Virus record (IMG/VR): IMGVR_UViG_3300015371_000013
Location: 16,502-80,501 of that record
From: a virus
DNA: 64,000 nucleotides
Direction: 5' to 3' (one strand)
Part shown: positions 1-64,000 of the stretch, piece after piece
Numbering within the stretch: position 1 is the first letter of the stretch
Layout: every line of letters begins with the position of its first letter
Notes under the pieces: model-generated
What the model was told of the DNA's origin: nothing
Seen by the model: only the letters and a program-made list of their open reading frames with translations
Database searches by the model: none
Made by a program: the position numbers and the translations under genes

Positions 1-3000
1 TCCTCGGCGCCTTCCAAGAATTTGGCGAGTCGTCCATCGAGAAGAAACCGAGCTTTCTCGTAGTCCTCTTGCTTGATCGCCACGCGCGCTTCGGTGAGCG
101 CAGCGTAATTCTTGGTGTAAGGGCCAAATAAGTTTAGAATTTTGATGGTCGTAGGATGCATGCTGACCACATCCAACACTGCCACGTTCTCATAGATTCC
201 GGGTTCGGCGTAGACGTAGCCTCCCTCTCCCGGTTCCTCTCCCTTGTAATAGCTCTTGCCGAGCTCGAACTTGTAACCAGGAAACTGCTCGGAGAGATCT
301 GTGTAGACGAACTTTTTGTGAGCCGTCTTTACATCTTTGCCAAATATGATTCGAGCGGTATGATTCTGAGTGGTGTCATTGACCGTCAATCCGGACAGCT
401 CAGCCAGAATCTGTCGGGCCAGATAATCACCCCTACGAGCCTCGAATACGGCTTCGGTGGCCTTTACGTCATTGACACAGTACTCCACTACTCTTCCCCA
501 GTTCGTCTCGTCTACCGGTTTATCCCAGGGAAGGTCTAACTCCATGTGAAGAATGCCGAGATCGATCTCGAATTTCTTCAAGGATTTCTTCTCGGTGGAG
601 AAGTCCCAAATATCAGCGTAGGAGAGATTGTAAGCCTGGGCGAAGGTGGCTGCGCGGTTTCCCTCGATGATCTTGACAGTCAGACGATACAACTCTTCGT
701 TGCTGGCACCCATAGCCGCAGCGTAGAGAATATGATTGTCAAAGCGGCGATTGTAGAACCCCACCAATTTGAACTTGAACAGTTCTGCCACATCATGCGG
801 CTTGGGGTTGATCATTCTTGCCACGTCGGGTGATCCCTGAAACTTCCAGCACACCACGAAGAGGTTAGGATATACCTCGACATCAAAAAAGACAAGACGA
901 TCATCAGTCACTTCCACTGATCTCTCAGCGGTGAATCTTTCTTCCTTGCTCTCTTCCGTCTCTTCCGAGGCCCACTTCATGTCCTTGACGATTCGCAAAC
1001 AGGCGGCAGCTTGATTAGACGAGTTGTTGGCAAACGCCATGATCTTGCTACGTAGATCAGTCACATCATACTTCATGCCTGATTCGTAGGCATCATCGAG
1101 AATCTTCTTGATGAAATCTATTGACGGCTTGGTGCCGGGATGAATCTCCTTGCGGAGATTTCGATTAATAAGTTCTCGCAGTCCTTGTTCGCTTTGAATC
1201 GTCTTGGCCTTAAGCATCGTTTCCTTTCTCTCCCGCAGCGGCAAGCCTGAACTGATCTTTGCCACTGGTACCCGATTACAACGGGACAACTTCCGTCTTA
1301 GAGAGGCATCGCCCGAGTAGGTCTTAACTTCGACTCCCTCAGCGAACACAGGAGACAGTTCCGACACATCTCCGGTGTAAATATAGTGCAGGTGGATTCC
1401 CGAACCAGAACGGCTGATCTCGGCATAAGTGGCAGGCCACTGAGAGGCCGCTTCCAGATTTCGCTCTAGAGCCTTACGACCGTTTTGACCCTTGAGATCG
1501 AAATCGATCACCACGTGATTTTCCGGGATCTTTACGTAATGAATTTTACGCGTATCAATATCTGAGAGCTTGGTTTCCACATTGGCCCACCGTTTGGTAG
1601 GCATGCCCTCAGAATTGGCCAATTGCGCCGGGCAATCAGCGTAGAAATCATCAAGCAGGGACACCTTCTCTTCTAGGACCAGAGAAAATACGGTTCGATC
1701 GTCGGTCGGGGCCTTGAACTTGTCAGCCGTAAACCCTCGGTACACACTGCGAACCAGCTCGCCATCGATTTCGACCCGGTCCTTGAACTCCTCAAAGTAA
1801 TTTCGCAGTTCTTCACGCATCTTGTACTGCGGAAGAGGCCGGTTGATCCCGCTTTCCTCACAGTAGGTCTTATACAGAAAATATGCTTGCTTTAAGGTAG
1901 TGTAATCCTGGCTCTTGAAGACGTCGTAATGGGCTTCGATGAAGTTAAAGAAGACGTCGGTCTGCAACATCATCTCCATCGGGCGATAGGTATTGTAGTA
2001 ATTCTTACCCATGGACAAATAAACAGAAAGACAATGGTGAGCGATAGCGCCCAGCTCAAAGCCGATCTGGGTCATGAGCGTCTGATAACGCTTGGCCCCG
2101 AACTTGATACCCGTAGGATGCACATCGATCAAGCGGCGGATAATGCCCGACTTGGCGTCAGAAATTCTCACCGGCTGGTTCGAGCCCAGGAACAACATGG
2201 CATCGATCCGGGAAGAATATGCGGGCTTGTACTTCTCGTTCATCGTCATCTGCTCATGAGCGATGATCGAATTAAGCCGAGCGTTTTCCTCGATGCGGCT
2301 CAGATCGCCATCGTGCTGAATCGCCACCAGCGGATTGGACTTGAACACTTCGGTGGCAAAGGCCGAATTGGAAGACCCCAGGGCTTTACCATCAAAGCTC
2401 GTGCAATATCCCTCGAACAGCATGTTGATGATGTTCATCACCGTCGACTTCCCGGTGCCAGGAGGCCCATAGAAGACGATGAACTTCTGGATCTTCTTGG
2501 AATCACCAGCAATAATCGAACCGATCGCCCATTCGATCTTGGCTCGTTCATCTGGCGAATAAAGCGTGGACATGAGTTCATCCCACGCGGAAATATCCCC
2601 CTCGCCGATGGCATAGGGAAGCATCTTGCTGACATAATCTGATTTCTTTATCTCCGCATTGGCGAAGGTCAGATTACGATCCAGCGGTTTACTGTTATCG
2701 GAAATATGGGCCATGAACTTTCGAAATTGAGCCCAGGAGTTGGAATGGAACGATCGCATGAATTTTACGAGATAACGCTGCCCGGTCTCCCGCTGCAGTT
2801 TTTCCTTCTCCTGGGCCAGAACTTCATCGACGAGCCGTTGCACGTCGTATTCGTCTCTCGACCACAGATTCTTTTCGGGATCCCAGATGGCATAGAATCG
2901 TCCACCCTGGACCATCAGATCCTCGGAGCGCCCAACCACAAAGTCAGGATATAGCTCCAACTGCTTGTCCTTTGCTTCCCTCGCAAGGATCTGAATGAAG

Positions 3001-3005
3001 TCCAT
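1..3005 (-). CDS. Helicase-primase-exonuclease-DNA polymerase polyprotein-like ORF (3' end beyond window)
   Basis: I read 1001 codons without a stop from the ATG at 3005 (AGAAAGGAGAGTG just upstream) to the left edge, so the gene is truncated. Order of motifs: Walker A GPPGTGKST at residues 180-188, as in SF3/D5-type phage helicases; a PrimPol (AEP) core with VVIDFD at 499-503 and SGSGIHLHY around 538; a DnaQ-like exonuclease with FFDVEVYP (D708, E710), a GFYNRRFDN segment, and YCVNDVKAT (D846); then VLDVVSMHPT (D945), resembling motif A of family-B polymerases. The remaining polymerase motifs would lie outside the window. It should be the phage replication enzyme. The helicase lies before the primase, the reverse of the usual primase-helicase order. 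A strong in-frame internal start at 1217 could release the exonuclease-polymerase half separately. The domain identities are inferred from motifs; the open frame is seen directly. Confidence 0.85.
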   Translation of the reverse strand, partial: MDFIQILAREAKDKQLELYPDFVVGRSEDLMVQGGRFYAIWDPEKNLWSRDEYDVQRLVDEVLAQEKEKLQRETGQRYLVKFMRSFHSNSWAQFRKFMAHISDNSKPLDRNLTFANAEIKKSDYVSKMLPYAIGEGDISAWDELMSTLYSPDERAKIEWAIGSIIAGDSKKIQKFIVFYGPPGTGKSTVMNIINMLFEGYCTSFDGKALGSSNSAFATEVFKSNPLVAIQHDGDLSRIEENARLNSIIAHEQMTMNEKYKPAYSSRIDAMLFLGSNQPVRISDAKSGIIRRLIDVHPTGIKFGAKRYQTLMTQIGFELGAIAHHCLSVYLSMGKNYYNTYRPMEMMLQTDVFFNFIEAHYDVFKSQDYTTLKQAYFLYKTYCEESGINRPLPQYKMREELRNYFEEFKDRVEIDGELVRSVYRGFTADKFKAPTDDRTVFSLVLEEKVSLLDDFYADCPAQLANSEGMPTKRWANVETKLSDIDTRKIHYVKIPENHVVIDFDLKGQNGRKALERNLEAASQWPATYAEISRSGSGIHLHYIYTGDVSELSPVFAEGVEVKTYSGDASLRRKLSRCNRVPVAKISSGLPLRERKETMLKAKTIQSEQGLRELINRNLRKEIHPGTKPSIDFIKKILDDAYESGMKYDVTDLRSKIMAFANNSSNQAAACLRIVKDMKWASEETEESKEERFTAERSVEVTDDRLVFFDVEVYPNLFVVCWKFQGSPDVARMINPKPHDVAELFKFKLVGFYNRRFDNHILYAAAMGASNEELYRLTVKIIEGNRAATFAQAYNLSYADIWDFSTEKKSLKKFEIDLGILHMELDLPWDKPVDETNWGRVVEYCVNDVKATEAVFEARRGDYLARQILAELSGLTVNDTTQNHTARIIFGKDVKTAHKKFVYTDLSEQFPGYKFELGKSYYKGEEPGEGGYVYAEPGIYENVAVLDVVSMHPTTIKILNLFGPYTKNYAALTEARVAIKQEDYEKARFLLDGRLAKFLEGAE
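1215..1235 (-). promoter_or_regulatory. Internal ribosome binding site and in-frame start inside the replication ORF
   Basis: Minus strand reads GGAGAGAAAGGAAACG followed by ATG (1217). It is in frame with the upstream helicase-primase ORF, at residue 597, between the primase-like and exonuclease-polymerase parts. It looks like a normal gene start with the upstream stop codon lost, or a deliberate dual start. Confidence 0.55.
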
Positions 3006-3023
3006 CACTCTCCTTTCTGTTTA

Positions 3024-3164
3024 TTACTCGTCGTCGGGTTTCAGTGGCTCATAACTGAATCCGCGGTTCTCTTCGCGATGGATTCCCCACCACGCTATGA
3101 GAAAGCAGACTACGGCAATCAATAACACAGCCACTGCCGCGTATAACAAAGTGTCTTTACTCAT
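3024..3164 (-). CDS. 46-residue single-span membrane peptide
   Basis: Begins MSKDTLLYAAVAVLLIAVV and has one hydrophobic helix at about residues 6-26, then a charged tail rich in Asp and Glu. ATG at 3164 overlaps the stop of the zinc-binding-like gene upstream by 8 bases, and a GGAGG lies just before it, so it is translationally coupled. It precedes the replication ORF. Function unknown. Confidence 0.65.
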   Translation of the reverse strand: MSKDTLLYAAVAVLLIAVVCFLIAWWGIHREENRGFSYEPLKPDDE

Positions 3165-3360
3165 GGACCTCCGGTACATCGTCGCTGTAATATCTAAATC
3201 CCACTGTGGTTTCGGCGTGAGTACTTTCGGCTAGGTTACAGTGTTTGCACAACGACCACCATTCGCCCTTGGGCTCGAACGGATGATCGGTAGTAATAGA
3301 AGGAGTTTGATCGTGTAAGACTTCCTTAGGTCTTGCTTTTCGTGAATCTTCAATTGCCAT
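3157..3360 (-). CDS. Small zinc-finger-like phage protein
   Basis: 67 residues starting MAIEDSRK. I chose the ATG at 3360, which overlaps the TGA of the upstream gene and has CGGAG in front; an upstream TTG would only extend into the neighbour. The centre holds GEWWSLCKHCNLAESTH, with Cys-x2-Cys and a following His that could bind zinc. This compact motif recurs in many actinophage small proteins of unknown role. Overlaps on both sides place it in the same operon as the replication ORF. Confidence 0.7.
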   Translation of the reverse strand: MAIEDSRKARPKEVLHDQTPSITTDHPFEPKGEWWSLCKHCNLAESTHAETTVGFRYYSDDVPEVHE

Positions 3361-3907
3361 GTCGATGCTCCGGGTGAAGTTCTTCAATGAATGAATTCAT
3401 CTGATACCAGAGTTCGATACGAGTCTGATCGTCATCTGGCCAGGCCAAGGGGAAAAATCCACCTGTGCCGTCAGGCAAATATGTTCTCTCCATGGCAACC
3501 TGCATGATTTCCCCGGCTTTACGCTGCTTGGGTCTGGTAAATGGGTCTGATAGTCGGTTTAGCTCCAGGTTGGTCAAGAGCTCCCATGCCCAACCCGACG
3601 GTCGTCCTCCGGCGGCAAACCCCAATCGACGGGAAAGCCCGATCAGAACTTCCAGGAAAGACCCTGGACCCAGTTTCTCCATGTCACGATGACGAACCTG
3701 AAACTCGCGAGAAAATTCTGTCCGCAATTCCAGGCCGTCGGCAACTCGGTTGTCATCCAAGGGAACACTCCAAATAAATGGAGTATCAAACATGAAGTTG
3801 AGAAGTCCCCAATAGGTTTTTCCCTGACTTCCAGACTTATCATTGAGTTGGGGTTCCAACCAATGAAGGTATTCTTCTCTTACCTCCTCAATCGTCCTCC
3901 TGCTCAT
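3350..3907 (-). CDS. Conserved actinophage protein, 185 residues
   Basis: I recognise this as a conserved protein of actinobacterial phages by its pattern KTYWGLLNFMF, a DDNRV..G..LR.EF block, SFLEVLIGLSRRL, GWAWELL and a C-terminal GGFFPL..PDDDQ...ELWYQMN. No membrane segment and no catalytic motif I can name. It starts inside the end of the membrane protein upstream and its stop overlaps the next start, so it sits in a tightly coupled operon. Function unknown. Confidence 0.75.
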   Translation of the reverse strand: MSRRTIEEVREEYLHWLEPQLNDKSGSQGKTYWGLLNFMFDTPFIWSVPLDDNRVADGLELRTEFSREFQVRHRDMEKLGPGSFLEVLIGLSRRLGFAAGGRPSGWAWELLTNLELNRLSDPFTRPKQRKAGEIMQVAMERTYLPDGTGGFFPLAWPDDDQTRIELWYQMNSFIEELHPEHRHGN

Positions 3908-4781
3908 CTCTTTCCTTCATTCGCATCCTTTCCAGATTTCGGTAAGCTGGCGAATCGTGAGTGAATCCGTGAACCTCCTCGGCGAATTTGTTCGGAGATC
4001 TGATCACCTCATAGATGATCTCCACCTTGTCGTTACGAACATAGACGATGACAGGATCTCCTGAGCCATGACCGAAACGGAGCAGGTTGCCTTCGCCTAT
4101 CAACTCAGCACGATCGGTGTGGCCGATGACCTCATCGCGATCATTGCAGAGAACATCATCGCCTTCGTAATAGGTCACCGTGACCATGTCATAGCCTTCA
4201 GAAGCGTCGTCATACTTCTCGTCGACATGAATGACGTAGGGAATCTCCGGGGACCGGCTCTTGCGTTCCTCATGCCAGTCCCACTCAAATTCCTCTTCGA
4301 TCCCATCCTGGACGAATATGTTCTGAACTTCTGTGCTTTTGATCTCTGGCTCAACCCGAGGCGGCTGATCAGAGGGGTCATCGCTTTCGACCACTCGAGT
4401 CGGGGGCGGAACCGCCATGGGAGGCGGGGTTTCCTTCTCAGTTGGAGAATATCCCCGCTCTTTGACGATCTCCCCGACCGGACGTTTGGCTTCCTTGGCC
4501 TCAAGCGCCCGCGCCTTCTCCTGATAGTGGCGCCGCATCTCAGAAATCTCGTCGTCGGAAATCTTGGAGTACTTTGTCTCCGCTCGCGAATATGCGAACT
4601 TGTAAGCTACGAAGGCTCCCGTAGCCGCTCCTAGAAACCATCCTCCCACTGCGTAACTGATCTTGGCCCGATTGAGCGCTCGAATCGCCTGCTCGGCTAG
4701 TTCAGCCTGATCCGAGACTTCGCCCGCCACGTCAGCGGCAACGTTGATGACAGTCTCAGCGGCTTTATCCGCAGCACTCAT
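3888..4781 (-). CDS. Conserved single-span membrane protein with long soluble domain
   Basis: 297 residues; GGGGAGATCT precedes the ATG. One membrane segment around residues 40-62, a charged helix, a proline-rich linker (about 110-150), then a C-terminal domain with EVIGHTDRAELIGEGN, LLRFGHGSGDPVIVYVRN and a YEVIRS stretch near the end. That tail is shared by membrane proteins of many actinophages and usually accompanies the 185-residue protein and DUF6353 protein, as here. Topology (tail facing in or out) and role are not known. Confidence 0.7.
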   Translation of the reverse strand: MSAADKAAETVINVAADVAGEVSDQAELAEQAIRALNRAKISYAVGGWFLGAATGAFVAYKFAYSRAETKYSKISDDEISEMRRHYQEKARALEAKEAKRPVGEIVKERGYSPTEKETPPPMAVPPPTRVVESDDPSDQPPRVEPEIKSTEVQNIFVQDGIEEEFEWDWHEERKSRSPEIPYVIHVDEKYDDASEGYDMVTVTYYEGDDVLCNDRDEVIGHTDRAELIGEGNLLRFGHGSGDPVIVYVRNDKVEIIYEVIRSPNKFAEEVHGFTHDSPAYRNLERMRMKERDEQEDD

Positions 4782-5740
4782 AGATCTCCCCGCGCCTTTC
4801 GCTTGTCAATCAGATCCCAGATGGGGCCATCGACATTGAAGTCGAGAAGAATGGATCCCTCTCGACCGTTCATACCTCTGAAGAAATCGCTGCCATGTCC
4901 GTTCTCATCCCAACAACCGAAATCCACCCAGTTATCACCAGCGTGTTTCTCGTTATGTGGATCCCATACCCAGCCCACGATGGCTCCGGCTGAGGTATGT
5001 GACAATCCGATCATGGAATATACTTCATTGAGGAACAGATGGCCTCGGGAATGAAGCATGTCATTGGCCCAATTCTGCTGATCTCGCAACCACTTCCAAT
5101 TTCCGTAATCGAATGCTGGAGACTGGAAGTTAGGATTCTCCTCGTCGAACCAACGAGCATAGCCCGAGGGCTCGCCCGGCTCCACAATGACGGTATCGAC
5201 CGCCTTGCCGGTCTCCTCGTCGATGATGGTAACTTCCTCGGCCCCATATCGGAGCTCGCGATCGGTCTGTTCGCCATAGCGGTCGACCACTCGCTGTCGG
5301 TACATTCTGAAGGCATGGTCTACCGCGACATAGGCTGCCGTCAAAGCTGCGTTGCGATCCTTTAGGATTTGGTGAGACTTGGTCAAACAGACCAGTCCAA
5401 CCCCTCCGAGAATAACCGAGGGAGCATAGAGCTTGGCGATCTTGACTAGTCCCTTGGCCTTGATGATGCGGAGATCCTCTTCCATCTCTGCTTCGCTGTA
5501 CGTCGTACCTTCTCGAGCCTGGCCAGAGTCGACGTAAGCCTTGGCCTCGGCAGCCTTCTTCTTATTGGTTTCAATTTCGTCGAACACTTCTTCGAGTTGA
5601 AGGGTGGCTCGACAGGCCAGGACAGTGGAGCCCACCATGCTGACCACACCAGCGCCGAGCAAGATCGTCGGCGAATTCTTGCGAGCAACTAATACTTGCT
5701 CAGCGACCTTGCGACTGATCGCATGGGGGATGAATTTCAT
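4778..5740 (-). CDS. DUF6353 family phage membrane protein (copy 1)
   Basis: 320 residues. Two hydrophobic segments: SPTILLGAGVVSMVGSTVLACRA (about 23-45, with the family's GAGVV..GST.LA.RA pattern) and YAPSVILGGVGLVCL (about 105-122), separated by a charged helical stretch, then a soluble C-terminal domain with FLNEVYSMIGLSHTSAGAIVGW. I recognise the family from actinophages; function unknown. Overlaps the downstream membrane protein by 4 bases. A shorter relative lies at 11041-11850. Confidence 0.75.
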   Translation of the reverse strand: MKFIPHAISRKVAEQVLVARKNSPTILLGAGVVSMVGSTVLACRATLQLEEVFDEIETNKKKAAEAKAYVDSGQAREGTTYSEAEMEEDLRIIKAKGLVKIAKLYAPSVILGGVGLVCLTKSHQILKDRNAALTAAYVAVDHAFRMYRQRVVDRYGEQTDRELRYGAEEVTIIDEETGKAVDTVIVEPGEPSGYARWFDEENPNFQSPAFDYGNWKWLRDQQNWANDMLHSRGHLFLNEVYSMIGLSHTSAGAIVGWVWDPHNEKHAGDNWVDFGCWDENGHGSDFFRGMNGREGSILLDFNVDGPIWDLIDKRKARGDL

Positions 5741-5749
5741 CTAAGCTCC

Positions 5750-5917
5750 TTATTGGGATTCTTGGTCTTCTTGGCCGATCTCTGAATTTTTCAGCAGAGA
5801 GTTACAGTTCAAGCATTGTGAGCGATACTTACCCACTCGAGAATATCCCTTGGTGCTACCACATTCGGTGCAGGGAAAGGGACGTGATTGGGGTTCTGGT
5901 TCTTGATTATCAGGCAT
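5750..5917 (-). CDS. 55-residue zinc-ribbon protein
   Basis: Begins MPDNQEPEPQSR. Two Cys pairs, FPCTECGS at about 15-19 and QCLNCNS at about 36-41, form a classic zinc ribbon of about 25 residues, so a small nucleic-acid or protein binding fold is likely. The ATG shares a base with the stop of the Cys/His protein upstream (TGATG). Ends 10 bases before the DUF6353 start. Confidence 0.7.
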   Translation of the reverse strand: MPDNQEPEPQSRPFPCTECGSTKGYSRVGKYRSQCLNCNSLLKNSEIGQEDQESQ

Positions 5918-6090
5918 CAGTTCTTCTCCGCCAGATGTAAGTGAAGGACACAGTAGATCGGATCAGAATATCCCTTGGGTTTGTCTTCTACGGAAACAAT
6001 GTTCGGACATCCTGGAGCATCACAGTTACGAAACTCGTGTTTGACCACTGGCTTGCGACTTGTATACACCTTCTCTCTTGGTTGTTTCAT
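5917..6090 (-). CDS. 57-residue Cys/His-rich protein
   Basis: Begins MKQPREKVYTSRK and contains RNCDAPGCPNI and YCVLHLHL, giving three Cys and two His in a short span, a plausible single zinc site. Stop and next start overlap by one base. Start ATG lies 3 bases from the stop of the upstream 218-residue gene. Function unknown. Confidence 0.65.
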   Translation of the reverse strand: MKQPREKVYTSRKPVVKHEFRNCDAPGCPNIVSVEDKPKGYSDPIYCVLHLHLAEKN

Positions 6091-6092
6091 GC

Positions 6093-6749
6093 TTATAGAG
6101 ATTGTGGTTCAGGAAGATCTAGCAAATATCCTTTTCCGCCTTTCATAGGTCGGACCTGAGCCCCAGGAAGAGAAGTCCATCCCCACTTGTGATCGGTGTG
6201 ATCACTACGAATACCAACCATGTCGTAGAGCTCAGACACCTTTACCACGCCAAACCGAGAAAGAAATTCGAACATCTGATCGAGCACTTCAGTGGCTTCG
6301 GCTCGTGAGGAAATAACAATCTCGTCAAAGTCATGTCGAACTCTGGCCTGACGAGACAGCATACGAGTTCCTGAAGAAGTTGGCGGTCGAGTCGTACTGT
6401 AGGATTGATAATTCGTACGAGGAGGGTTGTCAGAATATACCGACTGATTGCCGTAGCGTCGTGAACGTCGTCCCTCGCCATAGATCCACCGATCGAAACC
6501 GCCTTGGATTGCGTTGTAGACCACATCCCGAATCTCCGGAATGACAATTTCGGTCAAAGCGAAATCGACTGCGCTTCGAGGGTCTCCGGCGATGAAGATT
6601 TCTTTAAAACGTCGTCCAACCCCTTTTCTCCGCCGATCGGCCTCGGCAGAGGTGATGCGCTCGATCCTATCCGGCCCCACATCTTGTGGAGGCCCTTCGG
6701 ATCGTGCTCGTGCCTTGGCACTGTTGGCGGGAAACTCTTGCATGTACAT
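6093..6749 (-). CDS. Conserved actinophage protein, 218 residues
   Basis: Recognised conserved family: N-terminal DRIERITSAE, then RRFKEIFIAGD, a helical segment with E.VIPEIRDVVYNAIQGG, a low-complexity Ser/Tyr/Pro linker (about 95-130), and a C-terminal HDFDEIVISSRAEA...LYDMVG....DHKWGW.....V....KGYLLDLP block. The same family occurs beside the other conserved genes of this operon in many actinophages. A terminator lies just upstream (6766-6797), so this gene starts the leftmost operon, although I see no consensus promoter immediately before it. Function unknown. Confidence 0.75.
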   Translation of the reverse strand: MYMQEFPANSAKARARSEGPPQDVGPDRIERITSAEADRRRKGVGRRFKEIFIAGDPRSAVDFALTEIVIPEIRDVVYNAIQGGFDRWIYGEGRRSRRYGNQSVYSDNPPRTNYQSYSTTRPPTSSGTRMLSRQARVRHDFDEIVISSRAEATEVLDQMFEFLSRFGVVKVSELYDMVGIRSDHTDHKWGWTSLPGAQVRPMKGGKGYLLDLPEPQSL

Positions 6750-6765
6750 CCTTGGTTGAGGTGAA

Positions 6766-6797
6766 AGAAAAAAGAGAGTCCGTGATGGACCCTCTTT
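6766..6797 (-). terminator. Rho-independent terminator after the 53-residue gene
   Basis: Minus strand AGAGGGTCC-ATCAC-GGACTCTCT followed by a run of six T: a 9-base stem with one mismatch. Confidence 0.85.
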
Positions 6798-6804
6798 AGA
6801 GGTA

Positions 6805-6966
6805 CTACTTGCCAGCGTCCTTCATGGCGCGTCTAGCGACTTCCTGCTTCCAGGCCGCCGAGTTGATGAGCTTGCTTGCGGCGCCGAGCAGTGCAGCTGC
6901 GACTCCGAGAGCAAGAATGGGATTCTCTTCGGCCTGTTCCTTCAGGTTGTGGATAAACTTGTCCAT
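6805..6966 (-). CDS. 53-residue membrane-associated peptide
   Basis: Starts MDKFIHNLKEQAEE at the ATG with GGAGGAATCC in front, directly downstream of a TTCGCG/TATAAT promoter. A longer frame (GTG at 7074) would read through the promoter and is rejected. An amphipathic start is followed by a hydrophobic stretch (NPILALGVAAALLGAASKL) and a basic end. Monocistronic: own promoter and terminator. Function unknown. Confidence 0.7.
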   Translation of the reverse strand: MDKFIHNLKEQAEENPILALGVAAALLGAASKLINSAAWKQEVARRAMKDAGK

Positions 6967-6994
6967 GGATTCCTCCTGGATAGGGTAGCTTTTC

Positions 6995-7020
6995 ATTATA
7001 GGAGGGGTTTTTCCCGCGAT
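6995..7020 (-). promoter_or_regulatory. Phage promoter, TTCGCG-type, for the 53-residue gene
   Basis: TATAAT at 6995-7000 with ATCGCG (one base off TTCGCG) 14 bases upstream; the gene's ATG follows 29 bases after the -10 box. Confidence 0.8.
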
Positions 7021-7031
7021 CTCACCCGGAC

Positions 7032-7126
7032 AAAAAAGAAAGCCTGTGCGAGAATGAACTCTAAGGTTACTCACAGGTGTCTATCGCATTATTTCTCCAA
7101 AGCCTTGGATCGGCGGGCAATAGCAC
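7032..7126 (-). ncRNA. Candidate short RNA or two-codon minigene with own promoter and terminator
   Basis: The promoter at 7133-7158 and a terminator (CCTGTG...CACAGG, then six T at 7032-7037) bracket about 95 bases with no normal ORF. Inside is a well-spaced GGAG AAATA ATG CGA TAG, that is a start codon, one Arg codon and a stop. Either this is a noncoding RNA or a two-codon minigene. The RNA ends are inferred from the signals only. Confidence 0.5.
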
Positions 7127-7132
7127 TCTTTC

Positions 7133-7158
7133 ATTAAAGGCTATGTTTTTCACGCGAA
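7133..7158 (-). promoter_or_regulatory. Phage promoter, TTCGCG-type, for the 7.1 kb short RNA
   Basis: TTTAAT at 7133-7138 and TTCGCG at 7153-7158, 14 bases apart. No ordinary ORF follows. Confidence 0.7.
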
Positions 7159-7164
7159 TTACAC

Positions 7165-7198
7165 AAAAAAGAGAACCTGCGTTTTAGACAGATTCTCC
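7165..7198 (-). terminator. Terminator after the 93-residue gene
   Basis: GAGAATCTG / CAGGTTCTC stem with a 9-base loop, followed by six T that run to within a few bases of the next TTCGCG box. Confidence 0.8.
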
Positions 7199-7205
7199 TT
7201 TGAGA

Positions 7206-7487
7206 TTACTTCTCCTGCTTGTCGTTCTTCTTAGCTTGGCGATTGTTCCACTTCTCGGTGAGGAAGTCGGCGGTCTTGTCGACGGCGATATCGGTGAGAC
7301 TGCCGCAGGCGTTACTTACGCCCCAGCCAACGATACCCGCTCCGATCTTGACGATCATGGCGTCCTTCTCGAAATTGGTGTTGTTGGCTGTGGTGTTGGT
7401 AACAACTTCGGCCGTCTTGATAGCGACGATCGACCTAGCGACCCACTTCGCAATGTTGCGAGCGGTGAAATCAGTAGGATCCAGCAT
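7206..7487 (-). CDS. 93-residue small protein with hydrophobic patch
   Basis: Start MLDPTDFTARNIAKW at 7487, preceded by AGGAG and a promoter whose -10 box ends 32 bases upstream; longer frames would start upstream of the promoter. A hydrophobic stretch around residues 47-60 (AMIVKIGAGIVGWGV) and a Lys/Gln-rich tail. No family recognised. Confidence 0.7.
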   Translation of the reverse strand: MLDPTDFTARNIAKWVARSIVAIKTAEVVTNTTANNTNFEKDAMIVKIGAGIVGWGVSNACGSLTDIAVDKTADFLTEKWNNRQAKKNDKQEK

Positions 7488-7518
7488 AGAATTACTCCTA
7501 GTTTGGGGTTTGGTTCTC

Positions 7519-7544
7519 ATTATAGGCGATGAAATATACGCGAG
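7519..7544 (-). promoter_or_regulatory. Phage promoter, TTCGCG-type, for the 93-residue gene
   Basis: TATAAT at 7519-7524; CTCGCG 14 bases upstream at 7539-7544. Confidence 0.8.
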
Positions 7545-7573
7545 CCACGCGCTAACCCGTCCCACTGCTCGCA

Positions 7574-7618
7574 CTCTACTGGCGCCGCCACTGGAGATAA
7601 GCCGGTCTTTCGTAGAGC
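7574..7618 (-). ncRNA. Structured RNA element, copy 1 of the CTCTAC/GTAGAG family
   Basis: Minus strand CTCTAC-GAAAG-ACCGGCT...GGCGCC-A-GTAGAG: an outer 6-base stem, an asymmetric internal loop and an inner stem. The same outer stem and loop bases recur at 8590-8657 with a different inner hairpin. It lies between a small operon and the next promoter. No T-tract, so not a plain terminator. Confidence 0.45.
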
Positions 7619-7624
7619 TAAAAC

Positions 7625-7852
7625 TTAGAACAACTCAAGCTGGTCATCTTGATCATCTTGATCTTCTCGAATATCCCGTTCGAGTTCTTCAGGAGTCTCA
7701 GGTTTAGGCTTCTGACTATCTCTGATAAACCTGAGATAAACCGCTGTGATTCGATCTCTCGGCCAATTGGCGACCTTTTCTTGCCAGGCCAGGCCGGGAT
7801 ACATCTTGGATACGTAATTTCGACGATCACGATCTTCTTTGTCTTGACTCAT
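7625..7852 (-). CDS. 75-residue conserved actinophage small protein
   Basis: MSQDKEDRDRRNYVSKMYPG then WQEKVANWPRD..TAVYLRFIR and an acidic tail ending DDQLELF. The YPG..W..KV.....D....IYLR pattern is shared with many small actinophage proteins of unknown function. The start follows the membrane peptide's stop by 3 bases, so the two are coupled. Confidence 0.75.
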   Translation of the reverse strand: MSQDKEDRDRRNYVSKMYPGLAWQEKVANWPRDRITAVYLRFIRDSQKPKPETPEELERDIREDQDDQDDQLELF

Positions 7853-7855
7853 AAT

Positions 7856-7963
7856 CTATCGCCAGGACCATAGAATGGCAAAGAATATAAGGCACAGCCC
7901 CACCAGCATGATGGCCAGTACCTCACCTGGGCCCAGGCAGAGTCCAAGCCATTTGCAGAGCAT
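7856..7963 (-). CDS. 35-residue membrane peptide
   Basis: MLCKWLGLCLGPGEVLAIML, then a continuous hydrophobic stretch ending WSWR. AAAGGAC lies 6 bases before the ATG. One predicted membrane span. Coupled to the 75-residue gene downstream. Confidence 0.6.
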   Translation of the reverse strand: MLCKWLGLCLGPGEVLAIMLVGLCLIFFAILWSWR

Positions 7964-8072
7964 GGATTTGTCCTTTGAAATCGAGATTCTGAGCTGCCTC
8001 CATTGCCGTGCGGGATGAGCACCATGGCAATTGGCACTCCCTGCTGTTCTTCACAGCCAGGTCGCAGATCAT
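7923..8072 (-). CDS. Possible 49-residue protein overlapping the membrane peptide
   Basis: Open frame MICDLAVKNSRECQLPWCSS with three Cys, ending inside the next gene in another frame. GGGG precedes the ATG without spacing, so initiation is doubtful. Listed because the space is otherwise empty; it may be spurious. Confidence 0.25.
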   Translation of the reverse strand: MICDLAVKNSRECQLPWCSSRTAMEAAQNLDFKGQIHALQMAWTLPGPR

Positions 8073-8120
8073 CCCCTGCCCGTGGCGCCTACGTCTGGAG
8101 GGCGTACGGGTGGAGGAATG

Positions 8121-8150
8121 ACCCCACTCAGAGTCTTTCTGAGTGGTCTT
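8121..8150. other. Perfect hairpin with T-rich flank on the plus strand
   Basis: CCACTCAGA-GTCTT-TCTGAGTGG, then TCTTTT on the plus strand. As a terminator it would act on plus-strand transcripts; on the minus strand it is a stable hairpin without U-tract, next to the large inverted repeat at 8153-8263. Confidence 0.45.
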
Positions 8151-8152
8151 TT

Positions 8153-8263
8153 CCTAGAGGATATGGGGTACAAGGACGCAACTGCTTCTATCGCTGTTGT
8201 CTTTTATAGGCTAGCACTCTATGGGCTGCCGTCCTTGCCTTGCGCTTACCCCATCTCCCTAGG
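8153..8263 (-). ncRNA. Long imperfect inverted repeat, candidate structured RNA
   Basis: Two arms of about 30 bases pair: CCTAG, a GATGGGGTA block and CAAGGACG recur in inverted form at 8153-8185 and 8228-8263, with a 9-base bulge (AGCGCAAGG) on one side. The loop is about 40 bases. There is no ORF over 30 codons here with a ribosome site. It follows the stop of the 71-residue gene by 6 bases on the minus strand. Function unknown. Confidence 0.5.
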
Positions 8264-8269
8264 AGAGCT

Positions 8270-8485
8270 TTAACCCACCACGCTGATCTGGCGGATCACG
8301 AACGCGTTCGAGGCACTTCCATGCGCGGAGAGTTCCAACCTATCTCCCCGAGGCGTGATCCTCAATCGGGCTTGTGGGTTACTTCTGCTCTCCACGAACA
8401 CTTCTCCGCTGGGATTCGTGTATACCACCACGTCCCGGCTTTCGAAGTGAATCGGAAACTGCTCGGTTCCGATGTGAGAGGCCAT
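8270..8485 (-). CDS. 71-residue small soluble protein
   Basis: MASHIGTEQFPIHFESRDVV, with alternating hydrophobic and charged residues suggesting a small beta fold. AGGAGG sits 5 bases before the ATG, the strongest ribosome site nearby. No family recognised. No consensus promoter immediately upstream. Confidence 0.65.
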   Translation of the reverse strand: MASHIGTEQFPIHFESRDVVVYTNPSGEVFVESRSNPQARLRITPRGDRLELSAHGSASNAFVIRQISVVG

Positions 8486-8824
8486 GCATCCTCCTACTGT
8501 GGTTTAAGCCACCACATGGGCTTGACTACCTTTTGAAGCCATAGTTTTAAATATGCAAGCCACGGGTCCGAACTATCCTACCCTGCCTGCTCTCTACCGG
8601 CGCCTGACTATTGAACGAACGAAGCCAAGAATTCAATAGTCGGTATTTTGTAGAGCGTCTTACCTCTAGTTTGGGTTTTGGTTATGCGTCAAATATGACC
8701 GTGAGACCGTATAGTTTGCTGGCTCCCGGTGTTCGACGACGAATATGAGGTCAATCAAATCCGGTTACTTAGCCTATTATTTGGTCGTTGCACGGACCCC
8801 TTAACAGGTACCAGCTTTAAAGAT
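8486..8824 (-). other. 339-base gene-free stretch with one structured element
   Basis: No ORF with a ribosome site beyond a 12-codon frame at about 8540. It holds the hairpin element at 8590-8657 and, at about 8673-8710, a CATAAC box followed by a leader very like those after the TTCGCG promoters (AACC..AACCCAAACTAG), which looks like a decayed promoter and leader. Confidence 0.4.
8590..8657 (-). ncRNA. Structured RNA element, copy 2 of the CTCTAC/GTAGAG family
   Basis: Minus strand CTCTAC-AAAAT-ACC, an inner GACTATTGAA / TTCAATAGTC perfect 10-base stem, GGCGCCG, GTAGAG. Outer stem and internal-loop bases match the element at 7574-7618 while the inner hairpin differs, which argues for a conserved RNA fold. 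Confidence 0.5.
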
Positions 8825-9460
8825 TTAGGCCAGCTTGAAACGACCGGCAGCTAGACCGGTCTGAAGATCGGATGAATCCATCTCTACGACTTCGGCCTGG
8901 GTGAGAGTGACCGGATTATTAGAAGTGGCTGAGGCAATCTTTTTATCTCGATCAGCCTTCGTCTCGGCTATAGATCTCTGAGCAACCGCCGGTCGGGGAC
9001 CCATAGGTGTCTGAGCTCCATCAGCTTGAGCCTTCTCTGCCTGGGCTCGAATATCACCGGCAATCTTCTCAAGGTTGCTGGGAACCACACCGTTCATGAA
9101 TTCGGCGGCAGCTCCGGCGTCCGTACACAGCTCGAAGAGCAGCTGGGAAAAGGCTTCGGTAGAGGCAAATTCTTCCCAGATGACCGATGACTTGCGGAAG
9201 CTGTCTCCGTCTTTTCTGCCATAGGCTCGACGAATAATATCCTTGATCTCGGTCATGATGGCTTTGCCATCTTCAGAATCGACGATACGCTGAAGCTTGG
9301 CCTGCATACCCGTAAGCGTCTCGCCATCTTTGACGTATTTCACGCCGTGTTCTTCCATCTCCATCTCGACCAGATCAGCCTTGGAAATATGAAAGTAGTG
9401 TTCCTCCGTCACCTCCTCTTCGGTGAACGGGTTCTCGTAGGTGATGGTCTTCTTGAGCAA
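8825..9460 (-). CDS. Tail-assembly-chaperone-like protein outside the tail operon
   Basis: 211 residues, TTG start with AAAGGAGCGCG in front. The first ~130 residues follow the pattern of a phage tail chaperone family: LKKTITYENPF.EEEVTEEHYFHISKADL.EME, a segment ending DGKAIM.EI.DII..AYG, and TEAFSQLLFELCTDAGAAAEFMNGV. The tail part (about 140-211) is Ala/Gln/Thr-rich and looks disordered. The dedicated chaperone of the tail operon is at 33201-33743, so this is either a second chaperone or a protein using the same fold for another job. Confidence 0.6.
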   Translation of the reverse strand: MLKKTITYENPFTEEEVTEEHYFHISKADLVEMEMEEHGVKYVKDGETLTGMQAKLQRIVDSEDGKAIMTEIKDIIRRAYGRKDGDSFRKSSVIWEEFASTEAFSQLLFELCTDAGAAAEFMNGVVPSNLEKIAGDIRAQAEKAQADGAQTPMGPRPAVAQRSIAETKADRDKKIASATSNNPVTLTQAEVVEMDSSDLQTGLAAGRFKLA

Positions 9461-9521
9461 CGCGCTCCTTTCAACAAGGGAGCCTCCGTGCTCTGGATAA
9501 TTGCGTCCTTTCGAAATATAA

Positions 9522-9592
9522 GGCCATAGCCGGTCGCTGGGATTGCGCCAACTTGTTACATAGCGGTAGCGAACCGTACCGGCATTATGGCC
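9522..9592 (-). ncRNA. Structured RNA upstream of the chaperone-like gene
   Basis: GGCCATA(AT)GCCGGT pairs with ACCGGCTATGGCC, 13 bases with a 2-base bulge, enclosing a small CGGT/ACCG hairpin and about 30 further bases. It ends some 60 bases before the TTG start, so it could be a leader. No T-tract. Confidence 0.45.
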
Positions 9593-9598
9593 CAGGGG

Positions 9599-9691
9599 TT
9601 ACTTGTTCAGCAGCTTCGGCTTGCGCTCAAACCACCATGCGAGTCCGAAGGCACCGAGGGTGGTAGCGAGGATGATGAAAAACGGCTTCAT
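9599..9691 (-). CDS. 30-residue membrane peptide
   Basis: MKPFFIILATTLGAFGLAWW then a basic tail (FERKPKLLNK). One membrane span. The ATG overlaps the TGA of the 47-residue gene, so it is translationally coupled as the third gene of a mini-operon. Confidence 0.6.
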   Translation of the reverse strand: MKPFFIILATTLGAFGLAWWFERKPKLLNK

Positions 9692-9831
9692 GGCATCGAC
9701 GGGGACGGCTCAGGGGTTGATGGCGATGACGAAGGCGGTGACGGCTTCTCAGGCGCGCTCTTGCCCAGAAAATCGTCGATGATGTCACTGAGCATGTAGC
9801 CAACGGCTACTCCGAGCAGGAACTTGGTCAT
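9688..9831 (-). CDS. 47-residue peptide with Pro/Ser-rich tail
   Basis: MTKFLLGVAVGYMLSDIIDD gives a short hydrophobic start; the rest is Pro/Ser (PSPPSSSPSTPEPSPSMP), probably disordered and possibly outside the membrane. GGGGGAAATCG before the ATG; ATGA overlap with the upstream stop. Confidence 0.6.
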   Translation of the reverse strand: MTKFLLGVAVGYMLSDIIDDFLGKSAPEKPSPPSSSPSTPEPSPSMP

Positions 9832-10079
9832 CGATTTCCCCCATTGGGATCGACCGTTTGGGCGGCCTTGGCCGCTGCCGTCGCTGCCTCGGCCCGCAGG
9901 GTCTTGCTGCCAAAGCGGTTGAGCGTGAACAGGAGGCCTACTCCGACCACCAAGCCTCCCAGCGCGCTCTGCTTGAAGACCTTCTTGCCGTGCTCGGTGA
10001 TGATGAGACGCGCGATCTCGTCCTCTCCCAGCGGTGTGGTGAAACCCTCACCAGTCTTAAGGGTCTTGAAACCCAACAA
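9828..10079 (-). CDS. 83-residue membrane protein, TTG start
   Basis: TTG at 10079 with GGAGAGTACA in front. A soluble first half (residues 1-35), a hydrophobic segment SALGGLVVGVGLLFTLNRFG (about 38-57) and an Ala-rich tail. First gene of a three-gene coupled set of small membrane peptides. Function unknown. Confidence 0.65.
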   Translation of the reverse strand: MLGFKTLKTGEGFTTPLGEDEIARLIITEHGKKVFKQSALGGLVVGVGLLFTLNRFGSKTLRAEAATAAAKAAQTVDPNGGNR

Positions 10080-10117
10080 TGTACTCTCCTTTGTTTTATA
10101 TGACGATGTTCAGACGG

Positions 10118-10375
10118 TCAGGACTTGACGCAACCGGCTCTGAAACGGAGCACGCCGACGACGAACATGCTCGCGCCCAGCCCCATGAAGGTGGTCCCCC
10201 ACGCCAGGTTTTCTTTGGCGAGCATCTCGGGCGTCTTGTTGATGGTGGTTCGGTTGATCACCGGGGGCTTGACGGCCGCCTTCTCGAGCAGCTCGTTGTA
10301 CCTCTCGACTGCGATCTTGACGGTACCGTCGCTTGCCGTCTTGATGGTCTGGACGTTCTCACTGGATTCGGCCAT
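10118..10375 (-). CDS. 85-residue tail-anchored-like membrane protein
   Basis: Start MAESSENVQTIKTASDG at 10375 (AAGGAGAGTACA before ATG). A soluble N-terminal part with VERYNELLEKAA, then one span near the C-terminus (WGTTFMGLGASMFVVGVL) and FRAGCVKS at the end. The in-frame upstream ATG lacks a ribosome site. Function unknown. Confidence 0.65.
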   Translation of the reverse strand: MAESSENVQTIKTASDGTVKIAVERYNELLEKAAVKPPVINRTTINKTPEMLAKENLAWGTTFMGLGASMFVVGVLRFRAGCVKS

Positions 10376-10396
10376 TGTACTCTCCTTGTTGTTATG

Positions 10397-10560
10397 AATA
10401 TAAATCAACGGAGCCCCCGATCCAGTACCGGGCCCTTAGGCAGACCGGCTACTGAACCGAGGGCTGTGATCCGTCGAGGCCGGTTCCCATCCGACCATCC
10501 CTCCTGAGGGATACTTGAAATATGTGGTCCGCGCTGAGGGAGAGGCATCAAAGTCCTTAT
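10397..10560 (-). ncRNA. Multi-hairpin noncoding stretch
   Basis: Three local structures on the minus strand: GTGGTC/GACCAC enclosing GGCAT/ATGCC (about 10515-10560), the perfect ATCCCTC-AG-GAGGGAT (about 10495-10510), and ACCGGC/GCCGGT enclosing about 30 bases, then CCCG/CGGG. No ORF. It forms a long leader before the 85-residue gene. Confidence 0.4.
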
Positions 10561-10570
10561 GCCGACCACT

Positions 10571-10620
10571 CTCGATAGCCTCTTGCCTATTACCGTTGAT
10601 TAGATAATAGGTCTATCGAG
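10571..10620 (-). ncRNA. Two-part hairpin element
   Basis: CTCGATAG / CTATCGAG outer 8-base perfect stem and CCTATTA / TAATAGG inner 7-base stem, with an asymmetric internal loop (CAAGAGG opposite a single A). The architecture resembles the elements at 7574 and 8590, but the sequence is different. Confidence 0.45.
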
Positions 10621-10633
10621 TACTACTTCAGAA

Positions 10634-10729
10634 CTACTTCTGCTTGGCCCACTTCTCCATCATCTGGAGCAAGGCGTCGGCCAGACGTTGCTTTCGATTC
10701 CTCTTACGACGAAGAAATGGGATGCGCAT
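10634..10729 (-). CDS. 31-residue basic peptide
   Basis: MRIPFLRRKRNRKQRLADAL then QMMEKWAKQK: 13 Lys/Arg in 31 residues, probably one helix that binds nucleic acid or membrane. GGAG lies 8 bases before the ATG. Stop lies 13 bases before the hairpin at 10571-10620. Confidence 0.5.
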   Translation of the reverse strand: MRIPFLRRKRNRKQRLADALLQMMEKWAKQK

Positions 10730-10741
10730 CTTGGGGTCTCC

Positions 10742-10936
10742 TTATTCTGGATCAAGAAAATATGACTGACTTAACGAGAGGGATGGATCGCCGTATTCAT
10801 TAGTGATCACAAACTGCGCTTCGTCGAATTTCTTTAAGATCCGATTTCGTTTCTGACTATTCCGCATTCGACGTCTATACAACGACGATCGTTTAGGATA
10901 GTCCTGTGTTACTTGATGATTCTCTGCTATTTCCAT
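10742..10936 (-). CDS. 64-residue basic small protein
   Basis: I start it at MEIAENHQVTQDYPKR (10936), where the ATG overlaps the stop of the small hydrophobic ORF; the open frame continues up to 11101 through the end of the DUF6353 gene. Middle part is Arg/Lys-rich (YRRRMRNSQKRNRILKK). The ribosome site is weak, so the start is uncertain. No family recognised. Confidence 0.45.
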   Translation of the reverse strand: MEIAENHQVTQDYPKRSSLYRRRMRNSQKRNRILKKFDEAQFVITNEYGDPSLSLSQSYFLDPE

Positions 10937-10989
10937 CGGCCGAGAAACTTCAGACCGACCCCTCCGATGATGCCACTGGCGATGAGCAT
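10927..10989 (-). CDS. Possible 20-residue membrane peptide (perhaps frameshifted)
   Basis: MLIASGIIGGVGLKFLGRWK is strongly hydrophobic and its TAG overlaps the next ATG, as coupled genes do here. There is no ribosome site before this ATG. Upstream, the same frame reads PGISIF and an ATGCCC start lies one base out of phase, so a one-base change would give a 28-residue peptide. Real peptide, decayed gene or chance cannot be told apart. Confidence 0.3.
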   Translation of the reverse strand: MLIASGIIGGVGLKFLGRWK

Positions 10990-11040
10990 AAATATGCTGA
11001 TACCAGGGCATCAACCGGAGCTCGGGTGCTTCAAGTCGAT

Positions 11041-11850
11041 CTAGTAGTGCTTTGGGATGTAGTCCGGCTTGGGGAGTACCTGGAAGTCGATTGACAGACA
11101 AGGTCTTCCGTCTGGAGATGTAACCGTATCGTACTTGAGCTCCAGAAGCTCATCGGTGTTCCACCCCATATCGTCGGTCCATGAGGTGGCGGGCATTCCG
11201 AGACGCTCGTAGAAGGCGGTAGCATTGACCCAACCTCGATCGTTGAGGATCTCGGCGTTGGTGTCGTTGACTGCCTTCTTGATCTTCTCCATGGTGCTAT
11301 GGAAATATCGTCCGGTCGGCTCATCAAAACAGAGAACCTCTCCCTCGACCACGACGATTTTCTGATAGCCGTCGGTTCGATTCACCCGATCCTGAGAAAT
11401 CTCCGCCTCGATGGATTGCTTCTTCGGACCGGTGAGCTTCTCGGAGACCTTCTCCTTGTACTCCGAGAGATTGCGTTCAGCCAGACCATAGGCCGCCGCC
11501 AAAGCTGCCGCTTTCTGAGCCGACATGCGATGGGAGAATATGATGGCACTGATCGTGAGACCTCCGGTGACGACAGGAGGCACGAACTGCGGCCAGACCA
11601 GCTTGATCTTCTGAGACGGGCTGAGTCCCATGGTGGCATTGCTTTCACCATCGATGACGTCGGTCACGCCTTCGGGATGAATATGCTCGAGCTCCTTCTC
11701 GCGGATGATCTCCGCGGCTTTAAAGCCAGCTCGGCCGGTGAGGACTGCGGTGGCAACTGTGCCAACAACACCTCCCGCGGTGAGCAGAACGGTCGCGTTC
11801 TCAGAAACGAACTGGGCGCCCTTCTGCTTTACTGCATCAAGAAACTGCAC
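11041..11850 (-). CDS. DUF6353 family phage membrane protein (copy 2)
   Basis: About 269 residues from the GTG at 11850 (AAAGG 9 bases upstream); the longer ATG at 11922 lies inside the promoter -10 box and cannot be used. Two hydrophobic segments (TVLLTAGGVVGTVATAVLTG and PQFVPPVVTGGLTISAII), an AAALAAAYGLAERNL helix, and a C-terminal domain with ATAFYERLGMPATSW..DMGW. It matches the layout of the protein at 4778-5740 but is shorter in the linker. A terminator-like hairpin separates it from its promoter. Confidence 0.7.
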   Translation of the reverse strand: MQFLDAVKQKGAQFVSENATVLLTAGGVVGTVATAVLTGRAGFKAAEIIREKELEHIHPEGVTDVIDGESNATMGLSPSQKIKLVWPQFVPPVVTGGLTISAIIFSHRMSAQKAAALAAAYGLAERNLSEYKEKVSEKLTGPKKQSIEAEISQDRVNRTDGYQKIVVVEGEVLCFDEPTGRYFHSTMEKIKKAVNDTNAEILNDRGWVNATAFYERLGMPATSWTDDMGWNTDELLELKYDTVTSPDGRPCLSIDFQVLPKPDYIPKHY

Positions 11851-11887
11851 TCTCCTAGGCCTTTCTCGAACTTGGGTGGACGAAAAG

Positions 11888-11919
11888 AAAAAGAGATTCC
11901 GAATCAACGGATCTCTCTT
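11888..11919 (-). terminator. Terminator-like hairpin between promoter and the DUF6353 gene
   Basis: AGAGATCCG-TTGATT-CGG-A-ATCTCT then TTTTTC, beginning right after the -10 box of the promoter at 11921. It may attenuate the DUF6353 gene, or end transcripts coming from 12-15 kb. Confidence 0.65.
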
Positions 11920-11920
11920 C

Positions 11921-11946
11921 ATTATAGGGGATGTTTTTCCCGCGAA
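11921..11946 (-). promoter_or_regulatory. Phage promoter, TTCGCG-type, before the DUF6353 copy 2
   Basis: TATAAT at 11921-11926 and TTCGCG at 11941-11946, 14 bases apart. Confidence 0.8.
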
Positions 11947-11949
11947 TTT

Positions 11950-12135
11950 TCAGCGGTCGTTCTTCCGATGGATTTCGAGCCTCTCGCCAGGCTTGAATCG
12001 GCATCGCCCTAATTTTCCCTCCAAGGTGGTAAGGCCTATCTCACTGGGGGTAACCCATCTCACAGACACCACGTCGGTGACTGCGAAAACGACCTCCTCG
12101 GTTTCCTCATCGACAAATATGAGTTCGAAGGTCAT
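11950..12135 (-). CDS. 61-residue small beta protein
   Basis: Start MTFELIFVDEETEEVV at 12135, GGAAAG in front, ATGA overlap with the 29-residue gene. Alternating pattern (VSVRWVTPSEIG, KLGRCRFKPGERLEI) suggests an SH3-like or other small beta fold. Last gene of a five-gene coupled run. Function unknown. Confidence 0.6.
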   Translation of the reverse strand: MTFELIFVDEETEEVVFAVTDVVSVRWVTPSEIGLTTLEGKLGRCRFKPGERLEIHRKNDR

Positions 12136-12221
12136 CGAGACTTTCCGCGAAGAATGGCGGCGAGAGCCAGTAGTTTCTGAGCTTGGTCCTCGCATGACTG
12201 AGCAATCTGATCAGCGGTCAT
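12132..12221 (-). CDS. 29-residue peptide
   Basis: MTADQIAQSCEDQAQKLLAL then AAILRGKSR: one amphipathic helix. GGGAG lies 8 bases before the ATG; both ends overlap neighbours by 4 bases (ATGA), which supports translation despite its length. Confidence 0.5.
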   Translation of the reverse strand: MTADQIAQSCEDQAQKLLALAAILRGKSR

Positions 12222-12382
12222 CGTCGCATCTCCCGGCAGAATATCCAGATGAGCCAGAGCCCCCCTGTGACAACTGTCAACATGACGTCGAACACAAAGG
12301 AAAAGAAGCCATAGCGCTTTCGCGGCTCTCCGAAGTAGACATGGCGAGAATATGTCTGATTGTCACGAAAGAACTCACGCAT
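12218..12382 (-). CDS. 54-residue membrane peptide
   Basis: Start MREFFRDNQTYSRH (12382) overlapping the end of the gene upstream; an in-frame ATG at 12397 is possible. One strong span, FDVMLTVVTGGLWLIWIF (about 32-49). Coupled with the genes on both sides. Confidence 0.6.
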   Translation of the reverse strand: MREFFRDNQTYSRHVYFGEPRKRYGFFSFVFDVMLTVVTGGLWLIWIFCREMRR

Positions 12383-12677
12383 TGTCGTCACGCTCATTGT
12401 ACTTGTTCTGGATCTCAATCAGCTTGGCCGACATGCTGTCGAGAATAACTTGATCGAACTCGCTGAGCTCGATACGATTATCATCCACGATTTGCAAAAG
12501 CCGATTGCGCTGTCTGATCGTCTCTTCGAGAGCGGTAGCCAGATCCTCTCGATGTTCAATTACGATATCAATGCTTTTGAGCAGTCGCTTGACCTGAACT
12601 ATCGATACAATGTTGGTGGCGAAGAGACCAGCAATGATGGCGTAAAAGTAAATATCACTATTGAGAAATTTACGCAT
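12375..12677 (-). CDS. 100-residue membrane-anchored coiled-coil protein
   Basis: MRKFLNSDIYFYAIIAGLFA and onward gives an N-terminal span (about 8-30), followed by a heptad-like charged helix to the end (LLKSIDIVIEH..DLATALEETIRQRNRLL). Overlaps the 52-residue gene upstream by 8 bases. A spanin-like or scaffold-like build, but no family recognised. Confidence 0.65.
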   Translation of the reverse strand: MRKFLNSDIYFYAIIAGLFATNIVSIVQVKRLLKSIDIVIEHREDLATALEETIRQRNRLLQIVDDNRIELSEFDQVILDSMSAKLIEIQNKYNERDDNA

Positions 12678-12828
12678 CCCGCTTTATCCCCTTGGCTGTG
12701 GGGTGAAACTTTAAAGCGCGCCTCTCGGCGAGTTCTCGGGTGACGGCCCGGACTTTGACGGTTCGAGTCATCCCGTTCTCATACTCCACGGTGACGTGAT
12801 ACAAGCGCTTCGACTTCTTGGTCTGCAC
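12670..12828 (-). CDS. 52-residue basic protein, GTG start
   Basis: VQTKKSKRLYHVTVEYENGM then TRTVKVRAVTRELAERRALK: a beta hairpin plus helix pattern common in tiny actinophage proteins. The ribosome site is weak (AGAAAGAG). Stop overlaps the next ATG (ATGCGTAA). Function unknown. Confidence 0.5.
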   Translation of the reverse strand: MQTKKSKRLYHVTVEYENGMTRTVKVRAVTRELAERRALKFHPTAKGIKRDA

Positions 12829-12860
12829 GGCAGGCTCTTTCTGTTGAGGGTAAATATGAC

Positions 12861-13067
12861 TTACGGAAGAAGATCTCTCAGAGCAGCGTAAGCTTCTCGT
12901 TGATTTGGAGTGAGCGAGAACTCAGCATACTCATTTGCGAGTTCTTTGATTTCCTGACGTTCTTCGGGGGTGAACTGTTCACGCAAAGTGCTCGCCATGC
13001 GACGAGCATCGTTGTGAATCGTCATGATCACTGTGTAATGGATGAGAGCTTTGTCTCGTGACTTCAT
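12861..13067 (-). CDS. 68-residue helical protein
   Basis: Start MKSRDKALIHYTVIMTIHND at 13067, AGAAAGGAATCTG before the ATG. Charged and helical (TPEERQEIKELANEYAEF). Its only visible promoter is at 13164-13189, with the hairpin-terminator RNA between, so expression should need read-through. No family recognised. Confidence 0.6.
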   Translation of the reverse strand: MKSRDKALIHYTVIMTIHNDARRMASTLREQFTPEERQEIKELANEYAEFSLTPNQREAYAALRDLLP

Positions 13068-13083
13068 CAGATTCCTTTCTGAG

Positions 13084-13163
13084 AAAAAAGAGAGAGAAGG
13101 GAATCTATCCAATTCAATGGCGTATTCCTTTGCAAGCCAACAGTCAGTTGGCTCTTCTCTCTC
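13084..13163 (-). ncRNA. Closed-stem leader RNA ending in a terminator
   Basis: Directly after the -10 box the minus strand reads GAGAGAGAAG, then two inner hairpins (GCCAAC/GTTGGC and GGAAT/ATTCC), then CTTCTCTCTC and six T. The two ends pair perfectly over 10 bases. If transcription starts 6-7 bases past the -10 box, only the inner half of the 5' arm is in the RNA. It lies between the promoter and the 68-residue gene. Confidence 0.6.
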
Positions 13164-13189
13164 ACTATACGGCGTGTTTTCCCCGCGTG
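13164..13189 (-). promoter_or_regulatory. Phage promoter, TTCGCG-type, for the leader RNA and 68-residue gene
   Basis: TATAGT at 13164-13169; CACGCG at 13184-13189, 14 bases apart, a weaker match. Confidence 0.7.
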
Positions 13190-13190
13190 A

Positions 13191-13571
13191 CTATGCGGTC
13201 ACTACATCCGGCTTCCTGGCCACCCAGGTCGAGCTGATGAGATAGAGCCCAGCCAGGGTCGACAAGAACAGACCCCAACCCGGCTGAACCAGATCGTTGA
13301 CTCCCGCCTCACTGAGATGGAACCAGACATAGGCCACTTGAGACAGGACTACGAGACCGACGAAGATCGAGACGATCCTCATGTAGAGACCGGAGACGGC
13401 GGACGCGATGACGAGTCCGATGCCTGTGAATATGGCGACCGCCACCTCGGTGAAGTTCATCGGCCCGGCGCTGATGACTCCGAGAAAGCTGATCCAGGGG
13501 CCAAGGGCACCAAAGATAAGCGCGATAGCGCCAATGGTGAGCGCGGTGGGACGGTTGAGCTTGGTAGTCAT
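13191..13571 (-). CDS. 126-residue four-span membrane protein
   Basis: Start MTTKLNRPTALTIGAIALIF at 13571 with AAGGAG in front. Four hydrophobic segments (about 10-30, 42-62, 66-86, 98-117) with short loops and no catalytic residues. It is the only clearly polytopic small protein in this region. Preceded by two structured RNAs (13597-13684, 13696-13812). It could be an exclusion or ion-leak protein, but no family was recognised. Confidence 0.7.
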   Translation of the reverse strand: MTTKLNRPTALTIGAIALIFGALGPWISFLGVISAGPMNFTEVAVAIFTGIGLVIASAVSGLYMRIVSIFVGLVVLSQVAYVWFHLSEAGVNDLVQPGWGLFLSTLAGLYLISSTWVARKPDVVTA

Positions 13572-13596
13572 GATGACTCCTTTATGGATTGTGGAT

Positions 13597-13684
13597 AAAA
13601 AAGAGAGACCCATCTCCTCCTGCTGTCGTAGCATGGCTTCGTTGGCAGGTCGCGTAGCATAGCTTCGCTGTGGAGATAGGTCTC
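13597..13684 (-). ncRNA. Closed-stem RNA with duplicated 15-base motif and terminator
   Basis: Ends GAGACC-TATCTCC and GGAGAT-GGGTCTC pair, followed by six T. Between them CGAAGCYATGCTACG occurs twice (13653-13667 and 13627-13641, one mismatch). It ends just before the gene at 13571, so it may be both an RNA and an attenuator. No ORF. Confidence 0.6.
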
Positions 13685-13695
13685 AAAATATAAAG

Positions 13696-13812
13696 AAACC
13701 CCAGCACATTGCTCTACCTGGGCGCAATGCACTAGATAGAGTTAGGTGGGCACTCGAGGTACTTTTTACACCGTAGCCTGAGCGCAATGCATCAGACTAA
13801 CTGCTGGGGTTT
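13696..13812 (-). ncRNA. Promoter-driven closed-stem RNA with duplicated 17-base motif
   Basis: Starts right after a TATAAT promoter; AAACCCCAGCA at the 5' side pairs with TGCTGGGGTTT at the 3' side. Inside, TGCATTGCGCYCAGG recurs twice (13774-13791 and 13715-13731). No ORF with a ribosome site. A T-rich stretch (TTTCTTTATATTTT) follows, then the second closed-stem RNA. Confidence 0.65.
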
Positions 13813-13813
13813 C

Positions 13814-13839
13814 ATTATACCACGGGTTTTCTACGCGAA
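13814..13839 (-). promoter_or_regulatory. Phage promoter, TTCGCG-type, for the paired closed-stem RNAs
   Basis: TATAAT at 13814-13819, TTCGCG at 13834-13839. It overlaps the end of the 135-residue gene. Confidence 0.8.
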
Positions 13840-14238
13840 TACGGAATTCGGCAAAGCCGCAAACCGTTCTTGTAACCCGTGAATATCCTGAGCAATCTCA
13901 CGAGCGTTTTTGCCAACAACGGCTGCAGCTCGATTGATGCTCGGATAAGGTTCGCCAGTCAGCTTGTCCAAAACAGGAATTGGCTCACGACAAGCTCTTT
14001 TTACGAGGGCTATCTGGGTGATCTTGGGCTTCCAGATAATCAACGCCGTATTCTTTGCTTTCTGCTGTATCTCAAGCGGCAAACCGTTGAGACGAAGTAG
14101 AATGGTGGTCGCAGTGACAGAAGAGCCCACCGCGAGACATCCTGCGCCGACGAGATACACCTTCTTGTTCTCCTGCAGATGCTGCTTAACCCGCTCGATC
14201 TTGGTACGATCGTCCTGCTTTTCTCCTTCCTGACTCAT
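13831..14238 (-). CDS. Membrane-anchored protein with C-terminal helical domain (copy 1)
   Basis: 135 residues. Basic helix KQHLQENKKVYLVGAGCLAV leads into one span; the C-terminal part (TGEPYPSINRAAAVVGKNARE then HGLQERFA) resembles the modular DNA-binding (NUMOD-like) helices of homing endonucleases. The protein at 17824-18204 has the same N-terminus and layout. ATG overlaps the upstream TGA. Confidence 0.65.
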   Translation of the reverse strand: MSQEGEKQDDRTKIERVKQHLQENKKVYLVGAGCLAVGSSVTATTILLRLNGLPLEIQQKAKNTALIIWKPKITQIALVKRACREPIPVLDKLTGEPYPSINRAAAVVGKNAREIAQDIHGLQERFAALPNSVFA

Positions 14239-14399
14239 AGTCCCTTCCTTGGGTTGAACACTGATTTACAAATATGAGCGATGGTGACAGCGGTGATGAT
14301 CTTTATCACTGCGTCCGTCGTCTTGTCAATCACTCGTTCCACGTCTTCGGTGGGGATGTTGATGTTGATGTTTACATCATCTTCGATCTTGTGCTTCAC
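14235..14399 (-). CDS. 54-residue protein, GTG start
   Basis: GTG at 14399 with AAGGAG 4 bases upstream; VKHKIEDDVNINININIPTE begins it, a polar beta-like stretch, followed by VERVIDKTTDAVIKIITAVT. Its TGA overlaps the next ATG, and it comes 23 bases after the T-tract of the leader RNA at 14422-14484. Not recognised. Confidence 0.6.
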   Translation of the reverse strand: MKHKIEDDVNININIPTEDVERVIDKTTDAVIKIITAVTIAHICKSVFNPRKGL

Positions 14400-14421
14400 G
14401 ACTCTCCTTGTCGCCCGAGGG

Positions 14422-14484
14422 AAAAAATGAAAGAGATCACAATTTCGAATATGCGATTACAGGAGCCTTTCTCCTTCTCTTTCA
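14422..14484 (-). ncRNA. Closed-stem leader RNA with terminator
   Basis: TGAAAGAGA after the -10 box pairs with TCTCTTTCA, followed by six T; an inner AGGAG-AAAGG-CTCCT hairpin is included. Same plan as at 13084-13163: promoter, closed stem, terminator, small gene. Confidence 0.6.
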
Positions 14485-14509
14485 TTATAGGGGCGGTTTT
14501 TCACGCGAA
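14484..14509 (-). promoter_or_regulatory. Phage promoter, TTCGCG-type, for the leader RNA and 54-residue gene
   Basis: TATAAT at 14484-14489, TTCGCG at 14504-14509. Confidence 0.8.
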
Positions 14510-14872
14510 TTATTCACCCTCAATATCTGCTTTGATATCCGGCAATTCCTTCGGGCGTTCTCGTCTTTCTGAGGTGACGATCACGGTTATGGTGGGCAAT
14601 TCCCACCGGCGTTCGGCCAGAGGATCGATCTGCATCTGGCGAAGATCCTCAGGCGTTAAAGAGAACTCGTATACTTCAGGCGTGATGACCTTGTCTCTGT
14701 CGGCCAGCACCGAGTTGAACTTCATCGCCTTGTAGGTAACCGCCGATCCAACCATGGCTCCAAATATCCCGGTGGCGGCGTAAGGATGATCGGTAGCGAA
14801 TCTGATCGAACGAGACAGCAGAAGCAACCAGTTTATCTGGTTCATCTGCTCTTTCATCTGATCTTGCTCCAT
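14510..14872 (-). CDS. 120-residue membrane protein
   Basis: MEQDQMKEQMNQINWLLLLS, a span around residues 32-50 (YAATGIFGAMVGSAVTY), then a soluble tail with a beta stretch (WELPTITVIVTSERRERP). It directly follows the 206-residue gene and ends at the TTCGCG promoter. Function unknown. Confidence 0.6.
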   Translation of the reverse strand: MEQDQMKEQMNQINWLLLLSRSIRFATDHPYAATGIFGAMVGSAVTYKAMKFNSVLADRDKVITPEVYEFSLTPEDLRQMQIDPLAERRWELPTITVIVTSERRERPKELPDIKADIEGE

Positions 14873-15493
14873 CTAGCCAACCTCCTTGCTGGCCTGTATC
14901 GAAGCGCTTACACCAATGATTCTGCAGAGAAGATTGATCGAATCGTGAGAATGCAGCGGCTCGTAATGCGGATTGAGCTTGTCTTGCTTTACCAGATCAA
15001 CGATGCCCTGAATATCCGTACGCCATTGAGAAGACGTATAGTAATCGGCCAGCCCGCGATCCGTACGCTTAAGCGTGTCAAGGAACTTATCCTCGGCAAT
15101 CTCCTTAATACGATTTGCCCATTCCGAGGTAATTTCCATAGTCGCCCCTGTGCCCTTCTGAACGAAGGGCGAATTGTCGACGTACTGCATAGCGTCGTTG
15201 TAGATTCGAGCAACCACGATCTCCTTGAGGGCATCCTGACCATAGATCAGGACAGCATAACCCAAGGGCAGATTCCAGATCTTCTCCGGACGACCATGAT
15301 GAACGCCCTGAGTGAGGCAGTTGTAGCCCCACTCGATTTCCTTCTGAGACTTCTGAGGACCCTTTACCTTGATGAACTTCACCATATTCTCAGCCTCGTA
15401 TTCCGAGACATCAAGTTCTTTGGCGATTTCACTGATAGAACGGTCTTCGCCTATCATCTGACGAGTTCGAGCTAGTTTCTCTTGGGTGTTCAT
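14873..15493 (-). CDS. 206-residue protein with N-terminal helix-turn-helix
   Basis: Residues 8-38 (RTRQMIGEDRSISEIAKELD, then VSEYEAENMVKF) fit a helix-turn-helix that could bind DNA; the rest is mixed alpha/beta with no motif I know (EWGYNCLTQGVHHG, GYAVLIYGQDALKE). AGGAGAGTA precedes the ATG. A regulator is a reasonable guess given the region's dense promoters, but this is inference only. Confidence 0.55.
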   Translation of the reverse strand: MNTQEKLARTRQMIGEDRSISEIAKELDVSEYEAENMVKFIKVKGPQKSQKEIEWGYNCLTQGVHHGRPEKIWNLPLGYAVLIYGQDALKEIVVARIYNDAMQYVDNSPFVQKGTGATMEITSEWANRIKEIAEDKFLDTLKRTDRGLADYYTSSQWRTDIQGIVDLVKQDKLNPHYEPLHSHDSINLLCRIIGVSASIQASKEVG

Positions 15494-15602
15494 TACTCTC
15501 CTCTATACGCTTGATCTTTTGCTCCCAGAATGTCCAGTCCCGCCACCGCTGTTCTAGCAAATATAGCCGTTCTGGAGTCAACCACGGAGCAATCAACTTC
15601 AT
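15429..15602 (-). CDS. 57-residue Trp-rich peptide overlapping the next gene
   Basis: MKLIAPWLTPERLYLLEQRW then RDWTFWEQKIKRIEESNEH. GGAG is 5 bases before the ATG, which overlaps the upstream TGA (ATGA). The final 20 codons run inside the 206-residue gene in another frame. The first 38 residues look real. Confidence 0.5.
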   Translation of the reverse strand: MKLIAPWLTPERLYLLEQRWRDWTFWEQKIKRIEESNEHPRETSSNSSDDRRRPFYQ

Positions 15603-15841
15603 TGATCTCCAAGTCCGGTATCGCGCAGAATTTTTCGCGAGATTTCCTTCGGATCAGTCAACCCTTGCCATTCTGTTCCTTCGCGGATGGCAAACAGGAC
15701 GTCAATCACGGCCAGATTGTATCCGACAAACTTAGCCTGATCCTCCGGAGAAATCTCTAGGTCGCCAGGCACAGGCTCAGCAATCTGCATGAAAGTATCT
15801 TGAAGCTCTTTGAGTCGAGCTTTTTCGGTTTCGGTGATCAT
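15599..15841 (-). CDS. 80-residue helical protein
   Basis: MITETEKARLKELQDTFMQI, then AIREGTEWQGLTDPKEISRK. Acidic and helical, no Cys, no span. AGGAGAGCA precedes the ATG. Coupled to the Trp-rich peptide. Not recognised. Confidence 0.6.
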   Translation of the reverse strand: MITETEKARLKELQDTFMQIAEPVPGDLEISPEDQAKFVGYNLAVIDVLFAIREGTEWQGLTDPKEISRKILRDTGLGDQ

Positions 15842-15861
15842 TGCTCTCCTAAATATAGTGA

Positions 15862-16047
15862 TTAATCGTCGATAACCAGAGGGTCAAACCATCGACCATC
15901 TAGATCATGACGAAACCCTGCCTCAAGCATACGTTGTTCGATAATCTCCGGATGCTCGGCCTCCATGTGCCGCACCTCTTCGTGCGTATTGTTGGCAACT
16001 GCTCCACAATATGGGCAATGCCTCACACAATAAGGTCCGGAGCTCAT
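15862..16047 (-). CDS. 61-residue C2H2-like zinc-finger protein
   Basis: Start MSSGPYCVRHCPYCGAVANN at 16047, overlapping the HD-domain gene's TGA. CPYCG plus HMEAEH about 16 residues on matches a C2H2 zinc site; an extra CVRHC precedes it. Likely nucleic-acid binding. Confidence 0.65.
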   Translation of the reverse strand: MSSGPYCVRHCPYCGAVANNTHEEVRHMEAEHPEIIEQRMLEAGFRHDLDGRWFDPLVIDD

Positions 16048-16520
16048 GGGGTAATCCTCGTCATACACAGACTGATTCCACTCTGGGTACTCATGTAGCG
16101 CGCATCAGGCCAGATTCCCTTGCGATGAAGATCCAGCCGGTCGGCGTCCCAACAGGTGGCGATAGTGGGATTGATCGCTCTTTGACCAGAGCTATGCTCC
16201 ACACAGGCCTCGAACAGTAGTTCTATTTGCTCATCGAAAATATAGCGATGGAGATGCTCTTGCGTCTTGTAGAAGCGTTCCCACAATCGATACCCTCGAT
16301 TTCCATGATCAGGATCTTTACCATCGTTTACCCGCATGGAGTCGTGAAATAAAGCGTACAACGCCACAACTTCCATGTCGGCGCCGGTTTCATACCCGTT
16401 TAGCATCTGAGCGTTCTGCCAGACCCTAAACCAATGGTCAAGACCATGGAGTCGACTCTGGAGAACGTTCAGGGTTATAGACTCGCCCAAGACAAAGGGA
16501 ACGCAATGACTGGCGAGCAT
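16044..16520 (-). CDS. HD-domain phosphohydrolase-like protein
   Basis: 158 residues. HGLDHWFRVW (about 26-35) supplies the first His, ALYALFHDSMR (about 54-64) the His-Asp pair, and CWDADRLDL (about 123-131) the late Asp, matching the H..HD..D metal site of HD phosphohydrolases. A small version of the fold, likely acting on nucleotides; substrate unknown. Possible roles are nucleotide metabolism during infection or removal of a signalling nucleotide. Confidence 0.7.
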   Translation of the reverse strand: MLASHCVPFVLGESITLNVLQSRLHGLDHWFRVWQNAQMLNGYETGADMEVVALYALFHDSMRVNDGKDPDHGNRGYRLWERFYKTQEHLHRYIFDEQIELLFEACVEHSSGQRAINPTIATCWDADRLDLHRKGIWPDARYMSTQSGISLCMTRITP

Positions 16521-16546
16521 GGTTACTCCTGCGGGTTGGCCGTTGA

Positions 16547-16819
16547 TTATAAACTTTCCTTTGCTTTCTTGCGCTTTCGTCTCTTGTAGGCACGATCCAC
16601 GGTTCGTCTAGCGCAGATATCGCTACAGTACTGTGCATCGTTTCGAGGCTTTCTTGTTTTCGAGAGAGGCTCTTGGAATAGAAATTCCTTTTGACAGGTT
16701 TCGTCAGCACATCGCTTGATCTCGACATCAAGTAAAGTCAAGATCGCATCTGTGAGAGTGCTGGTTTGAGTATAGGAAAGGGCAGTCTGAACTACTACGT
16801 CGGGTACATCTTGGTTCAT
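16547..16819 (-). CDS. 90-residue four-Cys zinc protein
   Basis: Start MNQDVPDVVVQTALSYTQTS at 16819. KRCADETCQKEF and QYCSDICARR give two Cys pairs about 25 residues apart, resembling the CGNR-type zinc finger, followed by a very basic tail (YKRRKRKKAKESL). Probably DNA- or RNA-binding. Overlaps the next gene upstream by one base. Confidence 0.6.
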   Translation of the reverse strand: MNQDVPDVVVQTALSYTQTSTLTDAILTLLDVEIKRCADETCQKEFLFQEPLSKTRKPRNDAQYCSDICARRTVDRAYKRRKRKKAKESL

Positions 16820-17028
16820 CACGACTGCAAATATGCGATGTCGCGAGCCTGCTTGAGATCGCGAGCCTGCTCGATGGTCAGACCAAGAAGCTCGGTCTTG
16901 GTGAAGCTCAGCTCGTCGCTGAACCACGGGAAGACAAACTTCTCAGAGCCGTCTTCCATAGTGGCGATGGCCTCCTTGTCACCGTAGCGGTGATTGGAGT
17001 CTTGAAAGATTACTGACTTGATGCGCAT
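16819..17028 (-). CDS. 69-residue conserved small phage protein
   Basis: MRIKSVIFQDSNHRYGDKEA; the FPWFSDELSFT...LLGLTIEQARDL..ARDIAYL pattern recurs in actinophage small proteins of unknown role. AGGAGAGTT before ATG. Operon with the zinc protein and the HD gene. Confidence 0.65.
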   Translation of the reverse strand: MRIKSVIFQDSNHRYGDKEAIATMEDGSEKFVFPWFSDELSFTKTELLGLTIEQARDLKQARDIAYLQS

Positions 17029-17035
17029 AACTCTC

Positions 17036-17371
17036 CTAGTTTGGGTTGCCGAACAGTTCTTCCAGACGTGTAGCCAGATACTCCTGTCGAACTTCGTGAT
17101 GAACGTCTTTCAACTCTTCAAGAATATCGTGAGCAATCTGCTGATACTCCTGGCTGCTCGTAGTCTCGACGGGGAACCAGCGGTTAAGCTTCGGGTAAGG
17201 CCCTTCGCTTCTAAGGGCGTTTTCCCGCTTGAGTCGTCCGAGCATGGTGGTGATCTGGAGTGGCGGGCCCTCGAAAGAAATCCCAGCAATGATCTCAGAT
17301 CGAGCGGCTCCAGGATTGGCACGGACATATTCTATGATTTGATGTGTAAGAGTGTTGTTGGTTTGTGACAC
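17036..17371 (-). CDS. 111-residue winged-helix-like protein, GTG start
   Basis: VSQTNNTLTHQIIEYVRANP then ARSEIIAGI.....QITTMLGRLKRENAL.......LNRWFPV: helix-turn-helix plus wing, typical of a small DNA-binding regulator. The C-terminal third is a charged helix. It opens the 17.4-14.5 kb operon; no TTCGCG promoter lies between it and the terminator at 17400, so it may rely on read-through or an unlike promoter. Confidence 0.6.
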   Translation of the reverse strand: MSQTNNTLTHQIIEYVRANPGAARSEIIAGISFEGPPLQITTMLGRLKRENALRSEGPYPKLNRWFPVETTSSQEYQQIAHDILEELKDVHHEVRQEYLATRLEELFGNPN

Positions 17372-17399
17372 AAAGTCTCTCAGGTTGTGGGGTCTCAGA

Positions 17400-17431
17400 A
17401 AAAATGAGAACCCACGAATGGATTCTCATTG
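17400..17431 (-). terminator. Terminator after the 68-residue gene
   Basis: TGAGAATCC-ATTCGT-GGGTTCTCA stem followed by six T. Confidence 0.85.
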
Positions 17432-17436
17432 AAATA

Positions 17437-17643
17437 CTACGACTTGTTGAGCTTGGCGGTCTCGAGGTTGAGCTTGGCGGTCTCGAGCTGCATCTGGTTC
17501 ACCTTGAGGCCTGCGTACACGGACGCGCCGGTCAGAGCCACGGGAATGACGATCCACGCGGTCATGATGGCGGCATCCTTGATGCGCTGCTTCTTGGTGG
17601 GCTTGGGCGGCTCGACGACCTTGGGGGTCTCGGGCTCGGACAT
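17437..17643 (-). CDS. 68-residue membrane peptide with repeated tail
   Basis: MSEPETPKVVEPPKPTKKQR, one span (IMTAWIVIPVALTGASVYAG), then a tail in which LETAKLN occurs twice. AAAGGAGTGTTGC before the ATG; promoter directly upstream and terminator after: a single-gene unit. Confidence 0.7.
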   Translation of the reverse strand: MSEPETPKVVEPPKPTKKQRIKDAAIMTAWIVIPVALTGASVYAGLKVNQMQLETAKLNLETAKLNKS

Positions 17644-17668
17644 GCAACACTCCTTTTGTAGTGGTTTC

Positions 17669-17694
17669 ATTATGAACTGTGAAATATCCGCGAA
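17669..17694 (-). promoter_or_regulatory. Phage promoter, TTCGCG-type, for the 68-residue gene
   Basis: CATAAT at 17669-17674, TTCGCG at 17689-17694; the T-rich end of the closed-stem RNA upstream abuts the TTCGCG box. Confidence 0.8.
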
Positions 17695-17797
17695 AGAAAA
17701 GAGAGAGCCACCTACCAACGACTTATAGAAGTTGGGATCCGACCCCCTTAAAGGGGATCTCGTCAAGGCGACTTAGAGAAGCCTAGATGACTCTCTC
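17690..17797 (-). ncRNA. Promoter-driven closed-stem RNA with duplicated 13-base motif
   Basis: GAGAGAGTCA after the -10 box pairs with TGGCTCTCTC, followed by TTTTCTTT. Between lie CTTCTMTAAGTCG twice (17769-17781 and 17719-17731) and a central GATCCCC-TTTAA-GGGGGTC hairpin. No ORF. It has its own promoter and is followed by the promoter of another gene, so it stands alone. Confidence 0.7.
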
Positions 17798-17823
17798 ACT
17801 ATAAAGCGTGAATATGGCGCGAA
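17798..17823 (-). promoter_or_regulatory. Phage promoter, TTCGCG-type, for the 17.7 kb RNA
   Basis: TATAGT at 17798-17803, TTCGCG at 17818-17823. Confidence 0.8.
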
Positions 17824-18204
17824 TTATATGGTGATACGTTCGAAGTGCAACCCATTCGCATGCGGGTATTTACCGTTCAGATGCTGTGAAAGGTTAGTTT
17901 CCGAGATGCCCTTCGCCAAAGCGGCCTCTGCTTGGCTGCTCCACTTCTCCAGAGTTTCGAGACATCGTACTGGATTAGCCGGGTAATTGCGCTGGTTCAA
18001 ATACTTGATGACCACGTCGACATTCTTTGACTTATTGACTATCAGACCAATGTTGTCAGTACCATTGAACGTCTGAATTACATTGGGGCTTGACACCCCG
18101 CGCAGCAAATATCCCGCGGTAAGACATCCTGCACCAACCAAGTAAACCTTCTTGTTGTCCTTCAAATGCTGCTTGATCTTCTGATAACGCGTAGACTCTT
18201 CCAT
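17824..18204 (-). CDS. Membrane-anchored protein with C-terminal helical domain (copy 2)
   Basis: 126 residues. KIKQHLKDNKKVYLVGAGCL then a span; middle part QTFNGTDNIGLIVNKSKNVD; C-terminal CLETLEKWSSQAEAALAKGI then ETNLSQHLNGK..HANGLHFERI, a helix-turn-helix-like module seen in a family of actinophage membrane proteins. Paralogue of 13831-14238. AAGGAAATC before ATG; no promoter of its own after the terminator at 18229. Confidence 0.7.
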   Translation of the reverse strand: MEESTRYQKIKQHLKDNKKVYLVGAGCLTAGYLLRGVSSPNVIQTFNGTDNIGLIVNKSKNVDVVIKYLNQRNYPANPVRCLETLEKWSSQAEAALAKGISETNLSQHLNGKYPHANGLHFERITI

Positions 18205-18228
18205 GATTTCCTTTAGTTCGTTTGAATA

Positions 18229-18256
18229 AAAAAGGAAAGCCCCTTTTCGGGGCTCG
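18229..18256 (-). terminator. Terminator after the 53-residue gene
   Basis: GAGCCCC-GAAA-AGGGGCTTTCC then six T; a GNRA-like loop on a strong stem. Confidence 0.9.
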
Positions 18257-18259
18257 CCT

Positions 18260-18421
18260 TTAGGCGTAGATCTGAACGACGCCGGGGACGAGGGTGGTCT
18301 CAGCCAGCTTGGCCTGGGACTTGGTGATCATTCGCTCGTACTTGTACACCGCACGGATAGTGCGGAGAACGTTGACGTTTGCGTTGATCTCGGTCTTAAC
18401 GGCCTTGATGGGATGGAACAT
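18260..18421 (-). CDS. 53-residue helical protein
   Basis: MFHPIKAVKTEINANVNVLR then TIRAVYKYERMITKSQAK..., a mostly helical soluble peptide without Cys or span. AAAGGAGACCATT before the ATG; promoter and terminator of its own. Confidence 0.65.
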   Translation of the reverse strand: MFHPIKAVKTEINANVNVLRTIRAVYKYERMITKSQAKLAETTLVPGVVQIYA

Positions 18422-18450
18422 AATGGTCTCCTTTGGTGGTTTAGGTCTTC

Positions 18451-18476
18451 ATTATGTACCATGTTTTTCACGCGAA
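18451..18476 (-). promoter_or_regulatory. Phage promoter, TTCGCG-type, for the 53-residue gene
   Basis: CATAAT at 18451-18456 and TTCGCG at 18471-18476, adjoining the upstream terminator's T-run. Confidence 0.8.
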
Positions 18477-18504
18477 AAAGGAAAGCCCGTGCGGACTCTC
18501 CTTA
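18476..18504 (-). terminator. Terminator after the 65-residue gene
   Basis: GGAGAGTCC-GCAC-GGGCTTTCC then five T that run into TTCGCG. Confidence 0.85.
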
Positions 18505-18508
18505 GAAA

Positions 18509-18706
18509 TTACTTCACCTGGTTGGAAGCTGCCTTGAGGGTTTCGAGGACGATCCTCTTGTCGAGCATCTTGTACGAGATGAATGAGTTGGCGACTGCGG
18601 TAGCACAGTAGATGGAAAAGCATCCGAGTACTAGCTTTTGGCTGCCAGTCATCATCATGATACGAGACCTCCTAAGAGGCTCACGGGTTTCGTTTGACTC
18701 GGGCAT
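18509..18706 (-). CDS. 65-residue membrane peptide with two possible starts
   Basis: The ATG at 18706 has AGGAG 4 bases upstream; a second in-frame set of ATGs (MMMTGSQK, around residue 17) has AGGAGG 9 bases upstream, so 65- and 49-residue forms are both plausible. One span (LVLGCFSIYCATAVANSFIS). Own promoter and terminator. Confidence 0.65.
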   Translation of the reverse strand: MPESNETREPLRRSRIMMMTGSQKLVLGCFSIYCATAVANSFISYKMLDKRIVLETLKAASNQVK

Positions 18707-18733
18707 AACTCTCCTAGAGTTGATAGTGGTTTC

Positions 18734-18759
18734 ATTATAGCCTGTGAAAAGTATGCGAA
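18734..18759 (-). promoter_or_regulatory. Phage promoter, TTCGCG-type, for the 65-residue gene
   Basis: TATAAT at 18734-18739; TTCGCA at 18754-18759. Confidence 0.8.
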
Positions 18760-18790
18760 AAACTGAAAGCCCGGGTTAGGGGCTCTCAGT
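18757..18790 (-). terminator. Terminator after the 45-residue gene
   Basis: CTGAGAGCCC-CTAAC-CCGGGCTTTCAG, then TTTTTCGCA: the U-tract is continuous with the promoter box. Confidence 0.85.
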
Positions 18791-18794
18791 TTGA

Positions 18795-18932
18795 TTAGCT
18801 GCTCTTCTTCGAAAGCAGATGATCGGCGATGACGATTGAACTCGTTGCCAGCGTAAGCCACGCACTGGCCCGAGTGGCCCGATGGGCGTGGGGGGCGGTG
18901 ACGTGGATGACGGCGGCGAGCTTGTTCTTCAT
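18795..18932 (-). CDS. 45-residue membrane peptide
   Basis: MKNKLAAVIHVTAPHAHRAT, His-rich, then a moderately hydrophobic stretch (AWLTLATSSIVIADHLL). AAGGAGATTTGCC before ATG. Single-gene unit. Confidence 0.6.
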   Translation of the reverse strand: MKNKLAAVIHVTAPHAHRATRASAWLTLATSSIVIADHLLSKKSS

Positions 18933-18967
18933 GGCAAATCTCCTTCTGATAAGAGGGTTTACTTTTC

Positions 18968-18993
18968 ATTAGAAGCTATGAAATATCCGCGAA
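18968..18993 (-). promoter_or_regulatory. Phage promoter, TTCGCG-type, for the 45-residue gene
   Basis: TCTAAT at 18968-18973 and TTCGCG at 18988-18993. Confidence 0.75.
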
Positions 18994-19024
18994 AAACCTA
19001 GAGACCGGGTTAGGGTCTCAGGGT
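18990..19024 (-). terminator. Terminator after the 63-residue gene
   Basis: ACCCTGAGACC-CTAACCC-GGTCTCTAGGT then TTTTTCGCG. Confidence 0.85.
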
Positions 19025-19030
19025 TTTGAA

Positions 19031-19222
19031 CTAGAACTTACGGGCGATGATGACTTGGGAGTTCGGCTCGAGTGCGGCCAGAGCATCGACATGTTCCTGG
19101 ATGCGGCGCTGACGCTCCTGCTCTTCCCCAGCTGCAGCGAATGCAGTGAGGGTGAACAGAGCGGCGCCACCCAGGGCCTTGCCGGTGTTGCGGGCGTACT
19201 TCTTGGCGGTTTCCTTGGTCAT
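19031..19222 (-). CDS. 63-residue membrane-associated peptide
   Basis: MTKETAKKYARNTGKALGGA then ALFTLTAFAAA, a short hydrophobic stretch, and a charged helix (EEQERQRRIQEHVDALAAL). Start has AAAGGAGAAAAACC upstream. Own promoter and terminator. Confidence 0.65.
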   Translation of the reverse strand: MTKETAKKYARNTGKALGGAALFTLTAFAAAGEEQERQRRIQEHVDALAALEPNSQVIIARKF

Positions 19223-19255
19223 GGTTTTTCTCCTTTTGAGTTTGATTTAGTTCTC

Positions 19256-19281
19256 ATTATAAGACATGAAAATTACGCGAA
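19256..19281 (-). promoter_or_regulatory. Phage promoter, TTCGCG-type, for the 63-residue gene
   Basis: TATAAT at 19256-19261, TTCGCG at 19276-19281. Confidence 0.8.
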
Positions 19282-19318
19282 AAAAGAAAGAAAGAGAATC
19301 CGATGCGGACTCCCTTCT
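19278..19318 (-). terminator. Terminator after the 43-residue gene
   Basis: GGGAGTCCG-CAT-CGGATTCTC stem, a T/C-rich run and TTTTTT continuing into TTCGCG. Confidence 0.8.
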
Positions 19319-19322
19319 TGAT

Positions 19323-19454
19323 TTAGACCTGCGAGGTGTACTGGTGACCAACGTCTTGTAGACTGGCGTACACGTCCATTGCAAATATGCTTCCCATCGC
19401 GAGGATGGTGAGCAGGATTACAACGAACATGAGGCGTCCGAGGGACAGGGTCAT
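19323..19454 (-). CDS. 43-residue membrane peptide
   Basis: MTLSLGRLMFVVILLTILAM then GSIFAMDVYASLQDV: one N-terminal span. AAGGAGATACCTC before the ATG. Single-gene unit. Confidence 0.65.
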   Translation of the reverse strand: MTLSLGRLMFVVILLTILAMGSIFAMDVYASLQDVGHQYTSQV

Positions 19455-19483
19455 GAGGTATCTCCTTGTTTAGGTTTGGTTTC

Positions 19484-19509
19484 ATTATACTCCATGAAAT
19501 ATGCGCGAA
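19484..19509 (-). promoter_or_regulatory. Phage promoter, TTCGCG-type, for the 43-residue gene
   Basis: TATAAT at 19484-19489, TTCGCG at 19504-19509, spacer CATATTTCATGGAG. Confidence 0.85.
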
Positions 19510-19538
19510 AAAGGAAAGCCCGTGCGGACTCTCCTGTT
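19507..19538 (-). terminator. Terminator after the 72-residue gene
   Basis: GGAGAGTCC-GCAC-GGGCTTTCC then TTTTTCGCG, nearly identical to the one at 18476-18504. Confidence 0.85.
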
Positions 19539-19542
19539 GAGG

Positions 19543-19761
19543 TTACTTCTTGGGGTTAATGTTCTCGACAGCGCGCCTGGCGGAAGTGAGAGCGATCTGC
19601 TCCTCGAGGTACATGATGCGGGCATTGACCTTGTTGGTGTGGCTCTCGCTAGCGGCAGGGCTAGCGGAAAGCTGCCAACGAGTCATTTCGGCATTCAGGT
19701 ACTCGAGGATGGCATCAAGCTTCTCAACTTCTGTAATAGGCTTACGGGTCTTGAAAAACAT
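19543..19761 (-). CDS. 72-residue coiled-coil-like soluble peptide
   Basis: MFFKTRKPITEVEKLDAILE...AEMTRWQLSASPAASESHTN, then MYLEEQIALTSARRAVENI. Two helices, no span. Own promoter and terminator; AAGGAGTCAAC before the ATG. Confidence 0.65.
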   Translation of the reverse strand: MFFKTRKPITEVEKLDAILEYLNAEMTRWQLSASPAASESHTNKVNARIMYLEEQIALTSARRAVENINPKK

Positions 19762-19784
19762 GTTGACTCCTTGATAGTGGTTTC

Positions 19785-19810
19785 ACTATAATCCATGAAA
19801 TATGCGCGAA
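19785..19810 (-). promoter_or_regulatory. Phage promoter, TTCGCG-type, for the 72-residue gene
   Basis: TATAGT at 19785-19790, TTCGCG at 19805-19810. Confidence 0.8.
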
Positions 19811-19836
19811 AAAGGAAAGCCTGGGTAGGCTCTCCT
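19808..19836 (-). terminator. Terminator after the 58-residue gene
   Basis: GGAGAGCCT-ACCC-AGGCTTTCC, then TTTTTCGCG: the clearest example of the fused terminator-promoter unit. Confidence 0.9.
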
Positions 19837-19842
19837 GTGAAA

Positions 19843-20019
19843 CTAATTGTTCTGCTGGGAAACGTCGGCTTCGAACTTGCGCTTATTTCGGCGGTCCAGA
19901 TAGTTGACGAATCCGATACCCACGACGATCAGAGTAGCGTTGAGGGCAACGTACTGAACGGGGTGACTACGAATCCAGTCGTACTGGACCTCCTGAGACT
20001 TGCGGTAAAGCTTGAACAT
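19843..20019 (-). CDS. 58-residue membrane peptide
   Basis: Start MFKLYRKSQEVQYDWIRSHP at 20019 (GGAGAACTCCA before ATG); the ATG at 20061 lies within the promoter and is rejected. One span (VALNATLIVVGIGFVNYL), then a basic tail. Confidence 0.65.
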   Translation of the reverse strand: MFKLYRKSQEVQYDWIRSHPVQYVALNATLIVVGIGFVNYLDRRNKRKFEADVSQQNN

Positions 20020-20049
20020 TGGAGTTCTCCAGTGTAGAGGTTTGGTTTC

Positions 20050-20075
20050 ATTATAACCCATGAAATATGCGCGTA
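20050..20075 (-). promoter_or_regulatory. Phage promoter, TTCGCG-type, for the 58-residue gene
   Basis: TATAAT at 20050-20055 and TACGCG at 20070-20075. Confidence 0.8.
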
Positions 20076-20107
20076 AAAAAAGAGAAGCCGGGTTAGGACT
20101 CCTCTCT
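20074..20107 (-). terminator. Terminator after the 77-residue gene
   Basis: AGAGAGGAGTCC-TAACCC-GGCTTCTCT followed by seven T. Confidence 0.8.
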
Positions 20108-20113
20108 AACGAT

Positions 20114-20347
20114 CTAATCGATGGGAATCAGGTCGTAGTGAAATCGCGGAAAGCCGATACGTCTCATCTGGAAACGATAACGACCGGGCGGCACGGTGCG
20201 GAAATCTCCGTCCTGACACATGTTCATGAAAGTTCCGTGAAGAATCTTTTCTTTTTGTGTCGGGTCAGAGGTGACATAGGCAACGTGGGCCACATCGTCG
20301 TCGTTTATAGTGACGAGAATATAGGGTTTTGACGATTTTCGAAACAT
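20114..20347 (-). CDS. 77-residue soluble protein
   Basis: MFRKSSKPYILVTINDDDVA, a beta-rich pattern without a span, ending RIGFPRFHYDLIPID. AAAGGAACATC before the ATG. Single-gene unit; not recognised. Confidence 0.65.
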   Translation of the reverse strand: MFRKSSKPYILVTINDDDVAHVAYVTSDPTQKEKILHGTFMNMCQDGDFRTVPPGRYRFQMRRIGFPRFHYDLIPID

Positions 20348-20370
20348 GATGTTCCTTTCGGGTAGGTGTC

Positions 20371-20396
20371 ATTATAAGCTGTGAAATGTTCGCGAA
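20371..20396 (-). promoter_or_regulatory. Phage promoter, TTCGCG-type, for the 77-residue gene
   Basis: TATAAT at 20371-20376, TTCGCG at 20391-20396. Confidence 0.85.
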
Positions 20397-20428
20397 AAAA
20401 GAAAGTCCCGGATTGAGACTCTCTTTTT
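20395..20428 (-). terminator. Terminator after the 82-residue gene
   Basis: AAAGAGAGTCTC-AATCC-GGGACTTTCTTT then TTTTTCGCG. Confidence 0.8.
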
Positions 20429-20434
20429 GACTAC

Positions 20435-20683
20435 TTACACGACAGGACTCGCTTCGTTGAGGACGAAGATGTTGAGGCGATCAGAAGTCCACTTGAGAGC
20501 ATCTCCTGGATTGTCCAGCAGCTTCTGGAGATTCTCAGGGCTGACCGAGAGGAACAGATCGCTGGTGTTGTTGGACATCAGGCGATGTGCTCCTACGGCT
20601 CCTGCAATAACTCCAGCACCGTAGACGATGACAGTGTGATGCTTCCGATAGAACTTCTTAGCACGTTGGTACTTGTCGTTCAC
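20435..20683 (-). CDS. 82-residue membrane protein, GTG start
   Basis: Start VNDKYQRAKKFYRKHHTVIV at the GTG at 20683, with AAAGGAG 8 bases upstream; the upstream ATG sits at the promoter. One span with a Gly/Ala face (VIVYGAGVIAGAVGAHRL), then a soluble tail. The GAG..AG.. span resembles the two NKKVYLVGAG proteins. Confidence 0.65.
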   Translation of the reverse strand: MNDKYQRAKKFYRKHHTVIVYGAGVIAGAVGAHRLMSNNTSDLFLSVSPENLQKLLDNPGDALKWTSDRLNIFVLNEASPVV

Positions 20684-20711
20684 GAAATACTCCTTTGAGT
20701 AGTAGGTTGTC

Positions 20712-20737
20712 ACTATACCCCATGAAATATGTGCGAA
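20712..20737 (-). promoter_or_regulatory. Phage promoter, TTCGCG-type, for the 82-residue gene
   Basis: TATAGT at 20712-20717, TTCGCA at 20732-20737. Confidence 0.8.
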
Positions 20738-20774
20738 GACAAAAAGAGAAGCCGCGTTAGGGCTCCTCTCTTTG
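20734..20774 (-). terminator. Terminator after the 73-residue gene
   Basis: AGAGAGGAGCCC-TAACGC-GGCTTCTCT then TTTTTGTC, a few bases from the next promoter box. Confidence 0.8.
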
Positions 20775-20777
20775 AGA

Positions 20778-20999
20778 CTACTTCACCATGTAGATGGCGT
20801 AGCCGTGTCCAACGACTTTGACACTCATCTCGAACAGGTCATCGTGGTCAATGATCCTGTGGTTTGTGGTATCGGTGGGGCCATCGATCTCGAAGACGAA
20901 CCAGGTATGTTCTTCTTCAATCTCGGGACGGACGCCACCGTTCAGAACCTGGATCAAATCCAGAGTGTTCTGTTCGATGGGAATGGCGTATGTGGACAC
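20778..20999 (-). CDS. 73-residue soluble protein, GTG start
   Basis: VSTYAIPIEQNTLDLIQVLN, then HTWFVFEIDGPTDTTNHR and an acidic stretch, ending GHGYAIYMVK. AAAGGAGGATTTTC before the GTG. Looks like a compact alpha/beta protein. Single-gene unit. Confidence 0.65.
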   Translation of the reverse strand: MSTYAIPIEQNTLDLIQVLNGGVRPEIEEEHTWFVFEIDGPTDTTNHRIIDHDDLFEMSVKVVGHGYAIYMVK

Positions 21000-21029
21000 G
21001 AAAATCCTCCTTTGGTTAGGTGTGGTTTC

Positions 21030-21055
21030 ACTATAAACCATGAAATATACGCGCC
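21030..21055 (-). promoter_or_regulatory. Phage promoter, TTCGCG-type (weak box), for the 73-residue gene
   Basis: TATAGT at 21030-21035 and GGCGCG at 21050-21055; a perfect palindrome lies immediately upstream. Confidence 0.75.
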
Positions 21056-21058
21056 AGT

Positions 21059-21071
21059 ATTTACAGTAAAT
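21059..21071. promoter_or_regulatory. Perfect palindrome next to a promoter, operator-like
   Basis: ATTTAC-T-GTAAAT (minus strand), ending 4 bases from the promoter box. CAGATACTG nearby partly repeats the flank CAGTATTTAC. It is the only copy of the 20 promoters with such a site. Possible repressor or activator site. Confidence 0.4.
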
Positions 21072-21137
21072 GCGAGTCAGTATCTGGACTTTTCACCAAA
21101 ATTACCCCCCGGGAATTTTTTGATAGTGAAAAAAAGA

Positions 21138-21175
21138 GAGGCTGTGTTTTTCACACGAACCTCTCTCTTCGATAA
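21138..21175 (-). terminator. Terminator after the 116-residue gene
   Basis: AGAGAGG..TGTG-AAAAA-CACA..CCTCTCT followed by seven T. The ~60 bases between it and the palindrome hold no gene. Confidence 0.85.
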
Positions 21176-21194
21176 CTTATTTCAGGATTTGGCG

Positions 21195-21545
21195 TTACGA
21201 TCGAGGCTTCATCACGAAGCCAAGCGCGGATCTGCTTCTGATCACATGTTCGCGCTCGTAGCGGGCCAACCAGAGGATCCCGAAGATATTGGCGGCGACG
21301 ACAAGCACGGTGTCCGGGCTGATCTGCTTGCTGAATCCGAATCGTCGTTCATCCGCCAGTTCCTGCTCTTGTTTTTTCAGTTTGGCGGTCTGTTCGACTT
21401 CTTCGATCTTCAGTTTGTGCAGCTCGGAAATATGCTTGACAATCGATGCGTATTCCTCGGAGGTCTTCGCATGGTTTGGCAGCTCTTTGAGGGCGGCTTG
21501 GATCTCAGCATCGAGCTTGGTCTCGATTTGAGTCTTGATAAACAA
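21195..21545 (-). CDS. 116-residue coiled-coil membrane protein, TTG start
   Basis: TTG at 21545 with AAAGGAGAGTAA upstream. A long charged helix (about 1-70) is followed by SPDTVLVVAANIFGILWLAR (about 75-95), one span, and RYEREHVIRSRSALGF at the C-terminus. The pattern (helix, PDT.L.V.ANI.GIL, then a short basic tail) is a conserved actinophage family of unknown function. Confidence 0.7.
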   Translation of the reverse strand: MFIKTQIETKLDAEIQAALKELPNHAKTSEEYASIVKHISELHKLKIEEVEQTAKLKKQEQELADERRFGFSKQISPDTVLVVAANIFGILWLARYEREHVIRSRSALGFVMKPRS

Positions 21546-21569
21546 TTACTCTCCTTTGATAGGGTTGTC

Positions 21570-21595
21570 ATTATAGGCTGTGTATCAGCCGCGAA
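21570..21595 (-). promoter_or_regulatory. Phage promoter, TTCGCG-type, most upstream copy
   Basis: TATAAT at 21570-21575, TTCGCG at 21590-21595, just downstream of the late operon's last gene. It marks the late/early boundary. Confidence 0.8.
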
Positions 21596-21598
21596 ACC

Positions 21599-21688
21599 CT
21601 ATAACCCAGGTAGCCAGGCAATGAGGAAGATGGTCACCACCGCAAATATGCCGATGATGCAGATGACCAAGATCCCTAACCTATTCAC
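21599..21688 (-). CDS. 29-residue membrane peptide at the end of the lysis cassette
   Basis: GTG at 21688 within the holin's last codons (AAGGTGG before it): [20 protein letters not shown] then FLIAWLPGL. Nearly all hydrophobic, one span. Position beside the holin suggests a second small lysis membrane protein, but this is inference. Confidence 0.6.
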   Translation of the reverse strand: MNRLGILVICIIGIFAVVTIFLIAWLPGL

Positions 21689-21998
21689 GTACCACCTTGA
21701 ACGTCACTTCGTCTTTCTTCTCAAGCAATTCTGGATCGTCGTTGAGTTCTAAAGAGAATATCTTCTTATCCCCTACCTCTTTTACAACAAGGTCTCCTCC
21801 TGTAGCATCCTTTTGGTATTTGCTGGAGGACAACTGCAAAAGCACTCCGATAAAGGTATCCACCGCTACAATGGTTCCCACGACTTGTTCCGCCGCCGGT
21901 AGGCCCCAAATCCCTGCCAAGGTGAAATATAACGTTCCCACCGCTGGGAGGGCAATCTGAGCCAGAAACTTGAGTCGATCATAAAGAGTATTGCTCAT
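21681..21998 (-). CDS. Phage holin, r1t-like
   Basis: 105 residues from [20 protein letters not shown]. Two spans (about 9-27 and 36-56) with [20 protein letters not shown] and [18 protein letters not shown], the pattern of the r1t-type holin family, then a soluble acidic/basic tail. Holins pierce the inner membrane to release the endolysin, here the M15 peptidase at 61366-61776. ATG overlaps the upstream TGA. Confidence 0.85.
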
Positions 21999-22345
21999 TC
22001 CTTGAAACATACGTAGAGGGTCTCCTGGCCTCCTGGGTGATTGATGATGAGACGACCAAATACAAATCCGGCCGGACAAGTAGTACCCCCAGGTTCACCC
22101 TTAGGCCCCGCTGGACCCGGCTCGCCTTTCTCGCCTTTCTCGCCTTTCTCTCCTTTCTCTCCTTGTTCGCCTTTGGGACCCGGTGGCCCGGCTGGGCCTG
22201 GTGGTCCTGGCTCCCCATTTTTGATAGTGATGGTCCTTGTCGGCCCTTCATCGGTTTGGGATACAGCTTGGCTGGCGAAAAATCCTGCGGCCCCTGTGAG
22301 TGCCAGTCCGCTGGCGAGCATTAACGCTGTGATTCGGCTACTCAT
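21995..22345 (-). CDS. Secreted collagen-like protein
   Basis: 116 residues from the ATG at 22345 (GGAGAGG upstream). N-terminal signal-type segment ([20 protein letters not shown]), then about 40 residues of Gly-x-y repeats ([19 protein letters not shown] repeated four times), then a small globular tail with two Cys (TCPAGFVFG...YVCFKE) that could form a disulphide. Probably exported or virion-displayed. It starts within the end of the upstream coiled-coil gene. Confidence 0.7.
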
Positions 22346-22568
22346 CAGCCTCTCCATACTTTAGTCGTAGTTCTCGGAGCTCCTTTGAGAGTTTCTCGGT
22401 AGTACGTTCTTCTTCCAGTAGTCGTTCGTGGCACTTACGACTGGCTTCTTCAGCTGCGTTCTTACGGGTTGAAATATGACTTAGGACGGCCATGGCAATC
22501 CCCATAAGGGAGCAACCCGCCGCAATGATCCCGAATATTGTGGGTTCTGCGATTGCCAACACCATCAT
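22338..22568 (-). CDS. 76-residue membrane-anchored coiled coil
   Basis: [20 protein letters not shown] gives an N-terminal span; residues 32-76 are a charged coiled coil ([20 protein letters not shown]). The build fits an auxiliary lysis protein or anti-holin. Lies between the tail-tip protein and the holin. Confidence 0.6.
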
Positions 22569-23780
22569 TCACGTTCCCGCCTCCGGGTTAATAACCGCGA
22601 TCGTTGGGTATTCCCGTTCTCCGCTCTTGTCTTGTGATCGAATATACTCAGTAACTCTAGACTTGGTAATCAGTCCAGTGATGCCCTTGAGCTCAATTAC
22701 GTCTCCCAGCCCGTAGTTCACTCCGTACTTGTAGTCGTTGTTAGGCGACGTCTGACCGTCGATGGCTCGAATATAATTGTGATTGGCCAGAGCGTCCTTG
22801 GCGTTTTGGTCAATAAAGGCTAGGATCTCGTCGGGACCGACAACATACTCTGTCCATCTTTGAAGAACCCCTCCATATATTGTAACTTTTCGACCCACCG
22901 GCTCACCCTCAGCATCGGTTACCATCACCCGTCTCGCAAACCCCTCGGGCTTGGGAAGCGTAGGTTCAGCGTATCGAGTATATAGCTTTCCCTTGTACCA
23001 CACATAGATGACGTTCTTGTAGTCCGCATTGGATCGAATCTCTTTGAGATCCGACAGTGAATCCATGTCAGGCACCAAGCGAACCAGAGGATATGCGCTG
23101 CCCGTGGTGTGATCCACGCCTTTATAAGTCTTGAACTTTAGGACATAGCCCTCATCGATGGTAGCCGAGTCCAAATATAACGAGAGCCCAACTCCCTCCT
23201 GCTGAGCCAGATGGACTATGCCGTCATACAACGGCCCGGTGGGAATCGTGAGTCGTTTGGCGGTTCCCGAAGTATCGGTATCACCCAGTTCAAGATGCTC
23301 GATCGTTTCATAAGGCCAGTCAAGGTTGACCACGTTCTGAAAATCAGTGTACCCGGTACCAGTCATGGGCACCGGATGAATAACCATCTTGTCGACTACA
23401 TAAGATATGAATTCGCCCGGCTTCTTGGCGTTTGGTTGATCAAGCGTAAAGTCTACAATCTTTGGAGAATTTTCGTCACTGGGATTGTAGTCAGGATTCT
23501 TAAACCATACAAGCCGATTATTGAGAAATTCTATCAGCGACGAGCCTAGAATCGTCATCAGCCGTTCCTCAATCGACTGAGTATGCAAATACATGACCTC
23601 TTTGGTCCCCCGCAAGGCCAGAAACGTACCTGGAGTCAACTTTTCGATGTTACTTGGCGTAGCAGGCACCACCAGTTGTACATCTCCTGCTGAATAATAT
23701 CGTTCTGTCCAGATGGCGGAGACAAATTCGTCAATAACGTCCTTGGGGAGAAAGGTGTCGGTGAGAGTATAGAGATCCAC
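22569..23780 (-). CDS. Tail-tip protein, ReqiPepy6 Gp37-like
   Basis: 403 residues from the GTG at 23780, which shares a base with the upstream stop (TAGTG). I recognise the Gp37-like tail family: VDLYTLTDTFLPKDVIDEF..AIWTERY, the GTFLALRGTKEVMYL..SIEE block, a long beta-rich middle, and a C-terminal GDVIELKGITGLITKSRVTE. Such proteins cap the tail below the distal tail protein and contact the cell. Confidence 0.85.
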   Translation of the reverse strand: MDLYTLTDTFLPKDVIDEFVSAIWTERYYSAGDVQLVVPATPSNIEKLTPGTFLALRGTKEVMYLHTQSIEERLMTILGSSLIEFLNNRLVWFKNPDYNPSDENSPKIVDFTLDQPNAKKPGEFISYVVDKMVIHPVPMTGTGYTDFQNVVNLDWPYETIEHLELGDTDTSGTAKRLTIPTGPLYDGIVHLAQQEGVGLSLYLDSATIDEGYVLKFKTYKGVDHTTGSAYPLVRLVPDMDSLSDLKEIRSNADYKNVIYVWYKGKLYTRYAEPTLPKPEGFARRVMVTDAEGEPVGRKVTIYGGVLQRWTEYVVGPDEILAFIDQNAKDALANHNYIRAIDGQTSPNNDYKYGVNYGLGDVIELKGITGLITKSRVTEYIRSQDKSGEREYPTIAVINPEAGT

Positions 23781-24628
23781 TACAACCCACCGAACCGGTT
23801 GTAATAGGCCATGACCCAATTTTGCCCCGTCTCAGCTGCTGCTACCGACAGCAGATTAGTCCCCGGACGAATCTCGGGCCACACCGAATCCGCCGTCATC
23901 TTCGACAATACGTTCGTGACCGCGCCATCCTCTCGAGATACTACCTGGGCCCGCTTTTCGTTTCTCACGGAGCTGAGCTTGAAATATCTCGTCGCATCGA
24001 CCAATACGCCTTCCACCTCAAAGTGTTGAGGATCTTCGGGAGCCTTGGTCTGGATAGTAATATCCCCGGTATAGGTCGGCTTGGCCACTGATCCATCGAC
24101 TCGAAGCTCAAATCCGGTGGATACAGTTCCGACATACTCAAACTCCAACTCAGAGGTGCCATCGTCGACCACGCCTTCATAGAGAGTAGCATCGATGTCG
24201 ATGAAATCCGGACGATGACACAGGATGGAGATTTGGATCTCCGGGTCCTCTGAGAATATGTTCGGCTCGAAACTCTCGACCACGCCTTCGATGTCGACCG
24301 TAGGCAAGTCTTCACTGAAGAACCGAAGTTTGGTCCACGCCTCGGGAAGAAAATATGCATACAACTGATGACGAAGATTGGTCATGGTCTGATCGACCCA
24401 GTTCGGGTTTAACCCAAGATTTAAGACGATGTTTCGTTTACCGATAGAGCTGCCTTGAAACAGTTCTCCACGTCCCGAGGCGAAGGCGGTAGAGGCCAGT
24501 TCGGCCTTGACCGGTCCCAATCCGTCGATCGTACGAAGTTGCACTGGGTCATCGTTCGGCATGAAACCGCCCAGCGGGAGCTCTGGCGCGGACGGATTCG
24601 AGCTAAACACTTCCAACCTTCTTAGCAC
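23780..24628 (-). CDS. Distal tail protein (Dit-like)
   Basis: 282 residues. N-terminal half follows siphovirus tail-tip (Dit) proteins: IDGLGPVKAELASTAFASGR, a GSSIGKRNIVLNLGL..NW segment and LR.QLYAYFLP. C-terminal half is a carbohydrate-binding-like beta sandwich (FELRVDGSVAKPTYTGDITI). Follows the tape measure gene, its usual place, but a 233-base structured gap lies between. Confidence 0.85.
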   Translation of the reverse strand: MLRRLEVFSSNPSAPELPLGGFMPNDDPVQLRTIDGLGPVKAELASTAFASGRGELFQGSSIGKRNIVLNLGLNPNWVDQTMTNLRHQLYAYFLPEAWTKLRFFSEDLPTVDIEGVVESFEPNIFSEDPEIQISILCHRPDFIDIDATLYEGVVDDGTSELEFEYVGTVSTGFELRVDGSVAKPTYTGDITIQTKAPEDPQHFEVEGVLVDATRYFKLSSVRNEKRAQVVSREDGAVTNVLSKMTADSVWPEIRPGTNLLSVAAAETGQNWVMAYYNRFGGL

Positions 24629-24861
24629 GCTCAGACCTCCTTTCGGAATATGAGTACCTCAGCCAGGCCCCGCAAGGCGATTTCCCACACATTCCTCGAG
24701 GGAGTATGTAGTCCTCACGAGACCTGGCCAAGCTTCCTCAGCCGGGCCCTGGATGACGCGAAGGCAGAGTCGCGGGCGGGCGCAACCCTACCTTTTCCAG
24801 GACCCGGCCAAGTTGATGGCGCGGAGCCCAGAGCTTTGACACCCTGGGCCCCGCGTACGGG
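24629..24861 (-). ncRNA. 233-base structured gap between tape measure and distal tail genes
   Basis: GC-rich, no ORF with a ribosome site. Three successive stems on the minus strand: GCGGGGCCCAG/CTGGGCTCCGC (11 bases, one mismatch), GCCGGGTCCTGG/CCAGGGCCCGGC (12, one G-T) around about 55 bases, and GCCAGGTCTCG/CGGGGCCTGGC (11, with G-T pairs). No U-tract. A gap this long in a tail operon is unusual. RNA identity is inferred. Confidence 0.5.
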
Positions 24862-27800
24862 CTAGGACACAAGCCCCAGCGCCGACTTGACTTGCGCCAG
24901 TTGATTCTTGGTTTGACGGTAGATCTCCACATCCGACAACTTCTCCGGAGAGTAGTTGTTCTGCGTGTATTCGAAGGTGGGACCCGCTTGGCCACCTTGG
25001 GTGGTTGCAGTCGTTTCCACCCTCGCCTTCTCGGCAGATATAGTGGCTGCTTGCCCAAATGAAGCAGCTGCGGTTATCGGAGTAACGTTGGTGAGACCGT
25101 CTAGATTCTTTGCTTCTCTTTGAACCTTGGAGAGATCGAGCACCGGAGTGATGACCGGATCAACCTCGATGTCATCGGTGATAGCGCTGGATATGGCTGA
25201 CAGGGTGTCTTTGCCGAGCTGTGCGGCCGCAACAGCCGCATCCGAGGAATCCAGCCCTCGAGCCAGACCCTGAGATATGAACTTGCCGATCTCGGCAAAC
25301 ACCTCGGACGGCGACTTGATCTTCAGTTGCCGCTTGATGGAACGCACCATCATGTCGGCAAGATTGTCCATCTCCTTCTGAAGATCGGCTCGCTTCGCCT
25401 TCAGACCGTCGACCAGACCCTGAGCTGCTTGAATACCTGCCGCGTAAAGTTCCTTCACGGCTTGGTTTGAGATATTTGTGGCCTGAGCCAACATCTCAGA
25501 ATTCAGCTTGTTGATCTCGTCGACCCCACTCTTACCCGAGGCGAGAAGTTGCTCGGCAAATTCTTGCCCAGATGTGCCCTTCTCCAAGAGCTTCTTGTAG
25601 GTTGTATCGTCCAACCCAAGATCTCGTAGCCTTTGCAGAGTCTCATTGTACTTTATAGTGGCGTTAATCTGTTCTTGCAGGGCCTTCTTGTACAAGGCAA
25701 CCTGGTCGATCCTCCGCCGAGCCTCTGCCTTCTTTCGAATTTCGTCGAGCTTCTCTTGACGCGCTGTTTCAGTAAGCTCGGCTTCAGCTACTGCGTCGTC
25801 TACAAGACGATCAATATCCGGCGTACCTGAATACTGATCAAACCTGGACTTACCGTAAGACTCGGCTTCCCCCTTCAGCCTGTCTAGCTCCTGCTGAGCT
25901 GCTTCCAGCTTCTTGGTGACCTTCTCGTAGTCCTTAGAGAGTCCTATGAGTTCCTGCTTCTCTTCTTTGAGCCCTCGATTGAGAACTCGACGAGCCTCGG
26001 ACAATTTGTTAAGATTTGCTGTATTCTGACGAATCGAGGCCTGAAGCTCTGCGATCAGTTTCGGATCGCGCTCTTCACCTCGCTTTTTCAGTTCTTCCTC
26101 GAGCTGCTCCTTGTCGGACTTGACTTGGTCTCGAGTCGTCTTGATATCCTGGTTAAGCCGATCTCTCAAACTGGCGAAGGCACTACGAATATCGGACGCA
26201 GATCCGTGAATTCCTTGAGCAAACCCTCTTCCCACTTCTTTGCCGATCTCACGCATGACCTCGGAGGGCGAGTGAACTCCGAGAATATCCTTGATCTGCT
26301 TGATCATTCCCACGGCCGACTGCTCGCCTGACTTTTGAACCATCTTAGCGTTGTCATCGACGCCCTTGGCAAAGCCCTGCATGGTGAACTTGCCGATCTC
26401 CATGAACACCGAGGAGGGTGAATGAATGCCAAGAATCTTCTTGGCCCAGCCCGGAAGCTTTCCGAACACGGCATCGAGAACTCTCTTCAAAAGTCCGCTG
26501 AGCTTTCCGAACTGATCGACAAGCCCGTCAATGATGGCGTCAGCCACTCCGGCCCCTGCCGAGAACAAATCGTCGAAATTATCCCGAATAGATTTCTCAA
26601 GACCGTTGAGGAACCTGATGATGGCCCTGAACCCGACATTGGCCAGCCCTGAGAGACCATCGGCAATGCCGTTCAGGAACTTGCGTGCGACTTCAAGTCC
26701 CTTCTGAACCAGTCTCGGAATTGCATCCCCGATACCATCCATGAACTTGAGAATAAGATTGGTACCAGCGGCGATAATCCTGGGGACCTGAGTCGCAATC
26801 GAATTGATGAACTTGATGACCAGATTGGCCCCGGAGGCAACAATCTTCGGAATATGCGACGCCACCGAATTGATATAGAGGGTGATCATCTTGGCCACAA
26901 GGGCAATGATCCGTGGAATCTGAACCGCGACCCCGGCCAGGAACTTGAACAGCAGATTGCCGCCCGCTTGCGTGATCTTGGGCATCTGCATGGCCAAAGC
27001 GTTGAGGAACTTGGTAACGATCTCCCCTACCTTGGTCACCACTTGACCAATATTCTGAGATATACCGTTGAGCAGGCCCAACAACAATTTCATACCTGCT
27101 GCTTGGATCTTTGGCACATTCTCTATCAGCACCTGGAGAATGGAATTCACCAGGACCCCGATACCGATGGCCAGCTTGGGCGCGTTCTCAGTGACAAATT
27201 TGATAATGAAATCAAGCATCTTCCCCAAGGCTTCAAGCACCTTGGGTGACAGCTTGGTCAACTCTTCGACAATGCTCAGCAAACCCTTGACAAAGGTGAT
27301 GACCAGTGTCGGTATTGCCGCGACGAAGGCAGTCAAAGCCGTGACCATGACGGCTATGCCTTTTCCACCTTCTCCGGCCAACAGAGAAAGCGCCTTGGCG
27401 AATATGAACACCGCCGTGGCGGTTAGGAGAAATACCCCAGCCAACGGCAATAGGGCTACGCCCAGAGACACCAACCCAGGTCCGGCCAGCAGACCCGCTA
27501 CCGCTAGCGTACCCAGAGCCAAAGCCACCGCGGCCAATCCCTTAAATATGGTTCCCCAATCCAAGGTCCCCAAGAAAGCCAGAGTAGGAGCCAGCAGAGC
27601 TAGTGCCACCGAAGCCGCCAGCAAGGCTACTGAACCGGCGAGAGTACCTGTCATGGCCGTGAGACCCACGGCAAGAATAACCAGCGCCCCGGCCATGGCG
27701 ACCAATCCCTTGACCAAGGTGTCTACGCCCAGATTACCGAGAATTCCGATCGCCTTGGCGAGAACCACCATGGCTCCTGAAACGATGAGCACCCCAGCCG

Positions 27801-30777
27801 CGGTTAGGGCAATGTTGGGAGGAACCAGCCACATGGCGACGCCAATACCGGCAATGGCTGCCGTCATAGCGCCCAAGCCTTGGACCAGCTTGAGAATATC
27901 CATCTCCCCGAAGGCTCTGACCGCCGCGGCAATCGCTGACAGGCCAACCCCCAAAATAACCAGACCGGCTGCCGTGATAGGCAAAGTCGGAGGTATGAGG
28001 ACCATGGCATTACCGATCAGAGCGATAGCACTGGCCATGCCGAGAAGACCCTTGACCAAGTCTTCCCAAGACATACTGGCAAATACTTTGACCGCTGCGG
28101 CAATCAGATTGATTCCGATAGCCAGCGGAATAAGCGCCAGGGCCACGGCCATGATCCGAGGTCCACCTACGAGATTCATGGATACGCCAATAGCGGCGAT
28201 GGAACCGGCGACACCTACCATACCCTTGGCAATGTCTTCCCAGCTCATGGTGGCAAATATCTTCATCGCTCCGGCCAAGATGGTGACCGCGATGGCCAGA
28301 CCAATCATGGATCCGGCGATAACCGGAAGCTGGAGAAGACCCAGCTTACCCATTCCGCCCATCATCAACTTCATAGCGCCCATCAATTCGCCCAGACCCA
28401 CGGCTACAGCGGTCATAGCCTTGGCCAACTTATCGCCATCGATGGTCGAGAGAATATAGACACCCGCTGACAAAGCCAGAATGGCGGCAGCGATGGTCAA
28501 GATGGTTTGGGCTTGGACCTTCTTCTGCATAGCTTCGAGATTTCCAGTAAGGCCTTTGAATACCCCACTGATAGAGTCGAGAGTTCCGGTGAGAGAGCCG
28601 ATAACCCCCTTATCCCCCAACGCCTTTCTCAAAGTCAAGAGAAGGCCCGCCAGAAGTCCGGTTTGAAGAGCGTCCAACGCCTTTTCGAAGTCAAGATTCT
28701 GAAATACTTCGGCCAAAATATCGCCGAAGCCTTTGAGCTTGTCAACAAAGCTCGAGAAGAACGGTTCAAGAGCTTGCTTGGTCCTCTCAAATGCCCCCAC
28801 CAATTTGGCCCAAGCATCTTTGACTCTGATAACCAGCCGCTCCATCGGAGTGAGCACCTTGCCGAAGAGAAGCAATTCGTGATTGCGCTCACTCAACTTT
28901 GTCGTGTCTTCGCCACCGCCGAACAAGCCACCAATAGCCTGAGCCAGCTTGCCAATGAGCTCCAGCGGTACCTTGAGAACTGACTTTAACCCCTCGAAAA
29001 ATCCCTTGAGCAAACCGCCCTTGGTAAGAGCAGTATCCACCGACACCAGAAAATCGCCGATACTGGCGATGAAGCCCAGGAATCCCCCGGAGCCCTTTCC
29101 AACTACCCCAAGAAGATCAAATATGACTCCGACAAATTCCTTGACAATGGTCCAACCGATGTGGACAATGGCGAAGAATCCGGCAAACGCGCGCTTAATT
29201 TTGTCCGCTGTGTCTTTGCCAATAATCAGATTTCCCATCAACTCCCGGAAGGTCTTGGTTATCTCAGCCAAGTCCTTACCGGTTTGAGCCGGAAATATCT
29301 CTCGAAAGGCATCCTTGATTGGTTTCAGAACGGCGAGGATCGCCGCGAACATGTTCTTCAAGCCCATGAGGAGATCGGTACGACCTCCCAGTTCTTTCCA
29401 ATCGCCAAGAACCTTGTTTCGGGCATCTGAAACCCTGCTTATGAACCCATTAACGACATTGCTGACCGTCGTGAACAGAGCTTTGGCTTCGTTGAAATCG
29501 CCGAATATGAGTTGAAACGTTTTCGACCAACCAGAGCCAATCGACTCCCGAGCCACATCAAAGACTTGAGGCAAAGTCTTGACTTCGGTAGCCGCCTTCT
29601 GAGCCGTAGTAGCCGTAGCCTGGATGGCCTTGATCTGCTCAGCGGAGAATCCTTGCGCGGCCAGTTGAGCATCGGTCATATCGCCTGTGAACTGACCCAG
29701 CGTCTTGGTAAGCACGTCTGAAGTCAACCAGGATTGCTCACCTGGCTTGGCCATGATCGAGTCTCGGAAAGACTTCCCGTTGACCGTAGCCTTACCCGTG
29801 GCCTTGTCGATCTTGACCGCGCCTTTCTCAAGCGCGCCCATATTCTCGGCCGTACGCATGAGCGACTGCTGGAATTTAGCGCCACCCATACCCGCGTTGA
29901 CCACCGAGTTCCAGTCCTGCAAACCCACTCGTCCCGAGGCAATGGCCTGAGACAGCTGATACATGGCGGTGGACGCCTGTTGCGAGCTAGCGCCCGACAA
30001 CGCAGCCAAGTTGGCGATACCCTTGATCGACTCGACCGATTTGGGAAGATCGACACCGGCAGCTGTGAAGGTGCCGATGTTCTTGGCCATCTGGCCAAAG
30101 TTGTAAATCGTCTTGTCCGAATATTGATTCAGCGCGCCCAGAGCTTTGTTGGTGGCGCCCAGACCCGAAACCTGTTGGCCCTCAGTATTGGCCATAATGG
30201 TCTGGATCGACTGAAGATTAGTCTGGTACTCCTCAAAGCCCTGTTTGGCCGGACCAAAGGCAAACGACTTGGCGAACGAAGCGCCCTTCGAAACCGCCTG
30301 AGAAGCGATGTTACCCAAAGCTACCGAAGCTGCGCCCTGAAGCACGCTGAACTTCTGGGTAACGTTGTCCAAAGCACTGGTCAGACCCTGAAGTGAGATT
30401 CGACTCGACGCCTTCTCAATATCCGTGAAAGTCTGCCCAGCATTGAGCTGACCCATCTTGCCCTGCAGTTTGTCCACCGCTCGGGAGGGCCCTTCCAGAG
30501 TGACCTTGTTACCCGCCCGATCAATCTCGCCCAGACCTTGGGCCGCGCCTTCCCCCGAGTGGCCAAGCTTGGCTCGAAGCTTATCCAGCGCCGACATGGG
30601 ACCTTGCAGGGTGACCTTGTTGGCCGATTTTTCGATGTTCTCCAGCCCACTGGTCCCACCGACGTTCTTGACCGCCGTATCCAGCTTGGTCAGCGTGGTC
30701 ATGGTCTGAGCCACACGCTGCTCGAACACCTGGTTCTCAAACGCGATAGAGACAACGCGCTCATCAATACTTGGCAT
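24862..30777 (-). CDS. Tape measure protein
   Basis: 1971 residues from MPSIDERVVSIAFENQVFEQ at 30777, the ATG overlapping the upstream TAA. Helical N-terminus, a phage-minor-tail-like domain (about 180-480), a long hydrophobic centre of Gly/Ala-rich membrane-like segments (about 780-1150), helical repeats (about 1180-1480), and a C-terminal part with three SPSxVxxEIGK segments (for example HSPSSVFMEIGKF and HSPSEVMREIGKE). It sets tail length and is ejected during DNA entry. Confidence 0.95.
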   Translation of the reverse strand: MPSIDERVVSIAFENQVFEQRVAQTMTTLTKLDTAVKNVGGTSGLENIEKSANKVTLQGPMSALDKLRAKLGHSGEGAAQGLGEIDRAGNKVTLEGPSRAVDKLQGKMGQLNAGQTFTDIEKASSRISLQGLTSALDNVTQKFSVLQGAASVALGNIASQAVSKGASFAKSFAFGPAKQGFEEYQTNLQSIQTIMANTEGQQVSGLGATNKALGALNQYSDKTIYNFGQMAKNIGTFTAAGVDLPKSVESIKGIANLAALSGASSQQASTAMYQLSQAIASGRVGLQDWNSVVNAGMGGAKFQQSLMRTAENMGALEKGAVKIDKATGKATVNGKSFRDSIMAKPGEQSWLTSDVLTKTLGQFTGDMTDAQLAAQGFSAEQIKAIQATATTAQKAATEVKTLPQVFDVARESIGSGWSKTFQLIFGDFNEAKALFTTVSNVVNGFISRVSDARNKVLGDWKELGGRTDLLMGLKNMFAAILAVLKPIKDAFREIFPAQTGKDLAEITKTFRELMGNLIIGKDTADKIKRAFAGFFAIVHIGWTIVKEFVGVIFDLLGVVGKGSGGFLGFIASIGDFLVSVDTALTKGGLLKGFFEGLKSVLKVPLELIGKLAQAIGGLFGGGEDTTKLSERNHELLLFGKVLTPMERLVIRVKDAWAKLVGAFERTKQALEPFFSSFVDKLKGFGDILAEVFQNLDFEKALDALQTGLLAGLLLTLRKALGDKGVIGSLTGTLDSISGVFKGLTGNLEAMQKKVQAQTILTIAAAILALSAGVYILSTIDGDKLAKAMTAVAVGLGELMGAMKLMMGGMGKLGLLQLPVIAGSMIGLAIAVTILAGAMKIFATMSWEDIAKGMVGVAGSIAAIGVSMNLVGGPRIMAVALALIPLAIGINLIAAAVKVFASMSWEDLVKGLLGMASAIALIGNAMVLIPPTLPITAAGLVILGVGLSAIAAAVRAFGEMDILKLVQGLGAMTAAIAGIGVAMWLVPPNIALTAAGVLIVSGAMVVLAKAIGILGNLGVDTLVKGLVAMAGALVILAVGLTAMTGTLAGSVALLAASVALALLAPTLAFLGTLDWGTIFKGLAAVALALGTLAVAGLLAGPGLVSLGVALLPLAGVFLLTATAVFIFAKALSLLAGEGGKGIAVMVTALTAFVAAIPTLVITFVKGLLSIVEELTKLSPKVLEALGKMLDFIIKFVTENAPKLAIGIGVLVNSILQVLIENVPKIQAAGMKLLLGLLNGISQNIGQVVTKVGEIVTKFLNALAMQMPKITQAGGNLLFKFLAGVAVQIPRIIALVAKMITLYINSVASHIPKIVASGANLVIKFINSIATQVPRIIAAGTNLILKFMDGIGDAIPRLVQKGLEVARKFLNGIADGLSGLANVGFRAIIRFLNGLEKSIRDNFDDLFSAGAGVADAIIDGLVDQFGKLSGLLKRVLDAVFGKLPGWAKKILGIHSPSSVFMEIGKFTMQGFAKGVDDNAKMVQKSGEQSAVGMIKQIKDILGVHSPSEVMREIGKEVGRGFAQGIHGSASDIRSAFASLRDRLNQDIKTTRDQVKSDKEQLEEELKKRGEERDPKLIAELQASIRQNTANLNKLSEARRVLNRGLKEEKQELIGLSKDYEKVTKKLEAAQQELDRLKGEAESYGKSRFDQYSGTPDIDRLVDDAVAEAELTETARQEKLDEIRKKAEARRRIDQVALYKKALQEQINATIKYNETLQRLRDLGLDDTTYKKLLEKGTSGQEFAEQLLASGKSGVDEINKLNSEMLAQATNISNQAVKELYAAGIQAAQGLVDGLKAKRADLQKEMDNLADMMVRSIKRQLKIKSPSEVFAEIGKFISQGLARGLDSSDAAVAAAQLGKDTLSAISSAITDDIEVDPVITPVLDLSKVQREAKNLDGLTNVTPITAAASFGQAATISAEKARVETTATTQGGQAGPTFEYTQNNYSPEKLSDVEIYRQTKNQLAQVKSALGLVS

Positions 30778-31157
30778 TACTTGGTCACCTCCCTCCACAT
30801 GTCGGCTATGATCTGGTCAAATATAGGCCGCATGGCCGGATTGATGTAATCTATGCCTGTGACGTATCCACCGGTACGGGTAGCATGGCCATACTGGATG
30901 ATCGCAGCAATAGAAATCCTTCCCGGGTCTTCCACGTGGGAGTTGTACCAGTGGATGGCGAAATATCCCTGACGATTGACGGTTTCGTAATACCATGCCG
31001 CTGCGGTTCCCCCACTTTCTACGGGGGTAGCCGCACTCAAAGCCGCTACGCCTATGGGTCCATACTTCTCCAAGACTTTGAACTGTTCCCGATTGACCAT
31101 ACGCTGCAAAAATGCTTGCGACTTGGCAAAGGAGCCGCGGCTCGTCACCTTGATCAC
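30777..31157 (-). CDS. Neck or tail-completion-like protein (HK97 gp10-like by build)
   Basis: 126 residues; N-terminal helix, TPVESGGTAAAWYYE, an IHWYN strand and a C-terminal IQYGHATRTGGYVTG then YINPAMRP. The T..SG..A..W......QYG....P..RP order resembles gp10-type neck proteins. It lies between the Gly-rich tail protein and the tape measure, not next to the head genes as gp10 usually does, so the role stays open. Confidence 0.55.
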   Translation of the reverse strand: MIKVTSRGSFAKSQAFLQRMVNREQFKVLEKYGPIGVAALSAATPVESGGTAAAWYYETVNRQGYFAIHWYNSHVEDPGRISIAAIIQYGHATRTGGYVTGIDYINPAMRPIFDQIIADMWREVTK

Positions 31158-31170
31158 GGCTCCTCCTCTC

Positions 31171-32553
31171 TCAGATAGGCTTGGTAAGACGCATCACCAC
31201 ATGGCCGTTTGGATTATAACCTGCGGCCCTAGACCCATAGGGGTACTTTCTAAGCGCTCTTACTCCGCCGCCGCCTCCGGCTACATACTTCGACGTAGTT
31301 ACGCTTGTAGATTCGCTTTGAAGTTCGCCTGTATTAATATTGTAGGTACGCTTTATACGAACCCAGTAGGACCAAATCTCTCCTCTTCCGTATACTGAAG
31401 TGTCAGCATAAGACATGGTTCCTCGTCCACCGCTGGTGGCATCTCGCGTCGGATCTACTCCCGTGGCAACAGCTCCGCCTCGGCCACCTCCGCCGCCTTT
31501 ACCGATCCCATTGATCCAGGTGCCCTCTTTACCAGGATTGTAGTCGGTACTTCCTGCCGCTCCTCCTCCGGCTGGAAGTCGACCCCCAACGCCCCCATCT
31601 CCTCCAGAGCCATCGATCTTCTTTACTCCTCCCTCCCAAATAAAGGCAGGTTTTCCACCCCTACCTCCTGAAGCTAGACAAATATTCCCAGCAAACGACG
31701 TAGAACCTCCGTCTTCTCCTGGCTGCGGCGGCATAAATTGAGGTAGCGGTTCCACGAAGCTATATTGCCATTTGGATACGATATGAGACACCTCTACCAA
31801 TCTTCTTGCGTAGCCGCTTCCGTAAAGCGTGTCCAAATCTCCAACTTTATCTTCCTTCGGCGGCATCCATAAACCGTTAGCCCGTTGCTGTCCAGGCGCC
31901 GCATCCTTCCCGGCCTTTCCTATAACGATGGGAGAAAAATCCGGAAGAATAGAAAGCTCTCCACTCACCACATGGGTTCCGCCGCCTCCGCCTCCGCCTC
32001 CGAGACCAAACCGCAAAGGTATGTAAGGAGATGCGGTATCAAGTTCTTCTTCAAGAATCGGATCTACTTTGTAGGTTATCGATTGGATGGGATTGCGATT
32101 TGGATACAAACGGTCTGCCCAATGCACCCAATAATCAGTAGCCCCATAGGGAAACAGATCAGGCCTTCCCGGATACCAACCTGGAGTATCGATCATACGT
32201 CCGTTTTCATGCCACCAGATTCCGTTGTAGCTCTCAAACTGGGACCCAGACTCCCATATAAGAACATCTTGTTCTTTGTAGGCATCCCAAACATTGACAG
32301 GCATAGTAGGATTGGTCTGAGAATCCATCTCGATCCATTGTGGTCGTCCGGGGGACCCTCCACGACCCCCAGCCGCTCCCACACACCAGACTTCGAAATG
32401 AGTAAACCCCAGATTGGTCCACCATTCCTTGTCAAATATGTCTCCATCCTCGAACTCGATAACCGTGGAAGGCAATTCTCCTAACAGGCTGGGATCGGGA
32501 AGCGCCAGAATAGGAATCGGATCGCCTTTTCCTCCTAACTCAATCCGGGTCAT
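31171..32553 (-). CDS. Glycine-rich minor tail protein
   Basis: 460 residues. Begins with a beta-like FEVWCVGAAGGRGG, has GLGGGGGGGGTHVVSGELSI around 190 and AGGGAAG/GGGGGRGG/AGGGGG segments in the last third: the Gly-rich sandwich seen in phage adhesins and tail fibres. An insertion of Trp/Tyr-rich sequence (about 70-170) may be the variable part. Overlaps the tail-tube paralogue by 4 bases. Confidence 0.75.
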   Translation of the reverse strand: MTRIELGGKGDPIPILALPDPSLLGELPSTVIEFEDGDIFDKEWWTNLGFTHFEVWCVGAAGGRGGSPGRPQWIEMDSQTNPTMPVNVWDAYKEQDVLIWESGSQFESYNGIWWHENGRMIDTPGWYPGRPDLFPYGATDYWVHWADRLYPNRNPIQSITYKVDPILEEELDTASPYIPLRFGLGGGGGGGGTHVVSGELSILPDFSPIVIGKAGKDAAPGQQRANGLWMPPKEDKVGDLDTLYGSGYARRLVEVSHIVSKWQYSFVEPLPQFMPPQPGEDGGSTSFAGNICLASGGRGGKPAFIWEGGVKKIDGSGGDGGVGGRLPAGGGAAGSTDYNPGKEGTWINGIGKGGGGGRGGAVATGVDPTRDATSGGRGTMSYADTSVYGRGEIWSYWVRIKRTYNINTGELQSESTSVTTSKYVAGGGGGVRALRKYPYGSRAAGYNPNGHVVMRLTKPI

Positions 32554-33188
32554 ACGTCCACCATGTTCAAGAGATCAACCAGAGAGGGAAGAGAGGGGTT
32601 CGTCGTAGAAGAACCATAGAGAAGCTTTTCAAGCGTATTAAGCATAGTGGAATCAATTCGGCGTGAATCCAGAGAAATATGGCTGGTAGGACGAATGCCG
32701 AACATTTGCGCAGGAGTTCCGGAGATCGTCCACTCAAAGGTCTGAGGATCTATCGATTCGGCATTGGTGCTGTAAGTGACGTCGCCTGGAATAGCCAACA
32801 AGTTGTAGAGAATATGAACCTTGTAGGCGTGATCCAGACCTTCCAAATCGTTACCAACCAAAGTCCGGTAAGAAAGATTGAACAGCTTTGGAGAGCGTTG
32901 ATCGTGAACGAAGACCCCCGGAACAAATTCCTGAGTCCCGCCCAGCTCATCCATCTCGTCCGGGTAGGTGAAGGCCGAGAGTTTTGCCGAATACGATCCC
33001 GGAACATGATGATCGAGAAACTTGACACCATCGATAAAATATGACTTGACCTCACGGCTGACTGTCTCGTTGACCGAGATCAATCCGTTCCAAGGTACGG
33101 CAATCCCATTGGGCGGATACAGGACGCCGCGATCGACGCCTGTCTCGTAGCGACGTTCACCCGCTTGGTCCCAGACCAGTGCAGTCAT
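32550..33188 (-). CDS. Second tail-tube-like protein (paralogue of the major tail protein)
   Basis: 212 residues: MTALVWDQAGERRYETGVDR, PWNGLISVNE, AFTYPDEMDELGGT, YRTLVGNDLEG and RPTSHISLDS match the protein at 33892-34773 block by block, but the C-terminal Ig-like domain is missing. It comes after the chaperone and before the tape measure. It could line the tail end, act as a minor tube protein or be a tail-tip adaptor. Confidence 0.7.
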   Translation of the reverse strand: MTALVWDQAGERRYETGVDRGVLYPPNGIAVPWNGLISVNETVSREVKSYFIDGVKFLDHHVPGSYSAKLSAFTYPDEMDELGGTQEFVPGVFVHDQRSPKLFNLSYRTLVGNDLEGLDHAYKVHILYNLLAIPGDVTYSTNAESIDPQTFEWTISGTPAQMFGIRPTSHISLDSRRIDSTMLNTLEKLLYGSSTTNPSLPSLVDLLNMVDV

Positions 33189-33200
33189 ACGGCCTCCTTT

Positions 33201-33743
33201 CTATCCTCTTGTCCCCAACTGCGCTTTACGCTGGGCGTTGAGTTCTCGGTTACGAGCTGCAACCTCAGCCCGACTCATCTTCTTGGGCTTAGCCTGTTTG
33301 ACATTGCAGATTCGGATGAGGGTGAATAAACGATTGAGATGCCAGGTTTCACATTCGAAGGGAATCTGAAACACGGTCATCCAGTAGTAAACCAACTCTG
33401 AGGTAATGACCTCACGTGATCGAGGCGCTCCCGGTTGATCTGAAAACCAAGTAGCCGTCATCTTACGCTCAATGTAGGCGTTAATAGTTTCCAGATTCTC
33501 TTTAGAAAGCCTCTGGAGAAAATCCCCCGGAGGATCTTGACCTAACACCATACAGCGAATGTAGGCCAGCGTCTCTTCCAGAGTTTTAGTGTCTTTGCCC
33601 AAAAACGGCTTTTCGAATTCCGACTCCCATTTTGAAAGAGAGACCAGAGAATGCTCCAGATCCAAGGTGATGTCGCCAATAGAAACGAATTGTTCTAGCT
33701 TTTCGTCGTAGGATTCAACCCCTGAAACTGTGATAGTGAGCAT
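33201..33743 (-). CDS. Tail assembly chaperone
   Basis: 180 residues, recognised actinophage family: DITLDLEHSLVSLSKWES, FEKPFLGKDTKTLEETLAYI, NAYIERKMTATWF, REVITSELVYYWM and CETWHLNRLFTLIRICN, then a basic tail. It should coat the tape measure before tube assembly. I see no second overlapping ORF, so no programmed frameshift product is obvious. Confidence 0.85.
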   Translation of the reverse strand: MLTITVSGVESYDEKLEQFVSIGDITLDLEHSLVSLSKWESEFEKPFLGKDTKTLEETLAYIRCMVLGQDPPGDFLQRLSKENLETINAYIERKMTATWFSDQPGAPRSREVITSELVYYWMTVFQIPFECETWHLNRLFTLIRICNVKQAKPKKMSRAEVAARNRELNAQRKAQLGTRG

Positions 33744-33891
33744 TCTCCGGTCCTCTCTTTAACTTTTTGGCGCGCGCGGTGGCCCGGTTACGAAATCTCC
33801 CACCGAATTACGAGCGATCCCGGAGAGTAAGAGGATCATAGTGCTCAACGGCGCCCCGCGACCCTTACCTGGGAGTCACGACCGCGCACTC
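33744..33891 (-). ncRNA. 148-base structured gap between tail-tube and chaperone genes
   Basis: GCGCGGT/ACCGCGC encloses CTCCCA/TGGGAG, which encloses GATCC/GGATC. No ORF; CCAAAAAG follows, so it is not a standard terminator. It could set the ratio of tail tube to downstream products by processing or partial termination. Confidence 0.45.
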
Positions 33892-34773
33892 CTAGTAGTC
33901 GAACGTCCAGGTGTCGTCGCCTTCGAGGTTGTAACCTGACTGGGCCACGGCCTGAACCTCGGCAGTCTGCCCAGCAGTAAGGGGAGGCTGGGCACCCGAA
34001 GGCTTGTTGACCCCATTGACCTTCCACTGGACCCCGGTGACGGCCGGGAGGGTCACGACATGGGTACCGGCGCTGTAGGTCGGCTGATTGGCTGCGGTAC
34101 CCAGATCGACGTCGACCACCCCGGCCCCGAAGATGGAAACGACCTCGTCAGGGCCGGGCAGCCGGGCATCGTCACCCACCGTTCCGAACAAAATGTCCTC
34201 GAGCGTCTGGAGATCAGTGGCATCCGACTTGGTGGAATCGACGGTGATGACTGACGTCGGCCTTCCGGTTCCGTAGGTGACAGGGGTAGTCGTAAACTCC
34301 CACGAAAATGCGATGGCCTCGGGCGAATCGTTGACTGTGGCGTAGGCCTTCTCTGACGGCGAGGCCTGCGCTCCGTAGATGAGATGCAGCTTGTAGCCGT
34401 ACTCTTGGCCTTCGGAATCGTTGCCCACGAGGGTGCGATAGACCAAACCGAAGGGACGACGTCCCTGCTGACCGAAAGACACACCCGGAGCAGGCGCATT
34501 CGTACCGTCGTTTTGTCCGAACTCGTCCGGATAGGTAAAGGCCTCGATCGTACCGCCGAACTCCTCGGCCGAGATGAGGTTCACGTAGATGATGTTGTCT
34601 GCGTACTGCTTGTTCGATTCGGCGCCCGACGGCGACTCGGTGACGGTTGTGAGACCGTTCCACGGGACGCCATCGACGTACTCACCGTTCGCGTCGAGTT
34701 GGTAAAGGACTCCGCGATCGACGCCCGTCTCGTAGAAACGCTCGCCGACCTGGTCCCACTGCAGGACTGTCAT
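33892..34773 (-). CDS. Major tail tube protein with C-terminal Ig-like domain
   Basis: 293 residues. MTVLQWDQVGERFYETGVDR, a ...GVPWNGLTTVTESPSGAE, EAFTYPDEFGQNDG and RTLVGNDSEG core, PTSVITVDST, and from about 225 a separate domain ending with AEVQAVAQSGYNLEGDDTWT. The same terminal domain type ends the capsid protein. The strong GC-rich codon use here and in the capsid gene fits high expression. Confidence 0.85.
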   Translation of the reverse strand: MTVLQWDQVGERFYETGVDRGVLYQLDANGEYVDGVPWNGLTTVTESPSGAESNKQYADNIIYVNLISAEEFGGTIEAFTYPDEFGQNDGTNAPAPGVSFGQQGRRPFGLVYRTLVGNDSEGQEYGYKLHLIYGAQASPSEKAYATVNDSPEAIAFSWEFTTTPVTYGTGRPTSVITVDSTKSDATDLQTLEDILFGTVGDDARLPGPDEVVSIFGAGVVDVDLGTAANQPTYSAGTHVVTLPAVTGVQWKVNGVNKPSGAQPPLTAGQTAEVQAVAQSGYNLEGDDTWTFDY

Positions 34774-34791
34774 TACTGAAGGGCTCCTTTT

Positions 34792-35091
34792 CTAAAAGAA
34801 GATGTTGAAGACGTAGTGGTTGAGATCGTCGGCTGCGAAAGCTCGTTCGAAACTTGAATATTGCAGCGCCTCGATCTGATCTGCGAGCTCGGTGTCGGGG
34901 TCTCGATCAACCACCGTAACCTGATACCGCTTGGCGTGTCGATACAGTCTGTTGTTCGCATGATCCGTCGAAGTTCCATCCCGTACATAGATGATGCACG
35001 GATACTCCATATGGATACTCGCCGGAGGCTGAAAATATACGTTCTCGGTCACCTCTTGAAGAAGTGACTGAAGCTCAAGCCGTGGGGCCAT
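34792..35091 (-). CDS. Tail terminator-like protein
   Basis: 99 residues from MAPRLELQSLLQEVTENVYF at 35091 (GGGGGAGGTG upstream). HMEYPCIIYVRDG, YRHAKRYQVTVVDRDPDTEL and FERAFAADDLNHYVFN match the actinophage tail terminator family that caps the tube at the head end. Confidence 0.75.
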   Translation of the reverse strand: MAPRLELQSLLQEVTENVYFQPPASIHMEYPCIIYVRDGTSTDHANNRLYRHAKRYQVTVVDRDPDTELADQIEALQYSSFERAFAADDLNHYVFNIFF

Positions 35092-35398
35092 TGTACACCT
35101 CCCCCAACTGGAGGATAAGACGGGGGAGTTGGACTTCGACATCATTTACAGTCCAAAGCTCCCCCGCCCATTCCACGTATCGAATGGCGAAGAAATTGCC
35201 ACGCGCATAAGCGTTGGCCACGATACTGATCGAAATGCCGACAGAGACATCTTTGTTCAGATTCTCTTCTTGTCGGAGAATCCTCCTATTTTGAACAATG
35301 TCGCCATAGTAGGTATACTCCACAATGTTATCGGCAAACACACCCGGCGATCCTTCAACAGATTCACCGAACCCGATCCGACCGTGAAACTTCGCCAT
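35075..35398 (-). CDS. Head closure-like protein
   Basis: 107 residues: MAKFHGRIGFGESVEGSPGV, EYTYYGDIVQNRR, ISIVANAYARGNFFAIRYVE, VNDVEVQLPRLILQLGEVY. This conserved family sits between capsid and tail terminator in actinophages and likely closes the connector. Overlaps the tail terminator start. Confidence 0.75.
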   Translation of the reverse strand: MAKFHGRIGFGESVEGSPGVFADNIVEYTYYGDIVQNRRILRQEENLNKDVSVGISISIVANAYARGNFFAIRYVEWAGELWTVNDVEVQLPRLILQLGEVYNGPTA

Positions 35399-35413
35399 GG
35401 TCAGATCAGCGAA

Positions 35414-37498
35414 CTAGGAGCCTGCCGTGCCGCGGAAGGTCCACTCGTCTTCGACATTGTTCTCGAAGAAGTATCCTGCGTTGGAGACAGCGTAGATCGT
35501 GAGGTCCACGCCTTCGTCGACGGTGTACGGCGAGCCCGATGCCGTCACAGCCGCGTTGGTATCGCCGCGACGGTAGGTGACACCGGTGGTGTCGACGATC
35601 GAGAACGTCGAGTTGTCGGGGTCGAAGGTCGGCTCCTTGGGAGTGACCTTGGTGGCGCCCGCCGCAGCCTGCTTGATCACCAGGGCCGATCGGATCTTGG
35701 TGAGGGCTCCGGACGACCGGGCCTCGATCAGGTACTTGTACTGGTTGTAGTCGATGTCGAAGTCGTCGAAGAACGACACCTCGCCACCGCGATCGGCACC
35801 GACCGTATAGTCCTGGAGGTTGACGATGATCCCGACCAGCTCGGGCTCGTCCTCCATGACCTCCACGGGCACGACCGAGGACACCCCCAGCTCGGAGGCC
35901 AGCTCGGACCCCGTCCGGTAGTAGCGACGTCCCTGGGAGTCACGGGCCAGGAGCATCTGGGTCATCACGGGCAGCGTGGTGTAGAACGTCGGCAGCCCGG
36001 AGCCCTTGTAGAAGCGCATGGACTCGAGAATCTTGTCCACGAGGTCCGTCTTGCGCAGGTCGCCATCGACGTCGACCATGATGGTGGCCGCATAGAGATC
36101 GTCGTCGTTGAGGATCGAGCGAATGCCCGCCCCGTCCGTGGCCCCCTTGGGATCGCGGATCTTGTCCTCGTCGTCGACATCGCGACCGTCACCGATGAGA
36201 ATGGCTCGCGCCAGCTCCTCGTCGAGCATGAGACGCATCTCGGCCTTCAGCCACAGCACGACGTCGAAGTCGGTGATGTCGATGATGTCGTCACGGTCGA
36301 GTCGTTGCTTCTTGTAGATCGTGCTCGGCGTGGTGACCCGCTTCATCAGGCCGAAGAACTCCTCCTTCTTCAGCGTGCCCTTGATGTATCCTCGGGCCCG
36401 GGCCTCGGCGTGGGTGATGTCCGCCGTGAGCGACTTGATCCGAGAGAACGGGCTCTTGCGCACGCCCGAGAGAACCGCTGCGACCCACTCGTTGCGACGC
36501 CTGTCGAACTCGGGGGTGTCGGTAATGGTTCGCGCATCCGGGAACAGGGTGTCGATGTTCTCGATGCCATGCTTGAAGGCGTAGTCCTCCACCGCCTCCT
36601 TCAGCGAGCCACGCTTGACGGCGTCCGCGGCGATGCCACGCATGGCGTCGTGGGAAAGCACGGTCCGGGGACCGCCATTGCCGTTGGAGGCGGCTTCGCT
36701 CGCCTTTTCGAAGACGTTGCGTCCGCTCATCTCGTTCTCGTCCTTGTCCTCGTGGGTGACGCCCTCCTCTTCGGAGGCGCTGGTTTCGGTGCTGGTTTCA
36801 GAAGTTGCGACACTCTCCAGAGCCGCGCCCACCATGTAGTGGACGACTTGCTGCTGATCTTCGGTCATCGACTCGTAGACATCCTGAACGGTCACATCGT
36901 CGTCATCCGACGAAGTCTCCGTCTCGGTCGTCTCGGTCGTCTCGGAGTTGTCGGCATGCTCGAGTTCGAGACCGGTGTAGATGATCGCTTCGTCAGAAAC
37001 GATGTCGACCTCTCCGTCAGCATGCGCGATCTCGATGTTGTCGATCAGAGCTCCGGGATTGGCTCCGGCCAGGACGAGTGAGAGCTCGCGAATGATCCCG
37101 TGAGAAACCTGCTTGGCCTTCTCGACGAGCGAATTAGCGAAGATCGACAGCGCGTTGATATCCTCGTGCTGCACCAACGTCTTCGCGTTCTTGCCCTGGG
37201 TTGTTTCGTTGAAGAACCCGTAGCAATATGTACCCTCGTTCTTGTGCTCGAGAACCGCGTGGCCCAGAACGTTTTCGGGTGAGTTGTGACCGTGCTGCCA
37301 AACCAGCGGAACCCGCTCGCCATCTTGGTGCTGAAAAGCGCCGCTGAGGATGGTTCGTCCGTCCGAGCACCTCAGGCCATACTTCGTAGCCCAGCCACTG
37401 AAATCAGGGACCGAGTGCATCAAGCTGTTCTCCGGCGAAGAGTCACCGAAGACCAGTCGGCGGGACTTTGCTCCCATTTTGACTGTTCCTTTCGTCAT
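35414..37498 (-). CDS. Capsid maturation protease fused to HK97-fold major capsid protein
   Basis: 694 residues. Protease-like part 1-170 with VPLVWQHGHNSPENVLG and GIIRELSLVLAGANPGA, carrying the His and Ser expected in S78-type prohead proteases. Then an acidic Ser/Thr/Glu linker (about 185-275), a possible internal start MSGRNVFEKASEAASNG with AAGGACGAGAACGAG upstream, the capsid domain (about 300-610, ending ARSSGALTKIRSALVI), and a C-terminal Ig-like domain like that of the tail tube. Confidence 0.85.
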   Translation of the reverse strand: MTKGTVKMGAKSRRLVFGDSSPENSLMHSVPDFSGWATKYGLRCSDGRTILSGAFQHQDGERVPLVWQHGHNSPENVLGHAVLEHKNEGTYCYGFFNETTQGKNAKTLVQHEDINALSIFANSLVEKAKQVSHGIIRELSLVLAGANPGALIDNIEIAHADGEVDIVSDEAIIYTGLELEHADNSETTETTETETSSDDDDVTVQDVYESMTEDQQQVVHYMVGAALESVATSETSTETSASEEEGVTHEDKDENEMSGRNVFEKASEAASNGNGGPRTVLSHDAMRGIAADAVKRGSLKEAVEDYAFKHGIENIDTLFPDARTITDTPEFDRRRNEWVAAVLSGVRKSPFSRIKSLTADITHAEARARGYIKGTLKKEEFFGLMKRVTTPSTIYKKQRLDRDDIIDITDFDVVLWLKAEMRLMLDEELARAILIGDGRDVDDEDKIRDPKGATDGAGIRSILNDDDLYAATIMVDVDGDLRKTDLVDKILESMRFYKGSGLPTFYTTLPVMTQMLLARDSQGRRYYRTGSELASELGVSSVVPVEVMEDEPELVGIIVNLQDYTVGADRGGEVSFFDDFDIDYNQYKYLIEARSSGALTKIRSALVIKQAAAGATKVTPKEPTFDPDNSTFSIVDTTGVTYRRGDTNAAVTASGSPYTVDEGVDLTIYAVSNAGYFFENNVEDEWTFRGTAGS

Positions 37499-37514
37499 TT
37501 GGATCTTCGGCGCT

Positions 37515-38135
37515 CTAGAGCGCAGCTAGCTTTTGTTTGGCGACTGCGATTTGTCCTTTCATTTTGGTAGCCAAAGTCTTGAGTGAAGAGATCTTATGGG
37601 CTCTCTTCTTAGACTCTGCCTTATCCCCCTTGGACTTGTCGCCGTCCTTCTTATCTTTGGACTTCTCTGTCTGCTGTTTCTTGGCTCGATCTTTCTTGGC
37701 CTCACGGGCCTTTTCAGCCTTTTCGGCAGCGGTATCTGGTTTTTCTCGCTCTTTGGCTGCACGCTCCTTTTTGGCCGCCGACTTTCGGTCTTCACGAGCC
37801 TCTTCATGCTGCAATTCTCGAATCCGGGCTTCAATCTTTTGAAGTTTCCCCTCGAGAGATCGGATTTGAGTGGACAGTTCCTTGCGTTGCTTGGCTATGG
37901 CTTCCTTATGGATCTGGTCCATAGTCTTGCCGGTACGAGGATCGATCCTACCGACTTTAGCCCGGGCTCTACGCTGCTGGGCTCGATTCTCTGCCCGGGT
38001 ATCGACATCGAAATCCTCGGCTCTGCCCTTACGACGACCTTTCAACTCTCGGGTTCTCAGATAATATTGATGAGCTTTGATCGGATCGTAAAGGGGACCG
38101 TGACGAAGCTCGAATTCAGTGGGAGTTCGCATCAT
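37515..38135 (-). CDS. Scaffold-like coiled-coil protein between portal and protease
   Basis: 206 residues: MMRTPTEFELRHGPLYDPIK and YYLRTRELKGRRKGRAED is a conserved actinophage start; the remainder is Lys/Glu/Ala-rich coiled coil. Its place right after the portal and before protease-capsid suggests a scaffold or internal head protein. Overlaps the portal stop. Confidence 0.65.
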   Translation of the reverse strand: MMRTPTEFELRHGPLYDPIKAHQYYLRTRELKGRRKGRAEDFDVDTRAENRAQQRRARAKVGRIDPRTGKTMDQIHKEAIAKQRKELSTQIRSLEGKLQKIEARIRELQHEEAREDRKSAAKKERAAKEREKPDTAAEKAEKAREAKKDRAKKQQTEKSKDKKDGDKSKGDKAESKKRAHKISSLKTLATKMKGQIAVAKQKLAAL

Positions 38136-39460
38136 TCACCCGCCAATGCTGCGTCGGCTTCGGCTCCCGTTGCCGCAAGCTCCTCGATCATGGCTTGGGC
38201 TGCTGGATCACCTTCATCAGTGATGTCTTCCGCCGTGGAATCAACGACCTCAACCCCCGTATCCCCCTGAGGCATGTTGGCATTGATCAACTTATCGGCC
38301 TTAGGCTCCTGAGACGGCTTCATCCCGATGGCCTGTCGGATCTCGTTGGACGAGGTGATCTCGTTTCGGGTGAACTTGTCGGCGATGTCAGCGATGCCAC
38401 CTTCGCCACCAATGGGCACGAACTTGAATGGATCTCGGAAGTACATGATCGACTGACCCTGAGTACGTGCCGTCTTGGTGAGAAAGACTCGGATCATCGA
38501 TTCCACGATTGAATCCAACAGAGGCTCGATGGTACGAGCGTAGTAGTTCAGCATGACCTTCTCATCAGCCGTGCCGTTCATAACCTCCGGAGTCAATCCC
38601 AGCTCACCGTACAGCTGGGTTTTAAGTTCTTGAATTTGCGGTAGGAGGTTGTTGTCTACGGCACGATTAAGTTGAACGATCTTCTCAGTACCATCAGTAT
38701 AGGCGATGCCATACTGACTTCCCTTGAGCTGAAACTCAATATCCTTTCGCCTTTGTTCGGCCTGCTGACGACGAGCTTCCGACTTGATGACATAAGGAAG
38801 CTGAATGATGAGGTCGAGCTTGCCCGAAGCCGACTGTTCATCCACGGTATCGAGAAGATTGAGCTTACGAATCAATCGTTGCAAGGTCGAATTCGGCTCA
38901 TTCATCACCGAATATAGAGGATTCTCGACGATGGCCACCGTCTTCTTGGGAAGTGTGATCTCTTCTCGAGTTCCCCGATTTTCATCGTACAGAGAAACTC
39001 GAACATGGTGAGGAAACCATGTCATGATGCGACCCACACGCATGGTCTTGATGTCGTAGCCCCCTGATTCCTCTGGAGACAAGGTGGTGTCTACGGGGAC
39101 AATGGCAGCCACACCTTCATCCAGGATGGTCATGGCGATGTCTTGACGAAATGCTCGACCCGCCTGATCGACATTGGCCTCCAAAGTCAAACAGTTGTCG
39201 AGACCACTTTCGATGTCTTCCAAATATCGGCGTTGCTCATCAGTACGGACATGCCTCATAGGCACCGAAGCCACATCGATACCAATCCGGGTATAAATCG
39301 AGGAGATGATCGATCGCTCATTCGAAAACCGAGGACGAATTCGATCGGGCCGTCCACCAAAATATGATCCGGACACGATCTCCATCGGGCGATCTCTCAC
39401 GCTGTCACTATCTGTGAACGCGTTCCAAGCGTGTCTCAGCCGGTCTCCGAGCTTTGCCAT
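38132..39460 (-). CDS. Portal protein
   Basis: 442 residues. RPMEIVSGSYFGGRPDRIRP, SIYTRIGIDVASVPMRH, the LPKKTVAIVENPLYSVMNE wing region, QTQLYGELGLTPEV-type helix (KTQLYGELGLTPEVMNG), YYARTIEPLLDSIVESM and a Glu/Asp/Ala tail: the classic siphovirus portal order. Forms the dodecameric gate for DNA. Confidence 0.9.
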   Translation of the reverse strand: MAKLGDRLRHAWNAFTDSDSVRDRPMEIVSGSYFGGRPDRIRPRFSNERSIISSIYTRIGIDVASVPMRHVRTDEQRRYLEDIESGLDNCLTLEANVDQAGRAFRQDIAMTILDEGVAAIVPVDTTLSPEESGGYDIKTMRVGRIMTWFPHHVRVSLYDENRGTREEITLPKKTVAIVENPLYSVMNEPNSTLQRLIRKLNLLDTVDEQSASGKLDLIIQLPYVIKSEARRQQAEQRRKDIEFQLKGSQYGIAYTDGTEKIVQLNRAVDNNLLPQIQELKTQLYGELGLTPEVMNGTADEKVMLNYYARTIEPLLDSIVESMIRVFLTKTARTQGQSIMYFRDPFKFVPIGGEGGIADIADKFTRNEITSSNEIRQAIGMKPSQEPKADKLINANMPQGDTGVEVVDSTAEDITDEGDPAAQAMIEELAATGAEADAALAGE

Positions 39461-39475
39461 ACATCACCTCCTCTC

Positions 39476-39706
39476 TCATCGTGGCCAGATTTGACCGACG
39501 TTGGGCTCCAGGTACTTCCCTTCTACACTAACCGCGCCTTGCACCACATAGGGGGATTGCAGTTTATAAGCTGGAAAGGGCACCGCATTTTCGCCCTCGG
39601 TCAAGAACGCATAAGCTGTGGGTGGCACTGTAAATATAATCGATCTCGGAATAACCTGACCCGAAGTTATACCCAAAGGAGAAGTTACATTGGCTATGAT
39701 TGCCAT
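39476..39706 (-). CDS. Small virion protein, duplicated module B (copy 2)
   Basis: 76 residues from MAIIANVTSPLGITSGQVIP; ATG overlaps the upstream TGA (TGATG). It ends YLEPNVGQIWPR, the same tail as the protein at 40702-41007 (VLEPNVGQIWPR). Hydrophobic and beta-like, without a span. Part of a two-gene tandem duplication. Confidence 0.65.
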   Translation of the reverse strand: MAIIANVTSPLGITSGQVIPRSIIFTVPPTAYAFLTEGENAVPFPAYKLQSPYVVQGAVSVEGKYLEPNVGQIWPR

Positions 39707-40686
39707 CAGGCTGATACTCCGGTATCCCACATACGACCATCGGCAGCATTATAAGGAACCCACAACCGGCTTTGAAGCACGTAGCCATCACCGAAAGAAA
39801 ATCCTACCGGAGGCACTGTGGTGTTGACTCGCATGCGCTTCACTTTTCCTACTGCCCAACCCATCGTAGGATACCCTCGCGAATCAGATGCTCCAAACGC
39901 TTGATAAAGAGTAATTCCTTGTTCTGCGACTAGACGTTGACCACCTTGAAGAGCATCATTTAGTTTGAGATCACCCTCGAAACCCAAAACTGGACCATTA
40001 ACCGAAGTCAAACTAAGCATGTTCATCAAAGCACAGCCAAAATGACTGATTCCAGCCACGGCAGGATTACGAAGCATATGTCCTTGAGCAGAGCTCGGTG
40101 CTGCAGACCCATAACAATGAACCGGCATGGCGATGGGAAGAGTCATGATCGGAGTATAGGTGCCACAATGGAAAAACCCGTTGGAAGCCCCACTAAACGC
40201 CACGGCAAACCCATCATCAGCTACGATGATCCAATACTTGGTTGAGCTTCCACTAGGTGCCCATGAGTTAAAATACGGAGTACCCTGAGCAGATCCGTTA
40301 GGGACTGTGGTACTCAGAATATAAGTAGTAGCATCAGGAATACGACCTAGTGAATCGTATACTATCGCTCCAGTAGTAGCAGAAGCCGAACAGAACTTCG
40401 CCACCGTATGCGTCGCTAAGGTATAACTCTCACAAATAAAGAAACGAAGCGATCCGTCACCCAAGGTGCGCCCGATGACCACGAAATAATCAGAGGGTAA
40501 CCCCGACTGAGAAGCCAAGCACTTAAATACATACCAACGCACGAGACCGCTAGCCGGAGTAAACTCCTCGACTAGATCCCAGGCAGCGTGAACAATGAGA
40601 TCGTCACGAAGCTGCTCAACCATAGCCAATCCAACCGACCCCGCATCGGGCTGATTGATGGTACCGGTGGTAAACGCGAGTGCCAC
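39706..40686 (-). CDS. Virion protein, duplicated module A (copy 2)
   Basis: 326 residues. MALAFTTGTINQPDAGSVGL, LRWYVFKCLASQSG-like core (LVRWYVFKCLASQSGL), RTLGDGSLRFFICE, DDGFAVAFSGASNGF and FGDGYVLQSRLWVPY match the 41007 protein along its whole length at roughly half identity. Beta-rich and Gly/Ser-rich, probably a head-decorating or fibre protein. Function not known. Confidence 0.7.
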   Translation of the reverse strand: MALAFTTGTINQPDAGSVGLAMVEQLRDDLIVHAAWDLVEEFTPASGLVRWYVFKCLASQSGLPSDYFVVIGRTLGDGSLRFFICESYTLATHTVAKFCSASATTGAIVYDSLGRIPDATTYILSTTVPNGSAQGTPYFNSWAPSGSSTKYWIIVADDGFAVAFSGASNGFFHCGTYTPIMTLPIAMPVHCYGSAAPSSAQGHMLRNPAVAGISHFGCALMNMLSLTSVNGPVLGFEGDLKLNDALQGGQRLVAEQGITLYQAFGASDSRGYPTMGWAVGKVKRMRVNTTVPPVGFSFGDGYVLQSRLWVPYNAADGRMWDTGVSA

Positions 40687-40701
40687 TCTTTACCTCCTCT
40701 C

Positions 40702-41007
40702 TCAGCGGGGCCAGATTTGTCCGACGTTGGGTTCCAGAACGTCAAGCGTAGGACTAAGAATGCTATTAATAGATCGAGTAATTCCTGGACCAGGAAGAAC
40801 CCATCCTGGATCAGCTTCTAGAGTAGTGTCTATAAGAAATCCTCCTGCCATAGGAGCAGTCGGAAATCGATTCGTGATAGGGCCTGAAAGAAGATCGATC
40901 GAAGTCAGAGTGGTCCGATCAATCAAATCCCCCGTAGGAATTGGAGGGAGGAATTCAAGCGTGGTTATAAGAGGAGTTACTTCAACTAGGTTGCCCTGAA
41001 CCGCCAT
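40702..41007 (-). CDS. Small virion protein, duplicated module B (copy 1)
   Basis: 101 residues, MAVQGNLVEVTPLITTLEFL..., ending LDVLEPNVGQIWPR. It follows module A copy 1 directly (shared base). Longer than copy 2 by an internal Pro-rich stretch (PIPTGDLIDRTTLTSIDLLS). Confidence 0.65.
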   Translation of the reverse strand: MAVQGNLVEVTPLITTLEFLPPIPTGDLIDRTTLTSIDLLSGPITNRFPTAPMAGGFLIDTTLEADPGWVLPGPGITRSINSILSPTLDVLEPNVGQIWPR

Positions 41008-41978
41008 CAGGAAGCCGCCACTCCGGTGTCCCAGACCCGATAATCAGTAGGATGAAAAGGAACCCACAGCCGGTTCTGAAGCACGTAAGCATCTCCAAAA
41101 GCAAATCCAGGAGGAGTCTGGCCTCCACCCACCCTAAGACGCTTATGCTTCCCCAGAACATAGCCAAATCCTGGAATCCCAATCTGCGGTTGATACTGGA
41201 GAGTAACCATTCCAATCTCGGCGACCGCTCGTTGATTACCTTGCAGTTTGTCATTGTAATTCATATACGAGGCAAATCCGAGAATATTCTGAGTCGGCTG
41301 ACTTGAACCTTGCCCTCCGGTGAACCCCAAAGCACCCCCAAACATATTGCTAACATTGGCTACCGCCGGATTACGACAGAAAATCCCAATACCGTCATAA
41401 CCCATAATCATGATAGGCAAGGTCATGGACAACTGGGTAAGGGGAATAAACGCCCCACCATGGACATATCCGTTGGACGCGCCATTGAAGGCTACTGAAA
41501 ATCCGTCATTATCGACAATCAGCCACCACTTTGTTGACGTACCACTGGGAGTCCAGGTAGTGAAATTGGGGAAAGGACCTCCTCCAGTGTTAAACGGCCC
41601 AGTAGCCAACACAAAAGTATTTGGTACAGCCAATCGTCCTAGAGAATCATAATTGTAACTAGAAGTATAGTTTTGCCCGATGGAAAAATATGTCATGATA
41701 TGGGCAGCCGCGGTATACTCTTCACAGATAGAAAAGCGAAGCGATCCGTCACCGAGGGTACGAGAAATAACCAAAAACCAATCAGCCGACATACCGGATT
41801 GCGAAGCCAGACACTTGAACACATACCAACGCACGGTACCGCTAGCTGCGGTAAATTCCTCGACCAAATCCCAGGCTACGTGGGCAACGAGCTCATCTCG
41901 GATCTTCTCAACCATGGCCAATCCAACTGATCCCGCATCCGGTTGGTTGATGGTTCCGGTATTAAAGCTAATTGCCAT
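41007..41978 (-). CDS. Virion protein, duplicated module A (copy 1)
   Basis: 323 residues from MAISFNTGTINQPDAGSVGL at 41978 (GGAGTAAT upstream). Same layout as 39706-40686: RWYVFKCLASQSGMSADWFL, RTLGDGSLRFSICEEY, DNDGFSVAFNGASNGY, FGDAYVLQNRLWVPF, WDTGV. The middle third diverges most. Confidence 0.7.
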   Translation of the reverse strand: MAISFNTGTINQPDAGSVGLAMVEKIRDELVAHVAWDLVEEFTAASGTVRWYVFKCLASQSGMSADWFLVISRTLGDGSLRFSICEEYTAAAHIMTYFSIGQNYTSSYNYDSLGRLAVPNTFVLATGPFNTGGGPFPNFTTWTPSGTSTKWWLIVDNDGFSVAFNGASNGYVHGGAFIPLTQLSMTLPIMIMGYDGIGIFCRNPAVANVSNMFGGALGFTGGQGSSQPTQNILGFASYMNYNDKLQGNQRAVAEIGMVTLQYQPQIGIPGFGYVLGKHKRLRVGGGQTPPGFAFGDAYVLQNRLWVPFHPTDYRVWDTGVAAS

Positions 41979-41979
41979 A

Positions 41980-42489
41980 TTACTCCGTCCTGAAGTAGTG
42001 GTAGGTGACGGAAATCGAATTTGCCGTGAGACCAAGATTTGTTACAGTGGAGTAAAAATTCGAATCGAACGCATCCTGAGAAGTCATGTCCACGGCAGGA
42101 CTAAGAATCAGCTCGAGCAGCCCTACGTAAGTCACTACCTCAAGCAGACGACCGTGATTACCCTGAGGCTTGATTCCGATGGATCGTGTAATATCGGCGT
42201 CACGTGTAGCACTGGTGGGATAGAGCCGTACCCGAGCTGGACGATTGGTGGCAATCTTGTACAACCTCACTGACGGATATAACTCAAGGGTGTCAGTTTC
42301 CGTCGAACCCGCGTTCAATACTGCAGTATTCTCGGTCTTAATCACCCGAGTAGAAAACCCACCACCAATCATGAGTGGTTCGCCCAACTCATTAAAAAGT
42401 TGTAGCTTCTCCGGCAAGAGATTGGGATCTTGGGGATCGCCCGACGTGAGGAGCATCTGACGAGTTCGCTGCTGGGTAACTCTGGCCAT
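41980..42489 (-). CDS. 169-residue virion-associated beta protein
   Basis: MARVTQQRTRQMLLTSGDPQ, then a beta-rich body (FSTRVIKTENTAVLNAGSTE, RVRLYPTSATRDAD) with ISVTYHYFRTE at the end. Lies directly before module A copy 1, likely part of the same accessory head/fibre block. No family recognised. Confidence 0.6.
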   Translation of the reverse strand: MARVTQQRTRQMLLTSGDPQDPNLLPEKLQLFNELGEPLMIGGGFSTRVIKTENTAVLNAGSTETDTLELYPSVRLYKIATNRPARVRLYPTSATRDADITRSIGIKPQGNHGRLLEVVTYVGLLELILSPAVDMTSQDAFDSNFYSTVTNLGLTANSISVTYHYFRTE

Positions 42490-42683
42490 CAGACCTCCTT
42501 CTTTAGTTTCGATATCGGCTGATCTCCAATGAGCTTTAAAACGTCTTCTGGTGATGCCCCTTCAATGAGAATGGGTGTAGTCGAGAATGGAAGCGTAGAA
42601 TATACCCAGTCACCCGCTTCTTCGTTCTTTCTCGCTGCGGCTTCCAACCTCTCGACCGCCTTCTTATCAGCCGGAGCGCTCAT
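42489..42683 (-). CDS. 64-residue linker protein
   Basis: MSAPADKKAVERLEAAARKN, a helix, then PFSTTPILIEGASPEDVLKL. Both ends overlap neighbours by 1-4 bases. Function unknown. Confidence 0.6.
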   Translation of the reverse strand: MSAPADKKAVERLEAAARKNEEAGDWVYSTLPFSTTPILIEGASPEDVLKLIGDQPISKLKKEV

Positions 42684-44128
42684 CTAACCCCTCCCATTTC
42701 ATCAAATAGAGCTTTGGCCGCAGTTAGCTGTTTCGTCGTAAGTTTACTACGCATCTCAGGAGTAAAGTAATGTCCGGACAATTCCGCCAATGCCTCAGCC
42801 GGTTCTGTGGCTCCGTATGGACTCAATTTGCTCAACTCTTTAAAGCTCAAACCATGCTTTTTGAGAATGGCTTTGTGAGCGTTGTGTTTGCTCTTAGACC
42901 ATTTGAGCTGAGATCTGACCTGAGCTGTAATACTACTACCACTTCCTGAACCTGACATCATATCCCAGGCATCCGGAATCTCACCATGTGCCACAGCCAG
43001 CATATGACCCATTTCGTGATAGCCCAGAAACTTCTTTGTGAAGATTCCCGGTTGAAGTCGCTTCACATACTCGGCTTCACTAGGAGAATATCCATCAAAC
43101 AGATCGTTGTACATCAAACGAGCTTCACCCTTCTTGATTCCCATTACCGCAGCCGGTGACTTTCCAGCCAAAAGTCCTTCCATTCCCGGAACCTGCGACA
43201 TGGGTACAACTTCGACTGCCAGATCCCTTACTGACGGATATCGCTTTCGCATGTCTTCGAACGTATCGATAAGTTCGGCATGATGCCGAGCTACCATCTC
43301 GTTGGCAAACCCAGTCTTTGGGCGAATATCAGCATAGCCTTTGCTAAGATCTACTACCAGATCTCCAGGCCGCTTGAGCTGAAAGGCTGGATTGTCTCGC
43401 CCTAAGCCTTTCAGCAGAACCTCAGGATTAGCTGGTTTCCGAGGGCCCAGACTGCTGATGTTAAATCCGGCTCCCCCACTTGAATACGCCTTGTACGCTA
43501 CGAATCCGACTACCGAAGCCGCTCCGATACCGAGAGCAATCTTTTGATTTCGAGTAAGACCCTTCCTCTTTCCACCCTGTTCTTGAGGTGGTAAAGTCGG
43601 ATCTATTTTTTCCGAAGTCTGCGATGACGATTTAGTCGCAAGCTTGAGATTCGGCTTACCTACTGCCAATTCTGCAGCTCGTTGTCGTTTCTCGGATTCG
43701 TTTCGAGCCACGGCCTCCCGAGACGAAGTCTCCTCCTTCTTTTGGATTCCCCAGCGCATGCCTTTGACGCCGTGATGAGCCAAAGACTCCGGGGGCTCCT
43801 CATCCAGCTGTGAGTAATATCGTCTCAGCGCGTTGGCGGCTTTTTTCTTCTCTTCATCAGAGACCCCCTTGAGCCCGCCTCGAGCGCCTGCCAAAGCCGC
43901 AGCGGCAGCATGCACGCCGTTTCGATTCAGAGAGCCGTCTGGCGTCTTGACCGGTAACTTGCACTGACTCTTGGAGGTCGGTTCTCCATCGTGAATATGA
44001 ACTAGACATGCCGCATGCCACTGCTCAAGCGTGTAGTCCGCTTTGGTCCAATTGCTCCACGGCGTCTCGGAAATATGGGCGAGTGCCTCTTCTGGGGAGG
44101 CAAACACTTGATTACCTCCCTGGTACAT
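42680..44128 (-). CDS. Virion protein with GVKGMRWG motif and metzincin-like protease site
   Basis: 482 residues. N-terminal part has WTKADYTLEQWHAACLVHIH, KSQCKLPVKTPDGSLNRNGV and KKAANALRRYY, a module found in phage head proteins. HHGVKGMRWG at 118-127 matches three copies in the 2H protein (49422-51773). A single span lies at about 196-213. HEMGHMLAVAH at 371-381 fits HExxHxxxxxH zinc proteases, with Ala where metzincins usually have Gly. Possibly a virion-carried membrane-active metalloprotease; activity is inference. Confidence 0.6.
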   Translation of the reverse strand: MYQGGNQVFASPEEALAHISETPWSNWTKADYTLEQWHAACLVHIHDGEPTSKSQCKLPVKTPDGSLNRNGVHAAAAALAGARGGLKGVSDEEKKKAANALRRYYSQLDEEPPESLAHHGVKGMRWGIQKKEETSSREAVARNESEKRQRAAELAVGKPNLKLATKSSSQTSEKIDPTLPPQEQGGKRKGLTRNQKIALGIGAASVVGFVAYKAYSSGGAGFNISSLGPRKPANPEVLLKGLGRDNPAFQLKRPGDLVVDLSKGYADIRPKTGFANEMVARHHAELIDTFEDMRKRYPSVRDLAVEVVPMSQVPGMEGLLAGKSPAAVMGIKKGEARLMYNDLFDGYSPSEAEYVKRLQPGIFTKKFLGYHEMGHMLAVAHGEIPDAWDMMSGSGSGSSITAQVRSQLKWSKSKHNAHKAILKKHGLSFKELSKLSPYGATEPAEALAELSGHYFTPEMRSKLTTKQLTAAKALFDEMGGVR

Positions 44129-44141
44129 TCAAGGCCTCCTT

Positions 44142-45119
44142 TTAGAGAGCGGAAAGATCGATCGGGTTCCCATCGTGATCAAACAACTTCAGTCGAACTT
44201 CCTCACGATCACCACGTTGACGGTGACCAAATATGTGAGCATAGCTGCCCGGAAGATCGATCAGATTTCCATCGGAATCAAACAACTTCAATCGAACTTT
44301 CTCACGATCTCCACGATGGCTACGACCAAATATGTGCGCATCGCTACCTGAAAGATCGATTCGATTTCCCTCACGATCAAATACCTTCAGTCGAACTTCT
44401 TCACGATCACCACAACGACGTCGACCAAATATGTGAGCATCGAATACGTAGCTTGGCTCGCCTCCTGGTGAAGAAACCTCAGGCACGCTGTTGAAAATGA
44501 CGTTTCCGTCAACTTCCAGATAATCCCATTTCACAACTGCTGAGCGAGGAGTTCCCTCTTCCCAGTCTCCCCAGTCATCAGGACTTTCCGAGTTGGCATA
44601 GACATCAACTTCGATTTCGCCCTCAGTAATCAGAGTTCCGTTCCACGGAATACTACCTAATTCCGTAAAGACATCACCATCTTCAGAAACTTCCCAATAA
44701 AGAGTTCCCGACTCTACCCGAGCTCGCCACCACGGAGTAATCGCCGGATCAATGGCCGGATTCGGAGAAATCCCTACGTTTGTTTCACCAGCGACCATAC
44801 GCGCATCACAGATTGCTGTGCCCAGATACGAATACCAATCAAACTGTATCCAACGCCAATTGCTATTAATTTCACGATTACGTAGGAAAGCCACAACATC
44901 CAGATCGTAGGCTCCATCTCCAGTAGGAGCGGGTAGTCTCACCGTGAACTGAAAATCTCCTGTAATCGGACACATCGGACTGATAGTACCCGCATACCAC
45001 TGATCAGGTGGATTATGAGTATCAACCGTCAACAGAATCCCCTCTGTAGGAGAGAACTCGACGATGGTGTCATCGCTTCCTTTCACCCAACCAGTTGGAT
45101 CAACAGGAATCTGTGGCAT
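44142..45119 (-). CDS. Accessory virion protein with three C-terminal AHIFG repeats
   Basis: 325 residues. The first ~220 are a concanavalin-like beta sandwich (YAGTISPMCPITGDFQFTVR, WWRARVESGTLYWEVSEDGD). The end carries AHIFG...GDREEVRLK.FD..GN.IDLSG three times in tandem, about 31 residues each. The same repeat begins the protein at 46782-47363. Start preceded by GGAGGTCTTCGAGTAG. Confidence 0.7.
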   Translation of the reverse strand: MPQIPVDPTGWVKGSDDTIVEFSPTEGILLTVDTHNPPDQWYAGTISPMCPITGDFQFTVRLPAPTGDGAYDLDVVAFLRNREINSNWRWIQFDWYSYLGTAICDARMVAGETNVGISPNPAIDPAITPWWRARVESGTLYWEVSEDGDVFTELGSIPWNGTLITEGEIEVDVYANSESPDDWGDWEEGTPRSAVVKWDYLEVDGNVIFNSVPEVSSPGGEPSYVFDAHIFGRRRCGDREEVRLKVFDREGNRIDLSGSDAHIFGRSHRGDREKVRLKLFDSDGNLIDLPGSYAHIFGHRQRGDREEVRLKLFDHDGNPIDLSAL

Positions 45120-45136
45120 CTACTCGAAGACCTCCT

Positions 45137-46762
45137 TTATACGATGGCTCGATAACGAAGTACAGAACCCGTGTAAACCAGAGTAGGACTACCTGCTGTC
45201 TTGGTATTCTGTGCCCACCGGAATTTGAACAGACCGCCGTTGCCAACGTGATGAGCCAGACCTCGACATACTCGCTTTGCCGCCGCGGTTCCAAAGGTAG
45301 CACTTACACCACCCACGTCAGTAGTGGTAAGCGTTTGTGCCGCATCTGCAGTACTCAGACCAACCCACATGGTTGAGCCACGTGCAGTAGCATCCTCGGA
45401 CAGCTCACACTTAATATCAGGAGTCCCACTACCAGCAGGCGAAGCATAAAGCAAAAGCAGCTCGATTTCGTATGCCGTACCCGCCACCGTCTGAAACTGC
45501 AATTCGTTATCGTCTTGAAGGACGTTGTCGTTGTACGACTCGTCAACCGCTTTACGCACTACCGTCCAGCCAGCCGTATTAACGATCCACTGACTATCGT
45601 AGTCAGTATCCGATTTCTTGGAAAGAACTTGTCCAACCGTTCCCCCGGCGGCTACGCCAGGACCAGTAGCTCCCTGAGCACCGGTATCACCCTTAGGCCC
45701 TTGAGCACCGGTATCACCCTTCGCCCCCTGAGCACCGGTGTCACCCTTAGGGCCTTGAGGACCCTGCGGACCAGGGGATCCATCAACTCCTGGAGGTCCT
45801 TGGATAGCGCCTCCGTTGACCCACTGGTCGCCATCCCAAATCCACAGCGAATCGTCGGCCTCGACCAGGTAAGCGTCGCCGTTTTTCAGATTGCTAAAGG
45901 TCTGGGAACTAGGCAAGTCGGCCTCAGTCGGAACCGATCCCTTAAACGTTATGCCTGTGCCCGTCGCGCCCTGCAGACCTTGCGGTCCAGTCGGACCAGG
46001 ATCACCCTTATCGCCCTTCGGCCCCGCCGGACCCGGTACCGTAGAATCAGCACCAGACGGACCAGGATCGCCTTGAGGCCCCTGAGGACCTTCCGGACCG
46101 GGCATCGTAGAGTCTTCTCCGGGAGGACCAGTTGGCCCCGGATCGCCCTTCAATCCCTGCGGCCCTTCCGGGCCCTGAGGACCAGGTACAGTCGAATCAG
46201 CACCAGGAGGACCTTCGGGACCAGTATCACCTTGAGCACCCGTAGGACCAGGAACGGTTGAGTCAGCCCCAGCAGGGCCAGGATCGCCTTGAGGCCCCGC
46301 AACTCCAGTGTCTCCCTTTGGCCCTGCCGGTCCTTGAATTCCGGCGGGACCGGCCAAGCCCGTATCACCAGTATCTCCCTTTGGACCTTGTTGACCCGGT
46401 TCCCCCATAGGTCCCTGAGGACCTTCGGGACCGGGCTCGCCTTGAAGTCCTTGCGGTCCTTGAGGACCTTCGACTCCTTGTTGACCTGGCTCGCCTGTGG
46501 GCCCCGGAGACCCGGTATCTCCCGTATCTCCCTTTGGACCTGGAGGGCCAGGCTCGCCCTTTGGGCCCTGAGGTCCTTCCGGACCTTCTGGACCCATCGG
46601 GCCTTGAATACCTTCGCCAATCGACTCGGAAGTCAGATCAACAAAGTTGTTCAAGTCGATGGGAGTCATATCTGGCTTGTACAGCGCCACTCGAATGTAT
46701 TCCTGGCCCTCACGTGGCTTTGCGTTAGGAATAACAATGGCTTGCATGGGTCCTGCTGGCAT
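45137..46762 (-). CDS. Collagen-like fibre protein
   Basis: 541 residues from [20 protein letters not shown] at 46762. A 50-residue head ([20 protein letters not shown]), then Gly-x-y repeats over about 240 residues, a short non-collagen segment with [17 protein letters not shown], a second shorter Gly-x-y run, and a C-terminal globular domain of about 150 residues ([20 protein letters not shown]). Likely a trimeric surface fibre. Start preceded by GGAGGCCTTCGAGTA. Confidence 0.75.
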
Positions 46763-46783
46763 TACTCGAAGGCCTCCTGATCT
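46761..46783 (-). repeat. Copy of the GGAGGCCTTCGAGTAATG start junction
   Basis: The 20 bases CAGGAGGCCTTCGAGTAATG occur identically here and at 47361-47380. Variants precede the genes at 45119 (GGAGGTCTTCGAGTAGATG) and 44128 (GGAGGCCTTGAATG). Confidence 0.8.
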
Positions 46784-47363
46784 ATAGAATTCCACTAGCA
46801 GGTATGAAAAATGCACTGGCAGAAGAAACCAGTACTTCGCCTTCGGTTCCAACTAAGAGTTCCGAAGATTGATCAGTGACCAGTCGCCAACTAAGCTTAG
46901 CTGTAATTGGAGAAACCGGGATACACGTATCGTATCCATCGATATAAATTTCTCCAGAACTTGATTCAGACGTTTGAGTAGTTTCGAGATTACCTGTCTC
47001 TTGTACAAATGGAGGATCCGGAGCATCTTCGATAATCATACTCAGTTGAAACAACGGAACAATTTCATCAGGACTTACCGGATTGGGTTCGGGACCAAAC
47101 ATAAAAAACGCAATCTCACACGGACGAGCAGGAATTGTCAAACTCCCCCATTCTACCCAAGGAGTGACATGAAAATAAGGAGGTGATTGTTCTTCCCCAA
47201 ACACTCCTTTACAACTTCCCGAAAGCGTAGCTTCAGAGCTCTGTACTGATAGACCCCCTCTACCATCTACGCCTAACGGATTACCCTCTTTGTCGAACAA
47301 CTTCATTCGAATTTCTTCTCGATCTCCAAATCTTCGGCGACCGAAAATATGAGCATTGAACAT
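46782..47363 (-). CDS. Accessory virion protein with N-terminal AHIFG repeat
   Basis: 193 residues: [20 protein letters not shown] then [10 protein letters not shown] is one AHIFG unit, followed by a beta-rich domain ([20 protein letters not shown]). ATG shares a base with the terminase stop. It begins the accessory block. Confidence 0.65.
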
Positions 47364-47380
47364 TACTCGAAGGCCTCCTG
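47361..47380 (-). repeat. Terminase C-terminal codons forming the original start junction
   Basis: CAGGAGGCCTTCGAGTAATG encodes the terminase end Gln-Glu-Ala-Phe-Glu-stop and also supplies the ribosome site and ATG for the next gene. Because the coding sense exists only here, this copy is probably the source of the others. Confidence 0.8.
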
Positions 47381-49108
47381 GTTGGCTTTGAACGCGATGT
47401 AGGCATCCATCATAGCTGCTACATTGTCAATCTTCTCTTCTTGACGTTTCTTGAGCAGCTTGCGATTACCGTTGGTATCCTCCAGAGTAATAGCATTGCC
47501 CATGGCGAAAGACATCAAAGACTGGTCAAATATGAGATGTCGATCCTCGGACAGCTTCTTAAGTTCACCCAACGGAACCGACTCGGTCTTAGCCCCTTGA
47601 ATAACCTTCTCAATCCCAAACGGTCCGTTCTCGACTTCCCAGCGCTTAACAAACTCTTTAGCGTTGTACGGATCATAGCCAAAGCAGCGAACATCATACT
47701 CGGATTGAATAACAAACTGATCGAGATCTTCATAGATCTCTTCCCAGTTTAGCACCGTACCATTCATGACATGGAGACTACCCTCCTGAATGAACTCCTC
47801 GTACTTCTGACGCATGGAAGCTTGAAGTAAGAAAAGTGTACGCTCGGTGATGTAACTCCGCGTCTTGACCCCGAAGAGATCGCCGCCCAGTGGAAAGAGG
47901 AAGGTGAAGGCCCAGAAGTCGTCGCCCTGCGACGCATCCATTCCCAATGCACAAGGCAGTTGCCAGAACTCGCGCATACGGTGTAGCAAGGTCTCTTCGT
48001 AGGTAAAGAAATATGTATACCCCTCCATAGGGATACCAAACCGCTTGGCGAGGATATCGTTACGCGCTGCCGGAGCCTTCTCGGCGCGTTCGACGTCTAA
48101 CTGATATGTCTCGTACGTCACGGTTTGCCCAAGATTTGGATTCGCCTTCAGCCACATAGCTGGATCACCAACTTCGTCCAGTTCATCCAGCTTATAGTGC
48201 CAAATAGAGATGTGAGGAGCGTGGTATTCTCCCTTGAGGATGTCAGCCAGCTCCATTTTGATTGTGTCACCGGAGCCGTTGCGAACTGTGCCCTCTGAGG
48301 AGATGGCAATGATCAGATAGTCCTCCAGCTTGGAGGCTCCCTGTTCCACCGCCCCGATGACATCCTCACGAAGATCACCGGACAGCCACTCATCGATGGT
48401 GGCAATCTTGGTCCGAAGACCTTGAAGTTTATTGATAGTCATGGGCCGGATCTCGAGCAAAGACCCGGTGAGGAAGTTTTCGATACCCTTCTTGGTGGTG
48501 GCCAGTTTTTGCCGTAGCATCCGATTGCCCGTGGTATTCTGCATCGAACCCTCGGTTAAGAACTTGAACAGTGGACCTCGAGCACGAGTTATGGCAGTTC
48601 GGAAGGGGGACAACACTTCTTCTGCCTGCTTCATAGTCGGGGCGGCTGTGATCTGATGCGTGGTAGCAGTATCGACGGTCATGAAGTAAGCTTGGATGAG
48701 GGCAGCAAACATCGACTTGGCCGCCCCTCGGGCTACGATGAGATAGAACTTCTTGACCAGTCGGATCCTGATGGTCCTCGTCTCGTAATGGCCACCGTGG
48801 TTTCCATCTGAGGGGACATAGACTGAGCGGTCTACAAAGTAGCACCAGCCAAAGATCTGCTCTGACCATAGTTTGAAGGTGAACAGGAGGTGGAGGTCAC
48901 TACCCTCGGTAAGGGTCATTTCTCCCTCACAGAAACGTAGAAAACCCTCCACCGCCTGATCATCGTAGTAGATGTTAGGATTGGCGATGAGCGCATCAAT
49001 CCGATTCATCTCCAAGGAGATCTCACGATTAACCGGAATCTCCCCTCGCATCACTGCATCGCGGAACTGCCCGTAATACACCGGGACTGCAGTATTGGAC
49101 AGCGCCAC
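47363..49108 (-). CDS. terL: Terminase large subunit
   Basis: 581 residues, GTG start with AGGAGAGTAA upstream. Recognised actinophage terminase: FYLIVARGAAKSMFAALIQ (ATPase Walker-type loop), TTHQITAAPTMKQAEEVLSP, STIDEWLSGD-like acidic site (ATIDEWLSGDLREDVIGAV), then the nuclease half with ALGMDASQGDDFWAFTFLFP, YDVRCFGYDPYNAKEFV and a final AAMMDAYIAFK. Packages DNA into proheads with the portal. Confidence 0.93.
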   Translation of the reverse strand: MALSNTAVPVYYGQFRDAVMRGEIPVNREISLEMNRIDALIANPNIYYDDQAVEGFLRFCEGEMTLTEGSDLHLLFTFKLWSEQIFGWCYFVDRSVYVPSDGNHGGHYETRTIRIRLVKKFYLIVARGAAKSMFAALIQAYFMTVDTATTHQITAAPTMKQAEEVLSPFRTAITRARGPLFKFLTEGSMQNTTGNRMLRQKLATTKKGIENFLTGSLLEIRPMTINKLQGLRTKIATIDEWLSGDLREDVIGAVEQGASKLEDYLIIAISSEGTVRNGSGDTIKMELADILKGEYHAPHISIWHYKLDELDEVGDPAMWLKANPNLGQTVTYETYQLDVERAEKAPAARNDILAKRFGIPMEGYTYFFTYEETLLHRMREFWQLPCALGMDASQGDDFWAFTFLFPLGGDLFGVKTRSYITERTLFLLQASMRQKYEEFIQEGSLHVMNGTVLNWEEIYEDLDQFVIQSEYDVRCFGYDPYNAKEFVKRWEVENGPFGIEKVIQGAKTESVPLGELKKLSEDRHLIFDQSLMSFAMGNAITLEDTNGNRKLLKKRQEEKIDNVAAMMDAYIAFKANQEAFE

Positions 49109-49121
49109 TTACTCTCCTTTC

Positions 49122-49280
49122 TTACGGCGGTGGTCCTCTTCGGCCCCGCCAACTCGAGTACCCATACGGAACCGCGGGAACAAACATGAGGACTATCCCG
49201 ATCACCATGAGGATGACTCCCCAGAACAAAGACAGGAAAATCGCCACAATGAGTCCGATCAGGACCAGAGCCAGACCCAA
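49122..49280 (-). CDS. 52-residue two-span membrane peptide, TTG start
   Basis: LGLALVLIGLIVAIFLSLFW, a second hydrophobic helix (GVILMVIGIVLMFVPAV) and a basic/Pro tail. AAAGGAGGTGGTCTG in front of the TTG at 49280. Lies just before the terminase gene; too small to name. Confidence 0.6.
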   Translation of the reverse strand: MGLALVLIGLIVAIFLSLFWGVILMVIGIVLMFVPAVPYGYSSWRGRRGPPP

Positions 49281-49296
49281 CAGACCACCTCCTTTC

Positions 49297-49419
49297 TTAC
49301 ACCAGTTTCACCGCTAGTAACACGATAATTACAAATAAGAGAAAACCAACAACCCACCAAGCAATGTAACGCACCGCTTCTTTACGAGTACGAAACATAC
49401 CCGGATCGTCATCAGACAT
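49297..49419 (-). CDS. 40-residue membrane peptide
   Basis: MSDDDPGMFRTRKEAVRYIA then WWVVGFLLFVIIVLLAV: one span, N-terminus acidic/basic. It begins right after the stop of the 2H protein and its stop lies 17 bases before the TTG of the next membrane peptide. Confidence 0.65.
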   Translation of the reverse strand: MSDDDPGMFRTRKEAVRYIAWWVVGFLLFVIIVLLAVKLV

Positions 49420-49421
49420 GA

Positions 49422-51773
49422 CTAAATAAGAGCTGTTACCGCGGCTGTGGCCACGCCCTTACGAGCTTTCTTGACCACCTTACGACCAACAACAGGAGCG
49501 CCCTTCTTGAATCCTTCTCGAGCCAGCCCCTTGGTTGCGGTCTCAAATTCTCGACTTACAAATTGCCTACCCTTGGATGAAGTAAGAATGGCCACCTGAT
49601 TTTCGACCTGGAGCCGATTGGCCAAATCTCTGAGCTCTTGAGTAGAGAGTGCGTCGGGGCCGCTTTTCTTGAGCTTTTGCTTTTGCACCGCGGCTTTGAT
49701 GGCATCGGTATGGGCAGGATGAGAAGCGCCACCCGTGGCTCGGACTTTGGTTTTACGCTTGAGAATCCCAGTGTCGGGAAGCGATCGAGCCGAGATCTCT
49801 TGTTGACCTCGCACTCCCCAACGCATACCCTTGACCCCGTAGTGCTCAAGAATAAACGCTTCACCTAGATCGGCCGATTGCGCCATAGATTCTTGCTGGA
49901 GATGATCGAATTCGAACCCGACAATATGGCCCGTGCCATCACGCTTGATCTTGCCCGTGATCTCGACGGTGATCTCCTCATCACCAATATCATCATCCGC
50001 GTGCTTCACTCGCGTCGGCTGAGGCGTTGGACTACCTTCTCGAGCATGGATCTTAAAATCCAAACCATCGTTTACGAACTCGAGATCGAGATGCATTCTT
50101 TTGTTCCCGATCGAATTGGCCGACTGACGATAGCCATCCTGCATCGTCTTCAGAACTTCGGCATCGTATTTCTTCCGCGTGGATACGCTTTTATTCGGGT
50201 TCGGGTATCTTTTGTTGATTCCATCAATATCCCGATTAGTCTTTTCAAGCGATCCATTATGGATTGCCACGAAGTTCTTAGGCGACATAGCCTTCTTGGC
50301 AAATCGTTTATCCTGAATATCGGCCGCTTTGGCCTTGACTCCTCGAGCACCGCCTCGGATCAGACGAACCTGGGCAGGCCAGGTAAGAGGAGCGGTGATC
50401 GGAAGCAGATAACCAATAGCAAACTTGGCAATGTCTGTACTTAGATCATGACCTTGCGGATCCAGAAATCGCTGTGCTCCTTCTCGCTTGGTTTCGGTCG
50501 TACGGCCTGTAGTAGGATTCACATTGCGAACCCCCCACTTCATGCCCTTGACCCCATAATGAGCCAAAAATGCCGAACCCAGATCGACGGTCTGGGCCAT
50601 GGAATTCTCGACCGGCTTGAGGTCGGAAATATACCCCTCGTCGTCGACAACAACCTCAATGTCCCAGGTAAAGTCACCGTCAGCGTGCTTGACCTCACGA
50701 GTGGTAACCGTCCAGAAATGCTTGGACGAAGGAAGGGCTCCACCTTCAGCCGGAAGTTCCCAGCCTCGCTCACGAATCGTGTACTGACGAGTACCCGAGA
50801 CATTGGTCATCGAGTTGGCAGCTTCTTCCAACCGCTTGATGTAGGTCTTCCTGGCGTCTTTGCGATAGGCCCGAGCTTCTTTAGAAAACGGCTTCTTCGC
50901 TCGATTGATCATCTTACCGTAATCGCCGTGTCGTTCCTTGAGAGCAGGCAGATCCGTCCGTTTGAATGCCGATCGAGCCTTCGAATCGATTGACATGTTG
51001 ACAACATTTCGGCCGGTCTCATCCTGGAGACGAGTTTCGAACTGAACATCTCCAACCGCCCGACTCACTGACGTGGCAGCTCTGCCTACTGTGCCTCCTG
51101 CAGACCTGGCTGCACGTCCCACAGATCTGGCGGAGCTTCCAACATCCGACTTACTAAATCCCCACTTCATTCCCTTGACCCCGAAGTGCTCAATCTCGCT
51201 CATAGCAACATCCATGGGCACGGTGTCCAACGCTGCAAACTCATCTTCGTAATCCTTGAGCAAGAATTCCATCCCCTCGAAGTCGCCGGTCCACACCGCG
51301 ATCTTGTTAAAGCAGACATCGTAGAAACGATAGTCCTGATCATCGTCAACCGGCTTGGCCGGAGATGTCGGGTAACCCAAGGTCAGATGTGGAATCCACG
51401 AATGTCCAGAAGCCCCCACCGCCTCGGGGGCTTCGAATTGTGTCGCAGAATCATAGGCCGTCTTGATGTTTGGATCCTTCAACAGGAGGCTTCGAAACTC
51501 GCGGATTGCCTTGTAGTCATAGCGTCCCTTCTTGAAGAAGAGGACGTCGGCTTGATCAGCTCCCAGCTCACCTCGTCGATCCACCGGCAAGTAAAAACGC
51601 TTCAGCGTCGTGCTGGCAGCATGCTCCACGAATTGGATGATCTGGTCAAGGTTGGCGACATTATCCATCTCACCCAGAAACAAAAGGGTAAGATGAGGAA
51701 CCTTCTCGCTGGAGATCTTCCACACCCGATCGTTCTCTTCAGGAATAGCCACGATGACAAGATTACTACTCAT
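49422..51773 (-). CDS. 2H phosphoesterase-domain virion protein with three GVKGMxWG motifs
   Basis: 783 residues. Residues 1-180 have the two HxT motifs of the 2H phosphoesterase fold: VPHLTLLFLGE (H27, T29) and SWIPHLTLGYP (H129, T131). Then come three modules introduced by HFGVKGMKWGF (196), HYGVKGMKWGV (406) and HYGVKGMRWGV (645); the last two share a preceding S.MAQ..DLG.AF. The middle is basic and helical. Related 2H proteins are common beside actinophage terminases. It may be packaged in the head and cut RNA or cyclic nucleotides; this is inference. Confidence 0.7.
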   Translation of the reverse strand: MSSNLVIVAIPEENDRVWKISSEKVPHLTLLFLGEMDNVANLDQIIQFVEHAASTTLKRFYLPVDRRGELGADQADVLFFKKGRYDYKAIREFRSLLLKDPNIKTAYDSATQFEAPEAVGASGHSWIPHLTLGYPTSPAKPVDDDQDYRFYDVCFNKIAVWTGDFEGMEFLLKDYEDEFAALDTVPMDVAMSEIEHFGVKGMKWGFSKSDVGSSARSVGRAARSAGGTVGRAATSVSRAVGDVQFETRLQDETGRNVVNMSIDSKARSAFKRTDLPALKERHGDYGKMINRAKKPFSKEARAYRKDARKTYIKRLEEAANSMTNVSGTRQYTIRERGWELPAEGGALPSSKHFWTVTTREVKHADGDFTWDIEVVVDDEGYISDLKPVENSMAQTVDLGSAFLAHYGVKGMKWGVRNVNPTTGRTTETKREGAQRFLDPQGHDLSTDIAKFAIGYLLPITAPLTWPAQVRLIRGGARGVKAKAADIQDKRFAKKAMSPKNFVAIHNGSLEKTNRDIDGINKRYPNPNKSVSTRKKYDAEVLKTMQDGYRQSANSIGNKRMHLDLEFVNDGLDFKIHAREGSPTPQPTRVKHADDDIGDEEITVEITGKIKRDGTGHIVGFEFDHLQQESMAQSADLGEAFILEHYGVKGMRWGVRGQQEISARSLPDTGILKRKTKVRATGGASHPAHTDAIKAAVQKQKLKKSGPDALSTQELRDLANRLQVENQVAILTSSKGRQFVSREFETATKGLAREGFKKGAPVVGRKVVKKARKGVATAAVTALI

Positions 51774-51797
51774 TTTGAAGTTCCACCTCCTTTCGTT

Positions 51798-54700
51798 TCA
51801 AAGTTTGATGATGGTTACCTTCGGTGCGCTGCGCTTTTCAACCTTAGCTATGATACCTCTCTGAAGCGCAACCTGAGCTAGGGGCGGCGGTGTGATTGTC
51901 ACTACCGACCGAATCGACGCCGTGGTCCCGACCGAAACCTTGATCGGGTTAAGAGCAATGACAGTCGAGAACGGTATCGGCTGCGTGCTGCTGTGGCCCT
52001 CTCGGCTAGACCCAGTAAGTACCACAATCCCCAACGAGCTGTCGTCGTAGACAGACTTCTCGAGGGAAACCCCTGTAAGTAGTGTATCGCCTGTCGAACT
52101 ATCAGTGTAGGCATGACTCTCAACCCTGCTTCCGAACCAGGTGGTAGCTCCGGTTGATACGTCGCTATAGGAAACCGACTCAATCCCGGTACCCGTACTG
52201 GTGACGGATCCTTCGGCAAAGTCGGTATAGATGATTTGGTATGACTCGACAGAGGTGCCACTGACGACCAAGTAGCCAGTTGCCGTACTCGTATGTGAAT
52301 ACGACTCGAGACTGGTGCCTTTAATCGGCAATGCGCCGGGGGTAGTACTCGTATGCGAATACGCTTCGACACTGATCCCCTCGACTGACACAGCACCAGT
52401 CGAGATACTCGCATGTGATTGAGCTTCTGAGCTGGATCCCTCAACTGAGAAAGAGCCAATTTCGGTATCTGTATAGGCTTGCGATTCGACGCCTGTACCT
52501 GAGACCAATACAGAGCCAGTGGCCGTACTGGTACGAGATTGTGATTCGTTGCTTGTACCATTGACAAGCCCAGAGCCGATCTCCGCATTGACATGCAAAT
52601 GCGACTCGGTGCTCGTACCACTGGCGTTGATCTGCCCACTACCATAATCAATATAGCCGATAAGAATTTCGTGGGTCTCGGTACTCGAGCCACTGATCAA
52701 AGCGATGCCCGAAGCAACATCGGTGTAGACCCGGCTATCAATCCCGGTTCCGCTGAAGACAGCTGTACCGGTAGAGCTTTCACTATGAGTAAAGGTTTCC
52801 GAGCTAGTCCCACTGGCTATGGCCGTACCTGTGGCACTGGCCGAATACGAAACCGATTCGACGCCGGTACCTGAGACTACCGCGGAGACAGTCCCAGTGT
52901 CATCGTAGACAACGGTGTCAGATCCCGTACCGGTGAAGACAATCGTCCCGATAGCGGTATCAGTGTAGATATACGACTCCGTGCCTGACCCACTGATCGT
53001 GACAGTGGTAACACCGGTTCCCGAATGATCAAAAGTATCAGTACCGGTTCCCGTAACGACACTTGTACCCGTTCGAATATCCGAATAGGTATACGACTCC
53101 GTACCGGAGCCACTTGCCGTTACTGTACCGCTAGCGCTGACATTATGAGTAGATGACTCAGTGCTCGCGCCATTTGCTGTAATCGTTCCACTAGATACAT
53201 CAGTGAAGTTATAGAACTCGGTAGAAATCCCACTTGCCGTAATCGTGCCGCTGGCACTGACACTATGAAGATATGATTCGGTAGAGCTTCCACTTGCCGT
53301 AGTCGTTCCTGAGAAAGCGTCAGACGTGCTGTAGGACTCTGTAGACGTCCCACTTGCCGTAATCGTGCCGGAAAGAACGTCAGAAGCACTAGAGGACTCT
53401 GTAGACGCTCCACTTGCCGTAATCGTGCCTGAAGTAGCATCGGAAGCACTAGAGGACTCCGTACCTGTACCGGAAGAAATAACCGTACCACTCGCGCTGT
53501 CATCGTAGGTAGGGCCACCAGTTACCGGCTGATAGTCCTCAACTCCGGTGCCTGAGACGGTGATAATACCTGAGTTGATGTCATCAAAAATCGTTGATTC
53601 AGTACGAGTACCATTAACCCCAATTGTGGGGATAAGCCCGACACGATAGTGCTCGAGAATACGAGCCGGAGAAAGCAATGAGTTATACCAGGCAACTTCG
53701 TCAACTAGTCCATCAAAGGTTCTATCGCTACTACCCACCAAGGAATCTGCGCCAATGACCGGAACATCATCAGGTCTTGACACCACACTTCCAGGATCAG
53801 CAACAATAGTAATTACCAAAACATTATTGGCATAGAGAGTCAACGTCGTTCCGTCAAATCTCAGAACAAGATGAACAACCTTCCCCAACGTAACCGTATA
53901 CGAGGTGTTATAAACATTGCTTCCGGTTCGGATCCATATTTTTTGGTCGTTTTCGATACGAATATCCAGCGCAGTACTACGACCCAGAAGCCATCGTCGA
54001 TTAACTACCAATTTACTTGCTCTAAACCAAGCCTCGACTGAGAACGACCCCGTATTATAAGGTAACCCAAGATTAGTCGCAGAATCAATGCCAAACTTCT
54101 GAGATGCGGCAATAAAGGATGATGAATCCGACGAATTAGCAATTAGAGATTTATCCGCGGCGACAGGACCATTGACGGCCGGAAGATTCCGTACGCCCTT
54201 GCGATCTGTGGCTTGATTAGCTTCACCGAGCTTCCAATGAGAAACCGGATTATCTTGGTCGATCGTAGCGTCGTAACCAGAGGCTACGCCAGCATTATAG
54301 TGAGCGAGAATACGAGCCGGAGAGAGAGCCGTACCATAGACAGCAGCTTCATCAACAACTCCATCGAAATAACTCGTACCTGTTCCTGTAAAAAACCCGA
54401 TTTCTGGAGCCCTAGTGGGTTCTGGCCAACTCGTAGCATTAGAAATTCGTCCAACTTCCGTACCATTGATATAGAAAATCATCGTGGCACCATCATAAGT
54501 GCCAACCAGATGGTACGTTGTGCCAACGATCAGAGGTGTAAAACTTTCGACGTCTCTATTCGCACCTCCGCTGGTCCACATTCTCAACCGAATCGAGTTT
54601 GTAAATAAGAAGATGTTCCACGCGCTGCCTCGTGCTATTACCCATGCTCCAGTAAGGCTAGCAGGCTTTATCCAAACCTCTACGGTCCAGGCTGGAGTTT

Positions 54701-57700
54701 CATAAGGTTTACCCTGATTGGCAACGGCACCATTCCCCAACCCCTGCTGAGACGAACCAGCAAGATTTGTAGCTAGATCAGAAGCATTGTTTCGAATAAT
54801 ACCAGAAGTAATGGTTGGGCCATTATTTGCCGTAAGGTTTCGAACACCCTTGCGGTCAATCGCATCTCCCGAATTACCCAGCTTCCAATGCGAAATCGGT
54901 TGGTCAGCATCGATTACGTTGTCGTAGTAAGTAGCGTCATCACCGTAAACAAGCTTCTCAACGCTGGTACCACTCGCCATAATCGTGCCACTGGCGGAGT
55001 CATCTACGCTGTAAGCTTCAGTACTGATACCCGAAACACTAATCGTACCTAAACGGCTGTCATCGTAAATATACGACTCGGTACCAGAGCCACTACTACC
55101 AATCTCGAAGCGAAGACCAGTTCGGTAATGAGCTAGAATTCGTTCAGGAGTAAGAGCAGTATTGTAGTAGGCGACCTCATCTAGAATACCGGGAAATGTG
55201 GTCTGACTGAGATCTTCCGATGCGCCGATGGAGAGTACATTGTTTGGCCCGAGACTTGGTGTATCCGGCGTAATATCGGCTGAACCGAGGGAGAAGCCGT
55301 TGATATAGACTCGGATACGCGTTCCGTCGAACGTGCCGACCACATGACAGGCTCGACCAATAACTAGCTTTGGATTAGAGGTGGACCCGAGATTACCCCC
55401 ACTCGAAATTTTTAGACCAACCTGCACAGAAAGATCAGACGACGTACTCATCCACTGCCCAGAGCCAAGCCGGTTCAAGATGTGCGGAAATCCAGTAATC
55501 GCTTCAGTAACCTTTACCCACGTTTCAAGACTCCAAGCAGCAGTCGAATAGGGAGCACCAATACCCGCTATACCTGCTGCTGCAAATCTCTGCCTGGATG
55601 GCTTGTCAAGCCTGCTTGCTACTACATCACTTCCATTATTGACAACAAGTCCAGACTCAACAGCAACCGGACCATTGACGGCCGGAAGATTCCTTACACC
55701 TTTACGATCGGTAGCTTGATTAGCCTCACCCAACTTCCAATGGGAGACGGGATTGTCTTGGTCGATGGTGGCATCGTAACCAGAGGCAACCCCGGCATTG
55801 TAATGGGCGAGGATGCGAGCGGGAGAAAGGGCGTTCTGATACCAGGCAACTTCGTCAATGATGCCATCGAAATTGAATACGGCACCACTAAAAGGAATAT
55901 CCGGCACTCTTCCTGCTGCGCCAGTTGAACCAACCATCGCAGTTCGTGCACGTTCAATGCCATTGACATACAGAATCAGATCTGAGCCATTATACAACCC
56001 GACAATATGCAGCAATGTTCCTATCGGCCAGGTTGCCGCAGAAGTTGCCGATTTGGAGGCGCCCACACCATCAGTGGCCTCAATAGCAACAGTTCCGTCC
56101 ACATTGAGATAAATAGCTTGACTAGCTGAGCGATTGACTACATATCCACCACTAGCAACCGTTCTAAGTGCCCATACTTCTACTGACCATTGAGGAGTGC
56201 TATAAGGGATTCCACTTACTGCATCAGCAGCTTTACCAAAATATTGACCTGTCGTCTTGACGAATGTGTTAGCCCCATTACTCGCATTGTTGAATATCAG
56301 ACCATCCGAAGAAACCATAGAGCCAGCACGAACAGAAAGGTCAGCGAGCCCCTTGCGATCTACGGCGGTTGCTGTCGTGCCTAGCTTCCAGTGTGAAATC
56401 GGCTGGTCAGCATCAATTACATTGTCGTAATAAGTAGCGTTGTCACCGTAAATAAGCTTCTCAACGCCGGTTCCACCCGCTGTAATCGTGCCACTGGCGG
56501 AATCAGTATAGATAGCCGGAGTTGAATATGACTCGGTAGCACTACCACTGGAAACGATCGTACCTGACGCACTCGCAGAATGATCGTAGGACTCGGTGCT
56601 GGTGCCACTCGCTCCGATCGTACCGCTACCACTGTCGGTGTAGTTGATGCCGACTAGCGGCCCGCCACGTAGATTGTCCCAGCGCGAGGTCGTTTCGTTG
56701 ATCTGTACCCCGACTACTCCGCTGGTTGGGTTGTGGTCGGTATCGATGGCGCTGCCTATGAATGAGTAGACACCGCTTCTGATGCGGATAACATCAAGTC
56801 GTGAGCCACGCTTGCGGAACCACATGGTGTCGCCCGCCGTTAAAGTATTGTTCACCGCGCCCAATACTTCGGCCTGACTCCCGGTAGCCCAGCGACTTAG
56901 TGTCACAGTGCCGAGCGTGGTATTGAACAGTACCCGATAAGCCGAGTAGTTCGCGGTCCCTGGGTTAGTTATTAGGACCGCAAGGATGGCCGATGAGCTA
57001 ATCGGGACTGTTACGCAGTCGATCAGCACATCACAGTTGCCGCCAGAATTGTCGATGGCGATCGTTGTGTACGCCTCACGGATGGCAATTGTCTGTCCGC
57101 CCAGAGTGTTGGAGATAACCCGCAGGTCTTGAGCAGCTCCTCCAGCGAAAGGTAGGAGCACCCAGGGACCGCCTACATCGAGCAGGCCGTCTGCGCGGTC
57201 GAAGGTGTCAATACTGGTTGTGTAAGTCGGTGGCGCGATGACTTCGATAGGCCAATCGACTTCCAGCATCATCGCCTGGACGGTCGGGACCGGGCTAATA
57301 TCAGCCGACGTGCAGCCACCGAAGCGGAACCGGACGGCGTTGACTTCAGTCCTATTCCAACCATTCGGAGGTACGTCAACAATCGCACCCTTGAAGTTGT
57401 TGGCAGTGACGTTGTACGCCTTGCCCACTCCTCCGGTTAGCCCCCACAGTTCATCAACTGCTCCGGCAGAATTACGCACATCGCAGGCAGCGAGATTGGC
57501 TTGGGTAGCCGAAGACGAGTAGGACATGATCGCCCGGACCGCATTGGCCAGTCCTACCTCGTTAGTGATTACGGGCTTGAGCTCTGCATAGGCTCCTACT
57601 GTGGCTGTCCGTAACGCAATGTTGTCAGTGGTGCTTCGAGTCGCAGTCCAACCCAGTGTGCCTGGTGGATCGTCGACCATCGTGTTGACATTCGTCGGCG

Positions 57701-58415
57701 TGCCCGAATATGCCGTACCAGCATCACCAGGAGAAAGGCTGGTTATCGTGGCATGAGTACCGTCCAAACCCGCCAATTGCGCAAGCACCTTGCCATCGCC
57801 GTACCAGTCGGTTACCCTGTTTGTCCACTCCCCAATGATAAAATCGTCATAGTCGGCGGTGAAAGCAGGCTGACCTGCCGAGACATGCGTACCCAACCCA
57901 ATGTAACGTGCAAAACCGCTAACACTACCGGGGGAAACCGCTTGCGTCTGAGTTACACCATCGACCTTCCAGTCAAGTACCGAACCCGACCACTCGAACT
58001 GCCACTCGATTAGATGCCAATTCGTCGTATCAATCGTGGGGCCGGTTACGGTCGTACCACCCAAAAGTGTCGCAGAGAGCACCCCCGTGCTAGAAATCGT
58101 AATCCGGAAATGCTCGGCAGCGGTAACTCCCTGTTGGTGTAGAATAATGGCTGTTCCACTAGATGGATGGGATGAAACCTTGACTGCCACCCTTGCTACG
58201 AGCTGCTGAAGTCCTCCCGCAGACAAATCCTTTACTATACGAGTCACGGTGGCTGCGGGAGCTACAACCCGAGCACAGTAATTCCCATTTCGAGGCGTCG
58301 TCGTGCTAGCCGAACAGCCTGCGGTAACCGTGTCGAACAACCCCAGCCCCGCCGTAGCAGCGGAACCCACAAAACCGTGCTCGAACCCCGTCAAGAACAG
58401 GGTGTTGATAGCCAT
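51798..58415 (-). CDS. Giant tail fibre or adhesin with LamG modules and Ser/Thr repeats
   Basis: About 2205 residues from MAINTLFLTGFEHG (ATG 58415, AGGGTGGAGCTG upstream; GTG at 58424 also possible). Residues 1-200 and 200-620 are beta-sandwich domains. Four LamG-like modules begin near 668, 883, 1167 and 1384, each with SHWKLG, a DRKG and a FDG.VDE..WY-type end. Residues about 1600-2130 consist of 12-16 residue units (SGTITASGTSTESY and variants). A C-terminal domain of about 75 residues follows. Likely reaches for surface sugars. Confidence 0.85.
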   Translation of the reverse strand: MAINTLFLTGFEHGFVGSAATAGLGLFDTVTAGCSASTTTPRNGNYCARVVAPAATVTRIVKDLSAGGLQQLVARVAVKVSSHPSSGTAIILHQQGVTAAEHFRITISSTGVLSATLLGGTTVTGPTIDTTNWHLIEWQFEWSGSVLDWKVDGVTQTQAVSPGSVSGFARYIGLGTHVSAGQPAFTADYDDFIIGEWTNRVTDWYGDGKVLAQLAGLDGTHATITSLSPGDAGTAYSGTPTNVNTMVDDPPGTLGWTATRSTTDNIALRTATVGAYAELKPVITNEVGLANAVRAIMSYSSSATQANLAACDVRNSAGAVDELWGLTGGVGKAYNVTANNFKGAIVDVPPNGWNRTEVNAVRFRFGGCTSADISPVPTVQAMMLEVDWPIEVIAPPTYTTSIDTFDRADGLLDVGGPWVLLPFAGGAAQDLRVISNTLGGQTIAIREAYTTIAIDNSGGNCDVLIDCVTVPISSSAILAVLITNPGTANYSAYRVLFNTTLGTVTLSRWATGSQAEVLGAVNNTLTAGDTMWFRKRGSRLDVIRIRSGVYSFIGSAIDTDHNPTSGVVGVQINETTSRWDNLRGGPLVGINYTDSGSGTIGASGTSTESYDHSASASGTIVSSGSATESYSTPAIYTDSASGTITAGGTGVEKLIYGDNATYYDNVIDADQPISHWKLGTTATAVDRKGLADLSVRAGSMVSSDGLIFNNASNGANTFVKTTGQYFGKAADAVSGIPYSTPQWSVEVWALRTVASGGYVVNRSASQAIYLNVDGTVAIEATDGVGASKSATSAATWPIGTLLHIVGLYNGSDLILYVNGIERARTAMVGSTGAAGRVPDIPFSGAVFNFDGIIDEVAWYQNALSPARILAHYNAGVASGYDATIDQDNPVSHWKLGEANQATDRKGVRNLPAVNGPVAVESGLVVNNGSDVVASRLDKPSRQRFAAAGIAGIGAPYSTAAWSLETWVKVTEAITGFPHILNRLGSGQWMSTSSDLSVQVGLKISSGGNLGSTSNPKLVIGRACHVVGTFDGTRIRVYINGFSLGSADITPDTPSLGPNNVLSIGASEDLSQTTFPGILDEVAYYNTALTPERILAHYRTGLRFEIGSSGSGTESYIYDDSRLGTISVSGISTEAYSVDDSASGTIMASGTSVEKLVYGDDATYYDNVIDADQPISHWKLGNSGDAIDRKGVRNLTANNGPTITSGIIRNNASDLATNLAGSSQQGLGNGAVANQGKPYETPAWTVEVWIKPASLTGAWVIARGSAWNIFLFTNSIRLRMWTSGGANRDVESFTPLIVGTTYHLVGTYDGATMIFYINGTEVGRISNATSWPEPTRAPEIGFFTGTGTSYFDGVVDEAAVYGTALSPARILAHYNAGVASGYDATIDQDNPVSHWKLGEANQATDRKGVRNLPAVNGPVAADKSLIANSSDSSSFIAASQKFGIDSATNLGLPYNTGSFSVEAWFRASKLVVNRRWLLGRSTALDIRIENDQKIWIRTGSNVYNTSYTVTLGKVVHLVLRFDGTTLTLYANNVLVITIVADPGSVVSRPDDVPVIGADSLVGSSDRTFDGLVDEVAWYNSLLSPARILEHYRVGLIPTIGVNGTRTESTIFDDINSGIITVSGTGVEDYQPVTGGPTYDDSASGTVISSGTGTESSSASDATSGTITASGASTESSSASDVLSGTITASGTSTESYSTSDAFSGTTTASGSSTESYLHSVSASGTITASGISTEFYNFTDVSSGTITANGASTESSTHNVSASGTVTASGSGTESYTYSDIRTGTSVVTGTGTDTFDHSGTGVTTVTISGSGTESYIYTDTAIGTIVFTGTGSDTVVYDDTGTVSAVVSGTGVESVSYSASATGTAIASGTSSETFTHSESSTGTAVFSGTGIDSRVYTDVASGIALISGSSTETHEILIGYIDYGSGQINASGTSTESHLHVNAEIGSGLVNGTSNESQSRTSTATGSVLVSGTGVESQAYTDTEIGSFSVEGSSSEAQSHASISTGAVSVEGISVEAYSHTSTTPGALPIKGTSLESYSHTSTATGYLVVSGTSVESYQIIYTDFAEGSVTSTGTGIESVSYSDVSTGATTWFGSRVESHAYTDSSTGDTLLTGVSLEKSVYDDSSLGIVVLTGSSREGHSSTQPIPFSTVIALNPIKVSVGTTASIRSVVTITPPPLAQVALQRGIIAKVEKRSAPKVTIIKL
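52020..53600 (-). repeat. Tandem short repeats encoding Ser/Thr-Gly units
   Basis: Some 30 degenerate units of 36-48 bases (for example the block 53220-53460 with CTTGCCGTAATCGT on the plus strand at each unit). Codons vary though the protein pattern holds, so the array is old or under selection. Confidence 0.75.
54163..54330 (-). repeat. Direct repeat within the tail fibre gene, unit 1
   Basis: About 150 bases encoding the join between two LamG modules (DQDNPVSHWKLGEANQATDR) are nearly the same as at 55670-55840. Confidence 0.8.
55670..55840 (-). repeat. Direct repeat within the tail fibre gene, unit 2
   Basis: Partner of 54163-54330. A second pair encodes ADQPISHWKLG at about 54820-54960 and 56345-56460. 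Together they show module duplication in the order X-Y-X-Y. Confidence 0.8.
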
Positions 58416-58460
58416 CAGCTCCACCCTTTCCCATTGGTTACGAGCACAAAAATGACGTGT

Positions 58461-58868
58461 TTACGCCAAGGTCAATGTCGGTGTGAAATTCTCCGTGGTA
58501 TTGGCGGCATTCATGGCGCGGCCCGCCCCTCCTGGTTGTAGGTGCCAGGCGCAAATAAGTTTGGAACCCGCCGCGTTGCGCATGATGACGCTGTAGACGT
58601 TGGCAGGCCAATCGGTGGCAGAGCCCGTGGCCCATGACTTGACCGCGAAGGCCGCCGAGCCATTGGACGGTGTCGGCTCGGCTTCGGTCTTGGACGCGTA
58701 GCCAGTGCCGGTGGCAACTCCGTAGCCACCCGCATGGGTGGTAGCCGCGGTCAGCGGCGTGCCGCCCGCGCCAATCTGCCTCGTCGAGAGTTCAAAAGTG
58801 CAGGTGGCAGGAAGTCCGTTGGCCAGAAGTTCGTTGGCCCCTTCGGTGAACATGAGAAAATCAGGCAT
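58461..58868 (-). CDS. 135-residue small tail-associated protein
   Basis: MPDFLMFTEGANELLANGLP and GGAGRAMNAANTTENFTPTL; Ala/Gly/Thr-rich beta protein. Lies between the virion genes and the fibre gene, as a small structural protein does in related phages. AGGAGACCATAAC before ATG. Confidence 0.6.
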   Translation of the reverse strand: MPDFLMFTEGANELLANGLPATCTFELSTRQIGAGGTPLTAATTHAGGYGVATGTGYASKTEAEPTPSNGSAAFAVKSWATGSATDWPANVYSVIMRNAAGSKLICAWHLQPGGAGRAMNAANTTENFTPTLTLA

Positions 58869-58869
58869 G

Positions 58870-59247
58870 TTATGGTCTCCTGGTTACATCGAGGTCACAG
58901 ATCACAGTGCCTTGCACCAGCGTGCGCGGCTCTTCTCCTTCGGCAAGCCACTGAACATCCCACGCGCCTTTAAATTGCTTTCCGTCCGCAAACAATTCAG
59001 AAGTTTGCTGACCCGTGAGAAAAAGATCTAGGATGCCATTCTCCGCCTGATCTGAATTGATGGTAAACTCAACTAAAGGTTCTGTGTCAGCCCGGTGCGC
59101 CTTGACGTGGGCCAAAAGCTCACCACCAAGATCAAGACTATTACCATTCTCCGCATTGGTCGCTGTCAGACGCAAGGCCACGCCATCCCCCGCGTACAAG
59201 ATGAGATTTACTTGCTGAGGAATATTGCTGACTTCTGAGGCTTTCAT
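58870..59247 (-). CDS. 125-residue virion protein
   Basis: MKASEVSNIPQQVNLILYAG, LVEFTINSDQAENGILDLFL, WDVQWLAEGEEPRTLVQGTV: a beta-sandwich pattern like base-plate or fibre-linking proteins (BppU-type N-terminus). Overlaps the upstream gene by 4 bases. Confidence 0.6.
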   Translation of the reverse strand: MKASEVSNIPQQVNLILYAGDGVALRLTATNAENGNSLDLGGELLAHVKAHRADTEPLVEFTINSDQAENGILDLFLTGQQTSELFADGKQFKGAWDVQWLAEGEEPRTLVQGTVICDLDVTRRP

Positions 59248-59630
59248 TCCTCACCATCCACAACCAGAATCGTCGGTGGATCGGGATCGACCCACGCGAT
59301 CGCTTCGCGGTTGGTGTTAAGACGCCATTCTGCTTCTTGGAGCTGTTCCTTGACGGCTTCTAAAAGAAATCCCACCGTGGGCGGATCAAACAGCAAGCGT
59401 ACTCGCAAATAGATCGCGGTCTTGACCTTGCTGAGCACGATCTGATCTTGTAGATATGACTCCCATTCCGTAAACTCATCGATGACGAAGCCTGCTTCAG
59501 GCCCCACTCCCATGTCGGTGAGGTTGGAGAACGCTGAATTGATGTGGATGATGATGTCAAGATCAAACGACGTGTCGTCAGGGTCGATACCCAGGATCTT
59601 CTTGGTGCTGTTCAGGATGCTCTGTGCCAT
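59244..59630 (-). CDS. Head-tail adaptor-like protein
   Basis: 128 residues: MAQSILNSTKKILGIDPDDT, FDLDIIIHINSAFSNLTDMG, VKTAIYLRVRLLFDPPTVGF and LQEAEWRLNTNREA. This matches an actinophage family resembling head-tail connectors (helix bundle with DP motif). It lies far from portal and capsid genes, in front of the fibre gene. AAGGAGGTGGAGA before the ATG. Confidence 0.7.
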   Translation of the reverse strand: MAQSILNSTKKILGIDPDDTSFDLDIIIHINSAFSNLTDMGVGPEAGFVIDEFTEWESYLQDQIVLSKVKTAIYLRVRLLFDPPTVGFLLEAVKEQLQEAEWRLNTNREAIAWVDPDPPTILVVDGEE

Positions 59631-59730
59631 TCTCCACCTCCTTTATGCGCTGTAAAGCAAACCTATCCCAATCCTTCAGCTTGCCGAATATGGTTGTGGC
59701 GCTAACCGGAGCTCCGATTGTTGGGACCAC
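59578..59730 (-). CDS. Possible 50-residue protein, GTG start
   Basis: VVPTIGAPVSATTIFGKLKD then WDRFALQRIKEVENG, continuing into the next gene in another frame. It fills the only gap (59631-59740) in this operon. The ribosome site is poor; translation could be coupled to the gene upstream. Confidence 0.35.
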   Translation of the reverse strand: MVPTIGAPVSATTIFGKLKDWDRFALQRIKEVENGTEHPEQHQEDPGYRP

Positions 59731-59740
59731 ATGAGGATAA

Positions 59741-60082
59741 TCAGACGACGCTCGAAACCCGTCGATTGTGCTCGTCGAGCTGAGCCTGAAGCTCTCCCTC
59801 GCGGACCTTGCCCCCACCGGCACGCTCATTGTGCTCGCTCACCTGTGATTCTCTCAGGTGAATATGCTCCTCAGGCGCGGGCGGATTGACGTCGGCCTCC
59901 TGAGGAGGCGAGGGAGACTCATCCTTCTGAGGCTCCTCCGAGTCCTGCCCCTCGTTCGGCTGCGGCTGCTCCTGCGGCTGCTCCTGAGGCTGCTCCTGCG
60001 GTTGCTCTTCGGAAGCCTGCTCGTCCTTCTGAGGCTCCTCAGCCTTCGGCTCTTCGTTCTTTTTCTTCTTACCCTGGGCCAT
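59741..60082 (-). CDS. 113-residue charged low-complexity protein
   Basis: MAQGKKKKNEEPKAEEPQKD, then QEQPQEQP repeats (9-base tandem DNA repeats around 59960-60000) and an acidic/Pro tail ending in a helix (REGELQAQLDEHNRRVSSV). Probably disordered. AGGAGGCGATTTGA before the ATG. Confidence 0.65.
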   Translation of the reverse strand: MAQGKKKKNEEPKAEEPQKDEQASEEQPQEQPQEQPQEQPQPNEGQDSEEPQKDESPSPPQEADVNPPAPEEHIHLRESQVSEHNERAGGGKVREGELQAQLDEHNRRVSSVV

Positions 60083-60119
60083 TCAAATCGCCTCCTGATA
60101 GATTGGTCTCAGATACGGG

Positions 60120-60464
60120 TCAGTCGTCCTCGTCGTCGAACTCCTTGTCAATCCCCGACAAGTCGTTCGGTTCCTCTCGAACTTCCTTGTTGTCCATCGT
60201 GTCGTTGTTGTCAGCGTAGTCGTCGAAGTCCTCGTCCGCCACCTGTTCCGGATAAAAATCATCCGGGTCACCCTCTTCAGGCAGATCAGGATTGTCGACC
60301 GGCTTGGCCGGAGTCTCCTCCGCCGTGTCTCCGCCCTCAGTAGAGGCGACGGTCTCCTCCACGTCGTCTCGACCCTGCTCTTCTGGTGTCTCCATCAACC
60401 CTCCAAATAGATCGACATGGTCTATGCCTTGATTTAGCACAGCTAAGTCGCTAGCTTCAGCCAT
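60120..60464 (-). CDS. 114-residue very acidic protein
   Basis: MAEASDLAVLNQGIDHVDLF, then a long Glu/Asp-rich tail (DEDFDDYADNNDTMDNKEVR, ending EFDDEDD). Roughly 40 percent acidic residues. Could be an internal head or DNA-mimic-like protein; no direct evidence. Confidence 0.6.
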   Translation of the reverse strand: MAEASDLAVLNQGIDHVDLFGGLMETPEEQGRDDVEETVASTEGGDTAEETPAKPVDNPDLPEEGDPDDFYPEQVADEDFDDYADNNDTMDNKEVREEPNDLSGIDKEFDDEDD

Positions 60465-60469
60465 GCCTA

Positions 60470-61369
60470 TCAGATCAAGGCGATGGGAAAACGATTCAGA
60501 CCTTCACCGTATCCGCTTCGCACGTTGCCGTAGCAGGCTCGACGGATGCTGATGTGAGTGCCTCGTCGGAACGGTCCCCCACGCACACTGACCTGATAAC
60601 GAATCCGAGCAGTGTACACGCCTCGAGGAAGCCCGGACAGACTGATACGAACCACGTACATCACGCGCCCTCCGCGCGTACGCGTGCGCGTGACCGGAGT
60701 CGGACTACCTTCGAAAAATGCCTTTAGACGTCGCACACGATGAGTACGAACCACGATCACTCGCCATTGAGCGGTTCGTCCCGATGTGCACGCTGGCGGA
60801 GCGTCCGTACCTCTTGGTCCAGCAGGTCCAGCTGGTCCTGGCACGCCTTGAGGGCCTGGCGCACCTGCCGGACCCTGAGCGCCAGGAGGGCCAACCGTTC
60901 CCGGTAGCCCATTGCAGACAAAGAAGACCGCGTCCGTCGGCCGCCCATTCTCATCGTCAGGTCCTTCTCTGGGCAGAACGATCTTCACACCGCCATTGGG
61001 ACAGTTGGGTCCTGCGAGTTCCACCGTAATAACCGGCTTTACCCCCGGCGGACCCGGAGGTCCAGGAGGTCCTTGCGATCCGGGTAGGCCGTTTACTCCA
61101 TTGCATACGAAGAAAATAAGGTCAACCGGATCATTGTCCCTATCGTTGGGATCTTCCAATCCGCGAATGACGATGATCTTGACCCCGCCGTTGGGACAGT
61201 TGGCTCCGGGGGGCTCTGCCACTACGACCACTCGGTCGCAGAGATCGGTCGGGTTACCGTTGGCGCAGGGCGTCTGTTGTGCCGGGGCCACAGCTGGCAA
61301 GGCCAACCCAAAGCTAATGACAATCCCTGCGGCGATCGCCAGTGCGACGATCTTCTCTCTCAACATCAT
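60470..61369 (-). CDS. Secreted collagen-like surface protein with repeated Cys domains
   Basis: About 299 residues. Signal peptide (KIVALAIAAGIVISFGLALP, cut near APAQQ). Two copies of a small domain, PNGGVKIIVIRG...FFVCNG and PNGGVKIVLPRE...FFVCNG, each followed by a Gly-x-y run (GPPGPPGPPG and GPAGAPGPQGVPG), then a basic beta-sandwich C-terminus (WRVIVVRTHRVRRLKAFFEG). Both ATGs at 61369 and 61366 are possible. Built like actinobacterial surface proteins. Confidence 0.7.
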   Translation of the reverse strand: MMLREKIVALAIAAGIVISFGLALPAVAPAQQTPCANGNPTDLCDRVVVVAEPPGANCPNGGVKIIVIRGLEDPNDRDNDPVDLIFFVCNGVNGLPGSQGPPGPPGPPGVKPVITVELAGPNCPNGGVKIVLPREGPDDENGRPTDAVFFVCNGLPGTVGPPGAQGPAGAPGPQGVPGPAGPAGPRGTDAPPACTSGRTAQWRVIVVRTHRVRRLKAFFEGSPTPVTRTRTRGGRVMYVVRISLSGLPRGVYTARIRYQVSVRGGPFRRGTHISIRRACYGNVRSGYGEGLNRFPIALI

Positions 61370-61776
61370 CCCCGCCAATTCGCCTCATAGTCGCGAATAT
61401 CGATGTGGACGAAAGTGCTGTAGAGCCCCAGCCCGCCGCGTCGTCCTCGCTTGCGACGCCGAATCGAGTTGGCCATGGCGTGCCAGTCTGCCGAGCTTCC
61501 TCGCGCAAAGCTCACGTCGGCCGCCTGATCGTTGCCATCGTGATCAGGATAGATATGGAAGCTGTGGTCCTCGCCCCCCACATGCTCGTTCCATGACCTG
61601 GTCCTAAACCCGGAATGCACCGAGCACGCTCCGAAGCGACGTCGCATGGGCTCGAGATACTGACGACACAAATAACGAAGCCCCTTGTACTCTCGGGAAC
61701 TGACCTTGGTACCGTCCTTGCAGTCGAACTCCTCGACCACAAAATGCTTGCTAAGCCGATGACGTGTCTTTGCCAT
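61366..61776 (-). CDS. Endolysin, M15-type peptidase
   Basis: 136 residues from MAKTRHRLSKHFVVEEFDCK (GGGGAGTGAAG upstream). Peptidase M15 pattern: SGFRTRSWNEHVGG, SFHIYPDHDGNDQAADVSF with the His and Asp zinc ligands, and STFVHIDIRDY with the second His. Cuts peptide cross-links of the wall. No separate wall-binding domain. Confidence 0.85.
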   Translation of the reverse strand: MAKTRHRLSKHFVVEEFDCKDGTKVSSREYKGLRYLCRQYLEPMRRRFGACSVHSGFRTRSWNEHVGGEDHSFHIYPDHDGNDQAADVSFARGSSADWHAMANSIRRRKRGRRGGLGLYSTFVHIDIRDYEANWRG

Positions 61777-62017
61777 CTTCACTCCCCTTTCGATGAATAG
61801 CCGCGCAGGGTTCGCACATGGAGACGTTGATTATGGTAGTTTTGGTATTAGGTCCAATACCAGGAAGCTTTTGCAATGAAACATTACGTTGCGCGGCCCC
61901 CGTACAGATACCTGGTTGGTTAGGATGAAGGATCGAACACAGACAGTGACAACCGATAGTACCCTTGGCTTTAAGCTCAGCCTCAATATCTACTTGGCGC
62001 CGACGTGTCTTCGCCAC
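61751..62017 (-). CDS. 88-residue Cys-rich protein
   Basis: MAKTRRRQVDIEAELKAKGT then GCHCLCSILHPNQPGICTGA and MCEPCAAIH: six Cys and several His suggest one or two zinc sites. Overlaps the endolysin start by 26 bases, so the exact end matters little. Function unknown. Confidence 0.6.
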   Translation of the reverse strand: MAKTRRRQVDIEAELKAKGTIGCHCLCSILHPNQPGICTGAAQRNVSLQKLPGIGPNTKTTIINVSMCEPCAAIHRKGSEDGKDTSSA

Positions 62018-62020
62018 CGT

Positions 62021-62206
62021 TTACTCTCCTTGACGCGGAACGTCTTTACCAATACGATCGATACGACTCAACCACTTTTGACCCGAAGGGGTCGTCCCAA
62101 TTCGAGTCTCAAGCTCTTGACGTCGTTGATTACGTTCTTCACTTTCTCGAAATTGCTTTCGAGTTTCTCGCCTTCGAGCTTCCTCATCTTCATCTTTGTC
62201 TACCAC
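62021..62206 (-). CDS. 61-residue charged helical protein
   Basis: MVDKDEDEEARRRETRKQFR and NQRRQELETRIGTTPSGQKW. Nearly all charged; overlaps the HNH gene by 7 bases. Confidence 0.6.
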   Translation of the reverse strand: MVDKDEDEEARRRETRKQFRESEERNQRRQELETRIGTTPSGQKWLSRIDRIGKDVPRQGE

Positions 62207-62613
62207 AGCTTGGTGTCCCCTGGTTGACGCTCAACCGGTGCGCGAGGAATAAGACTGGAGTCTCCATAGTGAAGAGCGTTGTGAGTTCGATGAGAAGTAG
62301 TGATCAAATACTCTGGATCAAGAATCCATCCCTCACCACTCACCAGATCTTCTTCGATAAGGGGATTCATGTGATGAACCAGAACAGGACCCCATTGGAT
62401 CATCCTTCCCGAAATACCCAGATCACAACCGTTGTCACGCACGATGACCAAACTTCGAACGTGCTTCCATTGCGAAGATTGATAGAACTGCTGATTCATC
62501 CATCGATCAAACCCGAAGGTGTCTCTTCCCACCTGACCATGCAGATTCAAATAGTCAAAGCGCTCTTCAAAGCTCTCAAGGCTACGAAGCTCGGAATAAG
62601 ATCTGAACCTCAT
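62200..62613 (-). CDS. HNH endonuclease
   Basis: 137 residues from MRFRSYSELRSLESFEERFD at 62613 overlapping the upstream stop. I recognise the phage HNH family: GQVGRDTFGFDRWMNQQFY, VRSLVIVRDNGCDLG, VLVHHMNPL and LITTSHRTHNALHYGD hold the His/Asn/His core. In many phages an HNH protein of this kind aids terminase-driven packaging; it lies in the packaging half here too. Confidence 0.85.
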   Translation of the reverse strand: MRFRSYSELRSLESFEERFDYLNLHGQVGRDTFGFDRWMNQQFYQSSQWKHVRSLVIVRDNGCDLGISGRMIQWGPVLVHHMNPLIEEDLVSGEGWILDPEYLITTSHRTHNALHYGDSSLIPRAPVERQPGDTKLW

Positions 62614-62780
62614 GGCACGAGCTTTACGATCTCGCCGATGGCTTCCCCCACATGAGCAATGGCGCTGATGATGGTCATAGCGGCCACCACCTTGGCTAAG
62701 GTCCATTGCCAACGCTCGATGCAGACTTTTTGAGTAGCTTTATCAATCGCTTTCTCAGTTACTCTAGAATCATCCCCCAT
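62610..62780 (-). CDS. 56-residue membrane peptide
   Basis: MGDDSRVTEKAIDKATQKVC then LAKVVAAMTIISAIAHVGEA: one C-terminal span. The in-frame ORF extends up to 62879 through the homing endonuclease end, but this ATG fits the neighbours best. Ribosome site weak. Confidence 0.5.
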   Translation of the reverse strand: MGDDSRVTEKAIDKATQKVCIERWQWTLAKVVAAMTIISAIAHVGEAIGEIVKLVP

Positions 62781-62791
62781 GATTATATCCG

Positions 62792-63250
62792 TTAATCGTG
62801 GGAAAACGGCATGTACTTGCGCCGCCATTTGATCACAACCGTATTCGCTTCCTCTGGAGTATCGAAATAGCCGAGCCAATATTGTTTACCATTAACATAA
62901 CCTCGAGCATCCCAACGCCCAGACCTCTTATCAAAACTAACCCCTCGGTAACCGCTTGTATTTCGAATTGACTGACTAAGGTTCTGAGCATTCTGAGCAT
63001 GTGTACACAGTCTAAGATTCGAGCGTCGGTTATCCAAAGTGTTACGATTTCGATGATCGACTTCTATTCCTGATGGAGGATGCATGATAGCGACATGAAG
63101 ATACTCCATTCGGCCACCACCGATGTTACGAATAACATAGCCATGTGTGCTAACTAACCAATTGTAATCATACACGACAGGTAAATCATCATCATCAATC
63201 AGAACTCGATTTCCCGTAATCATTATCTCTGCCATGTTTATCTCATCCAT
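62792..63250 (-). CDS. HNH-AP2 homing endonuclease
   Basis: 152 residues. HNH_3-type core EVDHRNRNTLDNRRSNLRLC then AQNAQN, followed by an AP2-type DNA-binding domain (GYRGVSFDKRSGRWDARGYV, YWLGYFDTPEEA). Free-standing homing endonucleases of this type are mobile genes. It sits between two packaging/lysis genes and overlaps the gene upstream by 8 bases. Codon use looks more AT-rich than its neighbours. Confidence 0.85.
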   Translation of the reverse strand: MDEINMAEIMITGNRVLIDDDDLPVVYDYNWLVSTHGYVIRNIGGGRMEYLHVAIMHPPSGIEVDHRNRNTLDNRRSNLRLCTHAQNAQNLSQSIRNTSGYRGVSFDKRSGRWDARGYVNGKQYWLGYFDTPEEANTVVIKWRRKYMPFSHD

Positions 63251-63584
63251 CTTCTATTTCGAGTTCACCTTCCGACGGCAGTCCCGAATACGAGCGCATA
63301 GCCTCCAGCGCCGAGACGTAGAGTTCCTCCACTCGCTTCTGGCCTTCGAGCTGCTCCTTCTTGACCTGCATGAGTTCGATCTCGTGCTCCATACGCATCT
63401 GCTCCATGCGCTCTCGCCGAGATCCCGCCTTGAGAAAATGGGTGATGACCTGCGACGAGGCAGTTCCACTGCGGATCTGTTCTTCGGCCAGATCATAAGC
63501 GTAAGCTGCCAGCTCATCTTCTCTTGCTTCAGAAGTGCGAGCTGGTGACGGTCGATGACCGTTCTCAGATCGTTGTCTGGCCAT
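63243..63584 (-). CDS. Probable terminase small subunit
   Basis: 113 residues. RPSPARTSEAREDELAAYAY, DLAEEQIRSGTASSQVITHF and LKAGSRRERMEQ, then a charged helix and ALEAMRSYSG: the conserved actinophage protein that stands first in the packaging operon and is thought to be the DNA-recognising terminase subunit. No clear DNA-binding motif, so medium confidence. Confidence 0.6.
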   Translation of the reverse strand: MARQRSENGHRPSPARTSEAREDELAAYAYDLAEEQIRSGTASSQVITHFLKAGSRRERMEQMRMEHEIELMQVKKEQLEGQKRVEELYVSALEAMRSYSGLPSEGELEIEDG

Positions 63585-63618
63585 GTCTCACACTCCTTTC
63601 TTTGCGAACTTGGCCCAG

Positions 63619-63885
63619 CTATTCAGATGGTGATGTGATCTCTCGAGCGATGGCTGCGTTGGCCCAGAACATGGCATTCTCGAGCGAAGTGATTGCGAGC
63701 GACTGTTCTCGAATAGGAGAGCCCGTCAACTCGATGAGCACCTTAGCCGCGCTGAGACACGTCGATCGGACCTGTTGATGGCGACGAATCTTGTCATCGG
63801 TGTTGGGTGGATGATAGTCGAAGCGACGAGTCAGCTCGTCATCGGTGATGTGAATCTTTTGCCGCCCTTTCTCTTGGTTTGTCAT
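63619..63885 (-). CDS. Acb2-like anti-CBASS cyclic-nucleotide sponge
   Basis: 88 residues: ITDDELTRRFDYHPPNTDDK, HQQVRSTCLSAAKVLIEL, then REQSLAITSLENAMFWANAA. The Y-H-x-P start, central helix and the EQSLAIT..E.AMFWANAAIAR end match the Acb2/Tad1 hairpin family, in which Acb2 binds and sequesters cyclic nucleotides made by CBASS defence. It is the first gene of the operon, right after a promoter-like TTGACA and a terminator, so early expression would make sense. Confidence 0.75.
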   Translation of the reverse strand: MTNQEKGRQKIHITDDELTRRFDYHPPNTDDKIRRHQQVRSTCLSAAKVLIELTGSPIREQSLAITSLENAMFWANAAIAREITSPSE

Positions 63886-63920
63886 CGCTTCAGTAGAGTT
63901 TCAAAGCCCTTTCTCGATTG

Positions 63921-63926
63921 TCAAAG
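63921..63926 (-). promoter_or_regulatory. TTGACA -35-like box before the Acb2-like gene
   Basis: TTGACA at 63926-63921 on the minus strand. No good -10 box at 16-18 bases (AAACTC, then TACTGA further on), so this would be a weak or activator-dependent promoter. It lacks the TTCGCG design of region 7-21 kb. Confidence 0.35.
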
Positions 63927-63969
63927 CGAGTTTAAGGCCCTTTTTAAGGGGTGCCTTTAGGATTGTTTC

Positions 63970-64000
63970 CACCAAAAGTCCCCGCGGGGCTTTTTCGAAG
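63970..64000. terminator. Two-way terminator at the right end of the late operon
   Basis: CCCCGCGGGG, a perfect palindrome, with TTTTT on the plus-strand side (GGGGCTTTTTC) and TTTT on the minus-strand side (GGGGACTTTTGG). A second hairpin (AAGGCACCCCTT..AAGGGCCTT) lies at about 63930-63955. Confidence 0.75.

Follow-up and report, generated by a model that had tools for sequence, protein, structure and literature searches.

A row of ten tiny genes on the minus strand of a bacterial virus is built as an array of self-contained, moron-like expression units, each wrapped in its own promoter-like motif and hairpin terminator, and related phages gain, lose and move whole units at exactly these signals. 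The analysed DNA, hereafter the window, is a stretch of 64,000 nucleotides corresponding to positions 16,502 to 80,501 of the IMG/VR record IMGVR_UViG_3300015371_000013, and coordinates refer to the window unless stated otherwise or given for another phage. The shared motif almost always occurs together with a phage-encoded QDE-1/YonO-like single-chain RNA polymerase, and we propose that it is the promoter of this enzyme. This last point is inferred, in the absence of RNA data, and we give the overall reading a probability of about 0.6.

Anatomy of the cassette array

Read in the direction of transcription, the stretch from +1 at 21029 to +1 at 18450 holds ten ORFs of 43–82 codons. Each is preceded by its own promoter-like motif, a leader of 23–35 nt and a Shine-Dalgarno start. 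The motif corresponds to TTCGCG-N7-CA-N5-TATAATGA. At nine consecutive junctions, upstream of +1 at 20711, 20370, 20049, 19784, 19483, 19255, 18967, 18733 and 18450, a hairpin ends in a U-tract that directly abuts TTCGCG. The fold z-scores of these hairpins range from -2.0 to -4.9, against -0.26 +/- 1.14 for random 50-mers. The sequence-only reading had described about ten small genes separated by terminators running straight into promoters, as in GGCTTTCC-TTTTTCGCG, and this arrangement is confirmed. It had also noted near-identical terminators at 18476, 19507 and 19808. Those at 18476 and 19507 indeed share an identical run of about 30 nt, whereas that at 19808 differs at five positions but keeps its stem (GAGAGTCC/GGGCTTTC versus GAGAGCCT/AGGCTTTC). 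By contrast, the distance from stop to start is 81–100 nt rather than the 60–80 proposed, and the junction at 21.05–21.17 kb is not fused (about 195 nt).

All the features described below lie on the minus strand. Upstream of the array, a motif copy at 21568–21595 (+1 at 21569, PWM score 40.1) drives the ORF 21195–21545 (116 aa), whose family is shared with L004 and L006, two relatives of the window. The array starts with a gene of 73 aa (20778–20999, promoter +1 at 21029), whose terminator at 20740–20774 (z -3.4) is fused to the promoter with +1 at 20711. It is followed by a gene of 82 aa with a hydrophobic stretch (20435–20683) and its terminator (20396–20428, z -3.8, fused to +1 at 20370), a gene of 77 aa (20114–20347) and its terminator (20079–20107, z -2.0, fused to +1 at 20049), and a gene of 58 aa with a hydrophobic stretch (19843–20019) and its terminator (19813–19836, z -4.6, fused to +1 at 19784), the latter being the one noted at 19808. 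The gene of 72 aa at 19543–19761 has a homologue in the relative L008. Its terminator (19512–19535, z -2.9), noted at 19507, is fused to the promoter with +1 at 19483, which is the best-scoring copy of the motif (19482–19509, TTCGCGCATATTTCATGGAGTATAATGA, PWM score 50.5). The next gene (19323–19454, 43 aa) is strongly hydrophobic (maxKD19 2.64) and ends with a terminator at 19288–19319 (z -3.7) fused to +1 at 19255.

The gene at 19031–19222 (63 aa) belongs to a cassette that is 86% identical in L004, and its terminator (18993–19027, z -4.0, fused to +1 at 18967) is conserved in L004 up to the U-tract. The two following genes, of 45 aa (18795–18932) and 65 aa (18509–18706), are absent at this place in L004. 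Their terminators are located at 18760–18792 (z -4.9, fused to +1 at 18733) and at 18479–18503 (z -2.8, fused to +1 at 18450), the latter being the one noted at 18476. The last gene (18260–18421, 53 aa) has homologues in L004 (64%) and L006. It is followed by a terminator at 18237–18255, beyond which the gene 17824–18204 has no motif of its own.

A PWM built from the array finds 22 copies of the motif in the 80.5-kb record, at 26–50 bits. All are on the minus strand, which is the coding strand, and none lies in the 42 kb of structural genes. Of 20 Markov-shuffled genomes, 17 have no copy above 11 bits and three have one. An exact-pattern search allowing 3 mismatches found 11 copies where 0 were expected, and coincidental repeats can thus be rejected. 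A generic sigma-70 scan shows no excess (9 sites against 10.3 expected), because the motif has no TTGACA box.

RNA cassettes and other copies of the motif

Interestingly, some cassettes carry no ORF but a structured RNA, a feature that the sequence-only reading had missed. The cassette at 17701–17797 encodes a 97-nt structured RNA closed by GAGAGAGTCATCTA/TAGGTGGCTCTCTC, with a TTTTC tail followed by the next promoter. A gene of 68 aa (17437–17643, promoter +1 at 17668) has homologues in L004 and in the relative L007. Other RNA cassettes are found at 14429–14483 (closed by GAAAGAGA/TCTCTTTC), at 13695–13813 (closed by GAAACCCCAGCA/TGCTGGGGTTTC, with an internal repeat and followed by a second hairpin element at 13684–13605) and at 13090–13163 (closed by GAGAGAGAAG/CTTCTCTCTC). 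At 11888–11920, a promoter is followed at once by a short hairpin and a T-tract. A second small array contains a gene of 93 aa (7206–7487, promoter +1 at 7518) and a gene of 53 aa (6805–6966, promoter +1 at 6994), both with a homologue in the relative L019. Between them lies a probable RNA cassette (7038–7132, promoter +1 at 7132), which the automatic stem test did not call but whose closing pairs were seen by eye and in the MFE fold. Rfam gave nothing convincing in the first 30 kb of the window at E up to 1, and only one ordinary tRNA in eight motif loci.

The closing stems of such RNAs suggest a transcription start at the G right after TATAAT. Indeed, 41 of 50 closing stems start between -3 and 0 relative to the base after TATAAT, against 11 stems in a swapped control, although this evidence is indirect.

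Cassette exchange among related phages

The sequence-only reading proposed that each cassette could be copied as a unit, and comparison of relatives supports this view. In Arthrobacter phages that are 89–97% identical, single genes are inserted as promoter-to-promoter units with junctions inside the motif. Teacup carries an extra gene that Niktson lacks, and the Niktson-like blocks end at 7939 and resume at 7915, an overlap lying on the promoter core 7907–7933. A second Teacup insertion (8632|8583) and one in Breylor17 (8946|8896) behave in the same way, gene presence or absence is also seen in Nightmare versus Niktson, and the cassette named g11 sits in two different slots in different phages. 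Among Gordonia phages, gene presence or absence is seen in Untouchable versus Vardy, and there are an insertion just upstream of a motif and a gene replaced between two motifs. The window shows no direct DNA similarity to public phages, and a single-protein scan for one tiny gene found one relative. The window's relatives share some cassettes separated by non-homologous ones and include a tandem paralogous trio. In L004, the shared cassette at 19255 is similar from the leader to the terminator U-tract and not beyond it.

Because every unit starts with nearly the same 28-bp promoter, recombination between promoter copies would add, remove, duplicate or relocate whole units without harming their neighbours. 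The junctions are shown by comparison of relatives, but the recombination route is inferred. That each gene has its own short transcript, as the sequence-only reading also proposed, fits the anatomy but is not shown by sequence alone, since terminators may leak and gene 17824–18204 has no motif.

These units resemble the morons of tailed phages, which are single coding units flanked by a promoter and a terminator and inserted between neighbouring genes in related phages, and whose acquisition has been called mysterious (PMC4378225). Here, however, many units form a continuous array with near-identical promoters, terminators touch the next promoter, junctions map to the promoter and some units are RNAs, in phages that are not known to be temperate. 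The motif itself corresponds to the 50-bp intergenic motif of Gordonia phage Vardy from cluster DJ (PMC9671010), which shares the genome position after the tail genes, the TATAAT, the single orientation, the terminators and the small genes, many with a predicted transmembrane or signal sequence. That announcement reports five copies, whereas the PWM of the window finds 8 in Vardy, and it makes no link to a polymerase, to cassette exchange or to RNA cassettes.

The phage-encoded polymerase and alternative readings

The record encodes a putative single-chain RNA polymerase at record positions 561–3440 (minus strand, outside the window), which matches phrog_4291 at 1112 bits. It carries the DxDGD catalytic motif as DFDGD at residue 545, invariant in relatives. 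A C-terminal helix-turn-helix is present in all nine phage enzymes and absent in YonO, with a weak Sigma70_r4_2 match. Sequence searches of the PDB gave no hit for the polymerase alone and only spurious helical or HTH hits with the profile, and fold comparison was needed. For a model of the about 70% identical relative L153, the best Foldseek PDB hit is QDE-1 (E 2.4e-6), followed by multi-subunit RNA polymerase large subunits at weak E-values, consistent with a predicted two-barrel fold. The model is nevertheless of moderate quality (pTM 0.46), with low TM-scores to QDE-1.

Of 38 motif-bearing contigs of at least 37 kb, 35 encode this enzyme. Three motif-bearing records lack the full enzyme, and two of them probably end before its expected place, as inferred from array position and record length. 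The motif occurs in all sampled actinophage groups with the enzyme, in phages of Gordonia, Rhodococcus, Arthrobacter, Streptomyces and Curtobacterium, and as a variant in Lactococcus phage P092, although the PWM was trained on the window. The polymerase operon sits behind its own motif copy, and polymerase-centred loci retrieved without the motif mostly carry a copy about 0.9 kb upstream of the gene. About 250 public phage records carry a relative of the enzyme, and most of those sampled carry a strong candidate promoter in 6–22 copies. By contrast, Faecalibacterium phage FP_oengus has the enzyme but no clear motif array, only a weak copy (6.8 bits) upstream of the enzyme gene, and no array was found in phiC31 or in the 25 kb of SPbeta that were read. 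The promoter is most likely read by the phage's own polymerase, probably starting at the G directly after TATAAT, but enzyme and motif may travel together only because the phages share ancestry. A further-reaching possibility, about as likely as not, is that the motif is the first identified promoter class of a large family of such enzymes, recognised through built-in helix-turn-helix segments without a sigma factor, and doubles as the homology by which one-gene and one-RNA cassettes are shuffled between phages of very different hosts. A compact polymerase with its own promoter and natural terminator-promoter junctions would also be a useful expression tool for actinobacteria.

A less likely alternative is that host sigma-A RNA polymerase reads these promoters with the help of a phage activator bound to the CGCR box about 14 nt upstream of TATAAT, the polymerase link reflecting common descent only. 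The perfect TATAAT hexamer is also the host sigma-A box, an upstream activator box would fit the lack of TTGACA at sigma-A spacing (group consensuses show CGCR or TTTA instead), and small DNA-binding proteins are annotated in these phages. However, no candidate activator was identified, the closing stems start, by this indirect criterion, at the base after TATAAT and not at +7, and the motif is kept across phages of Actinobacteria and Lactococcus that share this polymerase.

It is much less likely that the array is transcribed as one long polycistronic message, with hairpins acting as processing or stabilising elements and the motif as a minor internal promoter or some other signal. Leaky terminators and the motif-less gene 17824–18204 would be compatible with this view, but nine consecutive hairpins with U-tracts are each followed at once by a full motif, the motif also stands in front of lone RNA units and tRNAs, and inserted single genes bring their own motif. 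Repeated independent selection for the same signals around unrelated genes is also unlikely. Although the cassette proteins of the window show no detectable similarity to each other at E 0.01, insertions in near-identical phages carry a complete unit with the promoter present at both ends, one cassette occurs in two slots, and the 19255 cassette is shared from leader to terminator only.

Among known systems, YonO of Bacillus phage SPbeta is likewise a phage-encoded single-chain RNA polymerase with a DxDGD active site, but it was reported in 2017 to transcribe one late operon, and its promoter sequence was left open (PMC5467207). The enzymes described here have a C-terminal HTH, are too distant for tblastn to list SPbeta and are tied to many separate small transcription units. 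In Thermus phage P23-45, conserved motifs upstream of phage start sites also occur together with phage-encoded two-barrel polymerases (PMC10770324). Enzymes and motif are different, and start sites and polymerase occupancy were measured there (the latter by ChIP-seq), whereas they are inferred here. Finally, the start-associated sequences (SAS/ESAS) of cluster K mycobacteriophages are repeats in front of many small non-structural genes, almost all in one orientation (PMC3203893), but SAS, of unknown function in that study, lies at the ribosome binding site and has the consensus GGGATAGGAGCCC, without a TATAAT core.

Organization of the small-gene region

The tape measure protein encoded in the window has its best matches in Arthrobacter, Curtobacterium and Gordonia phages, so the 80,501-base record corresponds to an actinophage-type tailed phage with no close DNA relative in the public phage set. 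The genes considered here lie on the minus strand. Read in that direction, the structural genes come first, followed by a region of tiny genes and then by DNA metabolism, the same order as in Gordonia phage Vardy.

Ten tiny ORFs between 21.0 and 18.3 kb each follow a near-identical motif, and nine consecutive junctions consist of a hairpin, a U-tract, TTCGCG, TATAAT, a leader, and a ribosome site. This confirms the sequence-only reading, which had proposed that the terminator of one small gene runs straight into the promoter of the next. The near-identical terminators that it named are real: those at 18476 and 19507 share about 30 identical bases, whereas the one at 19808 differs but keeps its stem. 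However, the distances from stop to start are 81–100 nt, a little longer than the 60–80 bases proposed. A weight matrix finds 22 copies of the motif in the record at 26–50 bits, all on the minus strand, whereas 17 of 20 shuffled genomes have none above 11 bits and three have one. The best score anywhere in the 42 kb of structural genes is 4.5. That each gene gives rise to its own transcript is inferred from this layout.

Two kinds of cassette can be distinguished. Most motifs lead to a small ORF after 23–35 nt. By contrast, several lead to no ORF but to an RNA whose first bases after TATAAT pair with the arm located just before a T-tract. Such RNAs are found at 17797, 14483, 13813, and 13163, with a very short one at 11920 and a probable one at 7132. 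One RNA type recurs behind the same promoter in nine records from different phages (L006:5889, L008:2142, L014:14322, L018:2164, L047:7747, L049:2339, L055:3334, L076:1840, and L093:3842, with coordinates in transcription orientation). Its two alignable helices have 8 of 13 pairs with compensatory changes, and no Rfam family matched it in the loci searched. Other RNA cassettes look like degenerate tRNAs, with a GGTTCGA T-arm inside an outer closing stem (records L141:2352, L144:1846, L011:8945, and L135:8606 and 8994); ARAGORN called none in L141, L011, and L135. Over 654 motif sites, 50 have a closing stem of at least 8 bp, against 11 when the 5' parts are swapped between sites. Interestingly, 41 of these 50 stems begin between -3 and 0 relative to the base after TATAAT, and almost none begin near +7; the -3 to -1 cases look like A/T pairs running into the U-tract. 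This suggests, but does not prove, that RNA starts at that G, unlike at sigma-70 promoters.

Exchange of cassettes between related phages

The sequence-only reading also proposed that each cassette could be copied as a unit, and comparison of related phages supports this interpretation. Seven Arthrobacter phages are 89–97% identical in this region. Relative to Niktson, Teacup has two extra single genes, and Synepsis, Nightmare, and Breylor17 have one or two. Where the junctions are clean, the matching blocks end and resume inside the terminator-promoter junction, at 7939|7915, 8632|8583, and 8946|8896. Each overlap lies on a motif core, so that each inserted gene is bounded by a promoter copy on both sides. 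With only three clean events the formal chance calculation is weak (a random point lies in a core with probability 0.10), but the junction sequences themselves are clear. Nightmare's junction lies 34 nt from a core. In addition, the g11 cassette (METRKSKIK...) follows g4 in Teacup and g2 in Synepsis, Nightmare, and Breylor17, a traceable relocation between two different slots in closely related Arthrobacter phages (records L146, L148, L149, and L150).

In Gordonia phages, Untouchable has one extra gene whose junction lies just upstream of a motif, and Figliar has gene 39 replaced between two motifs. In the window's own group, the related record L004 shares the cassettes 21569, 19255, 18450, and 17668 in the same order, with different, non-homologous cassettes between them, whereas record L008 has three paralogous cassettes in a row. 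The 19255 cassette is alike from the leader through the terminator and diverges beyond the U-tract.

Association of the motif with a predicted single-chain RNA polymerase

The left flank of the record, outside the window (record positions 561–3440, minus strand), encodes a 959-residue YonO/QDE-1-like protein matching phrog_4291 at 1112 bits. In public relatives it is variously labelled as RNA-dependent RNA polymerase, helix-turn-helix (HTH) DNA-binding protein, excise, tail fiber, or hypothetical protein. It has the DFDGD motif, and a predicted model of its about 70% identical relative, although of moderate quality (pTM 0.46), has QDE-1 as best PDB hit and then, weakly, large subunits of cellular RNA polymerases. 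All nine aligned phage enzymes end in a helix-turn-helix that YonO lacks.

The enzyme occurs in 250 public phage records. The window's matrix finds the motif, on the coding strand, in every actinophage group sampled: Gordonia (8), Streptomyces (11), Arthrobacter (10 and 12), Curtobacterium (6), and Rhodococcus (16). In Lactococcus phage P092, the core TTTTACA-N5-TATAATGA is kept and CGCR becomes TTTA. Of 38 such records of at least 37 kb, 35 encode the enzyme. In the other direction, loci fetched by the enzyme alone mostly carry a motif copy about 0.9 kb upstream of it, at the start of its operon, and the window's own record has a weak one 986 nt upstream. PhiC31, which has its own sigma factor gene, has no site. 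Recognition of the motif by the phage enzyme nevertheless remains an inference, as common descent could produce the same association.

Relation to known systems and other features of the region

The layout is that of morons (PMC4378225), and a repeated TATAAT motif at this place was reported for Vardy (PMC9671010). Co-occurrence of a motif with a phage two-barrel polymerase has a measured precedent in Thermus phage P23-45 (PMC10770324). By contrast, in the open-access papers searched, no description was found of a promoter for YonO-like enzymes, which Forrest et al. left open (PMC5467207), of the link between this motif and the enzyme, of promoter-bounded exchange of single cassettes, or of the RNA cassettes.

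Other features of the window can be noted. Two paralogous small proteins (phrog_27818), encoded at 17824–18204 and 13831–14238, one in each half of the small-gene region, share a hydrophobic VYLVGAGCL segment. Inside their two genes lies a direct repeat of 67 nt (78%; 14121–14187 and 18108–18174), the longest repeat here that is not explained by promoters or terminators. Two copies of a DUF6353 (phrog_2152) protein are encoded at 4778–5740 and 11041–11922. Upstream of the terminase gene, a 2208-residue protein (51798–58424) carries several Laminin_G_3 (concanavalin A-like) domains. Finally, a 783-residue protein encoded next to the terminase gene (49422–51773) has DUF7211 and a weak 2'-5' RNA ligase-like N-terminus.
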